Assembly: GCA_951812755.1 (NCBI GenBank)
Contig: OX638329.1
Coordinates: 1,039,339 to 1,103,338 of the forward strand
DNA from: an uncultured Latescibacterota bacterium
Lineage (GTDB): Bacteria > Latescibacterota > UBA2968
Length of the DNA stretch: 64,000 nt
Direction of reading: 5' to 3'
In this document: one piece after another, positions 1 through 64,000 of the stretch
Layout of the letters: every line of letters starts with the position of its first letter
How positions within the stretch are numbered: position 1 is the stretch's first letter
The notes under the pieces: model-generated
Database searches by the model: none
Told to the model about the DNA's origin: nothing
The model's input: only the letters and a program-made list of their open reading frames with translations
Made by a program: the position numbers and the translations under genes

Positions 1-996
1 GTCGAAGTCATCGACGTAGAACATTTCATTCAGGCTGCGCGCGCCATACCAGAAGGTTACTTTGCGGTCTGTGCCAATGCGTTTGAATTGATCGAAGATG
101 TGCGACCGCATCGGCGCCATGCCCGCGCCGCCACCAATGAAGATCATTTCTGCGTCGGTCTCTTTGGCATAGAACTCGCCGTAGGGTCCAGATATGGTCA
201 CGTCATCGCCGGGTTTCAAATCGAATGTCCACGACGACATTTTGCCCGGTGGGATGCCCGTTGTGCCCGGCGGTGGGGATGCCACGCGGATGTTGAGCAT
301 AATAATCCCTTTTTCTTCGGGATAATTCGCCATTGAATACGCGCGGAAGACGGATTCATCAACTACCGAAATATTGTCCCATACATTGAAATGATCCCAG
401 GTACTTTTAAAGCGGTCTTCACCATCGGCGGCTTTGATATCGAAGTCGCGATAGTCAACGGTGTGGGGTGGGCATTCAATTTGAATAAAACCGCCGGCTC
501 GGAACCCGACATCTTCCCCTGGCGGTAGTTCGAGAACGAGTTCTTTGATAAATGTGGCGACGTTGTAATTTGAGAGTACCTTGCAGTTCCATTTCTTGAT
601 GCTAAATACCTCGGCAGGCACTTCGATATCCATATCGCCTTTTACGGTTACTTGGCACGAAAGCCGACACCCTTCCCGCGCTTCTTTGCGGTTGATGTGC
701 GAGATCTCGGTAGCTAAGATATCGCCTCCCCCGTCGTTGATCGTCACTTTGCACTGTCCACAGGTGCCGCCTCCGCCACAGGCGGAAGACACAAAAATTT
801 TATTATCGGCCAATGTGTTGAGCAATTTGCCGCCTACGGGAACAGAAATGCTGTGGTCGGGGTCGTCATTGACGGTGATGTTAGCCTGTCCTGAGGCAAC
901 CAATCGCGATCTGGCCATGAGTATAACCGCTACCAGCATCAGTACAATGGTGGTAAACATCCCTACACCGAGTAAAATTAGCCTTACGTCTTCCAT
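1..996 (-). CDS. nqrF: Na+-translocating NADH:quinone reductase subunit F (partial, C-terminus outside window)
   Basis: This is the NADH-oxidising entry subunit of the Na+-NQR complex in the inner membrane. It carries electrons from NADH through FAD and a 2Fe-2S cluster to the rest of the pump. The visible 332 residues begin MEDVRLILL, with one N-terminal membrane helix (about residues 5-28). A plant-type ferredoxin domain follows, with cysteines in [12 protein letters not shown] and a later RLSC. The FAD-binding RAYSMAN motif and the NAD-binding GGGAGMAP motif come next. The frame runs off the window edge, so roughly 75 C-terminal residues of the usual ~407 are missing. The ATG at 996-994 follows a GGAGA ribosome site. 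It is the last gene of nqrABCDEF, 23 bp after nqrE. The assignment is certain from motifs and gene order. Confidence 0.97.
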
Positions 997-1019
997 ATTA
1001 TCTCCACGCTTGCCTGGAT

Positions 1020-1631
1020 CTAAAGTTGAATCCCCGAAAAGAGCATAAATGCCATCGCCATCAATCCAACGGTCATAAACGTAATGCCCAGCCCGCGCAG
1101 TGCAGGTGGCACATTGCTGTATTTCATTTTTTCGCGTATGCCTGCCAGCCCGACAATGGCGAGTGCCCAACCCGTGCCACTGCCGAGTCCAAATACGACA
1201 CTTTCTGAAAAATTAAAGTCGCGCTCGACCATGAGTAGAGAACCGCCTAAGATCGCGCAGTTCACTGTGATGAGGGGCAAGAATATGCCCAGGGCGTTGT
1301 ACAGGGTGGGTACGTATTTGTCCAGTACCATTTCCAGAATTTGGATCATTGCGGCGATCACGCCGATATATGTAACCAGACCCAAAAATGTGAGATCTAC
1401 GTTTGGCAAACCCGCCCAGGCGAGCGCGCCTTCGGTCAGGACATGGGTAAAAATGAGATTGTTGATCGGTACGGTAATCGTCTGCACCACAATTACCGCA
1501 ATGCCCAAGCCCACAGCGGTTGTCACTTGTTTGGAGACAGCGAGATATGTACACATGCCCAGGAAGAAAGCGAGGGCCATATTTTCGACAAAAACGGCTT
1601 TGACAAATAAGCTGATATAGTGTTCGGCCAT
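1020..1631 (-). CDS. nqrE: Na+-translocating NADH:quinone reductase subunit E
   Basis: This is an integral membrane subunit of Na+-NQR, one of the paired NqrD/NqrE proteins that form inverted six-helix bundles and, in solved structures, hold an iron centre between them. The protein is 203 residues, the family size, starting [20 protein letters not shown]. It has six hydrophobic segments and the conserved region around [17 protein letters not shown] 14-residue upstream extension of the frame is not used. The ATG at 1631 lies 1 bp after the nqrD stop, which indicates translational coupling. It sits between nqrD and nqrF in the canonical order. Confidence 0.97.
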
Positions 1632-1632
1632 T

Positions 1633-2316
1633 TTAATCCTCTTCCACTTGCTCGGGTTTCCACGCGCGCACAACCCAGATGAAGAACCCGATTAAGAAAA
1701 ACGCACTCGGCGATAGCAACATCAAGCCGTTGGGCATGTACCAGCCGCCTTCGGTAATGAGTGGCAAAACGTCAACGCCCAGAAGTTTACCCGATCCCAG
1801 AAGTTCGCGGAAAAACCCCACCACAATTAAGATGGTACTATAACCAAATCCATTTCCCAGGCCGTCTAATAAGCTGTGCGTGGGTGGATTTTTCATCGCA
1901 AATCCTTCGGCGCGTCCCATGATGATGCAGTTGGTAATGATCAGGCCGACAAAGATCGACAATTGTTTGGATATATTGTAAGCAAATGCCTGGATCGCTT
2001 CGTCGGCGATAATCACAAGCGCGGCAATAATGGTCATTTGAACGATGATGCGCACGCTGGACGGAATGTGATTTCTGATCAGGCTTACCGATATATTGGA
2101 AAGCGCCATAACAAAGATGACCGCCATAGACATGACGATTGAGGTTTCCAGCTTTGTGGTCACCGCGAGTGCCGAACACACTCCCAATACCTGACGTCCG
2201 ATGGGATTGTCATCAAAAACGGGCGTAAATAACAGGCTTTTGGCTTCTTTCGCCGTCAATGACGGAGATGATGGCACTTCTGGCGCTTGTTCTTCCCGTT
2301 CGATTACTTCAGCCAC
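1633..2316 (-). CDS. nqrD: Na+-translocating NADH:quinone reductase subunit D
   Basis: This membrane subunit pairs with NqrE. It has about 227 residues, slightly longer than the usual ~210 because of a charged N-terminal extension ([15 protein letters not shown]) before the first helix. Six hydrophobic segments follow, with the family stretch [18 protein letters not shown] recognisable as [17 protein letters not shown] chose the GTG at 2316, because AAGGAGG lies 5 nt upstream inside the end of nqrC. An alternative GTG at 2322 overlaps that ribosome site. The gene overlaps nqrC by 8 bp (GTGGCTGA), typical of coupled translation. Confidence 0.95.
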
Positions 2317-3106
2317 GAGCACCTCCTTGTTTTAGCGTGTCTAGAAATCGACCGTATCCTTCGTTGCCCAACCAGTACTTGAGCATACTGTCTAAACCCC
2401 GCGTGGTGATGGTCGCACCCGATAGACCATCGACCTGGTATTTTGCTTTTGCACTTTTGGGATTGACCTGGCCTTTGATCACAGAGATCGCCACATCGCC
2501 CGCATCGTCATAAGCCTGTTTGCCGGGCCACAATCCCTTCCATCTGGCGTTATCTACCTCGCCACCCAATCCCGGGGTTTCGCCGTGTTCGTAAAATGTG
2601 ATGCCCTGAATGCTTTGCAAGTCACTGCCCAAAGATACAAAACCGTAGAGCGTGGACCAGAGGCCATAGCCGTAGATGGGCAAAATAATGCGCTGCAATT
2701 TGTCGTCTTCCATCACTTTATAGACGAAGATATACTTCGGACGGTTGCGAATATTTGCAATGTCTCTATCCGAATCAACAGGGTGCCCAAAAGTGGGGTC
2801 GGCGGCCATTTTTTTTATATCATAAGTATCTACGTCGATGCCATTGGGGTATTCTTCGCTGTTCAATATCTGCCCTGTGTCCAATTTAATAAGCAGTGGT
2901 ACGACCTTGTTTTCGTAAACGGACTGGATATCGACTGAGGGATCGTATAGCCCACCAGCAATCAGGATATTTTTCACTTTGTCGAGGCGTTTGTTTTCTT
3001 TCTGGATATCGTGTAAGGATACCGCAGCTAATGAGACAAAAAGCGAACACACCAGACAAAGGGCCACCGCAACAAAGATCGTTTTTTGGATGCTGTCATT
3101 CTGCAC
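2309..3106 (-). CDS. nqrC: Na+-translocating NADH:quinone reductase subunit C (covalent FMN)
   Basis: NqrC has one N-terminal membrane anchor (about residues 8-30) and a periplasmic FMN-binding domain. The flavin is attached by phosphoester to the Thr of an SGAT motif, seen here as [12 protein letters not shown] near residue 225. Another conserved region is the [10 protein letters not shown] stretch, followed by [13 protein letters not shown]. The protein is 265 residues, the usual size. It starts with GTG at 3106, preceded by AAGGAGA, and overlaps the nqrB end by 11 bp. It is fourth from the 3' end of the operon and completes the flavin relay between NqrF and NqrB. Confidence 0.97.
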
Positions 3107-4295
3107 GGGCCAGTCTCCTTTGGATATTGCGGTTGATAAAGACGCGGTCGATGATGGGCGCGAATACGTTGGCGAATAATATGGCCAGCATGATGCCTTC
3201 GGGATAGGCCGGGTTGGTCACGCGGATCAATACTGTCATGACGCCTATTAAAATGCCATAGACCCATTTGCCCTGGCGCGTCATGGCTGCGCTTACTGGA
3301 TCGGTTGCCATGAATACGGTGCCAAATGCAAAGCCGCCGATGACCAGATGCCAGGCTGGAGATACGTTGAGCAGCGGATTGGTGGTGCTGCCGATCCAGT
3401 TGAAGAAGAGTGCAGATACAATCATGCCGATGGTTACACCGGCCATGATCTGCCACGAGCCAACGCGTGTGAGAATTAGAACGGCGGCCCCCAGCAAGCA
3501 GCAAAGGGTTGAGGTTTCACCCATGGACCCTGGAATTAGACCGATAAATGATTCCCACCATGTGTAATCCAGCTGGATATGGGTATCGGCATAGGCCGCG
3601 AGTGGGGTTGCCTGGCTATATCCATCGACGGCGATCCAGACCGCATCGCCCGAGATTTGCGCGGGATAGGCAAAATAGAGAAATGCGCGGCCCGTAAGCG
3701 CGGGGTTTAAGAAGTTCATCCCTACGCCGCCGAAGATCTCTTTGCCTATTACGACGCCAAAGATGATGCCTATGCCTACCTGCCACAGGGGAATCAGGGG
3801 GGGCATTGTCAGGGGAAATAGCGTGCTGGTAACGAGAAATCCCTCGTTGATCTCGTGCTTGCGAATGACTGCAAAGATGGCTTCACATAAGCCGCCCGCG
3901 GCCACGGTTACGAGTTGTACGGGTACAAAATAAATGGCGCCGATCGCAAAACAACTGAGTACGTCGGAGGGCAGAAAAGACAAGCCCAGTGCGTGGGCGA
4001 GCCAGATGTGCCAATCGCCAGTGCCGATTGCGCCGATATTTTGATAGGCCAGGCTCGCTTGCAGGCCCGTATTGTACAGGGCAAATAAAATACACGGTTG
4101 TAGTGACAGGACGACTGTGATCATCATCCGTTTTAGATCCATGCCGTCGCGCACATGGGCATCGGCCTGGGTGACTTCGCCGGGGGTGTAAAGGAATGTG
4201 TCCCCGGCTTCGTAAAACGGATACAGTTTTTCGAGTTTGCCGCCTTCTTCGAAGTTCTCTGCCTGTTTGTCCAATAAATCGCGTAGGGGCTTCAC
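3096..4295 (-). CDS. nqrB: Na+-translocating NADH:quinone reductase subunit B (covalent FMN, riboflavin site)
   Basis: This large membrane subunit contains the Na+ path, a covalently bound FMN and riboflavin. The protein has 399 residues, multiple membrane helices and the signature region [15 protein letters not shown]. The FMN attachment region reads [10 protein letters not shown]. The flavinylated Thr is present, but the second position of the usual SGAT motif is Gln. The start is GTG at 4295, preceded by TTAAGGATA, 9 bp after the nqrA stop. The family (RnfD/NqrB) and gene order leave no doubt about identity. Whether the Gln alters flavinylation by ApbE cannot be told from sequence. Confidence 0.97.
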
Positions 4296-4304
4296 TATCC
4301 TTAA

Positions 4305-5657
4305 CTATCCTTCCTTTTCAATTTCGGTGAGATTTTCACGCAAGATAGGCCCAAAATCCATTTTTGACGAACACGAAAATGTGCATAGTGATAGATCTTC
4401 TTCATCCAATTCCAGAATGCCGAGTTTTTCGGCGTCGTCGAGGTCGTAGGTGACGAGTGCCCGAATCAAAAAGTTGGGTAAGATGTCCAGCGGCATGACG
4501 TCGTCGTAATTGCCGTGCGGCACGAGTGCGCGATGGCTGCCATTGGTGGAGGTGTTTAATTTGAGGCGTTGGCCGAAGAACATTTTGGACAGGGCCAGGT
4601 TTTTGATGGTGAAAAATTCGAATCCCGGCGTGATCCAGCCCAAAAAGGCGCGTTTGTTGCCTTCTTCAAGTGCGGTAATTTGCTGGTGATACCGCCCCAG
4701 GAAGGCGCGGGCTTCGTCTGCTTTGCGCCCGGAGAGAACAGAGCCGCTGATGATCCGGTTTTCGACGTTTTCGAGTTCACCTTCTACCAGGTCCATTATT
4801 GAAGCACCCATTCGCGTGCGGATCAATTTGGGGTGTTTCACGGTAGGACCGCTCAGAGCGACCACGCGCTCGGTCATAATCCGCCCGGTTGTGAACAGAT
4901 GCCCCCATGCTATGACATCCTGAAGGCCGATGTGCCAGACTGTTTTGTTGCGGTGAACGGGATCTAAGAAGTGGATGTGCGTGCCGACCAATCCGGCGGG
5001 GTGCGGTCCGGAAAATTCTTCGACCTGGACGCGGTCATCATCGATTTGGGGCAGGTCCAATTCGGGGTCTCTGCATACAAAAATCGTCCCATCCACGAGT
5101 TTTGAGACGATTTTGAGACCCAATGTGAAATTTTTTTCCTGTCCGGCTAATATACGCGCCATGTCTGGGGATAGGGGGTTGGTGTCCATTGTGTTGACAA
5201 AAATGGACCGCGCTTCTGTCGCGGGGTCGGCTACTTTGCTAAATGGCCGCGTTCTCAGGGCGGGCCACTGTCCCGATGAGATGAGTTGTTCTTTGACTGT
5301 TTCCCGGTCGAGATTGTCGATTTCGTCTTCTCGATGGGATTCAAAGGTGATTTCATCGTTGCCTTCCAGGCGAATGACCGTTGATAAGAAGGCGCGTTTT
5401 ATTCCCCGATTTATGGCGATTACTTCACCTGCGCCGGGAGAGGTGTAAAGAACACCTTCCATTTTTTTGTCGGTGAACAATACATCGCCGAGCTTGACGC
5501 GATCTCCTACTTGAGCCACGATTGTGGGACGCATGCCCACATAATCTTCACCTGAGAGTGCCACGGTCTGGACTGGCTTGCCATTTTGTATTGTGGATTG
5601 ATCAGGTACGCCGCTAATGGGAAGGTCGAGTCCTTGTTTAATTTTTGTCAATGCCAT
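4305..5657 (-). CDS. nqrA: Na+-translocating NADH:quinone reductase subunit A
   Basis: NqrA is the peripheral subunit linked to the quinone site region. The protein is 450 residues (family about 446), starting [16 protein letters not shown], the characteristic N-terminus. It contains [15 protein letters not shown] and the [10 protein letters not shown] segment typical of the family. The frame extends 37 residues further upstream, but that part is unlike NqrA. The ATG at 5657 has TTGAGG just upstream, so the shorter start is preferred. It is the first gene of the nqrABCDEF operon, with a sigma-70-like promoter about 200 bp upstream. Confidence 0.97.
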
Positions 5658-6072
5658 TATGGGCCTCAATTTTTTCCAATAAAAAAAGCAACCACAATTG
5701 TCAAATGGCCTTAATAAACAAGGGGGAGACAGACAGTGCAGTTGCTGTTTTGCAGGTGCTGTGAACACCTACAGGCATTGGAAACAAATCCATCGTAATC
5801 CAGATAAAGAACAGATGTGTTGTTCAGAAATGCAATAGTTTTTTTGTTTCAGGATAAATTTATTATAAGCGTTTTTAATTGTCAAGCAAAAGGCGTTGTG
5901 TCAGGAGAAATAAATTGTGTGAGGGTTTTCAGGGTACAAGAAGGGAACCCGTATGTTCCCCAATTCGTTATAAAGTTCAATAGAAGATTTGCACTTGTGC
6001 AAATGAGGTAAATAGGGTATGTATGAAAGCGGAGGAAAGGTTCTCGAAAACTTTTACAGAAATGGATTTGAC
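5658..6072. other. divergent intergenic region nqrA / GWxTD gene
   Basis: This 415-bp spacer between divergent genes holds the putative nqr promoter and is AT-rich in its middle part (5830-5880). A small inverted repeat (GGGAAC / GTTCCC) lies near 5943-5960. I see no credible gene in it. The promoter for the rightward gene is not obvious. Confidence 0.6.
5862..5889 (-). promoter_or_regulatory. putative sigma-70-type promoter of the nqr operon
   Basis: On the minus strand a TTGCTT box is followed after 16 nt by a perfect TATAAT, about 200 bp upstream of nqrA. An overlapping alternative is TTGACA with a 17-nt spacer to TAAATT. No experimental support exists here. The remaining leader is long enough to carry 5' UTR regulation. 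Confidence 0.5.
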
Positions 6073-8418
6073 ATGAGATATTTGATACTGAATTTGTGGA
6101 TTATTTTGTTTCTATCATCCGCGGGATGGGCAACATCTGAGGTCGCGGATTCGCTGTCTGTTTTGGAAGAAGCCGTGAAAACTGCGCCCAAAGATGGCGA
6201 TGCCTGGGTTGTGTTGGGTAATTTGTATCTCGATGCGGGAGAGATCGAGAAGGCAGATAATGCGTTTCGCAAGGGGATTCGGTATGCCGGGTCGGCGGAC
6301 GCTTATGTGGGGTTGGGGCGGGTGTTTATGGCGAGGGGACCAACGCGAGCGCGACAGGGATTGCCGTATTTTCGGATGGCGCGGGCAAAGGATCCGAAGT
6401 CGATAGATGCCGAGTTGTATCTGGCGCGGGCAAAGGTGATGCTGCGCGATCTGGATGCTGAGGATGCGTTTCGCCGCGTGATTGCACTGGCGCCGGATTA
6501 CGCGCCAGCGTATTTGGAATTGGCGGATTGGTATGTCAATAACAATTTTGAAATGTATTACGGCGAGATTCGCCTGTTGTACGAAAAGTATCTGAGGCTG
6601 AGGCCGGATGATGTCGAGGCGCTTTACGGATTGGCGGTGTCATATACTGAGGAGCACAATTACCAGTCTGTCGTTGGGATTGGTGAGATGGCGTTGGCGA
6701 AGAATCCGGGCGAAGCGCGATTGTTGGCATTGCTTGCACAAGCTTATGCAGGTATGGGCGATCCGGATCGGGCATTGGCGTTGTTCGCGCAGTATTTCGA
6801 TGCGATTCCGGCAGAAGAACGGGCGTTTTACAAAGATTTGCAGTTGGTGGCAAGGCCGGAGGAGTTAGAGGTTTATGAATCGCTGCCCGAAGATGAACGC
6901 GCGGCGTTTTTGACGACGTTTTGGCGCAAACGCGATTTGACGTTGATATCGGGGGGGCTTGCGCGAGAGGCAGAACACTATCGCCGGGTGTGGTTCGCGC
7001 GGACGCATTTTGCGAAAGGTGTGCAGCCGTGGGACAGGCGAGGCGAGGTGTATATTCGGTATGGGGAGCCGGATTATCGGTCGCGGTCACACGCGCCCAA
7101 TGCGGTGCCGAGTGCCGAGGCTGAGGCGGTGAAGGAGCGATTGGCTCTGGATATTGAGGGTGGTTTTGTGGCGTCGGGTGAAATGACTGCGGAGTCGTTT
7201 TTTGGCGGTGTGGATGATGATGAACAGGCAGTTGGGGATTACGAGAGTATCAATCTAATTGAACCGGTTTATCCCGTGACGTTTAACGAGCGGTCGGTGC
7301 CGTGGGAGTCGTGGATTTACACGCAGGTTGGCGGCGGTGTGGAATTTGTTTTTGTGGATGAGTTGCTCAATGGCAAGTGGCAGTTTCCCTCGCTGCCAGA
7401 TGGTACGCGGATGTCGGGCGAGCGGTTGACCGCGCTTTTGCGAATCCATCCGGGCGCAGTGTTGAACGATGTGGTGGCTTCTACACCGGAGTATTTTGAT
7501 TTGCCGCCGGGGATTGAACCGCTGGAGTTTTATTACGATGTGGCGCGTTTTAGAGGAGAAGAGGGCAAGACCGGGGTCGAGGTGTATTACGGCGTACCGA
7601 CGCTGGAGGTGGGTATCGAAAATGAGAATGGGCATGTGCGCCGTTCGGTGGTGATTTCAGACGATGAGGGTGAGGAGGTGTTTCGGACTCGGGATGATTT
7701 GTATTTTGGGGGTATTGATCCCAGGCAGTTGAAGAAAGGGACATTTGTGCCCGATGTGGCTTATCTGGAGGTGCCGCCTGGTACCTATCGCATGGCGGTG
7801 CATCTAATCGATGTGCATTCGGGTAAGTGGGGGGTTTATGTGCAGGATTTGGAAGCGCCGGCATTTTCCGATTCACTGGCGATGAGCGATCTGGAATTGG
7901 CGTGGGCCATTGGTGATGAGGAGAGGTTTCACGACAAGTACCTCAAGGGCGATGTGTGGGTGATGCCCATGCCGTCGCGCAGCTTTGTGAATGATCGCAG
8001 TGTGTTCGTTTATTATGAGGTCTATAATTTAAAACGCGATGAATTTGGGCAGACGCGATACAAGGTGTCCTATACGATTCAACAGGATGTGCGGTCGGGT
8101 TCTTCAATTTTTGGGTTGTTGAGTGGGGGATTCAAAAGATTGATGGCCAGGGGTAAAAAACCACAGGTAGCGGTGAGTTATGAGCATGTGGGGCGAGATG
8201 TGTGGGAGCCGATCCATCTGGAGTTGGATTCAAAAAAGATGATTCTGGGCCTCAATCAGGTTGAGGTTGAAGTGACGGATTTGTCGAGTGGTCAATCTGT
8301 GAAGCGCGAGGCTATTTTCAGGTTGGAACCAGCGCCGCAGGTAGCTGAGAGACAACGGCGAATTCAGGGTGATGATGTGCGGCAGGGCAGGCGCGGGAGG
8401 CGGGGTGGTGAACGATGA
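6073..8418 (+). CDS. GWxTD-like domain protein with N-terminal TPR repeats
   Basis: This is a secreted or periplasmic protein of about 781 residues. A signal peptide (MRYLILNLWIILFLSSAGWA) is followed by TPR repeats (about residues 30-260, e.g. GDAWVVLGNLYLDAGEIEKA). A GWxTD-type core comes next, with FWRKRDLTL, HYRRVWFARTHF and RGEVYIRYGEPDYRSRS (about residues 290-350). The C-terminal half is beta-rich, with RTRYKV-like strands. It is a paralogue of the 57545-60025 protein. The family is common in FCB-group candidate phyla, and its function is unknown. I preferred the ATG at 6073 because it opens directly into the signal peptide. An in-frame ATG at 6019 with AGGG upstream would add 18 residues. 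A clear terminator follows the gene. Confidence 0.85.
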   Translation: MRYLILNLWIILFLSSAGWATSEVADSLSVLEEAVKTAPKDGDAWVVLGNLYLDAGEIEKADNAFRKGIRYAGSADAYVGLGRVFMARGPTRARQGLPYFRMARAKDPKSIDAELYLARAKVMLRDLDAEDAFRRVIALAPDYAPAYLELADWYVNNNFEMYYGEIRLLYEKYLRLRPDDVEALYGLAVSYTEEHNYQSVVGIGEMALAKNPGEARLLALLAQAYAGMGDPDRALALFAQYFDAIPAEERAFYKDLQLVARPEELEVYESLPEDERAAFLTTFWRKRDLTLISGGLAREAEHYRRVWFARTHFAKGVQPWDRRGEVYIRYGEPDYRSRSHAPNAVPSAEAEAVKERLALDIEGGFVASGEMTAESFFGGVDDDEQAVGDYESINLIEPVYPVTFNERSVPWESWIYTQVGGGVEFVFVDELLNGKWQFPSLPDGTRMSGERLTALLRIHPGAVLNDVVASTPEYFDLPPGIEPLEFYYDVARFRGEEGKTGVEVYYGVPTLEVGIENENGHVRRSVVISDDEGEEVFRTRDDLYFGGIDPRQLKKGTFVPDVAYLEVPPGTYRMAVHLIDVHSGKWGVYVQDLEAPAFSDSLAMSDLELAWAIGDEERFHDKYLKGDVWVMPMPSRSFVNDRSVFVYYEVYNLKRDEFGQTRYKVSYTIQQDVRSGSSIFGLLSGGFKRLMARGKKPQVAVSYEHVGRDVWEPIHLELDSKKMILGLNQVEVEVTDLSSGQSVKREAIFRLEPAPQVAERQRRIQGDDVRQGRRGRRGGER

Positions 8419-8437
8419 GTTGTCAGAGAAAGGCGAG

Positions 8438-8468
8438 AGGCGATCACGTAACTGTGATCGCCTTTTTT
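8438..8468 (+). terminator. rho-independent terminator after the GWxTD gene
   Basis: A perfect stem AGGCGATCAC / GTGATCGCCT encloses a 6-nt loop (GTAACT) and is followed by a T run. It lies 20 bp after the stop codon and points rightward only. Confidence 0.93.
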
Positions 8469-8501
8469 CATGCGCCGGGTGGTGTCCTTTCGCGGTCCTG
8501 C

Positions 8502-9197
8502 TTACTTCAAGTGCCGGTCAAAAAATTCAATGGTTCTGGGCCAGGATGTGTGGTCGCCTGCTTCGTTGTAGCGAGAGCCGGTAAAGTCCATGAAAGCGTG
8601 GCCGGCGTTGGGGTAAGCGAAGAATTCGTGTTCTTTGGCGTGGCGGGTGAGTTCGGTGTCGAGAATTTTCATGTCTTCGGGGGATGGGTTCTGGTCTGAT
8701 TCGCCAAAGTGGAACATGAGCGGGCAGGCAATGTCGGCGGTTCGCTCGAAAGGAGACGGGATGTTTTCACCCAGAGCGGTCATTGTGTTGCCGCCGTAAT
8801 AGGCAACAGCGGCTTTGAAGCTGGGAATGGCGGCGGCCATAAGATAGGCTACGCGACCACCCATGCAAAAGCCAGTGATGCCGAGGGCGTTGTTATTGAC
8901 CCTGGGGTGATCGTTCAGGAAAGCAACGGTGGCTCCGATGTCGGCGATCATTTCCAGGTCTTTGAGGATGCCTGGACTTCGCGTGTCATTGATGCCCAGG
9001 CGGTGGTAGAGGTCGGGTGCTGCGGCGACATAGCCAGCTTCTGAGAGACGGTCGCACATGGCATGAATGAAGGCATCGGTGCCACCGGCATGCATGCCGA
9101 CGACAACACCGGGAAAGGGACCGTCGCCACCGGGAAGGGAGAGATAGAGGCCCATGTTTTGGCCGTTAATAGGGATGGTTTCTGTGAAGGTTGGCAT
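8502..9197 (-). CDS. dienelactone hydrolase family alpha/beta hydrolase
   Basis: This is a cytosolic alpha/beta-hydrolase of 231 residues, typical for the dienelactone hydrolase family. The catalytic cysteine elbow reads GFCMGG (about residue 115). The acid is in GESDQNPSPED and the catalytic His is in NAGHAFMDF. The N-terminal strand region MPTFTETIPINGQNMGLYL and the oxyanion-type segment GMHAGGTDAF also fit. The actual substrate cannot be read from sequence, since members of this family act on many esters and lactones. The ATG at 9197 has AAGGAGA 7 nt upstream. It sits 18 bp downstream of a decayed TPP-enzyme gene on the same strand, so it was probably the second gene of that operon. Confidence 0.88.
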   Translation of the reverse strand: MPTFTETIPINGQNMGLYLSLPGGDGPFPGVVVGMHAGGTDAFIHAMCDRLSEAGYVAAAPDLYHRLGINDTRSPGILKDLEMIADIGATVAFLNDHPRVNNNALGITGFCMGGRVAYLMAAAIPSFKAAVAYYGGNTMTALGENIPSPFERTADIACPLMFHFGESDQNPSPEDMKILDTELTRHAKEHEFFAYPNAGHAFMDFTGSRYNEAGDHTSWPRTIEFFDRHLK

Positions 9198-9215
9198 TGG
9201 GCGTCTCCTTGTGTG

Positions 9216-9739
9216 TTAAGCTGGTGCCCAGGCGCGGGGTGCAATGCCTTCGATGTGTGTTTTGACATCGATGATGGCGGGTTTGTTAGAGGCAAGTGCC
9301 TGGTCTAAAGCACCCGATAGTTCACCGGGATGATTTACTGTGGCGCCAAAGCAGTCCATGGATTGTGCGATTTTTGCAAAGTCGGCGTCGGTGAGTATCC
9401 AGAGTTCACCGGATCCTGGGGTCTGTGCGCCATAAGTTCGCTCGTTGACTGATTTTTCCTGGTTGAGCGAGCGGATGGTCGTAGGGGAAGGTTTCTTTCG
9501 GCGAGGTTGGCCGCGCCGACAGATTGGGCCATGCAGATGCCGGGTCCCCGGTTGACGCGGGCGTACGCATCGGCCATGTAGGCAGCGGCTTTTTCACCGT
9601 GTGTCATGATGCGTTTGATGCCTAAGTTTTCCATTTCATATAGTGCTCTGGGTGCGATTACGGGCATGAAGAAGACATGGGTAATGCCATATCCTTTGAA
9701 GGTTTCAGCGATGAATCGGCCGCCGGTCATTTGGGGCAT
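9216..9739 (-). pseudogene. acetolactate-synthase-like TPP enzyme, internally deleted remnant
   Basis: The 5' part encodes a normal TPP-enzyme N-terminus: MPQMTGGRFIAETFKGYGIT, then the catalytic-Glu region MTHGEKAAAYMADAYAR and MAQSVGAANLAE. The frame then jumps. The 3' part in another frame reads IRSLNQEKSVNERTYG, followed by DADFAKIAQSMDCFGATV and ends HIEGIAPRAWAPA. That is the C-terminal end of the same family. About 400 middle residues, including the TPP-binding core, are missing and the junction (near 9480) is out of frame, so the product cannot be active. The start (ATG at 9739) still has AAAAGGAGA upstream, which suggests a recent loss. The TAA is 18 bp before the hydrolase gene. Confidence 0.85.
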
Positions 9740-9764
9740 GGTGTTCTCCTTTTTAAGAATTAGG

Positions 9765-9803
9765 GAGCGGTGTACAACTGGTCGCAGTCCAGACCAGTTC
9801 ATT
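9765..9803 (+). repeat. palindromic repeat family 2, copy 1
   Basis: It begins GAGCGGTGTACAACTGGTCG and ends CAGACCAGTTCATT, with ACTGGTC/GACCAGT arms. The same element recurs at 13164-13202 with compensatory arm changes (ACTGGCC/GGCCAGT). Confidence 0.7.
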
Positions 9804-9826
9804 AAGAATTAGAAATTAAAAATTAG

Positions 9827-9858
9827 AAGCGGTGCATAACTGCGTAGCAGTTCACAAG
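9827..9858 (+). repeat. palindromic repeat family 2, diverged copy
   Basis: It reads AGCGGTGCATAACTGCG then TAGCAGTTCAC. The AACTG/CAGTT arms and the GCGGTGxAxAACTG lead match the family, but the copy is diverged. Confidence 0.45.
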
Positions 9859-9910
9859 TGCGTAGTGCATCTCGGCAAAAGAAACTGGTCATATCAATTT
9901 GACTTGCGGT

Positions 9911-9950
9911 TGTCATTGCGGCATGGTTTAAGCCGCAATCCAGAAGGTTT
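9911..9950 (+). repeat. palindromic repeat family 1, copy 1
   Basis: Arms ATTGCGGC and GCCGCAAT flank a 9-nt centre, preceded by TGTC and followed by CCAG. The same element occurs at 12818-12850 and 13615-13656. Confidence 0.8.
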
Positions 9951-10172
9951 TGATGTTCACTTCTATATGTCGCAAGACTTACGCCACGATGCAGTAGTGC
10001 CAGTAATGAACTTCAAAAATGTCTGAATTTCAAGATAAAAAAACGGTCAGTGGTTAAAGGCGGTGAGACGTGAGACGGAAAAGGAGAGTACACCACCCAA
10101 CTCATCAGTCTCCATCATCGGTACTGACGTTGTGCTCTACATGCAGCCCGCTTTACTCCCTATTTTTAATTT

Positions 10173-11114
10173 TTAATTCTCAATTCTTAATTCCCTTGCC
10201 AGCGCGACTGCGCCGAGAAGTACAGAGCGGTTTTTGAGTTTGGCGGGGGCGATTTTGAGGTGTGGACGGTGAACCGGCATGAGGAATCGACGGGTTTCTC
10301 GTCGTAGCGGTTGAAAAAGAACGCGCCCGGCGTTTGAGACGCCGCCTCCGATGACGATGACGTCGGGGGCGAATGCGTTTATGGCTATTGCCAGACCCTG
10401 TCCGAGGTCGGTGCAGATTTCATCGACGAGTGCTCTGGCATAAGGGTCTCCAGAACGCGCGGTGTCAAAAAGGGTTTTGGCTGTGATGGGGTTGTTGTTT
10501 GCGACTCGCGCGATTGCGATGCCTTTGCGCGGATGTTTTTGCACTGCTGCTGTTGCGCGCCTGGCGATGGCAGTGCCCGAACAGAGGGCTTCGAGGCAGC
10601 CGCGGTTGCCGCAGTCGCATTGGGGTCCGTCGCGCAAGATGGGCACATGGCCGAGTTCGCCAGCATATCCGTTGCCACCGCGGTAAATTTCGCCGTTGAT
10701 GATAATGCCCCCGCCAATGCCGGTGCTGACGGTGTAGTAGATGATGTGGCGACTGTTTTTTCCCGCGCCAAAGGTAAATTCTCCCAGTGCGCCCACGTTG
10801 GCATCGTTGTCGATTATTGCGGGTACGCCGAGGTGTTGTTCGACCATTTTTGGCAGTGGGCAATCGTCCCATCCGGCGACGTGGGTGGAGTTGACGATGC
10901 GCTGTGTGTCGAAGTTGACGGGACCGCCAAATCCAATGCCGCAGGCCAATACGGGTGATTGTGAGATCAGGGTTTTACTTTCGGCGAGGATGCGGTCAAT
11001 TCTTTTGTCGGCGTGGTCGTTTGTTTGGTGCTGGATGTGTTTGATGACGCGGCCGTTGGGCGAGGCGAGGGCAAGACCAAATTGGGAACCGCCGATGTCA
11101 ATGGCGAGGATCAT
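10173..11114 (-). CDS. ROK family sugar kinase (glucokinase-like)
   Basis: This is a 313-residue cytosolic ROK protein. The N-terminal phosphate-binding loop reads AIDIGGSQFG, and GIGFGGPVN and IDNDANVGALGE follow (catalytic Asp). Then come STGIGGGII, the sugar-contacting ELGHVPI, the zinc motif CDCGNRGCLEA and a C-terminal VIGGGVSNAG. No N-terminal helix-turn-helix is present, so it is an enzyme rather than a ROK repressor. Its sugar is not determined by sequence. The ATG at 11114 has GGAG upstream and overlaps the stop of the MFS gene as ATGA, so the two are translationally coupled. An upstream in-frame extension lies within the MFS gene and is not used. Confidence 0.9.
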   Translation of the reverse strand: MILAIDIGGSQFGLALASPNGRVIKHIQHQTNDHADKRIDRILAESKTLISQSPVLACGIGFGGPVNFDTQRIVNSTHVAGWDDCPLPKMVEQHLGVPAIIDNDANVGALGEFTFGAGKNSRHIIYYTVSTGIGGGIIINGEIYRGGNGYAGELGHVPILRDGPQCDCGNRGCLEALCSGTAIARRATAAVQKHPRKGIAIARVANNNPITAKTLFDTARSGDPYARALVDEICTDLGQGLAIAINAFAPDVIVIGGGVSNAGRVLFQPLRRETRRFLMPVHRPHLKIAPAKLKNRSVLLGAVALARELRIEN

Positions 11115-12316
11115 GATGCGGCTCCATAAGGCAATAGGGTACGGCGCACGAGCAGGGCAAGGATGCCTGAAATGGCAATGGCTGTGACCATGGAGATGGA
11201 TGAGGCGCTGTAGAACTGACTGAAGAGGGTGACAAATAATCCCGCGGTACTCATTTGTATAAATCCCATGAGCGCAGAAGCAAGTCCGGCTTTTTCCGGA
11301 TAGGGTACGATTGCGCCAGCCATTGCCTGGGGGCGCACCATACCACCGCCCATGGTGAACAAACACATTGGGGCGATGATGCTGATGACCGAAAATACGC
11401 CTGCGAGTTTGAGTCCCAGCAGGAGCAGGCCCGCGCCCGCTGCGATCAGGCTGCCAATTTGAATGATGCGTGCGCTACCGAGGCGATTGTTGAGACGGCC
11501 AGATAAAAATGCGCCGATCATGAGTCCCACGGCGACCGATCCAAAACAGAGGCCGTAGAGTTGGGGAGAGACGCCCAACTCGGTGATGAGTACAAAAGAT
11601 GAGTTTGTGATAAAGGCAAACATGCCCCAAAATAAGATGGCGACCATAAGGGTATATCCGAGGTACTGGCGGCTGCTCAGGAGGTCGCGGTAATTGGCTA
11701 TCATGCGCGTTGGATTCAGGGCTGTGGGGTCTATCATGTTATTGGTTTCGGGTACTGCCCATAGGTAGCCGAAAAAGAACAGGCCGCCCAGCGCACTGAG
11801 TACGACAAAGACGGCTTGCCATCCGAAATGGGCTTGCAAAAATCCACCTATTATAGGTGCGAGAATGGGGGCGAGAGCAATGGCTGTGGCCATGTAGGAC
11901 ATTATTCTGGCGGCGTGGATTTCGCCGTATATGTCGCGTACTACAGCGCGGCTTACAGAAGGACCACTGCCTCCGGCAAATCCCTGCAATACACGGGCTA
12001 AGATGAGCGCGCCCACTGTGGGTGCAAATAGGCAACCCAGGCCCGCGAGCGCGTAACAGGATAGGCCGATGAGCAATATGGAGCGACGGCCATATCTGTC
12101 AGAGAGTGGGCCAAAGACGAGTTGTGCCGTGCCCAGTGCTATTAAGAAGAAGGTGACGGCGGGCTGGATGTGGGTGGGATGGGTTTGAAACTCCTCAACC
12201 ATTGCGGGCATTGAGGGCAAAAACATGTCAATGGACAGGGGAGGCAGGCCAGATAGGCCGGTTAGCAAGATGGGAATGAGGATGCGAGATGTGGGAGATT
12301 GTCGTTCTGAACTCAA
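11111..12316 (-). CDS. MFS drug/metabolite transporter, Bcr/CflA type
   Basis: This is a twelve-helix inner-membrane MFS transporter of about 401 residues. The N-terminus ILIPILLTGLSGLPPLSIDM and LPSMPAMVEEF match Bcr/CflA family exporters. The loop 2-3 motif reads FGPLSDRYGRRSIL, and the motif C-like region is VLQGFAGGSGPSVSRAVVRD. I chose the TTG start at 12316 because AAAAGGG lies upstream and the reading frame further upstream runs into the yggT gene. It lies 26 bp after yggT and overlaps the ROK kinase start. Pairing with a sugar kinase suggests sugar or drug export, but the substrate is unknown. Confidence 0.88.
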   Translation of the reverse strand: MSSERQSPTSRILIPILLTGLSGLPPLSIDMFLPSMPAMVEEFQTHPTHIQPAVTFFLIALGTAQLVFGPLSDRYGRRSILLIGLSCYALAGLGCLFAPTVGALILARVLQGFAGGSGPSVSRAVVRDIYGEIHAARIMSYMATAIALAPILAPIIGGFLQAHFGWQAVFVVLSALGGLFFFGYLWAVPETNNMIDPTALNPTRMIANYRDLLSSRQYLGYTLMVAILFWGMFAFITNSSFVLITELGVSPQLYGLCFGSVAVGLMIGAFLSGRLNNRLGSARIIQIGSLIAAGAGLLLLGLKLAGVFSVISIIAPMCLFTMGGGMVRPQAMAGAIVPYPEKAGLASALMGFIQMSTAGLFVTLFSQFYSASSISMVTAIAISGILALLVRRTLLPYGAAS

Positions 12317-12342
12317 ATTATGCCCTTTTATGGGAGAGGGGA

Positions 12343-12570
12343 CTAAATCAGGGATATGATGAACCAGATAATGACGATGGCGATAAAGGGCGATATGTCC
12401 AGCCCGCCCAGGTCCGGCAATAGACGGCGAATGGGTACGAGCACCGGATCTGTGATGGCGCATATTATTTTGATGAGTGGGTTGTATGGATTGGGATTTA
12501 TCCACGAGATGAGTGCTCGCGCAATGATGATGTAGCCATAAATTTTGAGCAGGTTTGCCAGGAAGAACAT
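12343..12570 (-). CDS. yggT: YggT family small membrane protein
   Basis: The protein is 75 residues with two hydrophobic segments: FFLANLLKIYGYIIIARALI at the N-terminus and SPFIAIVIIWFIISLI at the C-terminus. Between them is the family signature SWINPNPYNPLIK and ITDPVLVPIRRLLP. YggT proteins have one or two such repeats, and this one has a single repeat. Their role is unclear, with links to osmotic stress and division-site biology. AAAGG lies 7 nt before the ATG at 12570, and a promoter-like sequence lies upstream. It heads the yggT-MFS-ROK gene string. Confidence 0.9.
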   Translation of the reverse strand: MFFLANLLKIYGYIIIARALISWINPNPYNPLIKIICAITDPVLVPIRRLLPDLGGLDISPFIAIVIIWFIISLI

Positions 12571-12609
12571 AAGAGGACCTTTCGAATGTGGTTTCAGAGG
12601 CGATGTGTT

Positions 12610-12637
12610 AAATTATCAGTTTGTGCGAGAAAAGCAA
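12610..12637 (-). promoter_or_regulatory. putative promoter of the yggT-MFS-ROK operon
   Basis: On the minus strand, TTGCTT and TAATTT are separated by 16 nt, about 40 bp before the yggT start. The -35 box and spacer equal those of the putative nqr promoter. Confidence 0.4.
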
Positions 12638-12677
12638 CGGAAAAGCCAGGACTGATCAATCCGCCTCGAGTACGCGC

Positions 12678-12716
12678 AAACGGCCTTGAGTCGTTGATCA
12701 CTCAAGGCCGTTTTTT
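12678..12716 (+). terminator. strong rho-independent terminator without an obvious upstream gene
   Basis: A 14-bp perfect stem (AAACGGCCTTGAGT / ACTCAAGGCCGTTT) with an 8-nt loop is followed by a T run on the plus strand. The only annotated neighbour upstream is yggT on the other strand. It may therefore end a short untranslated transcript starting between 12571 and 12670. Confidence 0.8.
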
Positions 12717-12817
12717 GTCAAAATTAATACATCAAGACGTCATGTGTGACTTTAAAATAATGGCGAAGAAAACAAGCAATCAGTGCTCAGCAGTCAGAAA
12801 AACAAGGATTTTAGAGC

Positions 12818-12850
12818 TGTCATTGCGGCAGGGTGTTAGCCGCAATCCAG
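12818..12850 (+). repeat. palindromic repeat family 1, copy 2
   Basis: It begins TGTCATTGCGGC and ends GCCGCAATCCAG, with a centre differing from copy 1. It directly abuts the 3' end of the truncated membrane-protein frame at 12852. Confidence 0.8.
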
Positions 12851-12851
12851 T

Positions 12852-13088
12852 CTATCGAAAAAATATATCAACAAATTTTTTTGAAAGAGTATTAAGGCTT
12901 CCGGTCTGCTTAGCACGTTTCTGAAATGGCAAAAATCCCTTGATGGCATTGATCACTTGTGAGACAGCAATTAGGAACCCCCAAATTATGCCATACTCAT
13001 TCCAAATAACCCATCCACCAATGCTCGAACTGGAGGTGACAGCCAAAAATATCTGTATCCGGTTATCCCATTTTTCTAAGAGACTGTT
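12852..13088 (-). pseudogene. truncated small membrane-protein gene
   Basis: The open frame reads LLEKWDNRIQIFLAVTSSSS, then IGGWVIWNEYGIIWGFLIAV and SQVINAIKGFLPFQKRAKQ. This looks like a genuine protein with a hydrophobic pair flanked by charged residues. It has no ATG, because upstream the frame meets TAA inside a terminal-inverted-repeat-like sequence (13076-13095). It ends within a few bases of a family 1 repeat. I therefore call it a fragment cut at the 5' side by a small inserted element. I do not recognise the family with confidence. The arrangement resembles two-helix membrane effectors, but that is only a guess. Confidence 0.5.
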
Positions 13089-13130
13089 TTAAAACTCATT
13101 TTGCCCCTTCTTGGCTATGCTCTATTGCCC

Positions 13131-13255
13131 TGTCATTCTGAGCGGAGCGCAGCGGAGTCGAAGGAGCGGGGTACAACTGGCCGCCTCTCAGGCCAGTTCA
13201 TCTCTTACCAACTCAGGTGGAAAAGATGCTTCGGCTACGCTCAGCATGACAAAAC
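13131..13255. repeat. dispersed palindromic element (TGTCATTCTGAGCG / CGCTCAGCATGACA type)
   Basis: The outer arms TGTCATTCTGAGCG (from 13131) and CGCTCAGCATGACA (to about 13251) are inverted, with inner words GGAGTCGAAGGA and GCTTCGGCTA. This type of element is seen scattered in many bacterial genomes. The copy here is split by a family 2 repeat. Confidence 0.6.
13164..13202 (+). repeat. palindromic repeat family 2, copy 2
   Basis: It begins GAGCGGGGTACAACTGGCCG and ends CAGGCCAGTTCAT. The arms differ from copy 1 by paired changes that keep the hairpin. Confidence 0.7.
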
Positions 13256-13301
13256 GCCTGACATGCGTAACATCAGGTATTAATTTTAAAACAGCTTCTA
13301 A

Positions 13302-13614
13302 GTGTATCTGATAGGCTTGTAAATAATAAACATTAGCCCTAAGTTGTACTAAGGTATCCCAGTATAGGCTTTGATAGTTCAAGTTAAATTACCCCTTCCC
13401 GTCCCCACTATTCGCCGGTTCACGACACGCGCAGAAAGTATAACGTGTGTGAAATTTTTTTCAAAAAATATAGAGCTATTTCACTCTCTGTCAAGCGGTA
13501 GTATTGAAAGCAATAACGGATCGTCCGCAATTCCCGTGATGCACGTGTTTTTTTTAGTGCCAGAGGCTTTTTGTATGTTGCACACGTTGGAAAAATTTGA
13601 TATTAATAAGTGAT
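13302..13614. other. intergenic region without recognisable gene
   Basis: This AT-rich stretch precedes the M16 peptidase gene. An 80-codon open frame from 13371 to 13613 has no ribosome site or family resemblance. No clear promoter pair was found. Confidence 0.4.
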
Positions 13615-13656
13615 TGTCATCGCGGCATGATTAAAGCCGCAATCCAGGAGGTTTTT
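13615..13656 (+). repeat. palindromic repeat family 1, copy 3
   Basis: It begins TGTCATCGCGGC and continues GCCGCAATCCAGGAGGTTTT. The left arm has one change that weakens the hairpin. It ends 24 bp before the M16 peptidase start and is therefore likely transcribed in its leader. Confidence 0.75.
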
Positions 13657-13679
13657 AGCTGACTACGAGGACTTTTTTT

Positions 13680-16400
13680 ATGCATTCCAGATATTTTTTT
13701 CTTCTACTTTGTCTTTTGCCGCTTCAGGTGCTGGCAAGTTCGCCGGCATATCAAAAGGTCGCCGATGTTTCGCTTGCAGGGTCGCTTTCTCTCCAGCATT
13801 ATCGCCTTACCAATGGTCTTCAGGTTGCGATTGTGGAGGACGATACCCGCCCCGTTGTGACGTGTCAAATTGCCTATCGCGTGGGGTCTTCTCACGAGGC
13901 ACCCGGTCGGCAGGGCATGGCGCATCTGGTCGAGCATCTCGCGCTGGATCGGTCATTTTTAGAATCGCTCCATCTTTTGGGCGCGCCACACGCCAATGCC
14001 AGCACATCGAGAGACGGTACGAAATACTACGCGACGATTCCCAAAGCGCAGCTGGATACGCTGATCGCCTATTTTGCACAGATTATGACACAGTTTGACG
14101 TTCCGCGGGAAGCATTCGATCTCGAAAAAGAGGTGGTTCTGGGTGAATGGGCACGCAGCGCCAATAGTGCGCGTCGGCTTCTTTATAGAAAATTATATGC
14201 CCGCATGTTTGCAGGACATCCCTATCGGTACGATATTTTGGGTCACCAAGATACGATTAAAACTTTTACTCTGGAGCAAGCGACCGCATTTCACAAGCGT
14301 TATTACGTGCCGAATAATGCATGTCTTGTAATTGTTGGAGATGTGAAAGGGGCTGATATTTTGCCCGTTGTGGTTCAAAATTTTGGAGGGATTCCGGAGG
14401 ACGAGGGGTTTATTCACGATGATGTTGATACGCTGGATGTCGCGTCTGTACCCCAGGATTCCCTGCAATCTACAAGTGGGTTGCATACTTCTGTTTGGGG
14501 CGTTTGGCGTATTCCGACAGGTATGCATCCCGACTCTTATCCTTTGTATTTGTTTGATCAAGCTCTTTTTGAAGGTGAATATTCTCTTGCGCGTCAAAGA
14601 CTAATCGGTTCGGGAAAGGTTCTTGGGATAAACTCCTATTTTCTCTCTCTGCGCGATAAAGCACTGTATTATTATATCGTCGAATTACCTTCGGGTGCGG
14701 GTTATGACGTTAGGGCAATGCCACAAATTATTCAAACGGCTGTCGATTCTTTTTCTGAGGAGCACCTCTTGCTGGCGAAAAACGAAGCGCGTAAGAGTTT
14801 ATATCGCACGATAACCAGTCAGTCCCGTCTGGCAAATGCGATGTCTTCTGGATTTATTCGCACCAATGATCCTGCTTATGATCTCAAATGGATACAAAAT
14901 CTCGATGGTGTTACTGTGGCGGATATCAAACGGGTGGCGAAGCAATATCTTTTAGACCAGCCGCCCCACACCTTTGTTCTGTACACATCACCAAAGCGAC
15001 CCCCATCGCGGCGCGTGTGGCTTTATGTGGGTGTTGTGTGGGTTCTCGTGGGACTGGGAGGATGCTGGTACTGGCGACGGCGAGCATTTGCTGTCGGGTT
15101 ATTTGTAGTCCTTTGCAATATTTCGGCGGCAGATGCAGAAATCCCCAATCACAAGATATATTACGTGCAGGATACGCGCGTATCGCAAACGCGACTTTGG
15201 ATGACGTATTATACCGGAGGCTATCGGCAGGAGACAGTAGAGACGCACGGTTTGTCCTTTGCGTTTCTACGGCTGAGTGATTTGGCATTACACGAGGAAG
15301 ATAAAAAAGAAATGGATCGACTTGGCGCAGAGTTCTGGTTCAATATTTCTGACCGATATGTCACCGTTGGCATGACCGTGTTTAGTGAAAATTTTGAGGC
15401 GGCTTTGAGACATCTGAAAGCGATGATGGAAGATCTCAAATTTTCTGAAGAACTGCTGAACAGGGAACGGGCGCGAATCATAGACGATTTTGAGGATTAT
15501 ATCGATGACCGCGAGACGACAGAGCTTTTTCGCTATCACCTGTACAAATACAATAAAGACCGGCGGAGGGGCACGCGCACAGCACTTGAAAATCTGACTG
15601 TGCAAGACTTGCAAAAATTTTGGGATAAGACTTTGCGTGCAAAGGTGCTTTTTTTCTATGTGATTTCCGATCTCAGTGAATCGGAGATTGATCGCAGTTT
15701 ACGCGTGATAACGCACAACCGACCTCGAGATGGTTTTTCGCCACATCCCCGGCCAAAACGCAAAGAAATTACGGGTATACGTGCTATCATTTCTCCGTCT
15801 TCCCATTTGACTGATAATTGCCATTGGATAACCAATGGCTTGCCCCGCACAAATGAGGATTGGTTTGCACAAACGATTCTGGTCAATGCATTGAACCGCC
15901 TTTTGTTCATTCGGCTGCGTGAACAAAAGGGCTGGTGTTATTCGGCAGGCGTGAGTATTAGGGAATGGGTGTCGCCGCCAATAATACGCTTTTCGGCTAA
16001 TCCTCGAGATGCTCATACCTCTAAGCTTGTTCCCGAGATGTTTCGATTGATTCACCAGTGTTTGTCTGAGCCAGATTTTTGGGCGCAAGTGGAGAAAGGA
16101 CGCGAAAGGCTCAAGCGGGCGTATCATTTGCAACTCGGTCCGCAGACCAGGCTCAGCCAGCAGGTGCGCTATGACCGAGATGGGGTGCCTGTTCTTTCTC
16201 TGGCGGAATACGAATCGGCTATTGATGGGGTGACAGAAGAGGATATTCGCCGCGTTTTCAAAAGGATGCTAAAAGGTCAGAACAAATTGCCACTGCTGAT
16301 GTTTATTTATGGGAATGCCGACAGCATTAAGGACGCATTGAGGCGGGGGGATATCATGGGCAGGACAACGGTTTTTGATATTCAGACTCTGCTTGAGTAA
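13680..16400 (+). CDS. M16 family zinc peptidase, two M16 modules joined by a membrane helix
   Basis: This is a 906-residue exported protein. The signal peptide covers about residues 1-20. The first M16 module carries the inverted zinc motif HLVEH at residues 82-86, with the downstream glutamates in EKEVVLGEW (149-157) as third ligand candidates. Near residues 443-480 a hydrophobic stretch (WLYVGVVWVLVGLGGCWYW, then AFAVGLFVVLC) looks like an internal membrane anchor followed by a signal-like sequence ending SAADAE. The second module (about 490-900) has the M16 fold, including FIRLREQKGWCYSAGV, but no HxxEH, as expected of the inactive partner. Normally such pairs are separate genes or fused without a membrane segment. 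The gene is monocistronic and ends in the terminator-like hairpin at 16457. Confidence 0.88.
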   Translation: MHSRYFFLLLCLLPLQVLASSPAYQKVADVSLAGSLSLQHYRLTNGLQVAIVEDDTRPVVTCQIAYRVGSSHEAPGRQGMAHLVEHLALDRSFLESLHLLGAPHANASTSRDGTKYYATIPKAQLDTLIAYFAQIMTQFDVPREAFDLEKEVVLGEWARSANSARRLLYRKLYARMFAGHPYRYDILGHQDTIKTFTLEQATAFHKRYYVPNNACLVIVGDVKGADILPVVVQNFGGIPEDEGFIHDDVDTLDVASVPQDSLQSTSGLHTSVWGVWRIPTGMHPDSYPLYLFDQALFEGEYSLARQRLIGSGKVLGINSYFLSLRDKALYYYIVELPSGAGYDVRAMPQIIQTAVDSFSEEHLLLAKNEARKSLYRTITSQSRLANAMSSGFIRTNDPAYDLKWIQNLDGVTVADIKRVAKQYLLDQPPHTFVLYTSPKRPPSRRVWLYVGVVWVLVGLGGCWYWRRRAFAVGLFVVLCNISAADAEIPNHKIYYVQDTRVSQTRLWMTYYTGGYRQETVETHGLSFAFLRLSDLALHEEDKKEMDRLGAEFWFNISDRYVTVGMTVFSENFEAALRHLKAMMEDLKFSEELLNRERARIIDDFEDYIDDRETTELFRYHLYKYNKDRRRGTRTALENLTVQDLQKFWDKTLRAKVLFFYVISDLSESEIDRSLRVITHNRPRDGFSPHPRPKRKEITGIRAIISPSSHLTDNCHWITNGLPRTNEDWFAQTILVNALNRLLFIRLREQKGWCYSAGVSIREWVSPPIIRFSANPRDAHTSKLVPEMFRLIHQCLSEPDFWAQVEKGRERLKRAYHLQLGPQTRLSQQVRYDRDGVPVLSLAEYESAIDGVTEEDIRRVFKRMLKGQNKLPLLMFIYGNADSIKDALRRGDIMGRTTVFDIQTLLE

Positions 16401-16456
16401 TAATTTTCTTTTAGACTCTTGACGTTGTTTTTGAAGTTGGCTATGTTTTATATGCC

Positions 16457-16529
16457 GCGGGTTGCCTCAGCATTTCTGTTTATTTCCTCCCTCCCGATAA
16501 ATAGAGTGCTGTTGGCAGCCCGCTTTTTT
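16457..16529 (+). terminator. hairpin A, terminator of the M16 gene with a C-rich apical loop
   Basis: The outer stem GCGGGTTGCC / GGCAGCCCGC (one wobble) continues with CAGCA/TGCTG and an inner TTTAT/ATAAA. It presents a 13-nt loop TTCCTCCCTCCCG. A T run follows at 16524. It probably terminates the M16 transcript. Confidence 0.75.
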
Positions 16530-16578
16530 ATTGACAGGGTTATTTTTGGAATTTATTTTGCTTTTGTAGCAGAATTAC

Positions 16579-16624
16579 AAAGCCTTTGAGGGTGTCGGGA
16601 GGGAGCCCTCAAAGGCTTTTTTAT
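16579..16624 (+). terminator. hairpin B, terminator-like with a G-rich loop
   Basis: A perfect 14-bp stem (AAAGCCTTTGAGGG / CCCTCAAAGGCTTT) holds a 13-nt loop TGTCGGGAGGGAG and is followed by T residues. Ten loop bases (CGGGAGGGAG) are exactly complementary to the loop of hairpin A. Confidence 0.8.
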
Positions 16625-16639
16625 TTTATAAATAAAAAA

Positions 16640-16673
16640 GAGGCGCCGGTTGGGAGGGTATAACCAACGCCTC
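16640..16673 (+). ncRNA. hairpin C of the cluster, GGGAGGG loop
   Basis: The stem GAGGCG / CGCCTC is continued by GGTT/AACC over a small internal loop. The apical loop is GGGAGGGTAT. There is no T run, so it is not a terminator. Assignment as part of an RNA is tentative. Confidence 0.5.
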
Positions 16674-16738
16674 AAGGGATGTTGCATGGTACCGGATTAG
16701 ACGCATTTGTACAGAAAAGAGTTCCAAGAAAGAGTAAC

Positions 16739-16773
16739 GGCGTTGACTCAGCCGGGGTATAGGAGTCAACGCC
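16739..16773 (+). ncRNA. hairpin D of the cluster
   Basis: A perfect 11-bp stem GGCGTTGACTC / GAGTCAACGCC has a 13-nt loop AGCCGGGGTATAG. It lacks a T run. The loop length equals that of hairpins A and B. Confidence 0.5.
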
Positions 16774-16781
16774 GATATTTT

Positions 16782-16800
16782 TGCGACACGCTTTGTCGCA
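16782..16800 (+). ncRNA. hairpin E of the cluster
   Basis: A 7-bp stem TGCGACA / TGTCGCA with loop CGCTT is followed by an AT-rich stretch. It could be the 3' end of a structured transcript or a weak terminator. Confidence 0.4.
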
Positions 16801-16930
16801 TATTATTTTACTTTTAAGGGCTGGAAAGGTTCCCGAATGGTGTGATTTTTTGTTGGCTCAAACAAGTTTTAACTTTTTGTTTTATGGTATATATTGTTGA
16901 ATCTCTAAAAGATGTGACCATGGAGAATAC

Positions 16931-18439
16931 ATGCTAAACAAAAAAATAGAACGCTGGGGGCTGTGGCTCGGTCCGATAATTGGGCTGGGGGTCACGGTTT
17001 TTGGAGATCTCAAGCCGGGACATCCCGAGGTGACACATACGGCAGGTGTGGCCTGCTGGATGGCGATTTGGTGGATGACAGAGGCCGTGCCTCTGGCGGC
17101 GACGGCTCTGTTGCCCGTGGTGTTGTTTCCCCTGCTGGGTATTATGAGCGGGCAAGAGGTTGCGCCGCTTTATTTGAATCACATTATCTTTTTGTTTGTC
17201 GGTGGTTTTATGGTGGCACTGTCCATGCAGCGCTGGAATTTACACCGGCGAATTGCCCTGCGCTTGCTGCTCCTTTTTGGGGGGTGTCCCCGGTGTATCC
17301 TGACGGGTTTTATGCTGGTAACGGCGTTTTTGTCTATGTGGATTTCCAATACGGCTACAACGATGATGATGGTGCCTATTGCGCTTGCAATTGTGGTCAG
17401 GATGGAAGAGCAGGGTGTGGCAAATAGTTCTTTTGGCACAGCCGTATTTTTGGGGGTGGCTTATGCGGCTTCGATTGGCGGAAGTGCAACGCTTGTGGGC
17501 ACGCCGACCAATTTGTCTTTTGTGAGGATTCTATCGATTCATTTTTCAGAGGTTCCCGAGATTTCGTTTGCGACGTGGTTTGCTTTTGCTCTGCCTCTGG
17601 CATGCGTGATGCTCGTTTGTGCGTGGGGTGCGCTTTGTCTCGTTTTTGGCATTCGCGGGCGAGGCGATGATATTGATATGAGTGCGGTGCGTGCGCAATA
17701 TGTCGAGTTGGGACCAATGTCATTTGCCGAGAAGGTCGTGCTGGCCGATTTTGTGTTGTTGGCACTGTTGTGGTTGTCGAGACGCCCCATTCAAATTGGC
17801 GATTGGACGTTGCCGGGCTGGTCTCAGTTTTTTGAATCTGGCGGATTGATAACCGATGGGTCGGTTGCTATGGCAATGGCTCTGATTTTGTTTGTCGTGC
17901 CCGCGCGAGATGGCGCGAAATCTAGGGTGATGGATTGGCAAACGGCTGGCAATGTGCCCTGGCATATTGTGTTGCTGATTGGCGGTGGTTTTGCGCTGGC
18001 AAGTGGGTTTAAGGAGTCGGGGTTGTCGCTCTGGTGCGCGCAGCAACTGGAGGGTATGGGTAGCTTACATCCTCTATTTTTGGTCGGTGGTTTGTGTGTG
18101 ATGATGACCTTTTTGACTGAGTTGACTTCCAATACGGCAACGGCAGAGATGTTTCTTCCGGTTTTGGCGGCGTTATCTGTGGCTGTGGGTCTCAATCCAT
18201 TGTTGCTGATGATTCCAGCCACGTTGTCGTGTTCTTGTGCGTTTATGTTGCCGGTAGCTACGCCACCCAATGCAATTGTGTTTGGCACAGATAGAATTTC
18301 TATGCGCGATATGGCGCGTGTGGGCGTGTGGTTGAATTTGGTTGGGGCTGTGATGATTACTGCTGCGATTGCTGTTGTTGGTCGCGTTGTGCTGGGTATT
18401 GAACTCGGGGTGATGCCCGATTGGGCGCAATTAGAGTAG
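16931..18439 (+). CDS. DASS (SLC13) family sodium:dicarboxylate/sulfate symporter
   Basis: This is an inner-membrane symporter of 502 residues. Both signature Ser-Asn-Thr motifs are present: WISNTATTMMMVP (about residue 140) and TELTSNTATAEMFLP (about residue 400). In known structures these motifs bind Na+ and the anion. A HIIFLFVGGFMVALSMQRW segment also matches the family. The GGAGA ribosome site precedes the ATG at 16931. The probable substrates are C4-dicarboxylates or sulfate, taken up with Na+, which would fit a cell that makes a Na+ gradient with NQR. The exact anion is not predictable. It converges with the ABC exporter gene, 17 bp apart, with no visible terminator. Confidence 0.92.
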   Translation: MLNKKIERWGLWLGPIIGLGVTVFGDLKPGHPEVTHTAGVACWMAIWWMTEAVPLAATALLPVVLFPLLGIMSGQEVAPLYLNHIIFLFVGGFMVALSMQRWNLHRRIALRLLLLFGGCPRCILTGFMLVTAFLSMWISNTATTMMMVPIALAIVVRMEEQGVANSSFGTAVFLGVAYAASIGGSATLVGTPTNLSFVRILSIHFSEVPEISFATWFAFALPLACVMLVCAWGALCLVFGIRGRGDDIDMSAVRAQYVELGPMSFAEKVVLADFVLLALLWLSRRPIQIGDWTLPGWSQFFESGGLITDGSVAMAMALILFVVPARDGAKSRVMDWQTAGNVPWHIVLLIGGGFALASGFKESGLSLWCAQQLEGMGSLHPLFLVGGLCVMMTFLTELTSNTATAEMFLPVLAALSVAVGLNPLLLMIPATLSCSCAFMLPVATPPNAIVFGTDRISMRDMARVGVWLNLVGAVMITAAIAVVGRVVLGIELGVMPDWAQLE

Positions 18440-18456
18440 GGACGCGAGAGGCAGAG

Positions 18457-20232
18457 TCAATCCGCGACCTGCGGCTCGCGGGTTGCAATGCGCGATAGTA
18501 TTTTTCCATTGCGCGTGAGGTCTTGCGCCCGAACCATGCGCGCATAGAGTCCACCGCGGTCGATGAGGGAACGGTGGTTGCCCGTTTCGACTACGCGGCC
18601 TTCGTCGAGTACAGCAATGGTGGGTGACCGGCGCACGGTGGATAGGCGGTGGGCAATGACGAGGGTGGTGCGGTTTTGCGTGAGGCGATAAAGGGCTTCC
18701 TGGATGAGAGCCTCGGTTTCAACGTCAACAGAGGATGTGGCTTCATCGAGGATGAGGATGGGGGCGTCCTTAAGCAGTGCCCGGGCAATGGAGAGGCGTT
18801 GTTTTTCACCGCCGGATAAGCGCACGCCGCGTTCTCCAACCACGGTGTCATATCCTTTGGGCAGGTCGCGGATAAAGGCATGGGCATTGGCTGCTTGTGC
18901 GGCTTCTCGCACTGTGTGTTCGGTTGCATCTGGATGACCGAAGACCAGATTTTCATATACTGTGCCGTGAAATAAGAAGACGTCTTGAAGGACTGAGGCG
19001 ATGTTTTGGCGCACAAAAGAGAGGGGCAGATCGCGCAGGTCATATCCGCCAATGCGAATCGCGCCTTGCTGGGGGTCATAAAATCGGGGCAAGAGGTTGG
19101 CGAGGGTTGATTTGCCCGCTCCCGTAGGTCCGACGAGTGCGAGGATATCTCCTTCGCCAATGTACAGGTCGATGTCGTGCAAGACGGGTGTGTTGGGATC
19201 ATAGCCAAATGTGAGCGCGTCAATGTCGATATCATAGGTGATGATTTTGGGCACGGTGACACCGGGCGCGTCGGTAATTTCCGGACGGATGGCGAGGAGT
19301 TGAAAAACGCGTTCTGTGCTGGCGGCGGCTCTTTGCAATACATCGTTAAAAGATGCCAGTTGCAAAAAAGGCTGGTAGATGTGGCCCATATAGACAATAA
19401 AGACGAATAGATCGGCTACCGAGATGCTGTCATTGAGGGCCATGTTGCCACCGCTCCAGATGACGAGTACAATGCCCAATCCGCCTGTGGCTTCGATGAT
19501 GCCAGCAGGCAGGAGCGAGACTGTGTTGGCTTTTATCAAGCGGTCGTGAAAGGTGGCGCTGCGGTGGGTCACCTGGCGGGCGCATTCCCGCTCGCGGGCA
19601 AATGATTTGATGACGGCAATGCCCGACATGTTATCTTGCACGAGGGCGGCGAGTTCAGAGAGACGCTCGCGCACTGCATGCCACATGGTGCGCACTTTGG
19701 ATACATAGCGATATACGAGAAATGCCGTGAGCGGAATGGGCAATATGGCGATGAGGGCGAGTTCTGGGTTGAGGTAAAAGAGCACGGCGACCATGGATAT
19801 GGGGATAACCGTGGCGAGTGCGGTTTCGGGTATGCCGTGTGCAATAAAGTCTTCGATGGCTTCGATGTCGTTGATGGAGCGGGCCATGAGATTGCCGGTG
19901 CGCTGGCGATTGAAAAAGCTGTGGGATAGGTTTTGCAGGTGCTTGTACACGCGCGTCATAAGTGCGTGCATCACGCGATAGGCGGTAACGTGGGAAAAGA
20001 AGCCATAACCATAACGGGAGACACCGCGAAGCAGGTAAATCCCAAGGAGTAAGAGGCTGATTTCTATGAGGTCCCCTGCGGGTTTTGCTTCGGTGAGCCA
20101 CTGGATGAGTTTGCGAATGAGCAATGGTGGGATAAGATTGGCCGCCGCAAAGATAAGTCCACAGGCGATGCAGCAGGCCATAAAGAGACGGCGACCTTCG
20201 AGCAGGTCGTAGATTTGTTTGATAAAGGTCAT
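18457..20232 (-). CDS. ABC exporter, fused permease and ATPase (MsbA/MdlB-like)
   Basis: This is a half-transporter of 591 residues that acts as a dimer. Six membrane helices occupy about residues 15-310, with the coupling region SFFNRQRTGNLMARSINDIE. The nucleotide-binding domain has the A-loop region, Walker A GPTGAGKST (about residue 375), the signature LSGGEKQRLSIARALL, Walker B ILILDEATSSVD and the H-loop VIAHRLSTVRR. The substrate is unknown, with lipids, peptides or drugs all possible. No paired second half-transporter is adjacent. It is divergent from the epimerase gene. Confidence 0.92.
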   Translation of the reverse strand: MTFIKQIYDLLEGRRLFMACCIACGLIFAAANLIPPLLIRKLIQWLTEAKPAGDLIEISLLLLGIYLLRGVSRYGYGFFSHVTAYRVMHALMTRVYKHLQNLSHSFFNRQRTGNLMARSINDIEAIEDFIAHGIPETALATVIPISMVAVLFYLNPELALIAILPIPLTAFLVYRYVSKVRTMWHAVRERLSELAALVQDNMSGIAVIKSFARERECARQVTHRSATFHDRLIKANTVSLLPAGIIEATGGLGIVLVIWSGGNMALNDSISVADLFVFIVYMGHIYQPFLQLASFNDVLQRAAASTERVFQLLAIRPEITDAPGVTVPKIITYDIDIDALTFGYDPNTPVLHDIDLYIGEGDILALVGPTGAGKSTLANLLPRFYDPQQGAIRIGGYDLRDLPLSFVRQNIASVLQDVFLFHGTVYENLVFGHPDATEHTVREAAQAANAHAFIRDLPKGYDTVVGERGVRLSGGEKQRLSIARALLKDAPILILDEATSSVDVETEALIQEALYRLTQNRTTLVIAHRLSTVRRSPTIAVLDEGRVVETGNHRSLIDRGGLYARMVRAQDLTRNGKILSRIATREPQVAD

Positions 20233-20326
20233 AAATTTATTGTGCCTTGAAGTTTAATTATGATTGTGGCCCAAACCTATTATCTGATGGCATAGAAGTC
20301 AAGAGAATAGAATGGAGAGAATGACA

Positions 20327-21334
20327 ATGGTGATTAAAACAGAAGAAGAATTGATCGATCAGATGACAACCCCATCGCCCGAGGTTGTCGAGGCGGTGTT
20401 AAAGTTAGATGGTCCCGTGATGATTTTGGGTATCGCGGGAAAGATGGGACCGACTTTGGCAGAGTTGCTGTTGCGCGCTGGCGCAGATGAGGTGATTGGC
20501 GTGTCGCGGTTTTCCAATCCGTTGGATCGCGATGATCTGGAAGCGCGGGGTATTGCGACGATCAAGTGCGATTTGCTGGACGATGAGGGTCTGGCGCGGT
20601 TGCCTCGCGTGCCGTATCTGTATTTGATGGCCGGGCACAAGTTTGGGGCAACGGGCAATGAGCCGTTGACCTGGGCGATGAATGCGGTATTGCCCGCAAA
20701 AGTTATGCAACAGTTTCCAAATTCGCGCATTGTTTATGTATCTTCTGGGAATGTTTACGAATTTGCGTCGGTGACGGGTTCGGGTGCCCAGGAGGATGCT
20801 GCTGTCAATCCGATTGGCGAATACGCCATGTCCAGGCTGGGTGGTGAACGGCTTGCCGAGTTTTATTGTAAAGAGAATCAAACACCTCTGGCAATTGTGC
20901 GTTTGTTTTACGCGACTGAGTTGCGCTATGGCATTGTTTTGGATATTGCCGAAAAAATAAAGTCCGAGATACCTATTGATCTGTCTATGGGTCATGTCAA
21001 CCAGATCTGGCAGGGCGATGCGAATGCGTATTTGGCGCAGATGTTTCCGCTTTGTGCATGTCCCGCACGGGTGGTGAATATGACGGGTAGGGATGTGTTG
21101 TCGGTGCGCGATTTGGCTTTGCAACTGGGTGAGCATATCGGTATTGATCCCGTGTTTGAAGGAGAAGAGCGCGAGACGGCGCTGTTGGGCGATGCTGGGG
21201 TGCTGTTTGAGGAGATGGGAGCGCCGCGGGTTCCAGTTGAAGAAATTGTCTCGTGCGTTGCACACTGGGTTATGAACGATGGACGCACGCTGGGTAAGCC
21301 GACAAAATACGAGTCGAGGACGGGGGCGTTTTAG
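20327..21334 (+). CDS. NAD-dependent epimerase/dehydratase (extended SDR family)
   Basis: This is a Rossmann-fold protein of about 335 residues. The nucleotide loop reads GIAGKMGPTLAELLL, and the acidic residue after strand 2 lies in a region starting VSRFSN. A GNVYEF strand follows YVSSG. The usual catalytic Tyr-x-x-x-Lys appears as YAMSR, so Lys is replaced by Arg. I chose the ATG at 20327 because GGAGAG lies 6 nt upstream. ATGs at 20312 and 20321 are also in frame. The substrate is probably a nucleotide sugar or a sugar derivative, but this is family-level inference. A short dispersed repeat follows the stop. Confidence 0.85.
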   Translation: MVIKTEEELIDQMTTPSPEVVEAVLKLDGPVMILGIAGKMGPTLAELLLRAGADEVIGVSRFSNPLDRDDLEARGIATIKCDLLDDEGLARLPRVPYLYLMAGHKFGATGNEPLTWAMNAVLPAKVMQQFPNSRIVYVSSGNVYEFASVTGSGAQEDAAVNPIGEYAMSRLGGERLAEFYCKENQTPLAIVRLFYATELRYGIVLDIAEKIKSEIPIDLSMGHVNQIWQGDANAYLAQMFPLCACPARVVNMTGRDVLSVRDLALQLGEHIGIDPVFEGEERETALLGDAGVLFEEMGAPRVPVEEIVSCVAHWVMNDGRTLGKPTKYESRTGAF

Positions 21335-21354
21335 AAAGAGGCAAAAAGCAACTA

Positions 21355-21380
21355 CAGATGAACACAGATGAACGCAGATG
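21355..21380. repeat. dispersed CAGATGAACRCAGATGAA short tandem repeat
   Basis: The 10-bp word CAGATGAACA/CAGATGAACG is repeated, ending CAGATG. The inverse complement of the same word is repeated three times at 61664-61692. Both copies sit just after gene ends. Confidence 0.7.
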
Positions 21381-21451
21381 AAAGGCGAGAGGCAAAAAGA
21401 GGCTGGGGAATGGGGACTGTGGACTGACAGCTAAACTGAGAGGATAGGACC

Positions 21452-22747
21452 ATGATAAAAGCAGGGATTTCAGAGGTGAATATCACGCCGCCAGTGGGGA
21501 TTTCGATGTGTGGATTTGCCGGGCGCGAAGGGCCATCTGAGGCGATACACGACGAGTTGTACGCCAGGGCACTGGTGCTGGATGACGGCAAAACGCAGGT
21601 CGCAATTGTGGGGGCCGATGTGATCAGTTTTGCGCCGGATCTGGTCAATCGAATCCGGGATATAATTGAACAGTCAGTCGGGATTCCCGGGGGACATGTT
21701 TTGCTCAATGGGTCTCATTCCCATTCGGGACCCTCGGTGATGGCTTTCCGATGTATGGGCGACCGCGATGCAGCTTATGAAGATGTGTTGTGCCGCAAGA
21801 TTGTTGGGGCAATTAAAATGGCGGTAGAAGGGGCAATACCCGCATCGCTTTCTCAAGGGCGAGCGCCCGTGCGTATTGCGCATAACCGCAGAGAGATGCG
21901 CGATGGACGCATTGTGCTGGGGCATCATCCCAGAGGTCCCGAAGCACCCTGGGTTGATGTGGTACGCGTGGATACAGCAGGCGGTGTACCTGTGGCTGTT
22001 GTATTTGCGACTGCGGCGCATCCCGTGAATTTGAATGCGCTGTCGATCAGTGCAGAGTTTCCGGGATTTGCCGCGCAATTTGTGCGGGATAATTTGGCAA
22101 TGCCTCTGTTTTTGCAGGGTTGTTGTGGGGATATTAACTGTGCGCCAAAGGACGGGAAGTTTGAGGGGTGCGAGTTGTTGGGCACGCGCCTGGGCGCGGC
22201 AACCGTGACGGCTGCGTTATATGCCGAGAGGCTGGAGAATGATGAGTTGGCGGTGAATAATCGGGTTGTCGAATTGCCTCTTATGGTACCCGATGTCGAT
22301 GAGGCAGAGAGAGCACTTGCAGATGCCACAGCGAATTTGCAACGCGTACGAGGGGACAAAAATATAACGCGCTACCGACGGCGCCAACAATTCGAGGGGA
22401 TGGTCGGGTGGGCAAAAGATTATGTGCAGGCTGCGAGAAGAGGTGGAAGTCCAACGGAGTCGTTTGAGATTCAGACCATGCATATTGGCAATTTGGCAGT
22501 GGTGGGGTATCCGGGAGAGATGTTTGTCGATTACCAGTTGTTTTTAGATGATGCTTCTCCTTTTGATAGAACTGTCGCACTGGGATATACCAATGGGTGT
22601 ATTGGGTATGTTCCGACTGCCGATGCCTATCCTGTTGGTGGATATGAAGTCGAACAAGCTTTTAAGTATTATGGAACATTAATGATAGGTGCGGAGTGTG
22701 AAGAAATGATTAAAACGACGACTGTCAATCTGCTGAGAGAGATGTAA
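21452..22747 (+). CDS. neutral/alkaline non-lysosomal ceramidase-like protein
   Basis: The protein has 431 residues beginning IKAGISEVNITPPVGISMCG, the hallmark N-terminus of neutral ceramidase-type proteins. The zinc-site region is NGSHSHSGPS (about residue 90), and a second His region is TAAHPVNLN (about 190). TNGCIGYVPTADAYPVGGYE near the C-terminus also matches the family. It is shorter than true ceramidases (~650-750) and lacks a signal peptide, so it is probably a cytosolic relative with another amide or ester substrate. GAGAGGATAGG precedes the ATG. Confidence 0.83.
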   Translation: MIKAGISEVNITPPVGISMCGFAGREGPSEAIHDELYARALVLDDGKTQVAIVGADVISFAPDLVNRIRDIIEQSVGIPGGHVLLNGSHSHSGPSVMAFRCMGDRDAAYEDVLCRKIVGAIKMAVEGAIPASLSQGRAPVRIAHNRREMRDGRIVLGHHPRGPEAPWVDVVRVDTAGGVPVAVVFATAAHPVNLNALSISAEFPGFAAQFVRDNLAMPLFLQGCCGDINCAPKDGKFEGCELLGTRLGAATVTAALYAERLENDELAVNNRVVELPLMVPDVDEAERALADATANLQRVRGDKNITRYRRRQQFEGMVGWAKDYVQAARRGGSPTESFEIQTMHIGNLAVVGYPGEMFVDYQLFLDDASPFDRTVALGYTNGCIGYVPTADAYPVGGYEVEQAFKYYGTLMIGAECEEMIKTTTVNLLREM

Positions 22748-22805
22748 AAAGTGGCTATATATTGTATAATAACGCATTTGCACCACTTGAAATTGTAGAA
22801 AGTGC

Positions 22806-22834
22806 TTGACAGATCGCGCGTATTGTTATAGATA
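22806..22834 (+). promoter_or_regulatory. putative sigma-70-type promoter of the Vgb-like gene
   Basis: A perfect TTGACA is followed after 15-17 nt by TATAGATA, which offers a -10 box in overlapping registers. It lies about 120 bp upstream of the chosen start. Confidence 0.5.
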
Positions 22835-22956
22835 TGTTTTTTGGGAGAGTATTTAATTGTTGGTGGCTCTTTATAAGCGCGGGTTATGTACACACGAAGA
22901 GCTACCACATCGCATCAAGCCATATTCCGACAGTACACATGGTACAGGGAGCCATT

Positions 22957-24171
22957 ATGGGTACTGTTGCGGGGGCTGCAATGTATCGAAAAGTTGTTTT
23001 TATGATGCTGGTCGTGCTTTTTCCCCTTTCGGGATACGCGCAATCAGACATCGATATTGATTTTGACGATAACGGTGTCGTTGATCTGCAAGATCTTTTG
23101 GCATTGACCGAGGCATTTGGCTCAAATCAAGCGCAGTATGATTTGCACCCGGATGGCGTGATTGATATCAAAGATCTTATCATTTTCGCCAGTGCTTACA
23201 ATCAGGGCGATAACACTGAACCCGTCTTGCCGATTACCGAGGATGCCGAGGAGCGTGAGGCCTCTGCTCAGGTCGAATTTTTTGAGCTTTTGACGTCGAA
23301 TAGCCGGCCAAATGATCTGGCGATTGACCCGCGGGGATATATATGGTTTACGGAGATGGGGGCCAATGCGATTGGTCGATTAGAGCCGCGCACGGATATG
23401 ATTCTCCGATTTTCTTTAACCACGCCGGGTGCGCAACCACACAGTATTGCCCTCGATAGCCAGGGGCACGTCTGGTTTACAGAGATTGCCGCCAACCGAA
23501 TTGGCATGCTGGACCCCTTTTCCGATGATATCCAGGAGTTCACTGTTCCGACTCCGGGCAGTCGGCCAATGAGTTTGAAATTTGACGATCAGTGGAAGCT
23601 CTGGTTTATCGAGAGTGCGGCAGATCGCATTGCCCGGTTGGATCCCGTCGCCGAGACAATAGAAGAATTTTCAATTGGAGAACAAGATGTCGCGCTCGGT
23701 TCGCTTCAGATAGATGACAGTGGGCAGGTCTGGTTCGTCGATCGCGAGCAAAGTCTGTTGGGTACGCTCAATCCCGAAACCGAAGAGATTACGACCTTTT
23801 CGGTTTCAAATGATAGTCTTATAATTGGACAAATGGGATTGGATTCAGTGGGTAAGGTGTGGTTTACGGATACGGATTCGACAAGGCTGGGCATGTTTGA
23901 TTTTGTCACCAGGCAAACGCGCTATTTCCGATTTCCCGAAGAGATGGAATCTCCTTATGCTTTGCAGGTCGATTCGAATGATCGCGTGTGGGTCGGTGGA
24001 CAATCGTCGGGATGGCTGACCAGTTTTAGTTTGCAAGATACAACGTTTACGCTCTATGAGATTTCCGATGATGATGTTGAGGTCAAAAACTTGCGCGTCG
24101 ATCCCAGAGGTATTGTCTGGATCGTCGATTCAACCGGGAACCGGATTGGGCGTATTGAAACGTCTAATTAG
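22957..24171 (+). CDS. secreted dockerin protein with Vgb-like (streptogramin lyase type) beta-propeller
   Basis: The protein is 404 residues. A signal peptide (VVFMMLVVLFPLSGYAQS) is followed by a type I dockerin-like pair of calcium loops. These are DIDFDDNGVVDLQDLLAL and YDLHPDGVIDIKDLIIF, together about residues 28-80. The rest (about 105-400) is a beta-propeller of about seven Vgb-type blades, such as GYIWFTEMGANAIGRL and GHVWFTEIAANRIGML. Vgb enzymes linearise streptogramins, but most such propellers in environmental bacteria have no known activity. The ATG at 22957 was chosen because AGGGAG lies 5 nt upstream. An ATG at 22981 would also keep the signal peptide. The dockerin links it to the other dockerin proteins of this locus. 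Confidence 0.85.
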   Translation: MGTVAGAAMYRKVVFMMLVVLFPLSGYAQSDIDIDFDDNGVVDLQDLLALTEAFGSNQAQYDLHPDGVIDIKDLIIFASAYNQGDNTEPVLPITEDAEEREASAQVEFFELLTSNSRPNDLAIDPRGYIWFTEMGANAIGRLEPRTDMILRFSLTTPGAQPHSIALDSQGHVWFTEIAANRIGMLDPFSDDIQEFTVPTPGSRPMSLKFDDQWKLWFIESAADRIARLDPVAETIEEFSIGEQDVALGSLQIDDSGQVWFVDREQSLLGTLNPETEEITTFSVSNDSLIIGQMGLDSVGKVWFTDTDSTRLGMFDFVTRQTRYFRFPEEMESPYALQVDSNDRVWVGGQSSGWLTSFSLQDTTFTLYEISDDDVEVKNLRVDPRGIVWIVDSTGNRIGRIETSN

Positions 24172-24237
24172 CTGTTTATCTCATTACCAGAGGAAAATTC
24201 GGTTTTAAAGATAAGCAGGGAAGACAAAATTCAGGTT

Positions 24238-24275
24238 AAAGCACCCTTAGATAATTGGGGTGCTTTTTATTTTTT
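24238..24275 (+). terminator. rho-independent terminator
   Basis: The stem AAAGCACCC / GGGTGCTTT with a 10-11-nt loop is followed by a long T-rich tract. It lies 67 bp after the Vgb-like gene. Confidence 0.88.
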
Positions 24276-24289
24276 TGACCAAAAAGGCG

Positions 24290-24318
24290 TTGACACACCG
24301 GATGGGGCATACTATATA
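24290..24318 (+). promoter_or_regulatory. sigma-70-type promoter of the ABC importer / PL8 operon
   Basis: TTGACA is separated by exactly 17 nt from TATATA, 34 bp before the start of the solute-binding protein gene. This is the best sigma-70 match in the window. Confidence 0.72.
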
Positions 24319-24351
24319 CTTTTACGCTAAAATTATGAGGAGCCAACGGTT

Positions 24352-25755
24352 ATGAAATATTGCAATGCCATTTTTTGTTTTGTTCTTATCGGGTTGCTAA
24401 TTTTGCCATGTGACGCCGATCAATTGGTGCTGATGTCGCCACATTCAGATGAGATCCAAAACGAGTTTGAGTCGGCTTTTGTGGCTTTTTATCAAAAGAC
24501 CGCAGGACGAGATGTGCGGGTAGAATGGCTCGATATCGGTGCGGGCACGAGTGCGATTTTGCGTTATATCAAATCGGAATTTGGACGGTCGCCAGAGGGC
24601 ATTGGTATCGATATCTTTTTTGGCGGGGGCACCACGCCTTATGTGGATTTGTCTGAGCTTGGGCTGTGTCAACCCTATCGGTTGTCCGATGCCGCGCTCA
24701 ATCGATTGCCAGCGCAGATTGGGGGGGTCCCGCTTTACGATTCGGCCTATCGATGGTATGGCGCAACGCTGTCTGGTTTTGGCATTGTGTATAATCGTCG
24801 CGTGCTTGAAATTTTGAATTTGCCCATCCCCCAAACCTGGGCAGATTTGGGCGCGCCGGAATTGTTCTCGTGGGTTGGTTCGGGTGATCCGCGCAAGAGT
24901 GGCAGCGTTCACATGGCTTATGAATTAATTTTGCAGGCTTATGGCTGGGAAAAAGGATGGGAAGTGATTACTACAATGGGGGCCAATGTGCGAAATTTTG
25001 GACAAGGTGGTTCTTATGCCCCCAAAGAAGTTGCCGTGGGCGAAGTGGCTTATGGTTTATCCATAGACTTTTATGCATGGGCACAAGTTGCAGAAGTGGG
25101 CGATGAATACGTGGGCTTTGTGATGCCCGACAATTTGACCATTGTCAATCCCGATGGTATCGCCATATTAAAGGGTGCGCCAAACCTGGAGGTGGCACAG
25201 GTATTTTTGGAGTTTGTGATGTCCGATGCGGGGCAAAAGCTCTGGTTTTTAAAAAAGGGCGTGCCGGGCGGTCCTGTCGCGAAGCAGTTGAATCGATTTA
25301 CCGTATTGCCCGATCTATACACGCGCTATCAGAGTGATGCTGCGGTGACGTTAAATCCCTTTGAATGGCGTTCCGATTTGATATACGATGCCGAATTGGG
25401 CGGCGGGCGCTGGCGCGTGTTGAACGATTTGATCGGCGTGATGGTCATTGACTCACAGCGGGCATTGCAAGTAGCATGGAAGGACGCGATGACAGATGGC
25501 GTGTCAGAAGAAGAACGCAAGGCGCTATCATCTGTTCCCATTTCAGAGGCCGAAGCAGTGAAGTTGGAACAATTATGGGGAGATGCCGAGGCGCGCAATC
25601 GCACGATGGCTGATTGGACGGATTTTGTGCGCGACAAATACGGTGCTCGCGATTTGCCTTTGTCTGTGCGTGTCACCAATGCGATTACTCTGTTTTTCCC
25701 TATGGGTATTGCCGGTTGTGTGGTGGCTTATTTGTGGCGTTTGCGCAGGAACTAA
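24352..25755 (+). CDS. ABC importer solute-binding protein, iron/AfuA type, with C-terminal membrane anchor
   Basis: This is an exported protein of 467 residues with a signal peptide (about 1-22). It has a class II periplasmic-binding-protein fold of the AfuA/FbpA kind. Typical segments are the N-terminal strand QLVLMSPHSDEIQNEFESAF, FGGGTTPYVDLSELG and SGFGIVYNRRVLE. An unusual C-terminal extension ends in a hydrophobic helix and positive residues (AITLFFPMGIAGCVVAYLWR). This suggests the protein is tethered to the membrane rather than free in the periplasm. No lipobox is visible. It is followed by its ATPase and permease genes. The ligand (metal, sulfate-like anion or sugar acid) cannot be read from sequence. 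Confidence 0.87.
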   Translation: MKYCNAIFCFVLIGLLILPCDADQLVLMSPHSDEIQNEFESAFVAFYQKTAGRDVRVEWLDIGAGTSAILRYIKSEFGRSPEGIGIDIFFGGGTTPYVDLSELGLCQPYRLSDAALNRLPAQIGGVPLYDSAYRWYGATLSGFGIVYNRRVLEILNLPIPQTWADLGAPELFSWVGSGDPRKSGSVHMAYELILQAYGWEKGWEVITTMGANVRNFGQGGSYAPKEVAVGEVAYGLSIDFYAWAQVAEVGDEYVGFVMPDNLTIVNPDGIAILKGAPNLEVAQVFLEFVMSDAGQKLWFLKKGVPGGPVAKQLNRFTVLPDLYTRYQSDAAVTLNPFEWRSDLIYDAELGGGRWRVLNDLIGVMVIDSQRALQVAWKDAMTDGVSEEERKALSSVPISEAEAVKLEQLWGDAEARNRTMADWTDFVRDKYGARDLPLSVRVTNAITLFFPMGIAGCVVAYLWRLRRN

Positions 25756-25767
25756 AAAGGGTGCGAC

Positions 25768-26862
25768 ATGTTTGGGATTAAGCTGGAAAATGTGACCAGG
25801 CGTTTTGACAATGTTCTGGCATTGGATCGCATCAATTTGGAAGTTGAAGCGGGGGAGTTCTTTTTTTTATTGGGTCCCTCTGGTTGCGGCAAAACCACAT
25901 TGTTGCGCATTTTGGCGGGTTTTGATCAGCCCGAGAGTGGTCGGGTGTTTTTTGACGAGCGCGATGTGACTGCTGTGCCTCCGCACGAGCGCAATACGGG
26001 CATGGTGTTTCAGAATTATGCGTTGTGGCCTCACATGACGGTTTGGAAAAATGTGGAATACGGCCTTACGATGCGCAATATGCCGCAACACGAGCGCGAC
26101 CAAAAAGTGAAGCGCGCTCTGGAAATGGTTCAGATGAGTGGTTATGCCGAGCGGTCGCCCAATCAGCTTTCGGGGGGGCAGCAACAGCGCGTGGCACTGG
26201 CGCGGGCGCTGGTCATAGAACCGGGTGTTGTGTTGTTGGACGAACCGCTTTCCAATCTGGATGCGCGATTGCGATTGGAAATGCGCGAGCAGCTACAGGA
26301 TTTGCAGCGCACGTTGGATGTTACGATGATTTATGTGACACACGATCAAAAAGAAGCGCTGGCAATGGGGGCGCGCATTGCGGTTATGCAAATGGGCAAG
26401 GTGGCGCAAATCGGCACGCCGCGGGAGGTTTACAGACAACCGATCACGCGATTTGTCGCGGATTTTATTGGCGAGATCAATTTGATTTCCGGGGAGATAA
26501 AATCTGTGGAATCCGATGAGGTGGTTGCTACAACAGATGTGGGAGATATTCGCGGGCAGGCGGGATATGAGGGTATTCAGTTGGGGGATCGGGTGTTGTG
26601 CGCGATTCGACCCGAGGCGATGGATTTTCTTTCGGATGAAGTTGGGGCGACAGATAATGTCATTTTTGGGCACGTGCGGCGTGCGATTTATCTGGGAGAG
26701 GTCGAGCAATTTTTTGTTGAATTGGCGAGCGGTGATCAGATCAAACTGATTCAGTACGGCGCGATCCCGCAGCACGTACAACCCGGCGATGAGGTGCGAC
26801 TGGGATTTTCGCAGGTGGTCATGTTGCGCGATGAAGCGGAGGACCGAGATGAGGCGGTTTGA
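25768..26862 (+). CDS. ABC importer ATP-binding protein, FbpC/PotA type
   Basis: This is a 364-residue cytosolic ATPase. Walker A is GPSGCGKTTLLRIL (about residue 37). The Q-loop region is MVFQNYALWPHMTV, the signature LSGGQQQRVALARAL and Walker B VVLLDEPLSNLDARLR, with the H-loop Asp-His in YVTHDQKEA. A TOBE-type regulatory domain follows (about 285-360). It lies 12 bp after the solute-binding protein gene and overlaps the permease start by 14 bp. It energises the 26849-28534 permease. Confidence 0.94.
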   Translation: MFGIKLENVTRRFDNVLALDRINLEVEAGEFFFLLGPSGCGKTTLLRILAGFDQPESGRVFFDERDVTAVPPHERNTGMVFQNYALWPHMTVWKNVEYGLTMRNMPQHERDQKVKRALEMVQMSGYAERSPNQLSGGQQQRVALARALVIEPGVVLLDEPLSNLDARLRLEMREQLQDLQRTLDVTMIYVTHDQKEALAMGARIAVMQMGKVAQIGTPREVYRQPITRFVADFIGEINLISGEIKSVESDEVVATTDVGDIRGQAGYEGIQLGDRVLCAIRPEAMDFLSDEVGATDNVIFGHVRRAIYLGEVEQFFVELASGDQIKLIQYGAIPQHVQPGDEVRLGFSQVVMLRDEAEDRDEAV

Positions 26863-28534
26863 CCTCAATTGGCCCACGCTTGTTTTTTTGGTGGGGTTGA
26901 TCGTTTTTTTTGTTTTGTTTTTGTTTTATCCCCTGTGGTATGCCTTTGTGCAGTCGCTTGTGGTCAATGGCAGGTTCACGTTTGCGTTTTACGAATTGAT
27001 GGTGACGAGTCCAGTTTATCAAGAATCCATTCTCAATAGTTTTCGGCTGGGCATGATTACGACTATTGCGACTACGTTGCTCAGTTTGCCTCTGGCGTTT
27101 TTGCTGGTGCGATACGATTTTGCTGGCAAGGGGTTTCTCAATGGTTTGATTCTGGTGCCGATGGTTTTGCCCCCGTTTGTAGGGGCGATTGGCATGAAGC
27201 AGATGTTTGCGCGTTTTGGCTCCATCAATTTGCTGCTTCTGGATTTGGGACTTATAGATCAGCCTGTAGATTGGTTTGGTGGCGGTGGCTTTGTGGGCGT
27301 GGTGATTTTAGAGGTGCTGCATCTCTATCCTATTATGTATCTCAATGTGGCCGCTGCACTTGCCAATGTCGATCCGAGTTTGGAAGAGGCGGCGCGCAAT
27401 ATGGGTAGCAGCGGGTTTCGGCTTTTTCGCACGGTGACGTTTCCGCTGATGTTGCCGGGCTATTTTGCCGGGGCGATTATTGTTTTTATCTGGGCGTTTA
27501 CCGATTTGGGGACGCCGCTTATTTTTAATTATCGGCAGGTCGTGGCGGTCGAGATTTTTAATTCTATTGAGGATATTAACGAAAATCCGATGGCTTACGC
27601 GCTCGTTGTCTTTGTGTTGTTGTTGACGGTTTTTTTCTTTTATCTGTCAAAGGCGACGCTGGGCAATCGCCGCTATGAGATGATTGCGCGAGGGTATATC
27701 AGTTCGGGGTCGCGCCCTGCCTCTCGCGGGATGACTGTGTTGATTTACGCCGCGATGTTGTCGCTTACGGGTATTGCTCTGATTCCGCATATGAGTGTGT
27801 TTTTGACGTCTATTGCCGAGCGCTGGTTTATGGCTGTGTTGCCCCAGGAGACGACCGGGCGATTTTATACGATGGTTTTTGAACATCCGATGTCTCTGTC
27901 CAGTATTGAGATGAGTTTGATATTGAGTGTGTTGAGTACGACCCTGGATATTGTTCTGGGGATTGCTATTGCGTATTTGTTGACGCGCACCCGCATCCCG
28001 TATAAGGGCGTTTTGGATGCGATGGCGATGTTGCCCTTAGCCCTGCCCGGTCTGGTGCTGGCTTTTGGGTATCTGGCGGGGTATTCGGGCACTTTTTTAG
28101 ATGCGCGGCACTATCCCGTGCCGCTGCTGGTTATTGCTTATGCGGTGCGACGGTTGCCCTATATGGTGCGTGCGGCGTATGCGGGATTTCAGCAGACGAG
28201 TGTGACGCTGGAAGAGGCTGCTCAAAATTTGGGGGCTTCCCGGTTGCGCACGCTTTTTCAAATTACATTTCCGCTGATTTTAGCCAATCTGGTGGCTGGT
28301 GGTATTTTGTGTTTTGCATTTGCAATGCTCGAGGTGAGCGATAGTTTGATTTTGGCGCTTAAGGACGAATATTATCCCATCACAAAAGCGATTTACGCAC
28401 TTATGGGGCGTATGGCAGATGGCGCGTATTTGGCCAGTGCGATGGGTGTTTTTGGTATGGTGTTGTTAATTGTGAGTTTGTTTTTGGCCGGGCGATTTTT
28501 GGGCAGGCGCATGGGCGAGTTGTTCCGCGCCTAA
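26849..28534 (+). CDS. ABC importer permease, two fused halves (FbpB type)
   Basis: This inner-membrane permease of 561 residues has about twelve helices in two homologous halves. Each half has an EAA coupling loop: LEEAARNMGSSGFRLFRTV in the first and LEEAAQNLGASRLRTLFQI in the second. The two-half arrangement is the FbpB (iron) layout rather than the two-gene sugar layout. I chose the ATG at 26849, because GGAGG lies 6 nt upstream within the ATPase gene. The frame upstream of it is not used. The PL8 lyase gene starts 19 bp after the stop, probably in the same transcript. Confidence 0.93.
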   Translation: MRRFDLNWPTLVFLVGLIVFFVLFLFYPLWYAFVQSLVVNGRFTFAFYELMVTSPVYQESILNSFRLGMITTIATTLLSLPLAFLLVRYDFAGKGFLNGLILVPMVLPPFVGAIGMKQMFARFGSINLLLLDLGLIDQPVDWFGGGGFVGVVILEVLHLYPIMYLNVAAALANVDPSLEEAARNMGSSGFRLFRTVTFPLMLPGYFAGAIIVFIWAFTDLGTPLIFNYRQVVAVEIFNSIEDINENPMAYALVVFVLLLTVFFFYLSKATLGNRRYEMIARGYISSGSRPASRGMTVLIYAAMLSLTGIALIPHMSVFLTSIAERWFMAVLPQETTGRFYTMVFEHPMSLSSIEMSLILSVLSTTLDIVLGIAIAYLLTRTRIPYKGVLDAMAMLPLALPGLVLAFGYLAGYSGTFLDARHYPVPLLVIAYAVRRLPYMVRAAYAGFQQTSVTLEEAAQNLGASRLRTLFQITFPLILANLVAGGILCFAFAMLEVSDSLILALKDEYYPITKAIYALMGRMADGAYLASAMGVFGMVLLIVSLFLAGRFLGRRMGELFRA

Positions 28535-28553
28535 AAATGCAAAGGGGCTTGTG

Positions 28554-31500
28554 ATGAATTTACATAGATTGGCAATTATTTTTGCAGGGGGTATGATAGG
28601 CATGGTCAATGCGGCGATGGCACAGAATACACCATGGCGCTATGATTTTGAGGAAGTGTCGGAGATTTATCGGGTAGATGCAGGCAGTCAGGTTTCGCTT
28701 TCGACGAGACGTTATAAGGCGGGGCAGCAATCGCTCAAATGGACATGGCAAAATAACGGACGGCTTGTGTTCACGGATCCGGCAACACAACGCAATCGGA
28801 CGCTGAACGGATTTCGGGCGTGGGTGTACAACGAGGAGGCTCTCGATGAGGTGTTGACGTTTGGGTTTGGGACAGAGTCTGAATTGGCGGCAAATAATCC
28901 GCGTTATCAGTTTGAGTTTGGCTTGAATTTTACGGGCTGGCGGACGATGTGGATCCATTTGCAAGAGGATGCGCGGAATAATTCTTATACGGGTCCGAGA
29001 AATGGGCGGGTGACGGCATTTGATATTCGTGCGCCGAATAAGGGGGCTGTTTATCTGGATCTAATGGAATTGGTGGAAAGGAGTGACTGGAGGCGGTCTG
29101 CCGACGCGCAGGTTCCTTATGTCAATGCACGAAGAGAAGATCGAACCCGCGAATATCGATGGAGTCTGAACACATTACCGGGTTCGCTTCCTTCACAAAT
29201 CACCGATGAAGAATTACGGGCTTTTCAAACGATTGCCGAACGATATGAGGCCTGGATGTTCGGCGATGAGGTGAAGAATGACGAGCGGGAGCCAGTGAGG
29301 ATTCGGCTCAATGAACTTACAGCATACATAAGGCGCGGGCATCGCAATCTAACAGATTACGAGATTCGACGGGAGGATGACCGCATTTTGGGAAAGCCTC
29401 TGTTTGCGGCCCTATCGCCATACACGCCCTATTTTCAGAGTGTTTTTCAGAATGTTTTGTTGCGTCTGGTGCTGGATTATCGGTTGAATGGCAATAATGA
29501 GGCCAGAGGTCGCGTGATAGATCTCTTCGATTATCTGCACGATCAGGGATGGGCCGAAGGCAGTGGCCTCGGTGCGGTTCATCACGAGTTTTTGCGGATT
29601 GCGAGCTATGCGCATGCCGTGTATTTGATGCGTGATATTCTGGAGGATACAGAGCGGCTGGAACGGGAATTGGCGAGCTTGAGATGGTATAGCATGTTTG
29701 GCGAGTTGTATGAACAGACCTGGGATCCGGGTGCGAATGCAGATTTTTTGCGTTCGGTTGCGATCTATCGCTTGTTGTGTATTTTGATGATGGACGATAC
29801 GCCTGAGAAGGTAGCAAATATGCGTCGCTATGTGGCCTGGTTAAATAATGCGCTGGATATTGCGCCGGGGTGGTTGGATACGATTAAGCCGGATTTTGTG
29901 GGTTTTCACCATCGGGGTATTTACGCCAATGCGTATGCGCCCAATGCTTTTCACGTGGCTTCTGTGCTGGTGTATTTGTTGCGCGATACGCCTTTTTCTG
30001 TTGCGGATGATAAGCGCGATAATTTGAAGCAGGCGCTGTTGACGGCCAGAGTTATGACTAATACGTATGATATTTCGACGGCTATCGGTGGTCGTTTTCC
30101 GCTTAATACAACGGTAGCTGATGGGCTTTTGCCAGCGTATATGTATATGGCTTTGAGTTATCCTTCGGTGGATGCAGAACTGGCGGGTACGTTTATGCAG
30201 CTTTGGAGACCGGATTTGCAGTTGCTGATAGAAGGCCTGTTCGAACAAGTGGCTTCGCGGATTATGTATTTGCATACGCCGGGTGCGATGCAGATGATGA
30301 TGGATTTTGCAGAGGCGGGACATCTTCCTGTTGCTGCGCCTTCTGGGCACTGGACGTTGCCTTATGGCGCGTTGTCCATTCATCGGCGTGGGGACTGGAT
30401 GGTGAGTATGAAGGGGTGGAGCAAGTACGTTTGGGATTTTGAATCATCGGGTAGCGAAAATCCACTCGGTCGTTATTTGAGCTATGGTTCAATGCTGATT
30501 TATGGCAGTGGCGATCCGGTTGGCCGCGAGGCGAGTGGGATTGTTCGAGATGGGTGGGACTGGAGCATGTGGCCCGGTACCACGGTGATTCGCCTGAGTC
30601 ATGCGCAGCTCAACCAGAAGATGGACCATCGCAATTTTTCGGATGAGACTTTTGTAGGTGGGGTAAATATAGAGGGACAAAACGGTGTGTTTGCACTGAA
30701 GTTGCACGATACAGAACACAATACGAGTTTTCGGGCGGTTAAGACGGTGTTTTGTTTTGATGATGTACTTGTTTGTCTGGGGTCGGGTATTGAGAACGAT
30801 GACGGCGGGCATGCGACTGTGACGCCGCTGTTTCAGGCGGCTATATCCCAGGATCGTCCTACAGAGGTGAATGGGGAGCGCGTGCGTGCGATTCCCTATA
30901 CGTTTTCGGGGACGAAGGGGCAGACGACGTGGGTGATGGATTCATTGGGCAATGGGTATGTGATTCCGGATGGGGGCGACTTGCGGGTGCAACGAGAGGT
31001 GCAAGTTTCTGAGAATTATGGCAGAGATAGCGGGGGTACAGGGGCTTTTGAATTGGCGTATCTGGATCACGGTTCCAGACCTCAGGACAAGTCCTATGAA
31101 TATGTCGTGCTGGTTCAGAGGTTACCGGATAGGGTCCGCGCGTTTGCCAATGCACCCGAATATGATGTCTGGCGGCAAGATAGCAAGGCACATATTGTGC
31201 ATCATCGAGGGATGAAGATGACGGGTTATGCGCTGTTTGATACGGATGCGAGGCCGATGGATGGACCTGTTGTGGCTGTGTCTTTGCCGAGTGTGGTGAT
31301 GACCCGCGAGGTAGGTGATGAGTTATTGCTTTCGACTGCGGATCCGGATTTTGGATGGAGTTGGGAGATTCAAACGCCGCACCGGCAAGATGGCTCGTTG
31401 GTTGTCAATCAGGTGAGCGAGCCTCGAAAGGTAGTGGTGACAGTGCGCGGAAAATGGACTCTGGATCAGTCCTATGATCTGGTAGAGATTGTAGATGAGC

Positions 31501-31814
31501 GCGAGGATCAGACGGTTGTGGCGTTTATCTGTCAGGATGGCAAGAGCGTAGAGGTGAAACTGGTCAGGCCAGGCATCAGTGTCGCAAGTCTGGATTTTGA
31601 TGGGAATGGAGCGGTCGGGTTCACGGATTTTTTGCTTTTTACCGGCAAATTTGGTCTGTCGGAAGGTGATGCGGGTTTTGAAGCAAAATACGATCTGGAT
31701 GGCAATGGGATGGTAGGGTTCAGCGACTTTCTGATTTTTGCACAGGGATTTGGCAAACCAGTGAGTGGAAAACCCGTGGCTCTCCGGAATGGAGGAGACA
31801 GATTGGGGTCGTGA
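28554..31814 (+). CDS. secreted PL8 family lyase (chondroitinase-ABC-like) with C-terminal dockerin
   Basis: The protein has 1,086 residues. A signal peptide (to about AMAQ, 24) is followed by a jelly-roll carbohydrate-binding-like domain (about 25-185). A helical catalytic domain follows (about 200-590), with GFHHRGIYANAY (about 448) and IGGRFPL (about 511) matching the catalytic His/Tyr and Arg regions of PL8. A beta-sandwich domain (about 600-1000) includes DWSMWPGTTVI and FDDVLVCLGSGIEN. A dockerin with two calcium loops (DFDGNGAVGFTDFLLF and YDLDGNGMVGFSDFLIF, about 1010-1065) ends in GKPVSGKPVALRNGGDRLGS. PL8 enzymes cleave chondroitin, dermatan or hyaluronan by beta-elimination. The ATG at 28554 follows AAAGGGG. 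A close paralogue lies at 53271. Confidence 0.9.
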   Translation: MNLHRLAIIFAGGMIGMVNAAMAQNTPWRYDFEEVSEIYRVDAGSQVSLSTRRYKAGQQSLKWTWQNNGRLVFTDPATQRNRTLNGFRAWVYNEEALDEVLTFGFGTESELAANNPRYQFEFGLNFTGWRTMWIHLQEDARNNSYTGPRNGRVTAFDIRAPNKGAVYLDLMELVERSDWRRSADAQVPYVNARREDRTREYRWSLNTLPGSLPSQITDEELRAFQTIAERYEAWMFGDEVKNDEREPVRIRLNELTAYIRRGHRNLTDYEIRREDDRILGKPLFAALSPYTPYFQSVFQNVLLRLVLDYRLNGNNEARGRVIDLFDYLHDQGWAEGSGLGAVHHEFLRIASYAHAVYLMRDILEDTERLERELASLRWYSMFGELYEQTWDPGANADFLRSVAIYRLLCILMMDDTPEKVANMRRYVAWLNNALDIAPGWLDTIKPDFVGFHHRGIYANAYAPNAFHVASVLVYLLRDTPFSVADDKRDNLKQALLTARVMTNTYDISTAIGGRFPLNTTVADGLLPAYMYMALSYPSVDAELAGTFMQLWRPDLQLLIEGLFEQVASRIMYLHTPGAMQMMMDFAEAGHLPVAAPSGHWTLPYGALSIHRRGDWMVSMKGWSKYVWDFESSGSENPLGRYLSYGSMLIYGSGDPVGREASGIVRDGWDWSMWPGTTVIRLSHAQLNQKMDHRNFSDETFVGGVNIEGQNGVFALKLHDTEHNTSFRAVKTVFCFDDVLVCLGSGIENDDGGHATVTPLFQAAISQDRPTEVNGERVRAIPYTFSGTKGQTTWVMDSLGNGYVIPDGGDLRVQREVQVSENYGRDSGGTGAFELAYLDHGSRPQDKSYEYVVLVQRLPDRVRAFANAPEYDVWRQDSKAHIVHHRGMKMTGYALFDTDARPMDGPVVAVSLPSVVMTREVGDELLLSTADPDFGWSWEIQTPHRQDGSLVVNQVSEPRKVVVTVRGKWTLDQSYDLVEIVDEREDQTVVAFICQDGKSVEVKLVRPGISVASLDFDGNGAVGFTDFLLFTGKFGLSEGDAGFEAKYDLDGNGMVGFSDFLIFAQGFGKPVSGKPVALRNGGDRLGS

Positions 31815-31891
31815 CGGTCTGAGGCTGCTGTCGTTCACTTCCATTTCGACTGGGAGTTGTATGAACGGCTCAAAATATTTTATTAACAAGG

Positions 31892-31921
31892 GCTATATAT
31901 CGTTTAAAGACGATATATAGC
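31892..31921. promoter_or_regulatory. perfect dyad, candidate regulator-binding site A0
   Basis: The 12-bp arms GCTATATATCGT and ACGATATATAGC are separated by 6 nt. The ACGATATAT half-site recurs in the dyad at 31955-31980. Confidence 0.5.
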
Positions 31922-31940
31922 ACGTTAAGTGGGATTAAAA

Positions 31941-32004
31941 ACCAGTCTAATTATCTCTTGGACGATATATCGTCCAAGAGGTGTAAAATTTAGTCTGGTT
32001 TTTA
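31941..32004 (+). terminator. terminator-like outer inverted repeat after the first PL8 gene
   Basis: ACCAGTCTAA and TTAGTCTGGT pair with one mismatch and enclose the palindrome A1. A T run follows. It may end the importer/PL8 transcript. It corresponds to 35396-35461 in region B. Confidence 0.5.
31955..31980. promoter_or_regulatory. perfect 26-bp palindrome, candidate regulator-binding site A1
   Basis: The arm CTCTTGGACGAT is mirrored exactly as ATCGTCCAAGAG around a central AT. A diverged version lies at 35415-35432 at the same distance from the conserved promoter-like sequence. Confidence 0.55.
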
Positions 32005-32170
32005 ATTTTATCTTAAGTAAAAATAATATCTTAAAAAATATAATTACTTGAATAAATTCACATTGGGATATATATTTTATATATAATTTTGGCTCAGGTA
32101 GCAATGAGCCTGTCTTGAACAGAGTTGGGCCTATCCGGTTTTCTTTTCCCATATCATAAGGTTGTTTGCT

Positions 32171-35100
32171 ATGATCAATCCACTTGATTGCACAGGCACC
32201 TGGCGGACTTATTCCATGGACAATGGCCTTCCGGGGCAACGCATTGAACACATCGCCGAAGACAGCGAGGGTTATCTCTGGTTCGCTACCTGGGACGATA
32301 GTGCTATCCGCTTTGACGGGGATGAATTTCAGACATTTACTCGACAGGACGGTCTTTGCGGTGACCGGGTTTTTGTCATTCACAAGGACAGTCAGGAACG
32401 GTTGTGGTTCGGTACAATGAATGGGGTCTGCTGGTACGACGGAGCAGCGTTCCACCATTTGGAGGACGACGGCATTGCAGACCGATCCGTGCAGTGCATC
32501 TACGAAGATCGACAGGGCCGTATATGGTGCGGAGGAACCCGTACTCTGGGATATTACGACGGCACAGCTTTCCACGACCTGATTCCGCTCTATCTGCAGC
32601 ACTACCAGCAGCCACCTTCTCCCCGGTGGAACAACTATTGTTGGGGCATCACCCAGGATGTGGAAGGTCACCTGTGGTTTGGCTTTAATTACCTCATCCG
32701 CTTCGATGGTGTATCCTTCCACCGCTACGAAGAGGAAGAGGGTTTTCCCCCGACCAGAGGTAACTACATATTAGGCCAGGACCATACTGGCAAGGTGTGG
32801 GTTGGTCTGCTCGGACCTCGAGATGGACTCTGGTACTATGCCGATGGTGCCTTCCATTCGGTTCGCGTAGATTTAGGTGCCAGACTGTACAATATTCAGT
32901 GCGACCGCGAAGGCCGAATGTGGTTTTGCACTTCAGAAGGAGTGATCTACCAGGATGGTGACGGATTCAGCAGGTTTATCCCTGCCGACGGTCTGCCCCA
33001 TCCCATAGTCAAAGCCGTGTTCCAGGATCGCGAGCATCAGTTTTGGTTCGCCACCTGGGGCGGCGTTGGGCTTTACGATGCACATAGTATCAACGTTTTC
33101 TATCCCAGTGAGGAACTCTCCAAAGATGAGAGTGAGATCTCGCAGATTGTGCAAGACCGGCGAGGTGATATATGGATTGGATATACGTCTCCCATTCTCA
33201 AACGCCTGACCACAAGTGCTGCCCACTTTGATGGCGAGCACTTCGCATTTTTAGGCCCCGAGCATGGCTTTAATATCAACAACTGTTTCGCCATACACGA
33301 GGATCACGACGGGGACCTGTGGTTTGGCAGCCGCAATGGCCTGTTCCGCCAGGAAGCACAAAAGCTTAAAAAAATAAGTACCGTTGCAGGTTTAGACAGA
33401 AGAGGTGTCAGTGCCATTGCTCAGGATTCGGAAGGGCAATTCCTTTTTGGCCATTGGGATAACGACCTCGGAACAGGTAAAAAAACGCTTTTGGCCAGTC
33501 CATTAAAGATCATTTATCAGCGGGGCGAGCAGTTTCAAACCATTTTTGTAGAGGAAAAAAAGCAAGATCCTTTCAACCGCATCGGCACTGTGATTGCCGG
33601 GCGCAATGACGAGGTCTATTTTTATCTTTCTCACCAAAATTTCTCAGATGTTGACAAGAGCTTTGGCCGCTGGCATCCCAAAGATGGCCTTAAATTTTAT
33701 GGGGTTGAAGATGGGCTGATAGACCACCAGGTCACTGACCTGCTGTTAGACCGCGCAGGAAACCTGTGGGTTGCTACTCAGTGTGGTCTCAGTTGCTTTG
33801 ATGGCAATGTTTTTCGCAACTTTACCACCGAAGACGGTCTGCAAAGCAATTACATCCGTTGCTTGTTCGAGGATCGTCGGGGACACTTATGGATTGGCAC
33901 AAATAGCGGCGTGATTCACTACGATGGTCAGCATTTCCAGACCATCAAGTCACCGCATATAGGACCGGTTTACAAGATACTCGAAGATCGCGATGGATCC
34001 TTCTGGTTTGGCACTGCCAAGGGGGCTATGGTACGCTACCGTCAACGGCAAGTTCCGCCCGGGATTCGCTTACTTCAAGTAATCGCCGATCAGGTCTATG
34101 AGAATCCCGAGAAAGGCATCCTATCTACAACAGAGCAGAATGTGATTTTCGAGTATAAGGGAATGAGTTTTTCCACCCATCCCGGTGACATGCTCTACAT
34201 CTATCGCCTAAAGGGACACGACCTCGACTGGCAGCCAGTGACTCGGGAGATGCGGGCCTATTATCGAGACCTGCTGCCGGGCGACTACACATTTCAGGTC
34301 AGGGCAGTAGATCGCGATCTCAATTACTCAGAGATGGCACAAGTGCAAATCACAGTAGAGCCGGATCCGCATATCGAAGCTCTGACAGCCGCACTCAACA
34401 GTCAGGAGGGCAACGAATTTATAGGTCATAGCGCGGTTCTAAACCAGTTTTTAATAAAGCTCAGAAAAGTGGCATCGATTGATATAACCGTGTTGATTAT
34501 AGGCGAGACGGGGGTGGGGAAGGGATTGGCTGCGCGGGCATTACACGCGCTGGGTCTCCATAGTGATGGTCCTTTTATTCAGGTCAACTGCGGTGCATTA
34601 CCTGAAACATTGATCGATAGTGAACTTTTTGGTCACGAGAAAGGGGCGTTTACCAGCGCAGTGTCTCGCAGGCTGGGCAAGGTAGAACTGGCCAAAGATG
34701 GCACACTCTTTTTGGATGAGATCGGCGATATGACCATGGAAACGCAGGCCAGGCTGTTGCGATTGATGGAAGAGGGCACGTTTGAGCGCGTTGGGGGTAG
34801 CGAAATACTGAAGGCGCAGACGCGCATTGTGGCAGCGACGAATCGCAATATCGAGGAGATGGTCAGCGCAGGTACTTTTCGCGAGGATCTCTATTACCGC
34901 ATCTATGTCTTTCCGCTCTATTTGCCTCCCTTGCGCGAGCGCAAGGAGGATATACCGGACTTAGCTGAATTTTTTAAGAATCGGATGGCAGCGCATTTGG
35001 ACAAGCAAATTGATCCTTTGACGGTAGAGGTTATAGAGGTGCTACAAGCCTACAATTGGCCTGGGAATGTGCGTGAATTAGAGCATACGATACAGCGAGC

Positions 35101-35344
35101 CGTAATCGTGTGCCAGGGTTCTCGAATTGCATTGGAGGATATCGGTCTCATAGACAATAATCCTCCTGTTTTTACAGACCGCGAAATGGTACCTTTAGCT
35201 GAATATGAACGCCTCTATATCCTGAAAGTGCTCAAAGCGACCAACTGGCAGGTAAAAGGTGCTCATGGTGCAGCGGCACTGCTGGGATTACCGCCTTCTA
35301 CCCTTTTCAGTAGAATAAAAAGACTGGGCCTTAAACGCCCTTAA
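32171..35344 (+). CDS. beta-propeller/Y_Y_Y sensor fused to sigma-54 AAA+ activator and Fis-type HTH
   Basis: This is a one-protein sensor-regulator of 1,057 residues with no signal peptide and no membrane helix. Residues ~1-640 are Reg_prop-type propeller blades (e.g. GYLWFATWDDSAIRFDG), as in the sensor part of hybrid two-component systems. Residues ~645-735 are a Y_Y_Y-type domain (SPGDMLYIYRLKGHDLDW-like). An AAA+ sigma-54 activator domain follows (~745-985). It has Walker A GETGVGKG (~777), an L1 loop GAFTSA (usually GAFTGA), Walker B GTLFLDEIGD, the arginine-finger region FREDLYYRI and sensor II NWPGNVRELEH. The C-terminus (~1010-1055) is a Fis-type helix-turn-helix. No kinase or receiver domain is present. 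ATG 32171 was chosen over the TTG at 32162, with AAGG upstream. It should act on the sigma-54 promoter just downstream. Confidence 0.9.
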   Translation: MINPLDCTGTWRTYSMDNGLPGQRIEHIAEDSEGYLWFATWDDSAIRFDGDEFQTFTRQDGLCGDRVFVIHKDSQERLWFGTMNGVCWYDGAAFHHLEDDGIADRSVQCIYEDRQGRIWCGGTRTLGYYDGTAFHDLIPLYLQHYQQPPSPRWNNYCWGITQDVEGHLWFGFNYLIRFDGVSFHRYEEEEGFPPTRGNYILGQDHTGKVWVGLLGPRDGLWYYADGAFHSVRVDLGARLYNIQCDREGRMWFCTSEGVIYQDGDGFSRFIPADGLPHPIVKAVFQDREHQFWFATWGGVGLYDAHSINVFYPSEELSKDESEISQIVQDRRGDIWIGYTSPILKRLTTSAAHFDGEHFAFLGPEHGFNINNCFAIHEDHDGDLWFGSRNGLFRQEAQKLKKISTVAGLDRRGVSAIAQDSEGQFLFGHWDNDLGTGKKTLLASPLKIIYQRGEQFQTIFVEEKKQDPFNRIGTVIAGRNDEVYFYLSHQNFSDVDKSFGRWHPKDGLKFYGVEDGLIDHQVTDLLLDRAGNLWVATQCGLSCFDGNVFRNFTTEDGLQSNYIRCLFEDRRGHLWIGTNSGVIHYDGQHFQTIKSPHIGPVYKILEDRDGSFWFGTAKGAMVRYRQRQVPPGIRLLQVIADQVYENPEKGILSTTEQNVIFEYKGMSFSTHPGDMLYIYRLKGHDLDWQPVTREMRAYYRDLLPGDYTFQVRAVDRDLNYSEMAQVQITVEPDPHIEALTAALNSQEGNEFIGHSAVLNQFLIKLRKVASIDITVLIIGETGVGKGLAARALHALGLHSDGPFIQVNCGALPETLIDSELFGHEKGAFTSAVSRRLGKVELAKDGTLFLDEIGDMTMETQARLLRLMEEGTFERVGGSEILKAQTRIVAATNRNIEEMVSAGTFREDLYYRIYVFPLYLPPLRERKEDIPDLAEFFKNRMAAHLDKQIDPLTVEVIEVLQAYNWPGNVRELEHTIQRAVIVCQGSRIALEDIGLIDNNPPVFTDREMVPLAEYERLYILKVLKATNWQVKGAHGAAALLGLPPSTLFSRIKRLGLKRP

Positions 35345-35345
35345 G

Positions 35346-35359
35346 GGCGAAATTTCGTC
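35346..35359. promoter_or_regulatory. dyad GGCGAAATTTCGTC, candidate activator site B0
   Basis: The 10-bp core CGAAATTTCG is a perfect palindrome with flanks like those of the other sites (GG..TC). It lies about 205 bp upstream of the predicted transcription start. Confidence 0.4.
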
Positions 35360-35395
35360 TAATAGTCATAACTATTTGATAATAAGTAGCATACG

Positions 35396-35461
35396 AGCCA
35401 GACTGATTATGTCTGGGGCGATGTATTGTCCCTTAATATAAAATTCAGTCTGGCTTTTTTG
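35396..35461 (+). terminator. terminator-type hairpin after the activator gene
   Basis: A perfect 11-bp inverted repeat AGCCAGACTGA / TCAGTCTGGCT encloses an inner hairpin and is followed by a T run. It probably ends the activator transcript. Confidence 0.7.
35415..35432. promoter_or_regulatory. dyad GGGGCGAT-GT-ATTGTCCC, candidate activator site B1
   Basis: The eight-base arms pair with two G-T positions. This is the region B counterpart of palindrome A1. Its centre is about 133 bp upstream of the predicted sigma-54 start, an ordinary distance for enhancer-binding proteins. Confidence 0.5.
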
Positions 35462-35530
35462 TTTTCAATAATAATTCTATCCTTTTAAAAAATAATACTT
35501 TATGAATATAATTGTTTGGGTCTATTCACA

Positions 35531-35547
35531 TTGGCACGCAAATTGCA
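35531..35547 (+). promoter_or_regulatory. sigma-54 promoter of the giant gene
   Basis: TTGGCACGCAAATTGCA matches the -24/-12 consensus TTGGCACG-N4-TTGCA at every fixed position, with GG at 35533-35534 and GC at 35545-35546. Transcription would start near 35557. It lies directly downstream of a gene for a sigma-54 activator. Confidence 0.9.
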
Positions 35548-35719
35548 CTCTATATCATTCACATCTTTAATGCCATAAAGGAGAAGGTCAGACTTCAGAC
35601 GAGGAAGCTCGAGGCGCGCTTTTTTAAACTACTCGTTTGATGGACAAAAGCAATACAAACAGATCATTGGTTTTATAAAATCAAAGAATTGATGGGTGCC
35701 TTTAACTGAGGAGCGCACT

Positions 35720-38700
35720 ATGTTTAAGCTGTTATTCCGTATGCCCTCATTGGCTGCCTTGATCTTTACAATTATATTCACCACTCTGTTGGTGCAATCT
35801 TTTTCTCTTTCCTCACAGACAAATAGTTTTTCCCTCTCTCTGGATTTGGACAGTTCCGAAGGTGACCAGGCTGTCCAGTCTCTCGATGTATCCCCCAATC
35901 AGGATGTTTCTATTCAGATTTTTGGCACAGATATTCAGTCTGCGAGTAGTCTTTCCGTTCGCTTTGAATACGATATGAATCAGGTTGTTTACGAAGGGTT
36001 TGATGCGGGTAATGTATTGCCAAATCCCGATGTGCGTGTAGAAGAGGGCACAAATCCTCCTACTGTCTCAGACGATAGCACAAGCACTATTTTACCCCAC
36101 AACGAGACAAGCTTTGTAGAGATCACTATAGCATCTATAGGATCTGCAACAGTCAACAGTGGTTTGATTGGTACATTGCATCTTCGCACAACAGATGCCT
36201 TTTCACAGACCGAGATTTTATTGGTGCGTGCCGAACTTGGGCGAGGTGGGCAAGTTGAAAGCGCGATGTTGAATTTACATGTAGAGTTACAAATCGCAGG
36301 GGCACCTTCTCCAGATTTTGACGGGAGTGGGTTTGTGGATTTGCAAGACCTTTTGCTGTTCAAAAAGGGGTTTGGCTCTCGTGTGGGACAAGAGCATTAT
36401 GAGGTCAAATACGACCTGAATGGCGATGGTGCGATTGGGGTAGAGGATTATTTGATTTTTATCCAGAGCTATGGCAAATGGGTGAATCGCGCACCGGTCT
36501 TCACGTCCAAGACTTATGTGACATACTTTATAGATGAGAACACGCCGGGGGGTGAACCGATAGGTGATCCCATCTCTGCCACGGATGCTGACGGCAATAT
36601 TGTGACCTACCACCTCAGTGGTACGGATGTAGATCTTTTTGCCTTTGACGCAGGCACGGGTCAGCTTCAGACAAAGGAAGGCATCACGTATGACTATGAA
36701 CATCGGACGACCTACTCCGTAATTGTTGAGGCGAGCGATGGGCAGGGGGGGACAGCGCGTCTTTTGGTGATCATCAAAATTAACGATTTGAAAGAACCGC
36801 CTTCTTCGTCACCGTCGAACTTTCTGGTCATTCCGGACAACGAGTCCCTCACCGTCCACTACGCTGCGGTGCCAGATGAGCGGGGGAGGCCGCCAGTAAG
36901 GGGGTATCATGCTGAGATTCGCAGGGGAGAGAAGGGTCCCTGGGGAACCCGCAAGACGATCTATGGTCGTACGAATACGTCTGTTTACTATCATAAAATA
37001 GATGTGCCTCGGTATCAAAACAGCTTCCTGGAAAATGGTCAATTATATCAGGTTCGAGTTCGCGCCTATAATTCTGATGGTGCAAGTACCTGGTCTGAGC
37101 CTGTTTCGGGCATACCAGTCTATACGCCACCCAAAGAGGAACCGAAGCTTGTGCAGTTTCAGGATGGCTATGCGATTATTGATCTGTCCCCTGTCACTGG
37201 TGAAGGGGGTAAAATCGTCGTCACGCAAGCGGATCTTCCTGCTACTATCCCGCAGGAGGAGGTTGAGGGGGTCTTCGCAGAAGGCGTCGTGGTTGCGGTT
37301 TCCAATGCTCCGGATGTACCTGCCTCTGCAGGCTTTATCCTTCCTGTTAGAGCATCACTCTTTGATATAGCTCTAAAGGCTCGGATTAATAACCGAGATG
37401 TTGATATCGGCGATGTATTGAGGGCACCTGTGGAGATTTGTTTGTCTGTGCCTGAGGATATTTTTGATCCGGTCATTGTCCATTACGATGATGGGGCGAG
37501 TGCCTGGGAAATGCTTGAGAGGCAGCGCGTAGATAACGATGTGGTCTGTGGTTATACCGATATGTTCTCGCTCTTTGGGATTGGCGTGAGTGTCAACCGC
37601 GCGCCAGTGGCGGTGGGAAGGTTTGAAGCGCAGATGCTGCGGGTGGGTGATGAAGGTGTGACAATAGATGTATCGGGCAAGTTTTCTGATCCTGATAACG
37701 ATGTTTTGACCTATGAGGCCGTGTCGAGTGATGAAGCTGTTGCAAAGGTGGATGTGTCGGGTTCTGTGGTGACGCTCACGCCTGTGGCTGAGGGCACAGC
37801 GACGGTTACTGTGACTGCGCGAGATGCAGCAGGTTCGAATCAGACTGCGGAGCAGACCATAGCTGTGACGATAAACAAGGCGGATGTGAAACTGAGCTTT
37901 GGTGGTGCGACAGTGTCTGCTCAGACTTATACGGTCGGGAGAGAGATTGACGATATCCAATTGCCCGAAGCGACGGGTGGCACGGGTATAATTGGCTATA
38001 CGCTCACGCCAGCACTGCCTGACGGTCTGGTGCTGGATGGAGAGACGCGTACGATTAGCGGCACGCCGACGGTTGCAATAGAGGCAAGGGATTATAAATG
38101 GAGAGCGACAGATGCGGACGAAAACACGATCGAACTGCTATTCTCCATCGCGGTGGAACCGGCCAATCGGGCACCAGTCTTCACCGACATATCGCCGCTC
38201 AGTGTGCGTGAGAACAGCACAGGAGTTGTGGTCACAGTCAGTGCAACAGATGCCGATAGCGATGATAGTATTACAGGCTATGGCATTGCTTCAGGTGCAG
38301 ATGGAGATCAGTTCTCTATTATGGCAGCAACTGGCGTGTTGAGCTTCACGATAGCACTGAACTATGAGATGCCTACTGATGTAGCAGTGACAGATCCAGC
38401 CAATGCTGCAAATAACAATGAATACATCGTGTATGTCACTGCAACTGGAGGCGTGGATGCAAGGGCACTGACAGCAAGAGATACGCTGACCATCTCTGTG
38501 ATGGATGTGACTGAGGCACCGGGTAAACCAGCCATGCCCGTGTTGTCAGATGCCACATTGAACAGTCTGAAGATCAGTTGGACAGCCCCTGCGAACACGG
38601 GTCCTGTGATCACGGCTTATGATGTGCGTTATATCCACAGTAGTGCCAGTGATGCAGATAAGGCAGATGACGATAACTGGACGGAGGAGGAGGATGCCTG

Positions 38701-41700
38701 GAGGATTGGTGGTGGAGCGCTTGAATACACGATTAGTCCGTTGGACCCCAACACTTCTTACGATGTGCAGGTGAGAGCGGAGAATACAGAAGGAGAAAGT
38801 GACTGGTCAGATACACTTGAAAAGATGACATCAGCCAATGTTGCCCCCGTGATCACGAGTGTATCGGCATTTAGCGTGAATGAGAACAGCACAGGGGATG
38901 TTGCCACGGTCACAGCAACAGATGCCGATGATGATGACGACATTGAGTCTTATGGCATTGCTTCAGGGGCAGATGGGGATCAATTCTCTATTGTGGCAGC
39001 GACAGGTGTGTTGACGTTCACGGCTGCACCGAACTTCGAGATGCCCACTGATGTGGAGGTGATAGACCCATCCAATGTAGCGAACAACAATGAATATATC
39101 GTGTATGTCACGGCAACGGGAGGAGAGAATGCACGAGCGTTGACATCAAGTGATACGATCACAGTGACCGTAACAGATGTGAATGAAGCACCGGTCTTCA
39201 GCAGTGCAGCGTCCGTTGATGTGTCTGAAAATAAGCAAGCTGTCGGCACGGTGGTCGCCGAAGATGTGGATGCAGATGACAGCATCACGGGCTATGCGCT
39301 TACCGGTGGAGCAGATCAAGCCCTGTTTGAGATCACGAGTGGGAACGTGTTGCGTTTCACGACTGCACCAGACTTTGAGTCTCCTGCCGATGCGTTAAGC
39401 ACAACGCCGTCAAATGCTGATGCTAACAACGAATACATCGTGGAGGTCACGGCGACGGGAGGTGCGGGTGCTCGGACGATGAGTGTGGTGCAGACGATCA
39501 CGGTGACTGTAACGGATGAGAATGAAGCGCCGATCTTTGCTACTATCTCACCGCCGTCAGTGAGTGAGAACAGCACAGGGGCTCTTGTGACGGTGGTTGC
39601 GAGTGATGAAGATACGGCTGACAACATTGAGAGTTATGGCATTGATACCAACGCTGCCGATGGGTCACAGTTCTCTATTGATACATCTACGGGCGTGTTG
39701 ACGTTCACGACAGCGCCGAACTTTGAGGATGCGAAGGATGTTGCGGTAACAGACCCTGCCAGTGGTGCAGGTGATAATGAATATATCGTGATCGTCACAG
39801 CGACAGGTGGAGAGAATGCACGTGCACTGACGGGGAGAGATACGATCAAGGTGACTGTGAAGGATGTGGATGGGGAAGCACCGGGTAAGCCTGCTATGCC
39901 GACGCTAGTACAAGCAACCGTGAACAGCCTGAAGATCAGTTGGAGTACACCGACGAACACAGGACCCCCTATCAGTTCTTATGATGTGCGCTATATCCTG
40001 ACCAGCGATGATGAGACAGATGATGATAATTGGACAGAGAAGGATGATGTCTGGACAAGTGTTACTGGCGGAGATCTTGAATACACGATAGATGGTTTGG
40101 ACCCCAACACTCCTTATGATGTGCAGGTGCGTGCGGAGAATGCGGAGGGAGAAAGTGATTGGTCAGATACACTTGAAAAGATGACGACAGCTAATGTTGC
40201 CCCCGTGATCACGAGTGTATCAGCCTTTAGCGTGAATGAGAACAGCACAGGGGATGTTGCCACGGTCACAGCAACAGATGCAGATGATGATGACAACATA
40301 GAAAGTTATGACATTGTTGCAGGTGGTGATGGGGCACAGTTTGAGATTGTTGCATCTACTGGTGTGTTGAGTTTTAAAGCCGCACCGAACTTCGAGGATC
40401 CAAAGGATGTTGCCTTTACTGATGCTACCAATTCAGCTAATGACAATGATGCCAACAATAATGAATACATCGTGATCGTGTCTGCAACAGGTGGAGAGAA
40501 TGCCCGAGCACTCACAGCAAGCGATACGATCAAGGTGACAGTGATAGATGTGAATGAGGCACCGGTCTTCAGCAGTGCAGCGTCCTTCGACGTGGGTGAA
40601 AATAAGCAAGCCGTCGGTACGGTGGTAGCTGATGATGTGGATAGTGAGGACAGTATCACGGGCTATGCACTTACCGGTGGAGCAGATCAAGCTCTGTTTG
40701 AGATCACGAGTGGGAATGAGTTGCGTTTCACGACTGCACCAGACTTTGAATCTCCTGCCGATGCGTTAAGCACAACGCCGTCAAATGCTGCTGCTAACAA
40801 CGAATACATCGTGGAGGTCACAGCGACAGGAGGTGCAGGTGATCGTGAGTTGACAGCCGTGCAGACGATCACAGTGACTGTGACGGATGAGAATGAGGCA
40901 CCGGTCTTTGCGACAGTCTCACCGCCGTCAGTGAGTGAGAACAGCACGGGGGATATTGTGACAGTCAGTGCGAGTGATGAAGATACGGCTGACAATATTG
41001 AGAGTTATGGCATTGATACCAGCGTTGCCGATGGGTCACAGTTCTCTATTGATACATCTACTGGTGTGTTGACGTTCACGACAGCACCGAACTTTGAATC
41101 TCCTACCGATGTGGCGGTTTCAGACCCAGCCAATGCCTTAGAGAATAATGAATATATCGTGATCGTTACAGCGACAAGTGGTGCGGATGCGCGTGTGCTG
41201 ACATCAAAAGATACACTTAAGGTGACAGTGATGGATGTGGATGGGGAGGCACCCGGTAAGCCTGCTACGCCGACGCTATCACAAGCGACAGTGAACAGCT
41301 TGAAGATCAGTTGGCGTGCGCCAACGAACACAGGTCCTCCTATCACAGCTTATGATGTGCGCTATATCCTTACCAGTGCAGATGAGACAGATGATGATAA
41401 TTGGACAGAAGTGACAGATGCCTGGACGAGTGGTGATGGTGCGCTTGAATACACGATTAGTCCGTTGGATCCCAACACTTCTTACGATGTGCAGGTGCGA
41501 GCAAAGAGCGATGAAGGGATGAGTGATTGGTCAGATACGCTTGAAAAGATGACCTCAGCCAATGTTGCCCCCGTGATCACGAGCATATCAGCCTTTAGCG
41601 TGAATGAGAATAGCACAGGGGATGTTGCCACGGTCACAGCAATGGATGCCGATGATAGTGACGACATTGAGTCTTATGGCATTGCTTCAGGGGCAGATGG

Positions 41701-44700
41701 GGATCAATTCTCTATTGTGGCAGCGACAGGTGTGTTGACGTTCACGGCTGCACCGAACTTCGAGATGCCCACTGATGTGGTGGTGATAGACCCATCCAAT
41801 GTAGCGAACAACAATGAATATATCGTGTATGTCACAGCAACGGGAGGAGAGAATGCACGAGCGTTGACATCAAGTGATACGATCACAGTGACCGTGATGG
41901 ATGTAAATGAAGCACCGGCCTTCAGCAGTGCAGCGTCCTTCGATGTGTCTGAAAATAAGCAAGCTGTCGGGAAAGTGGAAGCTGATGATGTGGATAGTGG
42001 GGACAGCATTACGGGCTATGCACTTACAGGTGGGGACGATCAAGCTAAGTTCTCACTTGTGCCAGAGACAGGTGCCTTGAGTTTTAAGGCCGCTCCTGAC
42101 TATGAGGTTGCAGGGGATTCGGATACAGACAATGCCTACCTTGTGGAGGTCACAGCGACGGGAGGTGCAGGTGCTCGGGCAATGAGTGTGGTGCAGGCGA
42201 TCACAGTGAGTGTGCAGGATGAGAATGAGGCGCCGGTCTTTGCTGCTGTCTTACCAATCAGTGTGAATGAGAACATCACAGGTGATATAGTGACAGTCAG
42301 TGCGAGTGATGAAGATACGGCTGACAATATTGAGAGTTATGGCATTGATACCAGCGTTGCCGATGGGTCACAGTTTTCTATTGATACATCTACGGGCGTG
42401 TTGACGTTCAAGGAAGCCCCGAACTATGAGGATGCGAAGGATGTAGCCTTTATCGATGCTGCCAATTCTGACAATGACAATGCAAAGGAGAATAATGAAT
42501 ACATCGTGATCGTCACAGCGACAGGTGGGACGGGTGATCGGGTACTAACAGCGAGCGATACGCTTAAGGTGACGGTGACAGATGTGGAAGGGGAAGCACC
42601 TGGCAAGCCTGCTACGCTGACGATAGCAGAAGCAACATTGAACAGCTTGAAGGTGAGTTGGAGTAAGCCGACGAACACAGGCCCTGCGATCAGTAGTTAC
42701 GATGTGCGGTACATCCTTACCAGTGCGAGTGCAGACGATAAGGCAGATGATAGCAACTGGACAGAAGTGACAGGTGCCTGGACGAGTGGCGCGCTTGAAT
42801 ATACGATCAGTCCATTGCTTCAGAATACAGAGTATGATATACAGGTTAGAGCAAGAAATGCGGAAGGGATGAGTGACTGGTCATCATCGGTGACAGGGAC
42901 GACAGAGCAGAATGTGGCGCCAGTCATTACGAGTGTATCATCGTTCTCAGTGGATGAGAACATCACGACAGCGACAACGGTTGGCACAGTGGCAGCCACA
43001 GATGCCGATGAAGGTGATGACATCACATATGGCATTGCTTCAGGTGCAGATGGGGATCAGTTCTCTATTGTGGAAGCGACAGGTGTGCTGACGTTCAATG
43101 CATCCCCGAACTATGAAGACCCCAGGGATGTAGCGTTTAATTATCCTGATAATACTGTCAATGCAGCGGAGAATAATGAGTATATCGTAATCGTCACAGC
43201 GACAGGAGGTACAGGCGCACATGCACTGACAGCGAGAGATACGATCACAGTGACAGTGATAGACGTGACTGAACCGCCAGGTGTGCCTGATGCGCCGATG
43301 ATAGCAGAATCAACATTTAATAGCTTGAAAATAGAATGGAGAGCGCCGACAAATACAGGTCCTGATATTAGTAATTATTATGTGCGCTATATCCTGACCA
43401 GTGCCAGTGATGATGATAAGGCAGATGATGATAATTGGACGGAGGATCCTGATGCGTGGAAATCAGATACAAACACGGACCTCACCTACACCATATCACC
43501 TCTGCTTCAGAGTACTTCTTATGATGTGCAGGTTAGAGCAAAGAGTGATGAAGGGATGAGTGATTGGTCAGATACAGTGGTAGGGACGACAGGGCAGAAT
43601 GTGGTGCCTGTGATCACGAGTGTATCGGCATTTAGTGTGAATGAGAACAGCACAGGAGATGTTGCCACGGTCACAGCAATGGATGCAGATACGGAGGACA
43701 GCATCACGGGGTATGGCATTGCTACGGGTGCAGATGGAGATCAGTTCTCTATTGGATCATCGACAGGTGTGTTGACGTTCAATACTGCTCCCAACTTTGA
43801 AGATCCCAAAGATGTAGCGGTTACCAACCCTTCTAATGATGCGGAGGATAATGAATATATCGTATTTGTCACGGCGATGGGTGGTGCAGATGCACGAGCG
43901 CTGACGGCAAGAGATACGATCACAGTGACCGTGATGGATGTGGATGGGGAAGCACCAGGCAAGCCTGATGCACCGACAGTATCGGCAACGTTTAACAGTC
44001 TGACGGTGAGTTGGAGTAAGCCGACGAACACGGGTCCTGACATTAGTTCTTATGATGTGCGCTATATCCTGACCAGTGCCAGTGATAGTGATAAGGCAGA
44101 TGATAGCAAGTGGACCTTGCAGGAGGATGCGTGGAAATCAGATACCAACACAGATCTTACCTACACCATATCACCTCTGACACAGGACACTTCTTATGAT
44201 GTGCAGGTTAGAGCAGAGAGTGATGAAGGGATGAGTGATTGGTCAGATACAAAGGTAGGGACGACAGTGCAGAATGTGGCCCCTGTGATCACGAGTGTAT
44301 CGGCATTTAGTGTGAATGAGAACAGCACAGGGATCATTGCCCTGGTGAGTGCAACAGACGCAGATAATGAGGACGACATCACAGGGTATAACATTGTTGC
44401 TGGCGCTGATGGGTCACAGTTTGAGATCACGTTCTCCAGTGTGGCACAGACGGGTGCGTTGATCTTCAAAGCCGTACCGAACTTTGAAGTGCCTACTGAT
44501 GTGGCGGTTACCAACCCTTCTAATGATGCGGAGAATAATGAATACATCGTGATCGTTTCTGCCACAGGTGGTGCAGATGCACGAGCGCTGACGGCAAGAG
44601 ATACGATCACAGTGACCGTGATGGATGTGGCTGAACCGCCTGGCAAGCCTGATGCACCGACGGTTGTGGCGATGTTTAATAGCCTGAAGGTGTCCTGGAC

Positions 44701-47700
44701 AGTGCCGACGAACACGGGTCCTGATATTAGTTCTTATGATGTGCGCTATATCCTGACCAGTGCCACGGATAAGGCAGACGCCAACTGGACAGAAGTGACA
44801 GAGGCCTGGGAGGCAGGTGATGGCGCGCTTGAATATACGATTGGCAGTTTGACTCAGAGCACTTCTTATGATGTGCAGGTTAGAGCAGAGAGCGATGAAG
44901 GGATGAGTGATTGGTCAGATACAAAGGTAGAGACGACAGGGCAGAATGTGGCCCCTGTGATCACAAGTGTATCGGCATTTAGCGTGAATGAGAACAGCAC
45001 AGGAGATGTTGCCACTGTCACAGCAATGGATGCAGATACGGCTGACAACATTGAGAGTTATGAGATTGCTACGGGTGCAGATGGAGATCAGTTCTCTATT
45101 GGATCATCGACAGGTGTGTTGACGTTCAATACTGCTCCCAACTTTGAAGAGCCTACTGATGTGGCGGTTACCAACCCTTCTAATGATGCGGAGAATAATG
45201 AATATATCGTATTTGTCACGGCGACGAGTGGAGAGAATGCGCGCGCCTTAACTTCAAGAGACACGATCACAGTGACCGTGATGGATGTAGCTGAACCGCC
45301 TGGCAAGCCTGATGCGCCGACAGTATCGGCAACGTTTAACAGTCTGACGGTGAGTTGGAGTAAGCCGACGAACACGGGTCCTGATATTAGTTCTTATGAT
45401 GTGCGCTATATCCTGACCAGCGATGATGAGACAATGGATGCCAACTGGACGGTGCAAGAGGATGCGTGGAAATCAGATACCAACACAGATCTTACCTACA
45501 CCATATCACCTCTGACACAGGACACTTCTTATGATGTGCAGGTTAGAGCAGAGAGCGATGAAGGGATGAGTGATTGGTCTGATACGGTTGTCGGGACGAC
45601 AGAAGCTAATGTGGCGCCTGTGATCACGAGTGTATCGGCATTTAGTGTGAATGAGAACAGCACAGGGGATGTTGCCACGGTCACAGCAATGGATGCAGAT
45701 GGCGATGACAGTATCACAGGGTATGACATCGTTGATGGTGCAGATGGAGATCAGTTCTCTATTGGCGCATTGACAGGTGTGTTGACGTTCAATACTGCTC
45801 CCAACTTTGAAGCTCCTACTGATGTGGCGGTTACAGATCCAGTTAATGCTGCGAGTAATAATGAATACATCGTGTATGTCACTGCCACAGGTGGTGCAGA
45901 TGCACGGGCCTTAACTTCAAGAGATACGATCACTGTAACTGTGATGGATGTGGATGGGGAAGCACCTGGTAAGCCTGATGCGCCGATGATAGCAGAAGCT
46001 ACGTTGAACAGCTTGAAGATCAGTTGGCGTGCGCCGACGAACACGGGGCCTGATATTAGTTCTTATGATGTGCGCCATATCCTGACCAGTGCCACGGATA
46101 AGGCAGACGCCAACTGGACAGAAGTGACAGAGGCCTGGGAGGCTGGTGATGGCGCGCTTGAATATACGATTGGCAGTTTGACTCAGAGCACTTCTTATGA
46201 TGTGCAGGTTAGAGCAGAGAGCGATGAAGGGATGAGTGATTGGTCTGATACGGTTGTCGGGACGACAGAAGCTAATGTGGCCCCTGTGATCACGAGTATA
46301 TCGGCATTTAGTGTGAATGAGAACAGCACAGGAGATGTTGCCACTGTCACAGCAATGGATGCAGATACGGGTGACAGCATCACGGGGTATGGGATTGCTA
46401 CGGGTGCAGATGGGGATCAGTTCACTATTGGATCATCGACAGGTGTGTTGACGTTCAAGGTAGCACCCAACTATGAAGAGCCTACTGATGTGGCGGTTAC
46501 CAACCCTTCTAATGATGCGGAGGATAATGAATATATCGTATTTGTCACGGCGACGAGTGGAGAGAATGCGCGCGCCTTAACTTCAAGAGACACGATCACG
46601 GTGACCGTGATGGATGTAGCTGAACCGCCTGGCAAGCCTGATGCGCCGACAGTATCGGCAACGTTTAACAGTCTGACGGTGAGTTGGAGTAAGCCGACGA
46701 ACACGGGTCCTGATATTAGTTCTTATGATGTGCGCTATATCCTGACCAGCGATGATGAGACAATGGATGCCAACTGGACGGTGCAAGAGGATGCGTGGAA
46801 ATTAGATACCAACACAGATCTTACCTACACCATATCACCTCTGACACAGAGCACTTCTTATGATGTGCAGGTTAGAGCAAAGAGTGATGAAGGGATGAGT
46901 GATTGGTCAGATACAGTGGTAGGGACGACAGGGCAGAATGTGGCGCCTGTGATCACGAGTGTATCGGCATTTAGTGTGAATGAGAACAGCACAGGGGATG
47001 TTGCCACGGTCACAGCAATGGATGCAGATGGCGATGACAGTATCACAGGGTATGGCATTGCTACGGGTGCAGATGGAGATCAGTTCTCTATTGGCGCATT
47101 GACAGGTGTGTTGACGTTCAATACTGCTCCCAACTTTGAAGATCCCAAAGATGTAACGGTTACAGATCCAGTTAATGCTGCGAGTAATAATGAATACATC
47201 GTGTATGTCACTGCCACAGGTGGCGCAGATGCACGGGCATTGACAGCACACGATACGCTTAAAGTCACGGTGAGCGATGTGAACGAAGTGCCGATCTTCA
47301 GCAGTGCAGCGTCCTTCGATGTGGATGAAAATAAGCAAGCCGTCGGCACAGTGGAAGCCGATGATGTGGATAGTCAGGATAGCATCACAGGCTATGCGAT
47401 TACGGGTGGGGACGATCGGGCTAAGTTCTCCATTGTGTCGGGAACAGGCGCATTGAGTTTTAAGACCGCTCCTGACTATGAGGTTGCAGGGGATTCGGAT
47501 ACAGACAATGCCTACCTTGTGGAGGTCACAGCGACGGGAGGTGCAGGTACTCGGGCACAGAGTGTGGTGCAGGCGATCACAGTGACAGTGGTGGATGAGA
47601 ATGAGGAGCCTGTTTTCGCTGCTGTCTCACCGATCAGTGTGAATGAGAACAGCACAGCGGCTCTTGTGACGGTCAGTGCGAGTGATGAAGATACGGCTGA

Positions 47701-50700
47701 CAATATTGAGAGTTATGATATTGCTACGGGTGCAGATGGATCACAGTTCTCTATTGATGCATCTACGGGCGTGTTGACGTTCATGACAGCGCCGAACTTT
47801 GAGGATGCGAAGGATGTAGCGGTTACCGATCCGGCTAATGATGCGGAGGATAATGAATATATCGTATATGTCACGGCGACGGGAGGTGCGGGTGATCGGG
47901 CATTGACGGGGAGAGATATACTCACTGTAACTGTGATGAATGTGATTGAACCGCCGGGTAAGCCTGATGTGCCGACAGTATCGGCAACGTTTAACAGTTT
48001 GACGGTGAGTTGGAGTGCGCCGACGAATACGGGACCATCTATCAGTAGTTATGATGTGCGCTACATTCTGACCAGTGCCAGTGATGATGATAAGGCAGAT
48101 GATACTAAGTGGACAGAGGTTATGGATGCGTGGACGAGTGGTGCTTTGGAATACACGATTGGGAGTTTGGACGACAACACTTCTTATGATATTCAGGTGC
48201 GTGCAGAGAATGATGAAGGGATGAGTGATTGGTCTGATACAGTGGTAAGGATGACCGAGGTCGCTCCAGGGATATGTGGTCGCACGCCGGCAGTCCAAAC
48301 TGCGATATTGTCCAGGACTGCCTCAGCTGGTGTTGTTGACTGTGCCCTGGTCACGGACGCGCTCCTGGAGCTTCTCAGTGGGACTTTGGATCTTAATAGT
48401 CAGGATGTTAACACCTTAAAGGCAGACGACTTTTCCGATCTGTCCAGTCTGCAAACCCTGCGTCTTGATCAGAATTCTTTAGAGGCACTGCCCGAGGGGA
48501 TATTCTCCGGCTTGTCCAGCTTGCAAATCCTGCGTCTTGAACGGAATTCTTTAGAGAGACTTCCCGAGGGGTTGTTCTCCGGTCTATCCAGTCTGCAATT
48601 CCTGTATCTCGACCGGAATTCTTTAGAGACATTGCCCCAGGGGATATTCACTGGTCTGTCCAGTCTGCAAATACTGAATCTTGCTCGGAATTCTTTAGAG
48701 ACATTGCCCGAAGGGATATTCTCCGACTTGTCCAGTTTGGAGAGGTTAGAGCTTGATAGAAACGATTTGAGCACACTACCCGAGGGGATATTCACTGGTC
48801 TGTCCAGCCTGCAAATACTGAATTTTAAGGATAACGACTTTAACACTCTGCCCAATGGTCTGTTCTCTGGGCTGCCGTCCGCTCTGACAGAGCTGAATTT
48901 ATCTGATAATATGGGTGCGCCCTTCACCCTTACAATGGTATTGGAACGCACAGACAATACGGCTTTGACAGCGGCGGGACCCGCCACGGTTGTGGTCAAA
49001 GTTGCTGAGGGTGCGCCGTTGGATATGACTGTTAGCTTATCGGTAATGGGTGGCACACTGACGGATGAGAATATGAAGCCGATTTCGCAAGTGACAATTT
49101 CAACGGGCAGCATCCAGAGCATCCCCATAACGGTGAGGAAGAGTGGTGCATCACAGACCACACTTGCTTTGGGGACTGCACCTGCACTACCGGGAAGCTA
49201 CAATAGTATTCAGACCGCTGTGGGTATGTCGCTCGACCTGTTCGAATCGGGGATATGTGACCGTACACAGGCAGTCCAAACAGCGATATTGTCTGAGATA
49301 GCAAGTATTAGTGACTGTGCTATGGTCACAGACGCGCATCTGACCGGGATTACAGGGACTTTAGATCTTAGCGATATGAGTATCACTGAGTTGCGGGAAA
49401 ACGATTTCTCTGGTCTGTCAAATCTGGGCATTCTGCGTCTTTCCAGAAATTCTTTACAAACATTGCCCTATGGACTGTTCTCAGGCTTGTCCAGCCTGGA
49501 AAGGTTAGAGCTTGGTAGAAACGATTTGGCGACCCTTTCCGATAATGTGTTTTCGGATCTGTCCAGTCTGCAAGCTCTGCGTCTTGAAAACAACCCGTTG
49601 GGCGAACTTCCGGATAATGTGTTTTCGGATCTGTCCAGCCTGCAAACTCTGCGTCTTGATAATACCGCTCTGACCAATATTCCAAGGGATCTATTCATCG
49701 GTCTGTCCAGCCTGCAAACGCTGGATCTTAGCATGAACGAGTTGGAGATGCTTTCCGATGACATATTTTCAGAGCTATCCAATTTGAGCTCCCTGAGTCT
49801 TAGCGACAACTCACTGGACGTGCTCCCTGATCGCGTATTCTCCGGTCTGTCCAGCCTGGAAACCCTGTATCTCGATCAGAATTTTTTAGAGACACTGCCC
49901 GATGGGGTGTTCTCAGGCTTGTCCAGCCTGCAAGGGTTAGAGCTTGACAGAAATCTATTGAACGCATTACCCAGAGGGGTATTCACTGGTCTGTCCAGCC
50001 TGCAAAGGATAAAGCTTGACAGAAATAAATTGAGCACACTACCCAGAAGGATATTCGCTGGTCTGTCCAGCCTGCGAATCCTGAATCTTAAGGACAATGA
50101 CTTTGAAACCCTGCCCAATGGTCTGTTCTCCGGCCTGCCGTCCGCCTTGAGAAATCTGAATTTATCTGATAATACGGGTGCGCCCTTCACCCTTACAATG
50201 ATATTGGAACGCGCGGGACCTGCCACGGTTGTGGCCAAAGTTGTTCAGGGTGCGCCGTTTGATATGACTGTCAGCTTATCAATCACGGGTGGCACACTGA
50301 CGGATGCGAATGGGATGTCGATTTCGCAAGTGACACTTTCAACGGGCAAAATCCACAGCGACCCCATAACGGTGACGCAGAATAGCTTATTATCACAGGT
50401 CACGCTTAGTTTGGGGACTGCACCTGCGCTACCAGGAGGCTACAATGAAGATGGTATTCAGACCGCCGTAGGTACGTCTCTTAAATTCCAGGCAGGGGGG
50501 ATATGTGGTCGCACGCAGCCAGTCCAAACAGCGATATTGTCTGAGATAACAGGTGTTAGTGACTGTGCTCTGGTCACAACCGCGCATCTGACCGGGATTA
50601 CGGGAACTTTAGATCTTAGCGATAAGAGTATCTCTGTGTTGCAGGCAAGCGATTTTACTGGTCTGTCAGCACTTCAAAACTTATGGCTCCACGATAATGA

Positions 50701-53233
50701 TTTAAGCACCCTTCCCGCTGGTGTGTTTTCGGGTCTGTCCAGTCTTCAAACCCTGAGCCTTTACAGAAATAATCTAAGCGACCTGCCGGATAATGTGTTT
50801 TCGGGTCTGTCCAGTCTTCAAACCCTGAGTCTTGACAATACCGGTTTGACCAGTCTTCCGATGGGTATATTCACTGGTCTGTCAGCACTTCAAAACTTAT
50901 GGCTCCACGATAATGGTTTAAGGTCCCTTTCCGCTGATGTGTTTTCGGGTCTGTCCAGTCTGCAAAATTTGAGCCTTAGTAACAACAGGCGGTTGCGGAC
51001 CCTTCCCAAGGATGTGTTTTCGGGTCTGTCCAGTCTTCAAACTCTGCGCCTTTACAATACCGGTCTAACCAGTCTTCGGAGGGATGTATTCACTGGTCTG
51101 TCCAGTCTTCAAACTCTAAATCTCGATGATAACAGTCTGTCCAATCTTCGGATGGGTATATTCACTGGTCTGTCCAGTCTTCAAACTCTGGGTCTTAGCA
51201 ACAACACGTTGGGGTCCCTTCCCGCTAATGTGTTTTCGGGTCTATCCAATTTGAGATTCCTGAGTCTTGACGGCAATGGTCTGGGCACGCTCCCGGATCG
51301 CGCATTCTCCGGTTTGTCCAGTCTGCAAACTCTAAATCTCGGCGGCAACACATTGAGCGCACTTCCCGATAGCGCGTTCTTCGACCTGTCCGGCTTACAA
51401 ATACTGAATCTCAAGGGCAACATGTTGACCACGCTACCCGATAGTGTGTTCTACGGTCTATCCATATTGAGAGAGCTGGATGTGTCTGATAATACGGGTG
51501 CGCCCTTCACCGTTGCGTTGGCGTTGCAACGCACAGACAATACGGACTTGACAGCGGCGGGACCTGCCACGGTTGTGGTCAGTGTTGCTCAGGGTGCGCC
51601 GTTTGATATGACCATCAATCTATCGGCAAGAGATGTCACAATGCCGGATGAGAATCCATCGTTTTTGCAGACGACAATTTCAAAGGGTAGTATCCAGAGC
51701 GACCCCGTAACGGTGACGCAGAGCGGTACATCACCGATCAGAGTTAGTCTGTTGGGCCAGGCACCTGAGGCGCCAACAGACTATGAAGACATCTATACAG
51801 CTTTTGGTTCATCGCTCGTTTTGTTCGGTGAAGCGGCGAACCGCGCGCCCGAGGCGGTGGGTTCAATTGCCGCACAGATACTAAAGGTGGGAGATGCCGC
51901 AATACATGTGGAGGTACAAAATAATTTTTCGGATCCAGATGGCGACATTTTGAGCTACAGCGCGACTTCAGATATGCCCAGCGTAGCTTCGGCGAGGATG
52001 AGGACAAATGTGCCGTCTGAAGTGAGGATAAATCCAGTGAGTGCGGGGCGTGCAACGGTGACGGTGACGGCAAGTGATCAGACCAACAGTGTCACGCAGG
52101 AGTTCGAGGTGATCGTGAAGAATACGGCGCCTGTGGTCGATAAAGGGCTTACCGATCAGATCGCATTATCGGGCAGCGCGTTTACATACACCTTTCCAGC
52201 AGATGCGTTTAGCGATACCGATAATGATGCTCTTACCTATACGAGTAGCGGAGAGCCGGCGTGGTTGACTTTTGCTCCGGCCTCGCGCACGTTCAGCGGC
52301 ACGCCATCTAATACTGAGGGTTCGCCCTTTACGATTATCGTAATAGCTGATGACGGCAAAGACAGTCAGGTACAGACGAGTTTTACTCTGACAGTTCCCA
52401 TAGGGATTTGCGGTCGGACTTCACAGATACAAACTGCTATCCTGTCTGTGATAGACGGGGTTAACAACTGCGCCCATGTCACAAAGGAGCATTTGTCCGG
52501 GATCGTGGATTCTTTGGATCTTCGAGATCAGAGTATCACCACCTTGCAGGCGAATGATTTTTCTGGCATGCCCAATCTGAGGATCCTGAATTTTTACGAC
52601 AATGACCTTGCCGCACTGCCTTCGGGTGTGTTTTCTGGCCTGTCGAATTTGAGATTCTTGAGTCTTTATAAAAATGCATTGACCGCATTGCCTTCGGGTG
52701 TGTTTTCTGGCCTGTCGAATTTGAGATTTGTGAGTCTTGATAGCAATTCGGTGAGTACACTGCCCGCCAACGTGTTTTCCGGTTTGTCGAATCTGGAGGC
52801 TCTGAGTCTGAATGGAAATACGTTGAGCGCGTTACCCGCTGGCGTATTTTCCGGCTTGTCCAGCCTGAGTCATCTGGATGTGTCTGGTAATACGGGCGCG
52901 CCCTTTACCCTTACGCTGGCGTTGGAACGCACAGACAATACGGACTTGACAGCGGCAGGACCCGCCACGGTTGTAGTCAAAATTGCCCAGGGCGCACCGT
53001 TTGATATGACCATCAGCCTGTCGGTAATAGATGGCGTACTGACGGATGAGGATAGCAACCCGATTACAGAGGTGACTATTTCAAAGGGTAGTATCCAGAG
53101 CGAACCCATAACGGTGACACAGAGCGGGACAATAGCGACCACAGTCAGTCTGGCGTCTGCACCTGACCTACCGGCGAACTATGTTGGCATCCAGATTTCT
53201 GTGGGTACTTCGCTCGTTCTGTTCGGGCCATAG
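35720..53233 (+). CDS. giant secreted modular protein: cohesin-like, dockerin, cadherin-like/FN3 array, LRR blocks
   Basis: The protein has 5,837 residues, about 600 kDa. After a signal peptide (about 1-33) comes a cohesin-like beta-sandwich (about 35-195), e.g. SLSVRFEYDMNQVVYEGF. A dockerin follows, with loops DFDGSGFVDLQDLLLF and YDLNGDGAIGVEDYLIF. Next come one cadherin-like and one FN3 module, an undefined beta domain and Ig-like domains (to about 810). Then there are about 19 cadherin-like modules (APVITSVSAFSVNENSTG, ATDADxDD, DVNEAP) and 11 FN3 modules. The C-terminal third has four LRR blocks (SGLSSLQTLRLDxNxL), each capped by a GICGRT...DCA motif and followed by a beta domain. No LPXTG, PEP-CTERM or type IX sorting signal is visible at the end (SLVLFGP). 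The ATG at 35720 has GAGGAG 7 nt upstream. It probably acts as a calcium-stabilised surface scaffold or adhesin. This function is inferred. Confidence 0.9.
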   Translation: MFKLLFRMPSLAALIFTIIFTTLLVQSFSLSSQTNSFSLSLDLDSSEGDQAVQSLDVSPNQDVSIQIFGTDIQSASSLSVRFEYDMNQVVYEGFDAGNVLPNPDVRVEEGTNPPTVSDDSTSTILPHNETSFVEITIASIGSATVNSGLIGTLHLRTTDAFSQTEILLVRAELGRGGQVESAMLNLHVELQIAGAPSPDFDGSGFVDLQDLLLFKKGFGSRVGQEHYEVKYDLNGDGAIGVEDYLIFIQSYGKWVNRAPVFTSKTYVTYFIDENTPGGEPIGDPISATDADGNIVTYHLSGTDVDLFAFDAGTGQLQTKEGITYDYEHRTTYSVIVEASDGQGGTARLLVIIKINDLKEPPSSSPSNFLVIPDNESLTVHYAAVPDERGRPPVRGYHAEIRRGEKGPWGTRKTIYGRTNTSVYYHKIDVPRYQNSFLENGQLYQVRVRAYNSDGASTWSEPVSGIPVYTPPKEEPKLVQFQDGYAIIDLSPVTGEGGKIVVTQADLPATIPQEEVEGVFAEGVVVAVSNAPDVPASAGFILPVRASLFDIALKARINNRDVDIGDVLRAPVEICLSVPEDIFDPVIVHYDDGASAWEMLERQRVDNDVVCGYTDMFSLFGIGVSVNRAPVAVGRFEAQMLRVGDEGVTIDVSGKFSDPDNDVLTYEAVSSDEAVAKVDVSGSVVTLTPVAEGTATVTVTARDAAGSNQTAEQTIAVTINKADVKLSFGGATVSAQTYTVGREIDDIQLPEATGGTGIIGYTLTPALPDGLVLDGETRTISGTPTVAIEARDYKWRATDADENTIELLFSIAVEPANRAPVFTDISPLSVRENSTGVVVTVSATDADSDDSITGYGIASGADGDQFSIMAATGVLSFTIALNYEMPTDVAVTDPANAANNNEYIVYVTATGGVDARALTARDTLTISVMDVTEAPGKPAMPVLSDATLNSLKISWTAPANTGPVITAYDVRYIHSSASDADKADDDNWTEEEDAWRIGGGALEYTISPLDPNTSYDVQVRAENTEGESDWSDTLEKMTSANVAPVITSVSAFSVNENSTGDVATVTATDADDDDDIESYGIASGADGDQFSIVAATGVLTFTAAPNFEMPTDVEVIDPSNVANNNEYIVYVTATGGENARALTSSDTITVTVTDVNEAPVFSSAASVDVSENKQAVGTVVAEDVDADDSITGYALTGGADQALFEITSGNVLRFTTAPDFESPADALSTTPSNADANNEYIVEVTATGGAGARTMSVVQTITVTVTDENEAPIFATISPPSVSENSTGALVTVVASDEDTADNIESYGIDTNAADGSQFSIDTSTGVLTFTTAPNFEDAKDVAVTDPASGAGDNEYIVIVTATGGENARALTGRDTIKVTVKDVDGEAPGKPAMPTLVQATVNSLKISWSTPTNTGPPISSYDVRYILTSDDETDDDNWTEKDDVWTSVTGGDLEYTIDGLDPNTPYDVQVRAENAEGESDWSDTLEKMTTANVAPVITSVSAFSVNENSTGDVATVTATDADDDDNIESYDIVAGGDGAQFEIVASTGVLSFKAAPNFEDPKDVAFTDATNSANDNDANNNEYIVIVSATGGENARALTASDTIKVTVIDVNEAPVFSSAASFDVGENKQAVGTVVADDVDSEDSITGYALTGGADQALFEITSGNELRFTTAPDFESPADALSTTPSNAAANNEYIVEVTATGGAGDRELTAVQTITVTVTDENEAPVFATVSPPSVSENSTGDIVTVSASDEDTADNIESYGIDTSVADGSQFSIDTSTGVLTFTTAPNFESPTDVAVSDPANALENNEYIVIVTATSGADARVLTSKDTLKVTVMDVDGEAPGKPATPTLSQATVNSLKISWRAPTNTGPPITAYDVRYILTSADETDDDNWTEVTDAWTSGDGALEYTISPLDPNTSYDVQVRAKSDEGMSDWSDTLEKMTSANVAPVITSISAFSVNENSTGDVATVTAMDADDSDDIESYGIASGADGDQFSIVAATGVLTFTAAPNFEMPTDVVVIDPSNVANNNEYIVYVTATGGENARALTSSDTITVTVMDVNEAPAFSSAASFDVSENKQAVGKVEADDVDSGDSITGYALTGGDDQAKFSLVPETGALSFKAAPDYEVAGDSDTDNAYLVEVTATGGAGARAMSVVQAITVSVQDENEAPVFAAVLPISVNENITGDIVTVSASDEDTADNIESYGIDTSVADGSQFSIDTSTGVLTFKEAPNYEDAKDVAFIDAANSDNDNAKENNEYIVIVTATGGTGDRVLTASDTLKVTVTDVEGEAPGKPATLTIAEATLNSLKVSWSKPTNTGPAISSYDVRYILTSASADDKADDSNWTEVTGAWTSGALEYTISPLLQNTEYDIQVRARNAEGMSDWSSSVTGTTEQNVAPVITSVSSFSVDENITTATTVGTVAATDADEGDDITYGIASGADGDQFSIVEATGVLTFNASPNYEDPRDVAFNYPDNTVNAAENNEYIVIVTATGGTGAHALTARDTITVTVIDVTEPPGVPDAPMIAESTFNSLKIEWRAPTNTGPDISNYYVRYILTSASDDDKADDDNWTEDPDAWKSDTNTDLTYTISPLLQSTSYDVQVRAKSDEGMSDWSDTVVGTTGQNVVPVITSVSAFSVNENSTGDVATVTAMDADTEDSITGYGIATGADGDQFSIGSSTGVLTFNTAPNFEDPKDVAVTNPSNDAEDNEYIVFVTAMGGADARALTARDTITVTVMDVDGEAPGKPDAPTVSATFNSLTVSWSKPTNTGPDISSYDVRYILTSASDSDKADDSKWTLQEDAWKSDTNTDLTYTISPLTQDTSYDVQVRAESDEGMSDWSDTKVGTTVQNVAPVITSVSAFSVNENSTGIIALVSATDADNEDDITGYNIVAGADGSQFEITFSSVAQTGALIFKAVPNFEVPTDVAVTNPSNDAENNEYIVIVSATGGADARALTARDTITVTVMDVAEPPGKPDAPTVVAMFNSLKVSWTVPTNTGPDISSYDVRYILTSATDKADANWTEVTEAWEAGDGALEYTIGSLTQSTSYDVQVRAESDEGMSDWSDTKVETTGQNVAPVITSVSAFSVNENSTGDVATVTAMDADTADNIESYEIATGADGDQFSIGSSTGVLTFNTAPNFEEPTDVAVTNPSNDAENNEYIVFVTATSGENARALTSRDTITVTVMDVAEPPGKPDAPTVSATFNSLTVSWSKPTNTGPDISSYDVRYILTSDDETMDANWTVQEDAWKSDTNTDLTYTISPLTQDTSYDVQVRAESDEGMSDWSDTVVGTTEANVAPVITSVSAFSVNENSTGDVATVTAMDADGDDSITGYDIVDGADGDQFSIGALTGVLTFNTAPNFEAPTDVAVTDPVNAASNNEYIVYVTATGGADARALTSRDTITVTVMDVDGEAPGKPDAPMIAEATLNSLKISWRAPTNTGPDISSYDVRHILTSATDKADANWTEVTEAWEAGDGALEYTIGSLTQSTSYDVQVRAESDEGMSDWSDTVVGTTEANVAPVITSISAFSVNENSTGDVATVTAMDADTGDSITGYGIATGADGDQFTIGSSTGVLTFKVAPNYEEPTDVAVTNPSNDAEDNEYIVFVTATSGENARALTSRDTITVTVMDVAEPPGKPDAPTVSATFNSLTVSWSKPTNTGPDISSYDVRYILTSDDETMDANWTVQEDAWKLDTNTDLTYTISPLTQSTSYDVQVRAKSDEGMSDWSDTVVGTTGQNVAPVITSVSAFSVNENSTGDVATVTAMDADGDDSITGYGIATGADGDQFSIGALTGVLTFNTAPNFEDPKDVTVTDPVNAASNNEYIVYVTATGGADARALTAHDTLKVTVSDVNEVPIFSSAASFDVDENKQAVGTVEADDVDSQDSITGYAITGGDDRAKFSIVSGTGALSFKTAPDYEVAGDSDTDNAYLVEVTATGGAGTRAQSVVQAITVTVVDENEEPVFAAVSPISVNENSTAALVTVSASDEDTADNIESYDIATGADGSQFSIDASTGVLTFMTAPNFEDAKDVAVTDPANDAEDNEYIVYVTATGGAGDRALTGRDILTVTVMNVIEPPGKPDVPTVSATFNSLTVSWSAPTNTGPSISSYDVRYILTSASDDDKADDTKWTEVMDAWTSGALEYTIGSLDDNTSYDIQVRAENDEGMSDWSDTVVRMTEVAPGICGRTPAVQTAILSRTASAGVVDCALVTDALLELLSGTLDLNSQDVNTLKADDFSDLSSLQTLRLDQNSLEALPEGIFSGLSSLQILRLERNSLERLPEGLFSGLSSLQFLYLDRNSLETLPQGIFTGLSSLQILNLARNSLETLPEGIFSDLSSLERLELDRNDLSTLPEGIFTGLSSLQILNFKDNDFNTLPNGLFSGLPSALTELNLSDNMGAPFTLTMVLERTDNTALTAAGPATVVVKVAEGAPLDMTVSLSVMGGTLTDENMKPISQVTISTGSIQSIPITVRKSGASQTTLALGTAPALPGSYNSIQTAVGMSLDLFESGICDRTQAVQTAILSEIASISDCAMVTDAHLTGITGTLDLSDMSITELRENDFSGLSNLGILRLSRNSLQTLPYGLFSGLSSLERLELGRNDLATLSDNVFSDLSSLQALRLENNPLGELPDNVFSDLSSLQTLRLDNTALTNIPRDLFIGLSSLQTLDLSMNELEMLSDDIFSELSNLSSLSLSDNSLDVLPDRVFSGLSSLETLYLDQNFLETLPDGVFSGLSSLQGLELDRNLLNALPRGVFTGLSSLQRIKLDRNKLSTLPRRIFAGLSSLRILNLKDNDFETLPNGLFSGLPSALRNLNLSDNTGAPFTLTMILERAGPATVVAKVVQGAPFDMTVSLSITGGTLTDANGMSISQVTLSTGKIHSDPITVTQNSLLSQVTLSLGTAPALPGGYNEDGIQTAVGTSLKFQAGGICGRTQPVQTAILSEITGVSDCALVTTAHLTGITGTLDLSDKSISVLQASDFTGLSALQNLWLHDNDLSTLPAGVFSGLSSLQTLSLYRNNLSDLPDNVFSGLSSLQTLSLDNTGLTSLPMGIFTGLSALQNLWLHDNGLRSLSADVFSGLSSLQNLSLSNNRRLRTLPKDVFSGLSSLQTLRLYNTGLTSLRRDVFTGLSSLQTLNLDDNSLSNLRMGIFTGLSSLQTLGLSNNTLGSLPANVFSGLSNLRFLSLDGNGLGTLPDRAFSGLSSLQTLNLGGNTLSALPDSAFFDLSGLQILNLKGNMLTTLPDSVFYGLSILRELDVSDNTGAPFTVALALQRTDNTDLTAAGPATVVVSVAQGAPFDMTINLSARDVTMPDENPSFLQTTISKGSIQSDPVTVTQSGTSPIRVSLLGQAPEAPTDYEDIYTAFGSSLVLFGEAANRAPEAVGSIAAQILKVGDAAIHVEVQNNFSDPDGDILSYSATSDMPSVASARMRTNVPSEVRINPVSAGRATVTVTASDQTNSVTQEFEVIVKNTAPVVDKGLTDQIALSGSAFTYTFPADAFSDTDNDALTYTSSGEPAWLTFAPASRTFSGTPSNTEGSPFTIIVIADDGKDSQVQTSFTLTVPIGICGRTSQIQTAILSVIDGVNNCAHVTKEHLSGIVDSLDLRDQSITTLQANDFSGMPNLRILNFYDNDLAALPSGVFSGLSNLRFLSLYKNALTALPSGVFSGLSNLRFVSLDSNSVSTLPANVFSGLSNLEALSLNGNTLSALPAGVFSGLSSLSHLDVSGNTGAPFTLTLALERTDNTDLTAAGPATVVVKIAQGAPFDMTISLSVIDGVLTDEDSNPITEVTISKGSIQSEPITVTQSGTIATTVSLASAPDLPANYVGIQISVGTSLVLFGP
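38160..42600 (+). repeat. higher-order repeat: FN3 plus three cadherin-like modules, about 1.36 kb per unit
   Basis: Equivalent points (GATCACGAGTGTATC or its variant) fall at 38851, 40207, 41575 and 42925, i.e. steps of 1,350-1,368 bp. Each unit encodes FN3, then cadherin-like modules beginning APVITSV, then VFSSAAS, then ISPPSVSENSTG or similar. Nucleotide identity between units is high by eye. Confidence 0.85.
42601..47290 (+). repeat. tandem repeat: FN3 plus one cadherin-like module, about 665 bp per unit
   Basis: Equivalent points fall at 43612, 44287, 44959, 45622, 46288 and 46951, steps of 663-675 bp. Several neighbouring units share long identical stretches, pointing to recent expansion or gene conversion. 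Confidence 0.88.
48269..51833 (+). repeat. three leucine-rich-repeat blocks with Cys-containing caps and beta-domain spacers
   Basis: Blocks start at about 48269, 49249 and 50496, each with a GICxRTxxVQTAIL cap, a DCA motif and about 8-14 LRRs of 24 residues. Each is followed by a roughly 110-residue beta domain (GAPFTLT...GPATVV). The LRR type is the consensus xLxxLxLxxNxLxxLPxxxF. Confidence 0.85.
52401..53230 (+). repeat. fourth LRR block and final beta domain
   Basis: After two Ig/cadherin-like domains (about 51834-52400) the cap motif recurs (GICGRTSQIQTAIL), with about five LRRs and the same beta domain, which forms the C-terminus of the protein. Confidence 0.82.
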
Positions 53234-53270
53234 AACCAATAGTGGAAAGCGGGAACAAAAGGAGCATGTG

Positions 53271-56200
53271 ATGAACTTACAGAGATGGGTAATGATTTTT
53301 ACAGGCGGTATGATCGGCATGGTCAATATAGCGATGGCACAGGATACGCCCTGGTGCTATAATTTTGAGGAAATGTCGCCGGCCTATCAGGCAGATACAG
53401 GTAGTACGATATCGCTCTCGACAGACCATTACAAGTGGGGAGCGCAGTCTCTAAAGTTTGTGTGGCAGAATGGCGGGCGTCTTTTTTTTACAGATCCCGC
53501 ACCGAGGCGCGACGAGGCACTGACCGGATTTCGGGCGTGGGTGTACAACGAAACAGCACTCAATGAGATGCTGACCTTCAGGTTTGGTACGGAATCCGAA
53601 CTGGCTACAGATAATCCGCGTTACCAATTTCAGTTTGGCTTGAATTTCACGGGATGGCGGACGATGTGGATCAGATTGCAAGAGGATGCGGTCAATGATT
53701 CTTATACGGGTACGGATAAAGGACGGGTGACGGCGTTTGAAATCGTTGCATCGAATAGTGGAACTGTTTATCTGGACCTGATGGAACTGGTAGAAAGAAT
53801 CCATTCCAGGCGGTCTGCTGACAGTCAAGTTCCGTTTATCAAGCAAAATGTTGAGGAGAAACCATCATTTTCCGATGCGGAAATAGACTTCCTGGCCGCA
53901 CAAAATCGCGAATATTTTTGGAGTCTAAACATATCTCCGGGCCCCTTTCCTCCGATTACCAATGAGGAACAACAGGCTTTTCAAACAATTGTCCAACGAT
54001 ATAAGGCCTGGGTGCTCGGCAACGGGGTGAAGGCTGACCAGCGGGAGCCGGTGCAGACCCGGCTCACTGCGCTTTCAGAGTATATAAGGCGCGGATATCG
54101 CAATCTGGCAACTTATGAGATTCGGCGCGAAGACAATCGCATTCTGGGAACCCCCCTATTTTCCGAGCTATCGCCATATACGCCCCATTTTCGAAATGTT
54201 TTTGGAGGCGTTTTGTTGCGTCTGGCACTGGATTACAGGTTGAATGGCAATAATGATGCGCGCGACCAGATACTGGATGTTTTCGACTATCTCCACGATC
54301 AGGGATGGGCAGATGGCAGTGGCACAGGTTCGCTACACCACGCATTTTTGCGCCTTGCGAGCTATGCTCACGCGGTGTATTTGATGGAAGACGAGTTGCG
54401 TAGTTCGGGACGGTTGGCGCGGGAATTGGCGAGCTTGAAATGGTATAGCATGTTTGGCGAGTTGTATGAACAGACCTGGAATCCGGGTACGAATGCAGAT
54501 TTTTTGCGTTCGGTGGCGATGTATCGGTTGTTGTGCATTTTGATGATGGACGATTCGCCTGCGAAGGTGGCAGATATGCGTCGCTATATCGCCTGGCTGA
54601 ATAATGCGCTGGATATTGCGCCGGGGTGGCTGGATACGATTAAGCCGGATTTTGTGGGTTTTCACCATCGGGGTATTTACGCCAATGCGTATGCGCCAAA
54701 TGCTTTTCACGTGGCCTCTTTGCTGGTGTATTTGTTACGCGATACGCCCTTTGCGGTTGACCAGGATAAGCGCGATAACTTAAAGCAGGCACTGTTGACA
54801 TTCAGGGCTATGACGAATACGTATGATATTTCGACAGCTATCGGTGGTCGCTTTCCGCTTAATACTTCGGTAGCAAATAAGTTGTTACCGGCGTATATGT
54901 ATATGGCGTTGAGCTATCCCTCGGTGGATGCGGAACTGGCGGGTACGTTTATGCGGCTCTGGAAACCAGGATCGTCGTTTCTAATAGAAGATTTGTTTGA
55001 ACAGGTATCCGCGGGGATCATGTATTTAGATACCCCGGGCGCGATGCAGATGATGGTGGATTTTGCAGAGGCGGGTCACGTATCAGAAGCTCCGCCGTCT
55101 GGGCATTGGACCCTGCCTTATGGCGCGCTGTCCATTCATCGGCGTGCGGACTGGATGGTGAGTATGAAGGGGTGGAGCAAGTACGTGTGGGATTTTGAAT
55201 CGTCAGGCGGCGGAGAAAATCCACTCGGTCGTTATTTGAGCTATGGTTCGATGCTGATTTACGGCAGTGGCGATCCTGTTGGCCGCGAGGCGAGTGGGAT
55301 TGTTCGAGATGGGTGGGATTGGAGCATGTGGCCCGGTACGACGGTGATTCTTCTGAGCCATGCAGAGCTTAACAACAGGACGCGCGATCGCAATTTTTCG
55401 GATGAGACTTTTGTGGGTGGGGTGAATATAGAAGGGCAAAACGGTGTGTTCGCGCTGAAGTTGCACGATACAGAGTACAATACGAGTTTTCGAGCGGTTA
55501 AGACGGTGTTCTGTTTTGACGATGTGCTGGTTTGCCTGGGGTCGGGTATTGAGAATAATGATGGCAGGCATGCGACGGTGACGCCGTTGTTTCAGGTCTC
55601 CATCTCCAGGGACCACCCCACCTGGGTAAATGGGGCAGGCGTGTGGGCGATTCCCTATGCGTTTTCAGGGACAACGGGACAGAGGGCCTGGTTGATGGAT
55701 TCACTGGGCAATGGGTATGTGGTTCCAGATGGTGAGGGATTGCAGGTGAAGCGTCAGGTGCAAGTTTCTGAAGATTATGGCAGAGATGGCGGCGGTACAG
55801 GGACTTTTGAATTGGCGTATCTCGATCACGGTAGGGTGCCTCAGACAAAAAAGTATGAATATGCCGTGCTGGTGCAGAGGTCGCCGAGGCGAGTACGCGC
55901 GTTTGCCAATGCGCCGGAATACGATGTGTGGCAGAAAGATGATCAGGCACATATTGTGCATCATCGGGGGATGAAGATGACGGGCTATGCGCTATTCAAT
56001 ACGAATGCAAGGCCAACAGATGGATGGGTTGAGTCTGTATCTTTGCCGAGTTTGGTGATGACCCGCGAAGTAGATGATGGCTTATTGCTTTCGGTAGCTG
56101 ATCCGGATTTTGGGTGGAGTTGGACCATTCAAGACCCGCACCGGCAAGATGGTACGCTAATTGTCAATCAGCCGAGTATGTCCCGTACAGTGAACGTGAC

Positions 56201-56570
56201 GTTGCGAGGAAAATGGCGTCTGGAAGGTGTGTATGCCCTTGCGACCGCAATGGTTCAAGCCGACCAGACGGTTGTGGCGTTTACGTGTCAGGACGGCAAG
56301 ACCGTAGAAGTGAAACTGGTCAGGACGGGTGTCGATCTTGCAAGCCTGGATTTTGATGGGGATGATGTGGTCGGAAGCACGGATTTTTTGCTCTTTGTCA
56401 GCCAATTTGGTCTGTCGGAAGGTGATGCGGGTTTTGAAGAACGATACGATCTGGATGGCAATGGCATGGTGGGGTTCAGCGATTTTGTAATTTTTGCAGA
56501 GGGATTTGGCAAACCGGTGAGTGGAAAACCTGTGGCTCTCCGGAATGGAGGAGAAAGGTTGGGATCGTGA
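53271..56570 (+). CDS. second secreted PL8 lyase (chondroitinase-ABC-like) with C-terminal dockerin
   Basis: This is a paralogue of the 28554 protein, 1,099 residues, with the same layout. It has a signal peptide (to about AMAQ), a jelly-roll domain and a catalytic helical domain with GFHHRGIYANAY and IGGRFPL. The beta-sandwich includes DWSMWPGTTVI and FDDVLVCLGSGIEN. The dockerin has loops DFDGDDVVGSTDFLLF and YDLDGNGMVGFSDFVIF, and the tail ends GKPVSGKPVALRNGGERLGS. It has an insertion after the jelly-roll domain (around SFSDAEIDFLAAQNREYFWS). The ATG at 53271, after AAAGGAGC, lies 37 bp after the giant gene, so both are probably one sigma-54-driven transcript. A strong terminator follows. 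Confidence 0.9.
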   Translation: MNLQRWVMIFTGGMIGMVNIAMAQDTPWCYNFEEMSPAYQADTGSTISLSTDHYKWGAQSLKFVWQNGGRLFFTDPAPRRDEALTGFRAWVYNETALNEMLTFRFGTESELATDNPRYQFQFGLNFTGWRTMWIRLQEDAVNDSYTGTDKGRVTAFEIVASNSGTVYLDLMELVERIHSRRSADSQVPFIKQNVEEKPSFSDAEIDFLAAQNREYFWSLNISPGPFPPITNEEQQAFQTIVQRYKAWVLGNGVKADQREPVQTRLTALSEYIRRGYRNLATYEIRREDNRILGTPLFSELSPYTPHFRNVFGGVLLRLALDYRLNGNNDARDQILDVFDYLHDQGWADGSGTGSLHHAFLRLASYAHAVYLMEDELRSSGRLARELASLKWYSMFGELYEQTWNPGTNADFLRSVAMYRLLCILMMDDSPAKVADMRRYIAWLNNALDIAPGWLDTIKPDFVGFHHRGIYANAYAPNAFHVASLLVYLLRDTPFAVDQDKRDNLKQALLTFRAMTNTYDISTAIGGRFPLNTSVANKLLPAYMYMALSYPSVDAELAGTFMRLWKPGSSFLIEDLFEQVSAGIMYLDTPGAMQMMVDFAEAGHVSEAPPSGHWTLPYGALSIHRRADWMVSMKGWSKYVWDFESSGGGENPLGRYLSYGSMLIYGSGDPVGREASGIVRDGWDWSMWPGTTVILLSHAELNNRTRDRNFSDETFVGGVNIEGQNGVFALKLHDTEYNTSFRAVKTVFCFDDVLVCLGSGIENNDGRHATVTPLFQVSISRDHPTWVNGAGVWAIPYAFSGTTGQRAWLMDSLGNGYVVPDGEGLQVKRQVQVSEDYGRDGGGTGTFELAYLDHGRVPQTKKYEYAVLVQRSPRRVRAFANAPEYDVWQKDDQAHIVHHRGMKMTGYALFNTNARPTDGWVESVSLPSLVMTREVDDGLLLSVADPDFGWSWTIQDPHRQDGTLIVNQPSMSRTVNVTLRGKWRLEGVYALATAMVQADQTVVAFTCQDGKTVEVKLVRTGVDLASLDFDGDDVVGSTDFLLFVSQFGLSEGDAGFEERYDLDGNGMVGFSDFVIFAEGFGKPVSGKPVALRNGGERLGS

Positions 56571-56585
56571 TGGTTTGAGAGCACC

Positions 56586-56624
56586 AATAAAAAAGCCGCC
56601 ACACAATGTGGCGGCTTTTTTATT
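56586..56624. terminator. bidirectional rho-independent terminator
   Basis: A perfect 18-bp stem (core AAAAAAGCCGCCACA / TGTGGCGGCTTTTTT) with loop CAA carries A and T runs on both sides. It separates the convergent PL8 and DUF5069-like genes and overlaps the last stop codon of the latter. Confidence 0.95.
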
Positions 56625-56898
56625 ACTCAGAATGCGACTTGTCCCAGATGGGTTTTACTTTTTCGATGACTTCGGCATCGGTCGGACTGGATGCGACGAT
56701 GTTCGTGAATTCTTCGGCTTCAACTCCAAGTTCCTCCAGGAACTTTCTGTCAGCTGGTCACGGATAGATGTAGTCACCGATGCAGCCTCGCAATTTTGCG
56801 CGGGCTTTATCTGTAATGCGCGGGAGCCAGGGCATGTCGCCCATGTAAAGCTGGCGGCTACGCGGTCTAAAATCAACAGCGGAACTGAGTTTGTCCAT
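56623..56898 (-). CDS. DUF5069-like small protein with in-frame TGA at the conserved Cys (candidate selenoprotein)
   Basis: The frame starts at the ATG at 56898 with AAGGAGG 8 nt upstream, reads MDKLSSAVDFRPRSRQLYMG and then PWLPRITDKARAKLRGCIGD. It meets TGA at codon 47 within YIYP-TGA-PADRKFLEELG, then continues to TAA at 56625. The whole frame is 91 codons plus the final stop. Relatives of this family have YxxCPxDxxFL at this place, so the TGA replaces a conserved Cys. Both sides read as normal family sequence, without other stops or frameshifts. A hairpin with SECIS geometry lies just downstream of the TGA. It is 62 bp after rsmD, probably in the same operon. The function of the family is unknown. 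The alternatives are a Cys-to-stop mutation or sequencing error. Confidence 0.75.
56721..56760 (-). promoter_or_regulatory. candidate bacterial SECIS element
   Basis: Downstream of TGA (56760-56758) the RNA can form a lower stem CAGCU/AGUUG (56756-56752 with 56725-56721). An internal loop leads to a 7-bp upper stem AAGUUCC/GGAACUU and the apical loop UGGA (56738-56735). The UGA-to-loop distance is 19 nt, and a G is in the second loop position. Both fit published bacterial SECIS rules. Confidence 0.6.
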
Positions 56899-56960
56899 TG
56901 TAGATTCCTCCTTATGTTGTGATTAGTTAGAACTTAGTGATTTTGGCGATGGATAGCAAG

Positions 56961-57533
56961 TTAGAAATTAAGGGTGTATGTGCTCAGCGTTGTGTCGCCA
57001 TATTTTTTTTCTCGGGAGAGGATGAGGTTGGAAAAGGATTTGGGTAGCGGTGTACGAGAGGCGTGTTGGACGAGAACGCGGGCGTTGGACGCGAGTATCG
57101 GAGTTGTTGCGAGGCGGGTGAGCATGGCGCAGGACATGGGTTGCCCGTCTAATTGTTGTTGGTAGGGGGGGTCGAGGTAGATGATGTCAAATAGGGCTTT
57201 AGAATGCGCGAGTTGGGGCAAGAGTTTTTGTGCGGGACGCGCGTAAAGATAGATGCGGTCGTTGAGATGCCAATTTTCTATGAGTTGTGCGATGAAGCGG
57301 TTGCAGCGGCGGTCGGGTTCATTGATGACCACCTGCGCACCGCGGCTGCAAGCTTCAAGGCCGATTTGACCAGAGCAGGAGAAGAGGTCGAGGAAATATT
57401 TGCCGTAGAGGATTTCGCCGAGGGAAGAGAATACGGCTTTTTTCACAAAGTCGGATGTGACGCGGGCATTGCCGTACTTTTTATTGTTAAAGGGGATGCG
57501 GCGGCCCTTGAATTCGCCAGCGATGATGCGCAT
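56961..57533 (-). CDS. rsmD: 16S rRNA (guanine(966)-N(2))-methyltransferase
   Basis: This is a cytosolic methyltransferase of 190 residues that modifies G966 of 16S rRNA (E. coli numbering) with S-adenosylmethionine. The N-terminus MRIIAGEFKGRRI is the family hallmark. Motif I reads FLDLFSCSGQIGLEA and the catalytic motif IYLDPPYQQQ. ARVTSDFVKKAVFSSL matches the RPT..RVREALF-type segment in shortened form. The start at 57533 is 11 bp after the GWxTD gene stop, so the two are probably co-transcribed. Confidence 0.93.
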   Translation of the reverse strand: MRIIAGEFKGRRIPFNNKKYGNARVTSDFVKKAVFSSLGEILYGKYFLDLFSCSGQIGLEACSRGAQVVINEPDRRCNRFIAQLIENWHLNDRIYLYARPAQKLLPQLAHSKALFDIIYLDPPYQQQLDGQPMSCAMLTRLATTPILASNARVLVQHASRTPLPKSFSNLILSREKKYGDTTLSTYTLNF

Positions 57534-57544
57534 AAGAGCGTGTT

Positions 57545-60025
57545 TTAATTGCCATACCGGAAGCGCACTTCGCGTTCGACGATCTTGCCACTGACCAGGT
57601 CGGTTACGATGACTTCGAGTGCGTTGACGCCGGGTCTGACTTTGTTGAGTACGATTTCGACGTATTCGCGTTCGTCGGCTTCGCGTCCCGTGAGTTCGTT
57701 GGTGATGGCTACCTGGGGTTTACTGGTTCTAAAGATGGTTCGCAACCCCGTGGCCACTGCGCCAAATACGCCAACAGCAGGCATGGCGCTGGAGCGAATG
57801 CGGTATTCGGTTTTGTATCGGGTTTGTCCAAAGGTGTCTTTGGTCAGGTTGTAGATTTCAAAATAGGCATAGACATTTTGCTTCATAGCATAACTGCGCG
57901 TGGGAATGGGAATGATCCACACGTCTTCTTTTTGGAATTTTGCCGCGCCTTCTTCCGAGATGCTCGAGGCCAGTTGAATTTCGCTGACTTGAAGCTCTGG
58001 GATTTGATAGTCTCTGACCTGGAGTTCTTGCCTGTAGAGTCCGGTGCGTCCAGATATGAGGTCTTTCATTTGTACTTGAAGTTCGTATTTGCCGGGCGGT
58101 ACCTGTGTTCTGATGATTTCAGGGACAAAAGCACCCTGTTCGGTTGTGCTGGGTACTTGTGCGCCGCGATACGCGAACTCATCGGTTGTGCGATAGATGG
58201 ATGTGTGACCTTCATTTGCCAGCGCAACGGCCAATTGTACGTGTATGAAACTCGAATCGGCTTCTTGTTCAATTTTGACCTGCTCGGGCGGGATGCCGTA
58301 ATAAATCTCGAGGTTGGTTTGCCCGTCAGGACCGCGGAAGTGCGCCAGGTCATAGTAAAAATTGAGTATATCGCCGGGAAGGCCAGGGCGATAAAAGTCG
58401 GGCGAAGTCGATACGGCTTGCTGGTAGATGACTTCTGGCATGTGTTCGGTCATGCGGGCGATATAGACGATGGCTTCGGGATCTTCGGTTGTGGCTTCGG
58501 GTAATGGGGCAAAGTCATAGCGTCCATTGCCCCATTCGTCGGTGAATGTGATCTCTATGCCCCCATTGAGTTGAATATAGGTCCAGGTTTCCCAGGGCAC
58601 GGTATCGATTTCACTGCCAATGGTAACAGGCGAATAGCGGCCAAATTGCAAGCGGGTGTTGAGCTGTCCCGTTTGCTCATCAAGGACGCTTTCGATGGTG
58701 CCATCGCGCTCAAATGGATTGCGCTCAAAACCGAGTCTGAAGTCCGCAGCCTCACCGCCTTCGGCCTCGGGGAGTTCGCCCATACTTTCATCGACGCCTT
58801 CGCCAGCTTCCTCGGACGTAAAACTCTCGTCTGCTATGTCGGTAGGATCACCTTGTTCAAAAAGGGAGCCTGTTTCGCGGTTGGTGCGAATGGGAAAGAC
58901 GGGACCTGTAAAGGTGAAGAAGGCCGCTTCGGGACCGTAGATGTCAACGGCCATCTGCGTGCGCACGCGCTCTACTTCGGTGGTTTGGACAAAATTTCGG
59001 TCATTGGAGCGCGAGCGGTAGTCGGGTTCGCCATATCGGATATAAACGGCACCTCGCTCATCCCAGGGATAGACATTGGATGAAAAATAGGTGCGCGCAT
59101 ACCAGGTGCGGCGGTAGTGTTCGATGACGCGCTCGTTGAGTTTGGTGAGAATGTCGGGGTCGCGCCGTGCCCAGAATTGCTCGCGATATGCCTGTTGTTC
59201 GGGTCCCGGTGTGGTGGCGTGATATTCTTCGAGTTCCGTATCTGAGGCAACGTAGGCAATATTGGTGTAATGTGCGCGTTCACTGCCTTCGATGTTGGCG
59301 AGATAACGCTCGAAGAGTTCGAGGGCTTTTTGCGTCTCATCATTGTAAAAATGGCCCTGTGCGACAATGGGCAAGAGTTGAACGACATCGGGGTTTGCCG
59401 AGAGGTAAGGGGCAATATGTTCGCGAATTTTGTCAAATGCTTTGGCCTGTACACAGGCTAAACCGTAGTAATAAAGGCCCTCGGGATTATCGGGTTCGAG
59501 TTCGACGTATTTCTGATAATACTGCATAGCCCTGGTGTGGTCTTCTTGAAATCGCTCATAGACTTCGCCGAGCAAGCGATAGGCCGGGCCATAGTTAGGG
59601 TCCAGTTTAGTTGCGCGCTTGGCTTCGCGAATGGCTCTGCGGAAATTGTAATAAGATTGCATTCCTCGCGTGGGTGCTTCGGCATACGTAAGGCCAAGCC
59701 CGACATAGGCTTCGACGAGGCTTTTGTCGAATTTTTTGGCTGTTTTGAAGGCGCCTTCGGCTTCTTTGTATTCTTTCCGTTTGAGATAGATATAACCCAG
59801 TTGAGAATACACATGGGCGTCTTCGGGGAAAAGTTCTAAAATGCGTTGAAGGGTCGCCATGGCCTCGTTGATTTCACCCGCTTGAATCTGACGCTGGCCC
59901 AGGGCAAACATCGTATTTCGATAGGCTTTGTCTTGTTGGGGTGTTTCATTTTCTTCGGCAAAAAGAGGCAGTGCAATGCAAGAGGCACAGCAGACAACCA
60001 TCCAAAATCGCAATCCAATTTTCAT
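57545..60025 (-). CDS. GWxTD-like domain protein with N-terminal TPR repeats (second copy)
   Basis: The protein is 826 residues with a signal peptide (MKIGLRFWMVVCCASCIALP, to about residue 25). TPR repeats occupy about residues 40-260 (e.g. AHVYSQLGYIYLKRKEYKEA), and a GWxTD-type core follows. It has FWARRDPDIL, HYRRTWYARTYFSSN and RGAVYIRYGEPDYRSRS. The C-terminal part is beta-rich, with FGQTRYKTEYRIRSS. It is a paralogue of the 6073-8418 protein but carries an acidic insert (about residues 410-470). The ATG at 60025 has GGGAGAA upstream and starts the signal peptide. An in-frame extension of 27 codons is not used. A sigma-70-like promoter lies upstream and rsmD follows. Its role in the cell envelope is unknown. 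Confidence 0.88.
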   Translation of the reverse strand: MKIGLRFWMVVCCASCIALPLFAEENETPQQDKAYRNTMFALGQRQIQAGEINEAMATLQRILELFPEDAHVYSQLGYIYLKRKEYKEAEGAFKTAKKFDKSLVEAYVGLGLTYAEAPTRGMQSYYNFRRAIREAKRATKLDPNYGPAYRLLGEVYERFQEDHTRAMQYYQKYVELEPDNPEGLYYYGLACVQAKAFDKIREHIAPYLSANPDVVQLLPIVAQGHFYNDETQKALELFERYLANIEGSERAHYTNIAYVASDTELEEYHATTPGPEQQAYREQFWARRDPDILTKLNERVIEHYRRTWYARTYFSSNVYPWDERGAVYIRYGEPDYRSRSNDRNFVQTTEVERVRTQMAVDIYGPEAAFFTFTGPVFPIRTNRETGSLFEQGDPTDIADESFTSEEAGEGVDESMGELPEAEGGEAADFRLGFERNPFERDGTIESVLDEQTGQLNTRLQFGRYSPVTIGSEIDTVPWETWTYIQLNGGIEITFTDEWGNGRYDFAPLPEATTEDPEAIVYIARMTEHMPEVIYQQAVSTSPDFYRPGLPGDILNFYYDLAHFRGPDGQTNLEIYYGIPPEQVKIEQEADSSFIHVQLAVALANEGHTSIYRTTDEFAYRGAQVPSTTEQGAFVPEIIRTQVPPGKYELQVQMKDLISGRTGLYRQELQVRDYQIPELQVSEIQLASSISEEGAAKFQKEDVWIIPIPTRSYAMKQNVYAYFEIYNLTKDTFGQTRYKTEYRIRSSAMPAVGVFGAVATGLRTIFRTSKPQVAITNELTGREADEREYVEIVLNKVRPGVNALEVIVTDLVSGKIVEREVRFRYGN

Positions 60026-60077
60026 GGTATTCTCCCGATGGAAAAGTCGGAGGACCAGATGTGTTTTAGTATTTGTT

Positions 60078-60106
60078 AAAATATTGTAAGAACCTGTCTT
60101 TGTCAA
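60078..60106 (-). promoter_or_regulatory. putative promoter of the GWxTD-rsmD-DUF5069 operon
   Basis: On the minus strand TTGACA is separated by exactly 17 nt from TATTTT, about 53 bp before the start codon. Confidence 0.6.
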
Positions 60107-60269
60107 TAGATTCCAATCCGTTAAACCTCATACGTGAGACTATTTTGGTAACGCTTGACTGATGGGTCGGTTCCGCTTTTTACGATTCGGTACTTTCCCC
60201 TTTAAAAAAAGAGTCTTATGTTGAGTCAAAGGGCGAGAATTGGAGCTAAATCATTTTGGAGGCGATCTT

Positions 60270-61589
60270 ATGCGGTATCGATTTTGTTGGATTGTCGCGT
60301 TCTGGGGGCTAATTTTTGAAAGTATTTCTGCAGATGCAATAGGAATTCCATTGGACTTGTCTGCGATACTGGGCTCTGTAACGGTTGAGCAGGAGCAGAG
60401 GCAACGCTATAATATACAGCCTCGCATACGCATTGGGGACTTGTCTGCGGCTTTTGATCTGGAGATTTTTTTGGATCATGAGGGGCGTATTCGGGATAGT
60501 GGCTGGGATTTTTCGAGCCGCCGAAAAGGTGTGGAGAGTCTGTTGCGAAAAATTCACTACGTGCGCTATGGAGATATCGATGATCGCAATCGGCGGTTGT
60601 CTCTGTACGTCGGTGCTTTAGAATGGGTGACATTGGGCACGGGGCTGGTGATGCGCAACTATCGCAATACGCACGGTTCGCCAGGAATAAAACGCGCGGG
60701 TTTGGACGTGAGGATTCGCCATATTTTCAGGCGTTTGACAGCACGCGCCGTGATCGGCAATTTGCTGGATTTAGAAGGCGGTGGACCCGTTCTGGGGGGG
60801 CGCGTCGAATTTCAACCAGTTCCGCTATTGGATATGGGCGTCACTGCGGTTGTGGATGCGGATCAACTCAGTGCTCTGCCCGATTCGATTCGCGCAGATC
60901 TGCCGCGCGATATGTTTGCAGCCGCGAGTGTTGATGTGGGCTATCCGTTTATCGATAGGCGGCATTTAAGGGCGAGGCTGTATGCGGGCGCTGGGCGAAT
61001 TTTGGATGGGGATAGTGGCACGGGTCTCGCTTTGCCCGGTGTGATGGTTGATGTGGGGCCAGCGCGATTGCAGGTTGAGTATCGATGGGTGAATGGTCGG
61101 TTTCAGGCCGGGCATTTTGACGCGCTCTACGATGTCAATCGCGCACTTGTCGATCCGCGTACGGGGGCTATCACAACGCGCGAAGCCACGTTGCAGTCTG
61201 CGTCGATGCAAGGGGTGTTTGGCAGTGGTCTTGTGAGATTTTACGGCATTTTTGTGGCAAGTGGGTCCTATCAACACTTGCGCGGAGATGTCGGCGGTGC
61301 CCAAATTGTGGAGGGTCGCGCGGGTATGATACCAGAGTTTTTGAAGCAGTTGCCCAAAATAAAAAAAGTGACACGGGCTGAGGGGTATTTTGAGAAGCGC
61401 TTTCGAAACGTCAGCCTGAGAAATTTGTTCGATGGCACGCCCAATACGCGGTTTGGATATGTGGTCGCGCTGGAACCTGTAAAGAATACGGCGGTGATAA
61501 TGGAGGCTGAATTTACTTATTTGCCAGATGGCTCCGGCGGATTTAAGCGCGAACGGATTTTGAATATTCAGACGAAGATAAAGCTTTAA
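60270..61589 (+). CDS. outer-membrane beta-barrel-like protein of unknown function
   Basis: The protein is 439 residues with a signal peptide (about 1-21, ending FESISA). The rest is alternating, amphipathic and strand-like (e.g. RIGDLSAAFDLEIFLDHEG, LRARLYAGAGRILDG and LQVEYRWVNGRFQAGHF). It ends with an aromatic-poor strand (ILNIQTKIKL). This is what a porin-like barrel would show, but the final residue is Leu rather than the usual Phe. I do not recognise the family. The ATG at 60270 has GGAGG 7 nt upstream. It stands alone between divergent and convergent neighbours. Confidence 0.7.
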   Translation: MRYRFCWIVAFWGLIFESISADAIGIPLDLSAILGSVTVEQEQRQRYNIQPRIRIGDLSAAFDLEIFLDHEGRIRDSGWDFSSRRKGVESLLRKIHYVRYGDIDDRNRRLSLYVGALEWVTLGTGLVMRNYRNTHGSPGIKRAGLDVRIRHIFRRLTARAVIGNLLDLEGGGPVLGGRVEFQPVPLLDMGVTAVVDADQLSALPDSIRADLPRDMFAAASVDVGYPFIDRRHLRARLYAGAGRILDGDSGTGLALPGVMVDVGPARLQVEYRWVNGRFQAGHFDALYDVNRALVDPRTGAITTREATLQSASMQGVFGSGLVRFYGIFVASGSYQHLRGDVGGAQIVEGRAGMIPEFLKQLPKIKKVTRAEGYFEKRFRNVSLRNLFDGTPNTRFGYVVALEPVKNTAVIMEAEFTYLPDGSGGFKRERILNIQTKIKL

Positions 61590-61663
61590 GAAGTTAGAAG
61601 TTAGAAGTCCACCCAACACCACTCCAAAGCGGGTGCATCTTCACCTTTCACAGCCTTCTTTTT

Positions 61664-61692
61664 CATCTGCGTTCATCTGCGTTCATCTGCGG
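61664..61692. repeat. dispersed TTCATCTGCG short tandem repeat
   Basis: CATCTGCGTT is repeated with a final CATCTGCGG, three copies of the 10-bp word. It is the inverse complement of the repeat at 21355-21380 and sits between two convergent gene ends. Confidence 0.75.
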
Positions 61693-61693
61693 A

Positions 61694-64000
61694 TCAGAAG
61701 CCTTCAAACTGGCTCAGGTCTGCAATGCCGTCGGGCAGGGCGGCGATGTGCTGGGCAAGGGCGAGGCGCGATTGCTTGAGGTCGGGATTATCGACCATGA
61801 TGAGCACGTCTTCAAAGAAGCGGTTGATGGGGTCGCGCAATTCTGCCATAACCTGGATCAGGGCGGTGAGTTTGTCGTCGGATGTGTCCATTGTTTTGCG
61901 CGCGACGAGATAGGCTTTGTGCAGTGCATTGGAGGCTTCTTCGGGGTCGCGGTCGGGATTGAGGTCGTAGTGTTCCGAGAGGTCGCGCACAATGCGTTTG
62001 CACCGCGCATGGGCGTGCAGAATATCGAGCCATTGATCGGAATGGATTTGCGCGGTAAATGCCCGGGCGATGCGCTGGATTTGATAGGGGTCATCCAGAT
62101 GCGCTGCAATCGCAGCGGAAATTGCGTCGTGGCGCAGGCCCTCATCGCGCAAGACTACTTCGAGGCGACGGATGATGTAGTCAAAGGCTTCGTCGAGAGC
62201 TTCTCGTTTGACCACAACGGGCAAGTGATTGGCGGCTGCGTTGAGGCCATGGCGCAGTGAAAAATGCATTTTGTAACTGAGGAGATTTGAAAGCAGGCCC
62301 AGGGTATCGCGCCTGAGACCGTAGGGGTCGGCATTTGATCGGGGTTTGATGCCCACGCCAAAAAGACCGGCGAGGCTGTCGAGACGGTCGGCTATTGAGA
62401 CGGCGAGACCGGGTTGTGTTTGGGGCAGCGAGTCGCCCGGGAAGCGCGGATGGTAATGGTCTTCAATGGCGCGCGCAACGGCTTTCGTTTCACCTGAAGA
62501 CAGGGCGTAGTAGCGGCCCATGATGCCTTGCAGAGAGGTCATTTCGACGACCATGCTGGTCGCCAGGTCGGCTTTGCACAATTTGGCTGCACGCAGAGCC
62601 GTTTTTTTATTTTTTCCACGAAGATCAAGCGCGGCAGATAAGTCGCCGACGAGTTTTTCAACGCGGCGGGTTTTGTCGCGCATAGAGCCGAGTTTTTCTT
62701 GAAAGGTGAGGGTGTCCAGGCGCGTGAGAAAGTCGCCGAGTTTTTTGTTAGTGTCGTCTTCGTAAAAGAATCTGGCATCGGCATATCGGGCGCGAATGAC
62801 GTTTTCATTGCCTTTGACGACGAGACCGGGGTTGTCGGGTAGGCCGTTGCACACGGTGATGAAGTTGGGTTTGAGGTCGCCGTTTTTGTCGAGCACAGGG
62901 AAATATCGCTGGTGTTTTTTCATGACGGCGATGAGCATTTCGCGGGGTAGGGAAAGGCGCGCGCTTTCAAAGGTGCCGCAAAGCGCGTGCGGGGCTTCGA
63001 CGAGGTCGGTGACTTCGTCGAGCAAGTCGAGATCGTCGGGTACGTTGCCGTCAATTTTTCGGGCCAGTGCTTCAACTTGCTGTTTGATGGTTTCGCGCCG
63101 TTTGTCGCGGTTGACTGCTATGCCGTGTTTTTGCATTTGTGCGCGATAGTCGGAAGCAGAAGCGATTTCGATTTCGGGCGAGGCATTGGGGCGCAGCCCA
63201 CGGCTCGTGCGACCTGCTGTTGCGCGCGCATAGGTAAATGGTATGATTTGATCGCCAAAGAGGGCGACGATCCAGCGGAGGGGGCGCGGATATGCGATGC
63301 CTTCGGAATCCCAGCGCATGGTTTTGCCAAAGCTGAGTTTGGCGATGAGTTCGGGCAGCAGTTCAGAGAGGATTTCCTGGGTTTTGCGCCCGTAAATGGT
63401 GATGCCCGCCCAGACGTAGTCGTCGCGCTGTTCCACGGCTGATGGATCAATGCCCTGTCCGCGGGCGAATCCCTGAAGTGCTCGGGTGGGGTTGCCGTCA
63501 TTGTCGTAGGCGATGCGGATGGCTGGCCCGCGCGCTTGTTTGTTTTCATCGGGTTGCCGCCCCTGCAGATTTTTGACGATGGCGTATTGCCTGCGCGGTG
63601 TGCCGCTGACTTCGATGCTGTCGTAAGAGAGATTTGCTTCGCCGAGGTGTTCGGGTAGCAGTTTTTCGAGTTGTGCTATCGCGCTGACCACATCGGCAGG
63701 TGGCAGTTCTTCAGAGCCGATTTCGAGCAGGAGATCGGCGGTATCTAATTCGGGCAGGTCTTCGGCTTCGGATACCAGTGGGGGCTTGTCCCTTGATGGT
63801 TCTGCAAGGGGATGTCCCTGGTCTTCGCGCTGTTTGAGATATGTTTCGGCTATTTGGCGCGAGAGATCGCGCATTTGGGCAAAAAAACGGGCGCGTTCGG
63901 TTACGCCAATTGCGCCGCGCGTGTCGAGCAGGTTAAAGGTGTGCGAGCAGCGAATGACGTAGTCGTGTGCGGGTATGACGAGATCGCGGTCGAGGGCTGC
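61694..64000 (-). CDS. glyQS: glycyl-tRNA synthetase, fused alpha and beta subunits (partial, N-terminus outside window)
   Basis: This cytosolic enzyme charges tRNA-Gly. The visible 768 residues begin with the end of a GlyQ-type alpha subunit: AALDRDLVIPAHDYVIRCSH then TFNLLDTRGAIGVTERARFF. The frame then continues without a stop through a linker (about TYLKQREDQG to EDLPELDTA) into a full beta subunit. That part has LLLEIGSEELPPADV and KTMRWDSEGIAYPRPLRWIV. It also has EVTDLVEAPHALCGTFE, MKKHQRYFPV and the C-terminal anticodon-binding-like region ending LSQFEGF. Most bacteria have separate glyQ and glyS genes, and in-frame fusions are known in chlamydiae and some others. The alpha part beyond 64000 is not visible. 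Confidence 0.94.
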   Translation of the reverse strand, partial: AALDRDLVIPAHDYVIRCSHTFNLLDTRGAIGVTERARFFAQMRDLSRQIAETYLKQREDQGHPLAEPSRDKPPLVSEAEDLPELDTADLLLEIGSEELPPADVVSAIAQLEKLLPEHLGEANLSYDSIEVSGTPRRQYAIVKNLQGRQPDENKQARGPAIRIAYDNDGNPTRALQGFARGQGIDPSAVEQRDDYVWAGITIYGRKTQEILSELLPELIAKLSFGKTMRWDSEGIAYPRPLRWIVALFGDQIIPFTYARATAGRTSRGLRPNASPEIEIASASDYRAQMQKHGIAVNRDKRRETIKQQVEALARKIDGNVPDDLDLLDEVTDLVEAPHALCGTFESARLSLPREMLIAVMKKHQRYFPVLDKNGDLKPNFITVCNGLPDNPGLVVKGNENVIRARYADARFFYEDDTNKKLGDFLTRLDTLTFQEKLGSMRDKTRRVEKLVGDLSAALDLRGKNKKTALRAAKLCKADLATSMVVEMTSLQGIMGRYYALSSGETKAVARAIEDHYHPRFPGDSLPQTQPGLAVSIADRLDSLAGLFGVGIKPRSNADPYGLRRDTLGLLSNLLSYKMHFSLRHGLNAAANHLPVVVKREALDEAFDYIIRRLEVVLRDEGLRHDAISAAIAAHLDDPYQIQRIARAFTAQIHSDQWLDILHAHARCKRIVRDLSEHYDLNPDRDPEEASNALHKAYLVARKTMDTSDDKLTALIQVMAELRDPINRFFEDVLIMVDNPDLKQSRLALAQHIAALPDGIADLSQFEGF

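Follow-up and report, generated by a model that had tools for sequence, protein, structure and literature searches.

Kissing antisense RNA pairs of the RNAI/RNAII type, familiar from plasmids, are opposite-strand transcripts of one locus. In Caulobacter crescentus, the small RNAs (sRNAs) SisA-D (alphaR8) are described as carrying a short C-rich core, UUUCCUCCCU, that pairs with a G/A-rich stem-loop of the sponge CrfA, by which they are titrated and lowered (PMC12559287); the published account of Bacillus subtilis RoxS (RsaE) likewise reports C-rich regions that are titrated by G-rich regions of the stand-alone sRNA RosA (PMC8216469). For the Rhizobiales RNAs alphar14/NfeR1 and SmelA075/SmelA099, an ultraconserved C-rich anti-Shine-Dalgarno (anti-SD) motif is described in hairpin loops whose stems are variable (PMC10746234, PMC3927594). 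Here we describe two adjacent hairpins, A and B, with a C-rich and a G-rich loop, respectively, within a window of 64,000 nt (the whole stretch of DNA analysed) from an uncultured Latescibacterota bacterium whose genome (G000) is a single contig of 6.53 Mb. Computational analysis established that both hairpins are conserved, as are their promoters and loops, that the stems covary, that the loop match is largely maintained and that the two elements co-occur. We think it probable, if only just, that A and B are adjacent, independently transcribed small regulatory RNAs, namely an sRNA with a C-rich loop and an anti-sRNA, or sponge, with a G-rich loop. In such a pair, the C-rich loop of A (UUCCUCCCUCCCGAU) would belong to a type of loop that pairs with G-rich segments in other RNAs, the matching G-rich loop of B would engage it in a loop-loop contact of as many as 10-11 bp, and each RNA would titrate or destabilise the other, giving an sRNA with its own sponge; A and B would presumably be transcribed and make contact in the cell, and any mRNA target is likewise presumptive. 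Parallels with SisA/CrfA and RoxS/RosA suggest A as the regulator and B as the sponge, although the roles could be reversed.

Hairpins A and B, followed by two further hairpins, C and D, lie in the interval that separates an M16 peptidase gene (13680-16400) from a sodium symporter gene (16931-18439). A consensus scan on the plus strand, on which A, B and C all lie, predicted a sigma70-type promoter for RNA A at 16419-16447 (TTGACG at 16419-16424, a 17-nt spacer and TATGTT at 16442-16447) and another for RNA B at 16531-16559 (TTGACA at 16531-16536, a 17-nt spacer and TATTTT at 16554-16559), the −35 box of the latter starting directly 3' of the T-run of A. RNA A would span 16454-16529, with its hairpin at 16457-16523 and a T-run at 16524-16529, and RNA B 16566-16622, with a short leader, a hairpin at 16579-16619 and a T-run at about 16617-16622; both were delineated by fold, stem covariation and covariance models (R1, refined as R3, for A and R2 for B), and their transcript ends were placed from the positions of promoters and T-runs. 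Since each has its own sigma70-type promoter and T-run, A and B look like two tandem single-hairpin RNA genes of ~75 and ~60 nt, the simplest anatomy that the sequence suggests, and one joint RNA was rejected because a conserved promoter of its own precedes each hairpin. Inspection by eye also found a TTGAC-type −35 box and a TA-rich −10 box upstream of A in G013, G019, G020 and genus g6, and TTGACA with a similarly spaced TA-rich −10 box upstream of B in the other lineages.

An earlier note on this DNA had reported the two adjacent hairpins under the title of perfectly complementary 13-nt loops. Both hairpins are present and fold stably, hairpin A with −38.1 kcal/mol (z −9.0; 200 shuffles) and hairpin B with −26.6 kcal/mol (z −5.0; same shuffle test), but the title overstated their match: the A loop (TTCCTCCCTCCCGAT, 16484-16498) and the B loop (TGTCGGGAGGGAG, 16593-16605) share 11 contiguous Watson-Crick complementary bases (CTCCCTCCCGA/TCGGGAGGGAG; 16487-16497 with 16595-16605), beyond which the predicted duplex contains one extra G-U pair. 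Pairing of the two loops in G000 was estimated at about −14 kcal/mol after correction for accessibility. Among 200,000 pairs of uniform random 13-nt loops, 142 contained a run of 10 or more base pairs, G-U included, and 3,395 of 200,000 (1.7%) did so when the C-rich and G-rich compositions were kept; given these chance figures, the match taken alone is only suggestive, and it is conservation in relatives that carries the case. The 6.5 Mb genome contains 13 copies of the 10-mer TCGGGAGGGA, and among these 13 contexts, inspected by eye, evident strong hairpins were seen only at the two of this locus; a genome-wide repeat was therefore rejected, as the loop 10-mer is found elsewhere but outside evident strong hairpins.

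Hairpin C (16640-16673), defined by fold and by an alignment of 11 genomes, has a G-rich loop, TTGGGAGGGTAT, which is TCGGGAGGGA in G001, G004, G005 and G008. The computed A x C duplex energy of −16.7 kcal/mol hints that hairpin C might be a further partner of A. A short open frame 3' of hairpin C was set aside, as it is not kept in G008 (by eye). Hairpin D consists of the stem GGCGTTGACTC/GAGTCAACGCC and the loop AGCCGGGGTATAG; together with the next hairpin (16738-16800) it is nearly invariant in all 11 genus genomes, including G008, while nearby spacers vary, and it perhaps belongs to a third RNA or to the leader of the symporter gene. Matches to hairpin D elsewhere proved not to be the same hairpin.

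DNA similar to the locus was found in 10 of the 10 other genus genomes examined. We aligned G000 with nine of them, omitting the more diverged G008 and including G005 and G007 only from the promoter of A onward. Across these 10 aligned genomes, the 15 columns of the A loop, the 13 of the B loop and the four promoter hexamers are free of variation, whereas variable columns make up 41 of 102 in the end of the M16 gene, 8 of 19 in the B leader, 7 of 17 in the B tail and 4 of 17 in the spacer of the A promoter. G008 has a different B stem and an A loop that is shorter by one base, with 10 of the 11 loop pairs kept. Two-sided changes were detected at 13 of the 26 pairs of the A stem compared with 4.0 in shuffles, using an alignment fitted to the model and hence biased towards it, and at 7 of 26 pairs on a plain MAFFT alignment; for the B stem, 6 of 13 pairs changed on both sides compared with 1.8 in shuffles. 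Lack of conservation or covariation in relatives, which the earlier note had named among the outcomes that would refute its idea, was looked for and not encountered: the loops are invariant in 10 genomes, the stems covary, and the loop match persists in five lineages with some two-sided changes.

The loops are kept in other genera although the stems differ. All nine of the nine A/B combinations, drawn from the five lineages, retain 8-11 Watson-Crick pairs of the 11, the complementarity expected of an sRNA and its sponge. Two-sided loop changes are found in G020 at pairs 1 and 10 and in genus g6 at pair 11, and uncompensated mismatches in G013 (C-A), G008 (U-C) and G015/G018 (A-A). Of 120 lineage permutations, 4, counting the true one, matched as well as the lineages' own partners; this count rose to 12 of 120 with another B of G013, and to between 12 and 32 of 120 when G-U pairs were allowed. 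Duplex energies were in accord: the own pair was the best in its row for G000, G020 and g6, with the G000 result being a tie in a pattern shared with the A loop of G013, but not for G013 and G008. We regard co-change of the loops as moderate support for their pairing, not as proof.

Among the 47 class genomes, covariance models detected A in 18 (all 11 from the genus, plus G013, G019, G020 and G015-G018) and B in 17 (E < 1e-10), the same list minus G019, such that A is present in 17 of the 17 genomes with B. At the phylum level, A was found in 18 of 64 genomes, the same 18. A scan with an A-loop pattern, built from the known loops and hence not reaching very different ones, covered 84,980 species with one genome apiece and returned 8 records, seven of them titled Latescibacterota, Latescibacteria or plain bacterium and one Gemmatimonadetes; the last, PAQK01000070.1, groups with these Latescibacterota genomes in a kinship table and is possibly mislabelled. 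G019 carries A alone, none of its exact-match loci being a convincing B hairpin. Weak matches to R2 in G014 (C854), G033 and G045 were rejected for want of a G-rich loop; another, in G012 (C25), has a GGGGAGGGAG loop and a T-run, yet A was not found in that genome. Short exact matches in G029 and G013 (C403) lie in apparent coding sequence and are likely due to chance. A paralogue, A2, was observed on the minus strand of G000 (C1:3493110-3493185) as a long terminator-like hairpin with a CCCUCCC loop, and was matched by the A models in 11 of 11 genus genomes, 10 of which were inspected. Weak second A-like matches (E 0.002-0.003) were also seen near the A locus of g6 (G018:C46:85473-85549 and G015:C28:171963-172039), the one in G015 having a similar stem and a C-rich loop.

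The genomic neighbourhood of the pair differs between lineages. In the genus, the order is M16 peptidase, A, B, C, D and symporter, and in G002, G005 and G006 B is separated from C by a sigma70-family gene and a 58-codon gene (G005: L034 1472-2613). G000 has neither, and G008 retains only the 58-codon gene, a pattern suggestive of the loss of both genes from G000. The tandem A-B order is maintained in other genera, in G013, where an Rce1-like protease gene precedes A and B, and in G020, where a HAD hydrolase gene lies on one side of the pair and an aldo/keto reductase gene on the other. In genus g6, B adjoins an aldo/keto reductase gene in G016 and a HAD gene in G018, with A elsewhere; the reductases of G016 and G020 were identified by Pfam matches.

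This context bears on the strongest rival explanation, in which B acts, or once acted, in cis as a leader or attenuator for the gene that follows (the aldo/keto reductase in family f2; the sigma70-family factor in G002, G005 and G006) and a trans-acting A binds the B loop, thereby altering read-through or translation. Its standing comes from family f2, in which B is close before the reductase gene with no clear T-run: in g6, B is separated from the downstream reductase start by a few tens of bases and has no strong T-run. T-runs are weak or absent in the family, where the form of an intrinsic terminator is not clear, and this also counts against the sRNA and sponge reading. In the genus, by contrast, B closes with a strong T-run, the sigma gene of G005 has its own promoter-like sequence and ribosome binding site 3' of B (by eye), and B is still invariant in G000 and others from which the sigma gene is missing. 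A small hairpin in the leader of another sigma70-family gene, in G014 (C899; L046/L238), has a loop whose complementarity to the A loop region extends over ~18-19 nt, which favours this rival, but the match has a BLAST E of 0.2, with which chance is possible, and A was not found in G014. On balance, we judge a leader role of B unlikely.

A second rival, in which A is an anti-SD sRNA that acts on many mRNAs and the likeness of B to the targets of A is secondary, starts from the A loop itself, which contains CCUCC and CCCUCCC, is complementary to the Shine-Dalgarno (SD) sequence and, as an anti-SD loop, resembles those of the Rhizobiales RNAs. We scanned 301 predicted gene leaders, covering ~0.46 Mb of the 6.5 Mb G000 genome with start codons assigned by a simple rule, and found a 7-nt match to the A loop in 14 of them, an 8-nt match in 1 and a 9-nt match in none; at −12 kcal/mol or below, the loop bound 64 leaders and its reversed sequence 75. 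Since the reversed control did equally well or better, broad anti-SD targeting by A is unsupported, and we consider this rival decidedly unlikely. The likeness to SD and anti-SD sequences claimed in the earlier note thus stands for the A loop as complementarity to SD, without an accompanying excess of complementary ribosome binding sites. Of 139 listed full-length matches, 26 are the A, B and C sites themselves and 71 were inspected; the remainder comprised further sites in G002, G003 and G010 and the majority of those in G009. In the 71 inspected, no conserved full-length A target was seen just before an evident gene start in any cluster common to at least three genomes; candidate sites before a possible start were seen in single genomes (G001 L213 and G008 L175). 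The best predicted partner of A within the searched sequence is B. Hfq (PF17209) was found in 0 of 47 class genomes by a search that was positive in 5 of 14 control genomes, which does not place A among Hfq-dependent sRNAs.

A bolder reading can be offered tentatively and is, in our estimate, rather improbable: a two-gene RNA switch, in which tandem, separately promoted single-hairpin RNAs would have each other as main partner, without recognisable Hfq or CsrA, and the A:B ratio would set a linked gene (sigma factor or aldo/keto reductase), loop-loop pairing rather than mRNA targeting being the conserved function.

In G000 both hairpins end in a T-run and so have the stem and T-run of an intrinsic terminator, and within the window each also resembles the terminator of its own RNA. 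These features speak for a third rival, a pair of ordinary terminators with loops that are complementary by chance or through shared composition, and composition alone reproduced a match in 1.7% of the shuffles described above; terminators, however, do not need conserved loops, yet both loops are invariant amid varying flanks and are kept in other genera on different stems, and a conserved promoter precedes each hairpin. Loop conservation thus already makes this rival unlikely, and we leave it very little probability. The proposal of the earlier note that the locus is a structured RNA and not two plain terminators is borne out as regards the invariant loops and covarying stems, and gives way to a picture of two putative, separately promoted RNAs with terminator-like hairpins. 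Least credible is action of B (and A) through an RNA-binding protein such as CsrA, a binder of GGA in loops, for although GGA occurs twice in the B loop and 14 of the 47 class genomes, G013 and G020 among them, encode CsrA (PF02599), the protein was found in 0 of 11 genus genomes and is absent also from G015-G018 and G019, which have A, so that the pair does not fit CsrA-titrating RNAs, a CsrA sponge is largely refuted by a genus without CsrA, and the C-rich A loop would be left unexplained.

We found no small or noncoding RNA papers for Latescibacter in the literature searched, and an Rfam scan of the window was likewise empty at the gathering score, with only sub-threshold matches (E 0.1-0.6) in 16400-16930; RsaE reached E 0.45 on the opposite strand, far below its gathering score. 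A and B may be the first described regulatory RNA family of the uncultured phylum Candidatus Latescibacterota. Read as an sRNA and its sponge, they would form a compact module of a C-rich-loop sRNA beside its apparent anti-RNA, and the model is open to direct study in vitro, for which two short RNAs suffice.

Compared with plasmid pairs of the RNAI/RNAII type, A and B are likewise two hairpin RNAs with complementary loops, but they would be separate genes on the same strand, complementary in their loops alone. The Rhizobiales anti-SD RNAs, as described, share with A conserved loops on variable stems; they have three or four hairpins each, the motif CCUCCUCCC and a role in mRNA silencing, whereas A has one hairpin with UUCCUCCCUCCCG and showed no preference for ribosome binding sites in the leaders scanned. 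The module most closely echoes SisA/CrfA and RoxS/RosA, without recognisable Hfq, and the likeness lies in the logic of C-rich against G-rich pairing, with neither a sequence relation to SisA/CrfA nor kinship with RoxS/RosA shown. RosA is described as an RNA of ~225 nt with several G-rich regions, whereas B is one short hairpin; in the account of SisA/CrfA, a single-stranded C-rich core pairs with the aid of Hfq, whereas in A and B the contact would be between two hairpin loops encoded by neighbouring genes, in genomes that yielded no Hfq match.

Follow-up and report, generated by a model that had tools for sequence, protein, structure and literature searches.

A probable sigma-54 promoter module between a propeller-type activator gene and a giant gene in an uncultured Latescibacterota bacterium

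Results

Organization of the locus

The window, the whole stretch of 64 kb that was analysed, corresponds to C1:1039339-1103338 of a single-contig genome of 6,530,187 bp. The gene for a sigma-54 enhancer-binding protein (EBP) is followed by a giant gene, and the two are flanked by genes for PL8 lyases (Table 1). The DNA between the EBP gene and the giant gene holds a promoter module with the order dyad enhancers, hairpin with T-run, AT block and -24/-12 core. Members of the PL8 family act on chondroitin and hyaluronan; the match to the chondroitinase-AC model is far below the cut-off. The N-terminal domain of the giant can be read as cohesin-like. The Rfam scan of the window gave no match, and no relatives were found among viral contigs. 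The relatives bear names of Candidatus Latescibacterota MAGs, and a few are labelled as Gemmatimonadota. The MAG names, together with the accessible parts of the literature on sponge-associated Latescibacterota (PMC12993501), suggest that the lineage probably lives in sponges.

Table 1. Features of the locus, with the permease-class promoters found elsewhere in the genome
Feature	Position	Strand	Basis or remark
ABC importer genes (binding protein, ATPase, fused permease)	24352..28534	+	also upstream of the EBP in L136
First PL8 lyase, before EBP gene	28551..31814	+	
Twin module before EBP gene	31940..32079	+	alignment with giant promoter region
Twin module, hairpin arms	31940-31950 and 31990-32000	+	
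Twin module, perfect dyad GGACGATATATCGTCC	31960-31975	+	
Twin module, AT block	about 32019-32045	+	
Twin module, decayed core TTGGGATATATATTTTA	32063-32079	+	-24 CAC and -12 GC lost
EBP gene, 1057 aa: two Reg_prop propellers, Y_Y_Y, AAA+ sigma-54 activator (GAFTSA), HTH_8	32171..35344	+	
AAA+ sigma-54 interaction domain of EBP	34421..34918	+	Pfam PF00158, residues 754-919, E 1.9e-63
Second, weaker UAS-like dyad GGGCGAAATTTCGTCT	35345..35360	+	right behind EBP stop codon
Inverted repeat AGCCAGACTGA / TCAGTCTGGCT, then T-run to 35460	35396..35460 (arms 35396-35406, 35445-35455)	+	
Candidate enhancer (UAS) dyad GGGGCGATGTATTGTCCC, in hairpin loop	35415..35432	+	116 bp upstream of -24 element
Conserved AT-rich block AAAAATAATACTTTATGAATATAAT, upstream of -24	35488..35512	+	alignment A1, 31 promoters
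Sigma-54 -24/-12 promoter core TTGGCACGCAAATTGCA	35531..35547	+	pattern searches and model R1
Giant gene (5838 aa) with signal peptide, dockerin-like repeat and numerous cadherin, fn3 and leucine-rich repeats	35720..53233	+	
Second PL8 lyase	53271..56570	+	ATG 37 bp past stop of giant
Permease-class promoters	G000:C1 476241, 494138, 510750, 520319, 2823960, 4697059, 5403478, 5908356		L039-L042, L094, L113, L121, L127

The promoter core

The preliminary description had taken the core for a sigma-54 promoter that fits the -24/-12 consensus at every fixed base, and this is borne out: TTGGCACGCAAATTGCA is the only match without mismatches on either strand of the window, with GG at -24, GC at -12 and the spacing TGGCAC-N5-TTGC all present. 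The predicted transcription start (35557/35558) is 11-12 bases past the -12 C and precedes the ATG of the giant gene at 35720. The absence of rpoN, which had been named as evidence against such a promoter, is not what the genome shows; one complete copy is present (508-aa ORF, PF04552 200.9 bits), with a C-terminal box that reads ARRTVAKYRD. Taken together with the comparisons below, the core is very likely to be a true sigma-54 promoter.

The 15-mer TGGCACNNNNNTTGC (TGGCACN5TTGC) is found 103 times in the 6.53-Mb genome, against 11 times for the pattern read backwards, and the strict 17-mer TTGGCACNNNNNTTGCW (TTGGCACN5TTGCW) 48 times, with 0 occurrences of its reversal. When 101 of the 103 sites were read in context, 14 fell within a 452-aa transposase-like ORF that is present in several copies, and other genes contained several more; one exact 15-mer each is internal to the EBP genes of L137 and L141. 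The 15-mer alone is therefore no proof of a promoter. The sigma-54-like 15-mers of the multicopy transposase-like ORF (L084, L089, L095-L097, L107, L115, L128) are coincidental.

A strict site is also situated 54 bp before a PspA-like gene (L086, G000:C1:1710565), a gene known as a sigma-54 target from other organisms. A second class of sigma-54 promoters precedes genes for FtsX/MacB-type permeases and differs from the module of the propeller EBPs: most of its members have in common an upstream sequence around CAAATTTTCATAACT...TTGTAAAACATAGA, and the AT block is not seen in them.

Structure of the promoter module

The alignment of 31 promoters (A1) shows the AT block conserved together with its flanks. 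The block looks like a possible IHF/HU-type site, and four proteins with an HU/IHF fold are encoded in the genome. Further upstream, the region 35390-35470 folds at -31.9 kcal/mol into the hairpin, which is shared by co-directional and divergent promoters of the EBP family. Because the hairpin and the T-run also precede divergent promoters, a role as mere terminator of the EBP gene was rejected and the structure is read as an insulator as well; from its sequence, the terminator-like hairpin may both end the EBP transcripts and insulate the promoter. The arms of the hairpin were also considered as the enhancer. They are far apart and are not dyads, and in our judgement the short dyads fit better.

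The position of the candidate enhancer dyad GGGGCGATGTATTGTCCC agrees with that of the dyads of related promoters. The weaker dyad GGGCGAAATTTCGTCT aligns with GGGCTATATATCGTTT and GGGCGGTATATAGTCT of two twin modules. By the strict criterion (arms of at least 6) no dyad passes in the gap between the EBP and the giant, GGGCGAAATTTCGTCT included, and the automatic choice of the best dyad in this gap is a different AT-rich stretch. Across the family, 29 dyads with arms of at least 6 were counted in the regions before 39 sites, against a mean of 5.3 and a maximum of 12 in 50 dinucleotide shuffles, the 39 regions including related and thus non-independent sequences. The half-sites vary between paralogs (GACC, AACC, GATC, GACG, CCACG), and pairs of dyads are often spaced 20-21 bp. 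Outside the genus, in L252, L257 and L261, the EBPs of which have the GAFTGA loop, tandem CCAC(G)...(C)GTGG dyads 21 bp apart stand before the site, with up to four in L261.

The region upstream of the EBP gene contains a twin of the module. When the giant-promoter region, the EBP-upstream region and the region of the closest paralog were aligned, the two regions of the window showed dyads, hairpin, AT block and core arranged alike. The core has one mismatch before the EBP of the closest paralog and is decayed before the EBP of the window.

The activator protein

The claim that the upstream neighbour encodes a sigma-54 activator with all its elements stands for the PF00158 domain, the Walker A motif and the helix-turn-helix. 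The contact loop has GAFTSA in place of GAFTGA. Across the family the loop variants are GAFTSA, GAFTGA, GAFTNA and GAFTTA. According to the accessible parts of Francke et al. (PMC3162934), the position of the second G of GAFTGA can be occupied by Asp, validated in FlgR, and by Ser, as putative only. Perfect sigma-54 sites are located beside GAFTSA members, which argues for a functional loop. The Fis-type helix-turn-helix (PF02954, residues 1012-1054, E 4e-4) has 20.5 bits and is thus below the cut-off of 22 bits; helices at 1009-1051 of the AlphaFold model (mean pLDDT 85) match its position. With Foldseek, the N-terminal part found the HTCS sensors BT3049 and BT4663 (top hits 3v9f, 4a2l, 4a2m) and the C-terminal part NtrC1, LuxO and FleQ. 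Hybrid two-component sensors were also returned by phmmer. A search of the genome itself for Reg_prop gave 0 matches, but its controls gave none either, and the result carries no information.

The EBP has neither a signal peptide nor a membrane span, and none of 60 EBPs contains a 19-residue window with a hydropathy of at least 1.6. The sensor should therefore be cytoplasmic. The gene family is expanded in the genomes of the same genus. One paralog (L071:8222-10905) is split into two overlapping ORFs of 564 and 330 aa, with an intact divergent promoter module; the split is due to a frameshift or a sequencing error.

Pairing of activator genes and promoter sites

The pairing was studied in 60 EBPs, read with 700-bp flanks, from motif-filtered loci deduplicated by the last 200 residues; the set excludes for example L069 and the split L071, and members at contig ends are counted. 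Within 700 bp of the EBP, 30 of the 35 same-genus members have an exact site that is directed away from it. By origin, the site was found for 8/8 EBPs of this genome, 22/27 of other genomes of the genus and 6/25 outside the genus, while the reversed pattern gave 0/60 in the same test. No exact site pointing away within 700 bp was found for five of the 27 EBPs of other same-genus genomes and 19 of the 25 outside the genus. For one further same-genus EBP the sole site points towards the EBP. Sites 3' of the EBP are located 161-343 bp past the stop codon (median 208, n=25). The pairing of EBP and module is, judged from these sequences, conserved in the genus. The propeller motif was absent in 18 examined ORFs from loci of other phyla in a scan of 84,980 species.

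Homologous loci bear on the targets of the promoter. A look for the same promoter before homologous giant genes had been proposed, and L134 bears it out: the order there is EBP, exact site, giant, the first 400 residues of this giant being 45% identical to those of the giant in the window. For the closest giant paralog (C1:5079052, 83% within the first 300 residues), a site immediately before the giant is missing, and the module with one mismatch precedes the EBP gene instead. The inclusion of the second PL8 lyase in the circuit is supported by L136, where the order is ABC importer, EBP, exact site, PL8 lyase; here the exact site directly precedes a lyase with 69% identity to the second lyase of the window over 1024 columns. 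The giant and the second lyase of the window likely share a transcript, given their arrangement.

The regulon

A sequence-only model of 63 positions (R1), made from the 31 promoters, identified 30 modules in the genome of the window at E <= 2e-4 (31 at <= 0.01), of which 9 were in the training set and 21 were new. The local circuit proposed for the giant is thus supported but not unique, its promoter being one of about thirty such promoters in the genome. Some of the modules have no adjacent EBP.

Matches to R1 at E <= 0.01 were found in 16 of 64 genomes of the phylum, including 10 of the 11 genomes of the genus. The exception, G038, is a single-contig genome with a listed completeness of 99% and has 0 R1 modules and 0 full-length propeller EBPs; strict sites against control number 6 vs 1 in G038, 20 vs 0 in G033 and 24 vs 0 in G034. 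The N-terminal domain of the giant has 36 matches in G038 in spite of the missing modules, so this domain family is independent of such control. G038 offers a natural comparison genome. Among the 15 genomes with a full-length EBP (at least 1400 bits) the module was present in 13, as against 3 of the 49 without (Fisher). This comparison is circular in part, since R1 derives from promoters of the genus and relatedness is ignored; G038 and the outside-genus genomes G049, G022 and G042 are the parts of it outside the R1 training.

A hydrophobic N-terminus was found in 19 of 29 first genes behind modules, the starts being picked by hand and two modules sharing one gene, as compared with 27 of 135 background ORFs from other loci. 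Among 20 target proteins scanned, many have WD40, LRR, fn3, PKD/FGE-sulfatase, spondin or dockerin-like domains, and the remaining ones include three response regulators and one multicopper oxidase. The module targets thus appear to be mostly exported, eukaryote-like repeat proteins.

Discussion

The explanation that we consider quite likely is that the core is a working promoter which drives the giant gene, and probably the second PL8 lyase too, and is switched on by the EBP encoded upstream. As far as it can be read from the sequence, this local circuit is well supported. From the features of the locus we infer a scheme in which the EBP is a soluble one-component activator with a double-propeller/Y_Y_Y sensor of HTCS type joined directly to the AAA+ and helix-turn-helix domains. 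The protein would bind GRCGATRTATYGTC-type dyads in the hairpin loop, perhaps those behind its own stop codon, as well as the perfect dyad upstream of its own gene, and the DNA that separates enhancer from promoter would be bent at the AT block. A cytoplasmic ligand would fill the propeller, whereupon the AAA+ ring would remodel the sigma-54 RNA polymerase, and the second lyase would be transcribed probably by read-through across the 37 bp. The ligand would most likely be an oligosaccharide released by the PL8 lyases, a guess made from the fold of a heparin/heparan sensor and from the neighbouring lyases. A cytoplasmic sensor would need an importer, for which the ABC importer genes upstream are candidates. 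Paralogs with different dyads would control further exported, eukaryote-like proteins through parallel circuits.

It is unlikely that the promoter is genuine but activated by one or more other EBP paralogs, possibly with cross-talk, while the neighbouring EBP acts elsewhere. The genome has about ten EBP paralogs, and modules without an adjacent EBP mean that action at a distance happens. The distances of the helix-turn-helix and of the UAS did not covary significantly (partial Mantel, r 0.12, 72/1000 permutations), in a test that left out four outside-genus members and used a poor automatic choice of dyads. Against this, GGGCGATGTATTGTCC (35416-35431) of the giant promoter differs from the perfect dyad GGACGATATATCGTCC before the neighbouring EBP in three positions, all transitions, a resemblance equalled in 5 of 20000 mononucleotide shuffles of the gap, whereas promoters beside seven other paralogs of this genome are at least four mismatches away. 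The EBP and the site are moreover kept together across the genus.

That the site is a relic, copied along with the EBP gene as part of the module and no longer driving the giant, is very improbable. The loss of -24 CAC and -12 GC in the twin core and the lack of a site directly before the closest giant paralog are what such a history would leave, but where the twin shows decay, TTGGCACGCAAATTGCA is perfect at every fixed base, and R1 gives the giant promoter (35488-35547) 53.1 bits, rank tenth among the 30 modules of the genome. A chance match in AT-rich intergenic DNA, with the giant using another promoter, has a practically negligible probability, since the exact 15-mers inside the transposase-like ORF and inside two EBP genes are outweighed by the genome-wide excess of the strict pattern over its reversal and by the conserved block and flanks of the aligned promoters.

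The activation of the giant promoter by the neighbouring EBP would have parallels in known systems. NtrC-family EBPs of groups 2 and 3 (DmpR, NorR, NifA) share with the EBP of the window the order regulatory domain, AAA+, helix-turn-helix and the upstream dyad enhancers, and they often have an IHF site, to which the AT block has been likened here. The EBP of the window differs from them in its double propeller and Y_Y_Y regulatory domain, in the GAFTSA loop and in the large expansion of the family. The accessible part of an EBP review table lists RR, PRD, PAS, V4R, ACT and GAF as regulatory domains (PMC7175178), and a propeller/Y_Y_Y domain is absent from what is accessible of this table and of the domain list of PMC12316311. 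A literature search of partial coverage, most subscription journals being outside it, turned up nothing on propeller-type sigma-54 activators.

The HTCS sensors of Bacteroides (BT4663, a sensor of heparin/heparan sulphate, and BT3049) have in common with the EBP the Reg_prop propellers, the Y_Y_Y domain and neighbouring genes for the degradation of polysaccharides. Unlike them, the EBP has no membrane span, histidine kinase, receiver or AraC output, only AAA+ and HTH_8 following the sensor in the chain; its sensor would be cytoplasmic and is fused to a sigma-54 AAA+ motor, whereas the HTCS sensor is periplasmic. Control of the bacterial exterior has been ascribed to sigma-54 (Francke et al. 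2011, PMC3162934, accessible parts). The targets here also seem to be mostly exported; compared with that account, they are WD40, LRR, cadherin and fn3 repeat proteins and a PL8 lyase, in Latescibacterota.

With slightly more doubt than confidence, we suggest that these probably sponge-living Latescibacterota may have turned the polysaccharide sensor of HTCS into soluble sigma-54 activators, at least ten per genome and each with its own enhancer type, and that these parallel, insulated switches may select giant eukaryote-like surface proteins and glycosaminoglycan lyases according to the host sugars inside the cell. If true, this would add a new type of sensor for enhancer-binding proteins to those in the accessible part of the review table (PMC7175178), and a sensor of membrane phosphorelays would be working as a cytoplasmic one-component regulator. 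The about thirty promoters, the single model of 63 positions and the named family of regulators provide a regulatory handle on the eukaryote-like proteins of uncultured bacteria, and the enhancer types and recognition helices of the many paralogs offer a way to study how duplicated activators stay apart.

What the first reader, a model, noticed from the sequence alone, without database searches (positions are those of the whole stretch)
56623..56898. Candidate new selenoprotein: DUF5069-like protein with TGA at its conserved Cys
A 91-codon frame with a strong ribosome site is intact on both sides of a single TGA. The TGA falls in YIYP-TGA-PAD, where relatives have Cys followed by Pro and a near Asp. 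Elsewhere in the window TGA is used as a normal stop, so the code is not reassigned. Cys/Sec exchange at a conserved position is the classical sign of a selenoprotein. I do not know of a described Sec form of this family, and novelty is unverified.
Basis: partly seen in the sequence, partly recalled or inferred. Interest (0 to 1): 0.9.

Follow-up and report, generated by a model that had tools for sequence, protein, structure and literature searches.

The report
New selenoprotein family: Sec-form DUF5069
A small uncharacterised bacterial protein is very probably built with the rare amino acid selenocysteine, because its internal stop codon is kept in 36 related genomes, is replaced by cysteine in 7 others, and is followed by the RNA hairpin that tells the ribosome to insert selenium.

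Summary
Confirmed and strengthened. The minus strand at 56898-56623 encodes a 91-residue DUF5069 protein (Pfam E 1.7e-16) with one in-frame TGA (56760-56758) where relatives, including solved structure 3OMD, have Cys. The host is a complete Latescibacterota genome with selA, selB, tRNA-Sec and a TGA-containing selD. Orthologues occur in 43 of 47 genomes of the class: 36 have TGA at exactly this codon, 7 have Cys, none has another residue. All 36 TGA genes carry the loop UGGA 19 nt downstream, 35 on a stem of 6-7 pairs with compensatory changes, which meets the loop, stem and spacing rules of the published bacterial SECIS model. The four codons that encode it are frozen at synonymous sites in the Sec form; all seven Cys genes lack the intact element. 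One Cys genome has no selB, tRNA-Sec or selD match; the Cys genus g14 has also swapped selD to Cys. No DUF5069 selenoprotein is in the 2026 inventory of 119 families or the open literature searched. This is a probable new selenoprotein family, ancient in its class. A one-Sec redox role is most likely but only inferred. Selenium incorporation has not been shown biochemically.

The parts
56623..56898 (-). Sec-form DUF5069 gene, 91 codons plus TAA
   Evidence: translation; Pfam PF16798 E 1.7e-16, residues 12-83; 43 orthologues in the class
56758..56760 (-). in-frame TGA, predicted selenocysteine codon (residue 47)
   Evidence: TGA in 36 genomes, TGC/TGT in 7; Cys in 3OMD
56728..56745 (-). predicted bacterial SECIS apical hairpin: stem AAGUUCC/GGAACUU, loop UGGA (56738-56735), 19 nt after the UGA
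   Evidence: compensatory pairs; synonymous freezing of codons +6 to +9; loop in 36/36 Sec and 0/7 Cys genes
56907..56913 (-). ribosome-binding site AAGGAGG
   Evidence: sequence
56595..56615 (.). two-way intrinsic terminator (GC-rich hairpin with T tract on each strand) just after the TAA, so the transcription unit ends after the full-length frame and not after the TGA
   Evidence: consensus scan
56961..57533 (-). rsmD-like gene (PF03602) directly upstream on the same strand; the order is kept in several genera of families f1 and f2

Best explanation
The gene encodes a selenoprotein. SelB carrying Sec-tRNA(Sec) binds the UGGA-loop hairpin just downstream of the UGA, so the ribosome inserts selenocysteine at position 47 and continues to the TAA. 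The product is a short (about 90 residues) DUF5069 protein with one Sec in the motif [YF]-P-U-x-A-D at the start of a helix, placed where Cys lies in other DUF5069 proteins. Shown by comparison: the UGA site, the Cys/Sec exchange, the SECIS-like element, and the decoding genes. Inferred: actual Sec insertion, and that Sec is the catalytic nucleophile of a redox reaction of the one-Cys type, because no second Cys is conserved. The Sec form probably dates to the ancestor of the class and later reverted to Cys once or twice in family f4. Confidence below is for the claim that UGA47 encodes Sec; for the redox role I would put about 0.65.
For: (1) 36 TGA and 7 Cys orthologues, with no other residue at the site. 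(2) selA next to selB, tRNA-Sec at 73 bits (gathering score 47), and selD with its own TGA in the same complete genome; tRNA-Sec in 41 and selB in 43 of 47 class genomes, and every TGA genome has at least one of the two. (3) Loop UGGA in 36/36 Sec genes, 35 with a stem of 6-7 pairs; none of the 7 Cys genes keeps the UGGA loop. Compensatory pairs GC/CG and AU/GC; 91.6% of cells paired against 80.8% in shuffles, 0 of 500 shuffles as high. [quoted passage not shown] (4) Codons +6 to +9 (TTC CTG GAG GAA) show no synonymous change among 16 representatives, against a mean same-codon fraction of 0.46; these are the four highest of 71 scored codons and they adjoin (chance of adjoining 7e-5). (5) Purifying selection on both sides: pN/pS 0.34 before and 0.45 after the UGA. 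(6) G023, with Cys, has no selB, tRNA-Sec or selD match; the five g14 genomes with Cys have also changed selD to Cys. (7) Profile and solved-structure match across the UGA.
Against: No protein, selenium label or ribosome-profiling data. Single-sequence folding of the window's hairpin is unremarkable (z -1.2); the support comes from comparison. G062 has a mismatch at the top of the stem. The selD SECIS has GG at the same distance from UGA in the f1/f2 genomes read, but not in g13. Constraint after the UGA is somewhat weaker than before it. The redox role rests on analogy.
Confidence: 0.95

Rival explanations
1. Nonsense mutation or sequencing error: the gene is a pseudogene or the TGA is miscalled.
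For: Single in-frame TGA; isolated TGAs are usually this.
Against: Same TGA in 36 genomes of the class, with constraint on both sides and no other lesion.
Confidence: 0.01
2. The UGA is read through by an ordinary near-cognate tRNA (Trp, Arg or Cys), or acts as a regulated stop with a short and a long product, without selenium.
For: Read-through is known in general, and a 46-residue product from failed decoding is likely to exist to some degree (inference).
Against: The only alternative residue ever found is Cys; a hairpin with the properties of a SECIS sits at SECIS spacing; the hairpin decays where the codon is Cys; the genome has the full Sec machinery; a genome without detected machinery has Cys.
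Confidence: 0.03
3. TGA is reassigned in this lineage.
For: The frame is open across a TGA.
Against: TGA ends 10 of 25 long frames in the window, and some orthologues use TGA both at the Sec site and as their own stop.
Confidence: 0.005
4. It is a selenoprotein, but Sec is a metal ligand or structural residue and not a redox nucleophile.
For: No resolving Cys is conserved, the only fold match is 3OMD, itself of unknown function, and the function of DUF5069 is unknown.
Against: No cluster of His/Cys ligands is conserved around it. Known selenoproteins use Sec mostly for redox chemistry (review PMC13188914). In genus g13 the gene abuts an oxidoreductase-like gene with an NAD-binding domain.
Confidence: 0.25

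Closest known systems
DUF5069 (Pfam PF16798), solved member 3OMD from Leptospirillum rubarum
   Same: Homologous across the Sec site; Cys of YNCPLD aligns with Sec of YPUPAD; the low-confidence model matches 3OMD (TM 0.62).
   Different: Sec in place of Cys; about 90 residues, covering only about the first half of the 133-position profile, where most other family members in these genomes match nearly all of it; in many long paralogues the Cys site is replaced by a GxxSGxD-like stretch.
Catalogued bacterial selenoproteins (119 families/subfamilies, review PMC13188914)
   Same: In-frame UGA, Cys homologues, SECIS just downstream, sel genes in the genome.
   Different: DUF5069 / PF16798 and a UxxD or UxAD motif are not in the table, and no NCBIfam model matches the window protein; no UxxC/CxxU motif or thioredoxin-like domain was recognised.
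Sec-containing SelD of the same genome
   Same: UGA followed by a hairpin with GG at the same distance (+23/+24, counting the U of UGA as 0) in the f1/f2 genomes read; both genes turn to Cys in genus g14.
   Different: Unrelated protein; selD loops in g13 do not share the GG position.

Membership tests
Bacterial selenoprotein gene | In-frame UGA conserved in independent genomes | tested here: met
   36 genomes of the class
Bacterial selenoprotein gene | Cys homologues at the same site | tested here: met
   7 orthologues with TGC/TGT; 3OMD
[quoted passage not shown]
   loop UGGA, 6-7 bp, 19 nt; rules from PMC13188914. The model's energy threshold was not tested
Bacterial selenoprotein gene | selA, selB, tRNA-Sec and selD in the genome | tested here: met
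Bacterial selenoprotein gene | UGA remains a stop elsewhere | tested here: met
   10 of 25 long frames in the window end in TGA
Bacterial selenoprotein gene | Selenium present in the protein | not testable with these tools
   needs 75Se labelling or mass spectrometry
DUF5069 (PF16798) | Score above the gathering cut-off | tested here: met
   61 bits against 27
DUF5069 (PF16798) | Full-length domain (133 positions) | tested here: not met
   profile positions 4-75 only; a short subfamily
Selenoprotein family already catalogued (2026 inventory, NCBIfam) | Listed by domain or name, or matched by a model | tested here: not met
   no PF16798/DUF5069; no NCBIfam match for the window protein, only chance-level ones in relatives
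Thioredoxin-fold redox selenoproteins | Thioredoxin-like fold or UxxC/CxxU motif | tested here: not met
   only 3OMD matched convincingly by fold, from a low-confidence model; no Cys conserved near U47

The most novel reading that the evidence does not exclude
DUF5069-U is an ancient, class-wide selenoenzyme with a fold outside the thioredoxin group and a chemistry not yet assigned to any selenoprotein, which would make the Cys of DUF5069 in general a catalytic residue.
Probability: 0.4. Interest if true: 0.75.

Novelty: new member of a known kind. Interest (0 to 1): 0.62.

Why it matters
Cys/Sec exchange usually marks a catalytic residue. This gives a functional handle on DUF5069, a Pfam family for which no paper was found in the open literature searched, and points to one residue in an already solved structure (3OMD). 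It adds a family to the bacterial selenoproteome from an uncultured phylum, and shows Sec kept at one site across a class while one genus has Cys in both this gene and selD. Gene callers will truncate it at residue 46, so it is probably missing or broken in annotations.

Tried and rejected
Rfam scan of the window: no hit at gathering scores. Viral-structure, viral-contig and plasmid searches: no relatives. Single-sequence folding: not significant. Gene context as a functional clue: rsmD upstream is kept only in parts of f1/f2, and an oxidoreductase-like gene follows only in g13, so neither is class-wide. Rejected: pseudogene, code reassignment, re-initiation after the TGA (no ATG, GTG or TTG codon in frame just after the TGA in the window; sequence inspection). 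Could not test: a Sec form outside this phylum (the one scan of named genomes was used; it found close relatives only). Could not read: one 2025 selenoprotein paper, the 2026 groundwater MAG paper cited by the review, and supplements.

Full report
WHAT IS THERE. On the minus strand at 56898-56623 a 91-codon frame starts at ATG behind AAGGAGG, has one in-frame TGA at residue 47 (56760-56758) and ends at TAA. A two-way terminator-like hairpin follows the TAA at once, so the transcription unit appears built for the full-length frame. Pfam assigns DUF5069 across residues 12-83, on both sides of the TGA. The only solved relative found, 3OMD, has Cys aligned with the TGA.

THE HOST. The window lies in a single-contig 6.53 Mb genome, about 99.6% complete. 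Its close relatives are labelled Latescibacterota in most records, two as Gemmatimonadota. The genome holds selA adjoining selB, tRNA-Sec at 73 bits, and next to it a selD that itself contains one TGA. The code is not reassigned: 10 of 25 long frames in the window stop at TGA.

RELATIVES. A profile of the short DUF5069 proteins found an orthologue in 43 of the 47 class genomes searched and in none of the 17 genomes from other classes of the phylum. At the site in question 36 have TGA and 7 have TGC or TGT: five genomes of genus g14, G023 of g11, and G063 of g12. No third residue occurs. The gene tree, built without the site itself, needs a single change between Sec and Cys (81/82 support). The Cys genes lie inside family f4 with Sec genes elsewhere on the tree, so the Sec form is probably ancestral in the class (the root is not inferred by the program, so this direction is an inference).

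DECODING GENES TRACK THE CODON. tRNA-Sec was found in 41 and selB in 43 of 47 class genomes. Every TGA genome has at least one of them; the gaps fall in incomplete assemblies. G023, which has Cys, shows no selB, tRNA-Sec or selD match (86% complete). In the five g14 genomes with Cys, selD has no TGA either, although selB remains in all five. That looks like one lineage moving away from Sec in two unrelated genes. G063 has Cys but keeps the machinery.

THE SECIS. Starting 12 nt after the UGA, the Sec genes carry a hairpin with loop UGGA (19 nt between UGA and loop). The loop is UGGA in 36 of 36 Sec genes, and 35 have a stem of 6-7 contiguous pairs; G062 has one mismatch at the top of the stem. 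The stem covaries: one pair is GC in 13 and CG in 9 distinct sequences, and the next is AU, GU or GC; 91.6% of cells are paired against 80.8% in shuffles, and sliding the partner destroys the signal. The published bSECIS rules (loop 3-9 nt with G in the first two places, stem 4-16 bp, spacing 16-37 nt; PMC13188914) are met. The four codons +6 to +9, which encode the loop and the top of the stem, are always TTC CTG GAG GAA where the residues are the same in 16 representatives. Their same-codon fraction is 1.0 against a mean of 0.46, and they are the four highest of 71 scored codons. In the seven Cys genes the loop is TGCG, TACA or TGCA and the stem is broken in six. An RNA constraint inside the coding sequence, present only with TGA, is what a SECIS predicts. 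In the f1/f2 genomes read, including this one, the selD UGA is followed by a hairpin with GG at the same distance; in g13 it is not.

SELECTION. Pooled pN/pS is 0.34 before and 0.45 after the UGA, with synonymous differences near saturation on both sides. The part after the UGA is translated and constrained, a little less than the part before.

HOW IT PROBABLY WORKS. Shown by comparison: the UGA site, the Cys/Sec exchange, the SECIS-like element and the machinery. Inferred: Sec is inserted at residue 47 and is the reactive residue. The low-confidence model puts U47 just before a helix (48-57), a place where a selenolate is often activated (general knowledge). Invariant residues W24, R27, D30, K31, R33, Y43, P46, A49, D50 and F53 may form the pocket. 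No other Cys is conserved, so a one-Sec mechanism with an outside thiol or reductase is the simplest guess. In genus g13 the gene directly abuts an oxidoreductase with an NAD-binding domain, which fits a redox role but is not class-wide.

WHAT IS KNOWN. No paper in the open library contains DUF5069. The 2026 inventory of 119 prokaryotic selenoprotein families/subfamilies does not list it, nor do the new-family tables of the GOS and deep-Sep papers. No NCBIfam model matches the window protein. One 2025 paper, the 2026 groundwater survey and supplements could not be read, so priority is likely but not certain. It passes every testable criterion of a bacterial selenoprotein; as a DUF5069 protein it is a short form that covers about half the profile.

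LIMITS. No selenium measurement, no reads, and no survey of Sec forms outside this phylum.

Noticed in passing
L168, L169, L175, L190 and G031 (genus g14): SelD has no in-frame TGA in this genus although selB is kept in all five genomes and tRNA-Sec in three: a lineage apparently leaving Sec use.
   Followed up: partly
G012:C12:44763-44856 and G012:C31:164838-164931: Two tRNA-Sec matches of equal score in one genome; could be a true second copy or an assembly duplicate.
   Followed up: no
window 35692-53233, + strand: One open frame of about 5,846 codons; a giant protein, not examined.
   Followed up: no
L021-L053 (long DUF5069 paralogues): Multi-domain DUF5069 proteins alternate domains with YNCPxD and domains in which the Cys site is replaced by a GxxSGxD-like stretch, which may mean active and inactive repeats.
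   Followed up: partly
L150, L154, L155, L156 (genus g13): The Sec-DUF5069 gene sits tightly between an unassigned ORF of about 370 codons, which has no Pfam match and ends at its start codon, and an oxidoreductase-like gene with an NAD-binding domain.
   Followed up: partly
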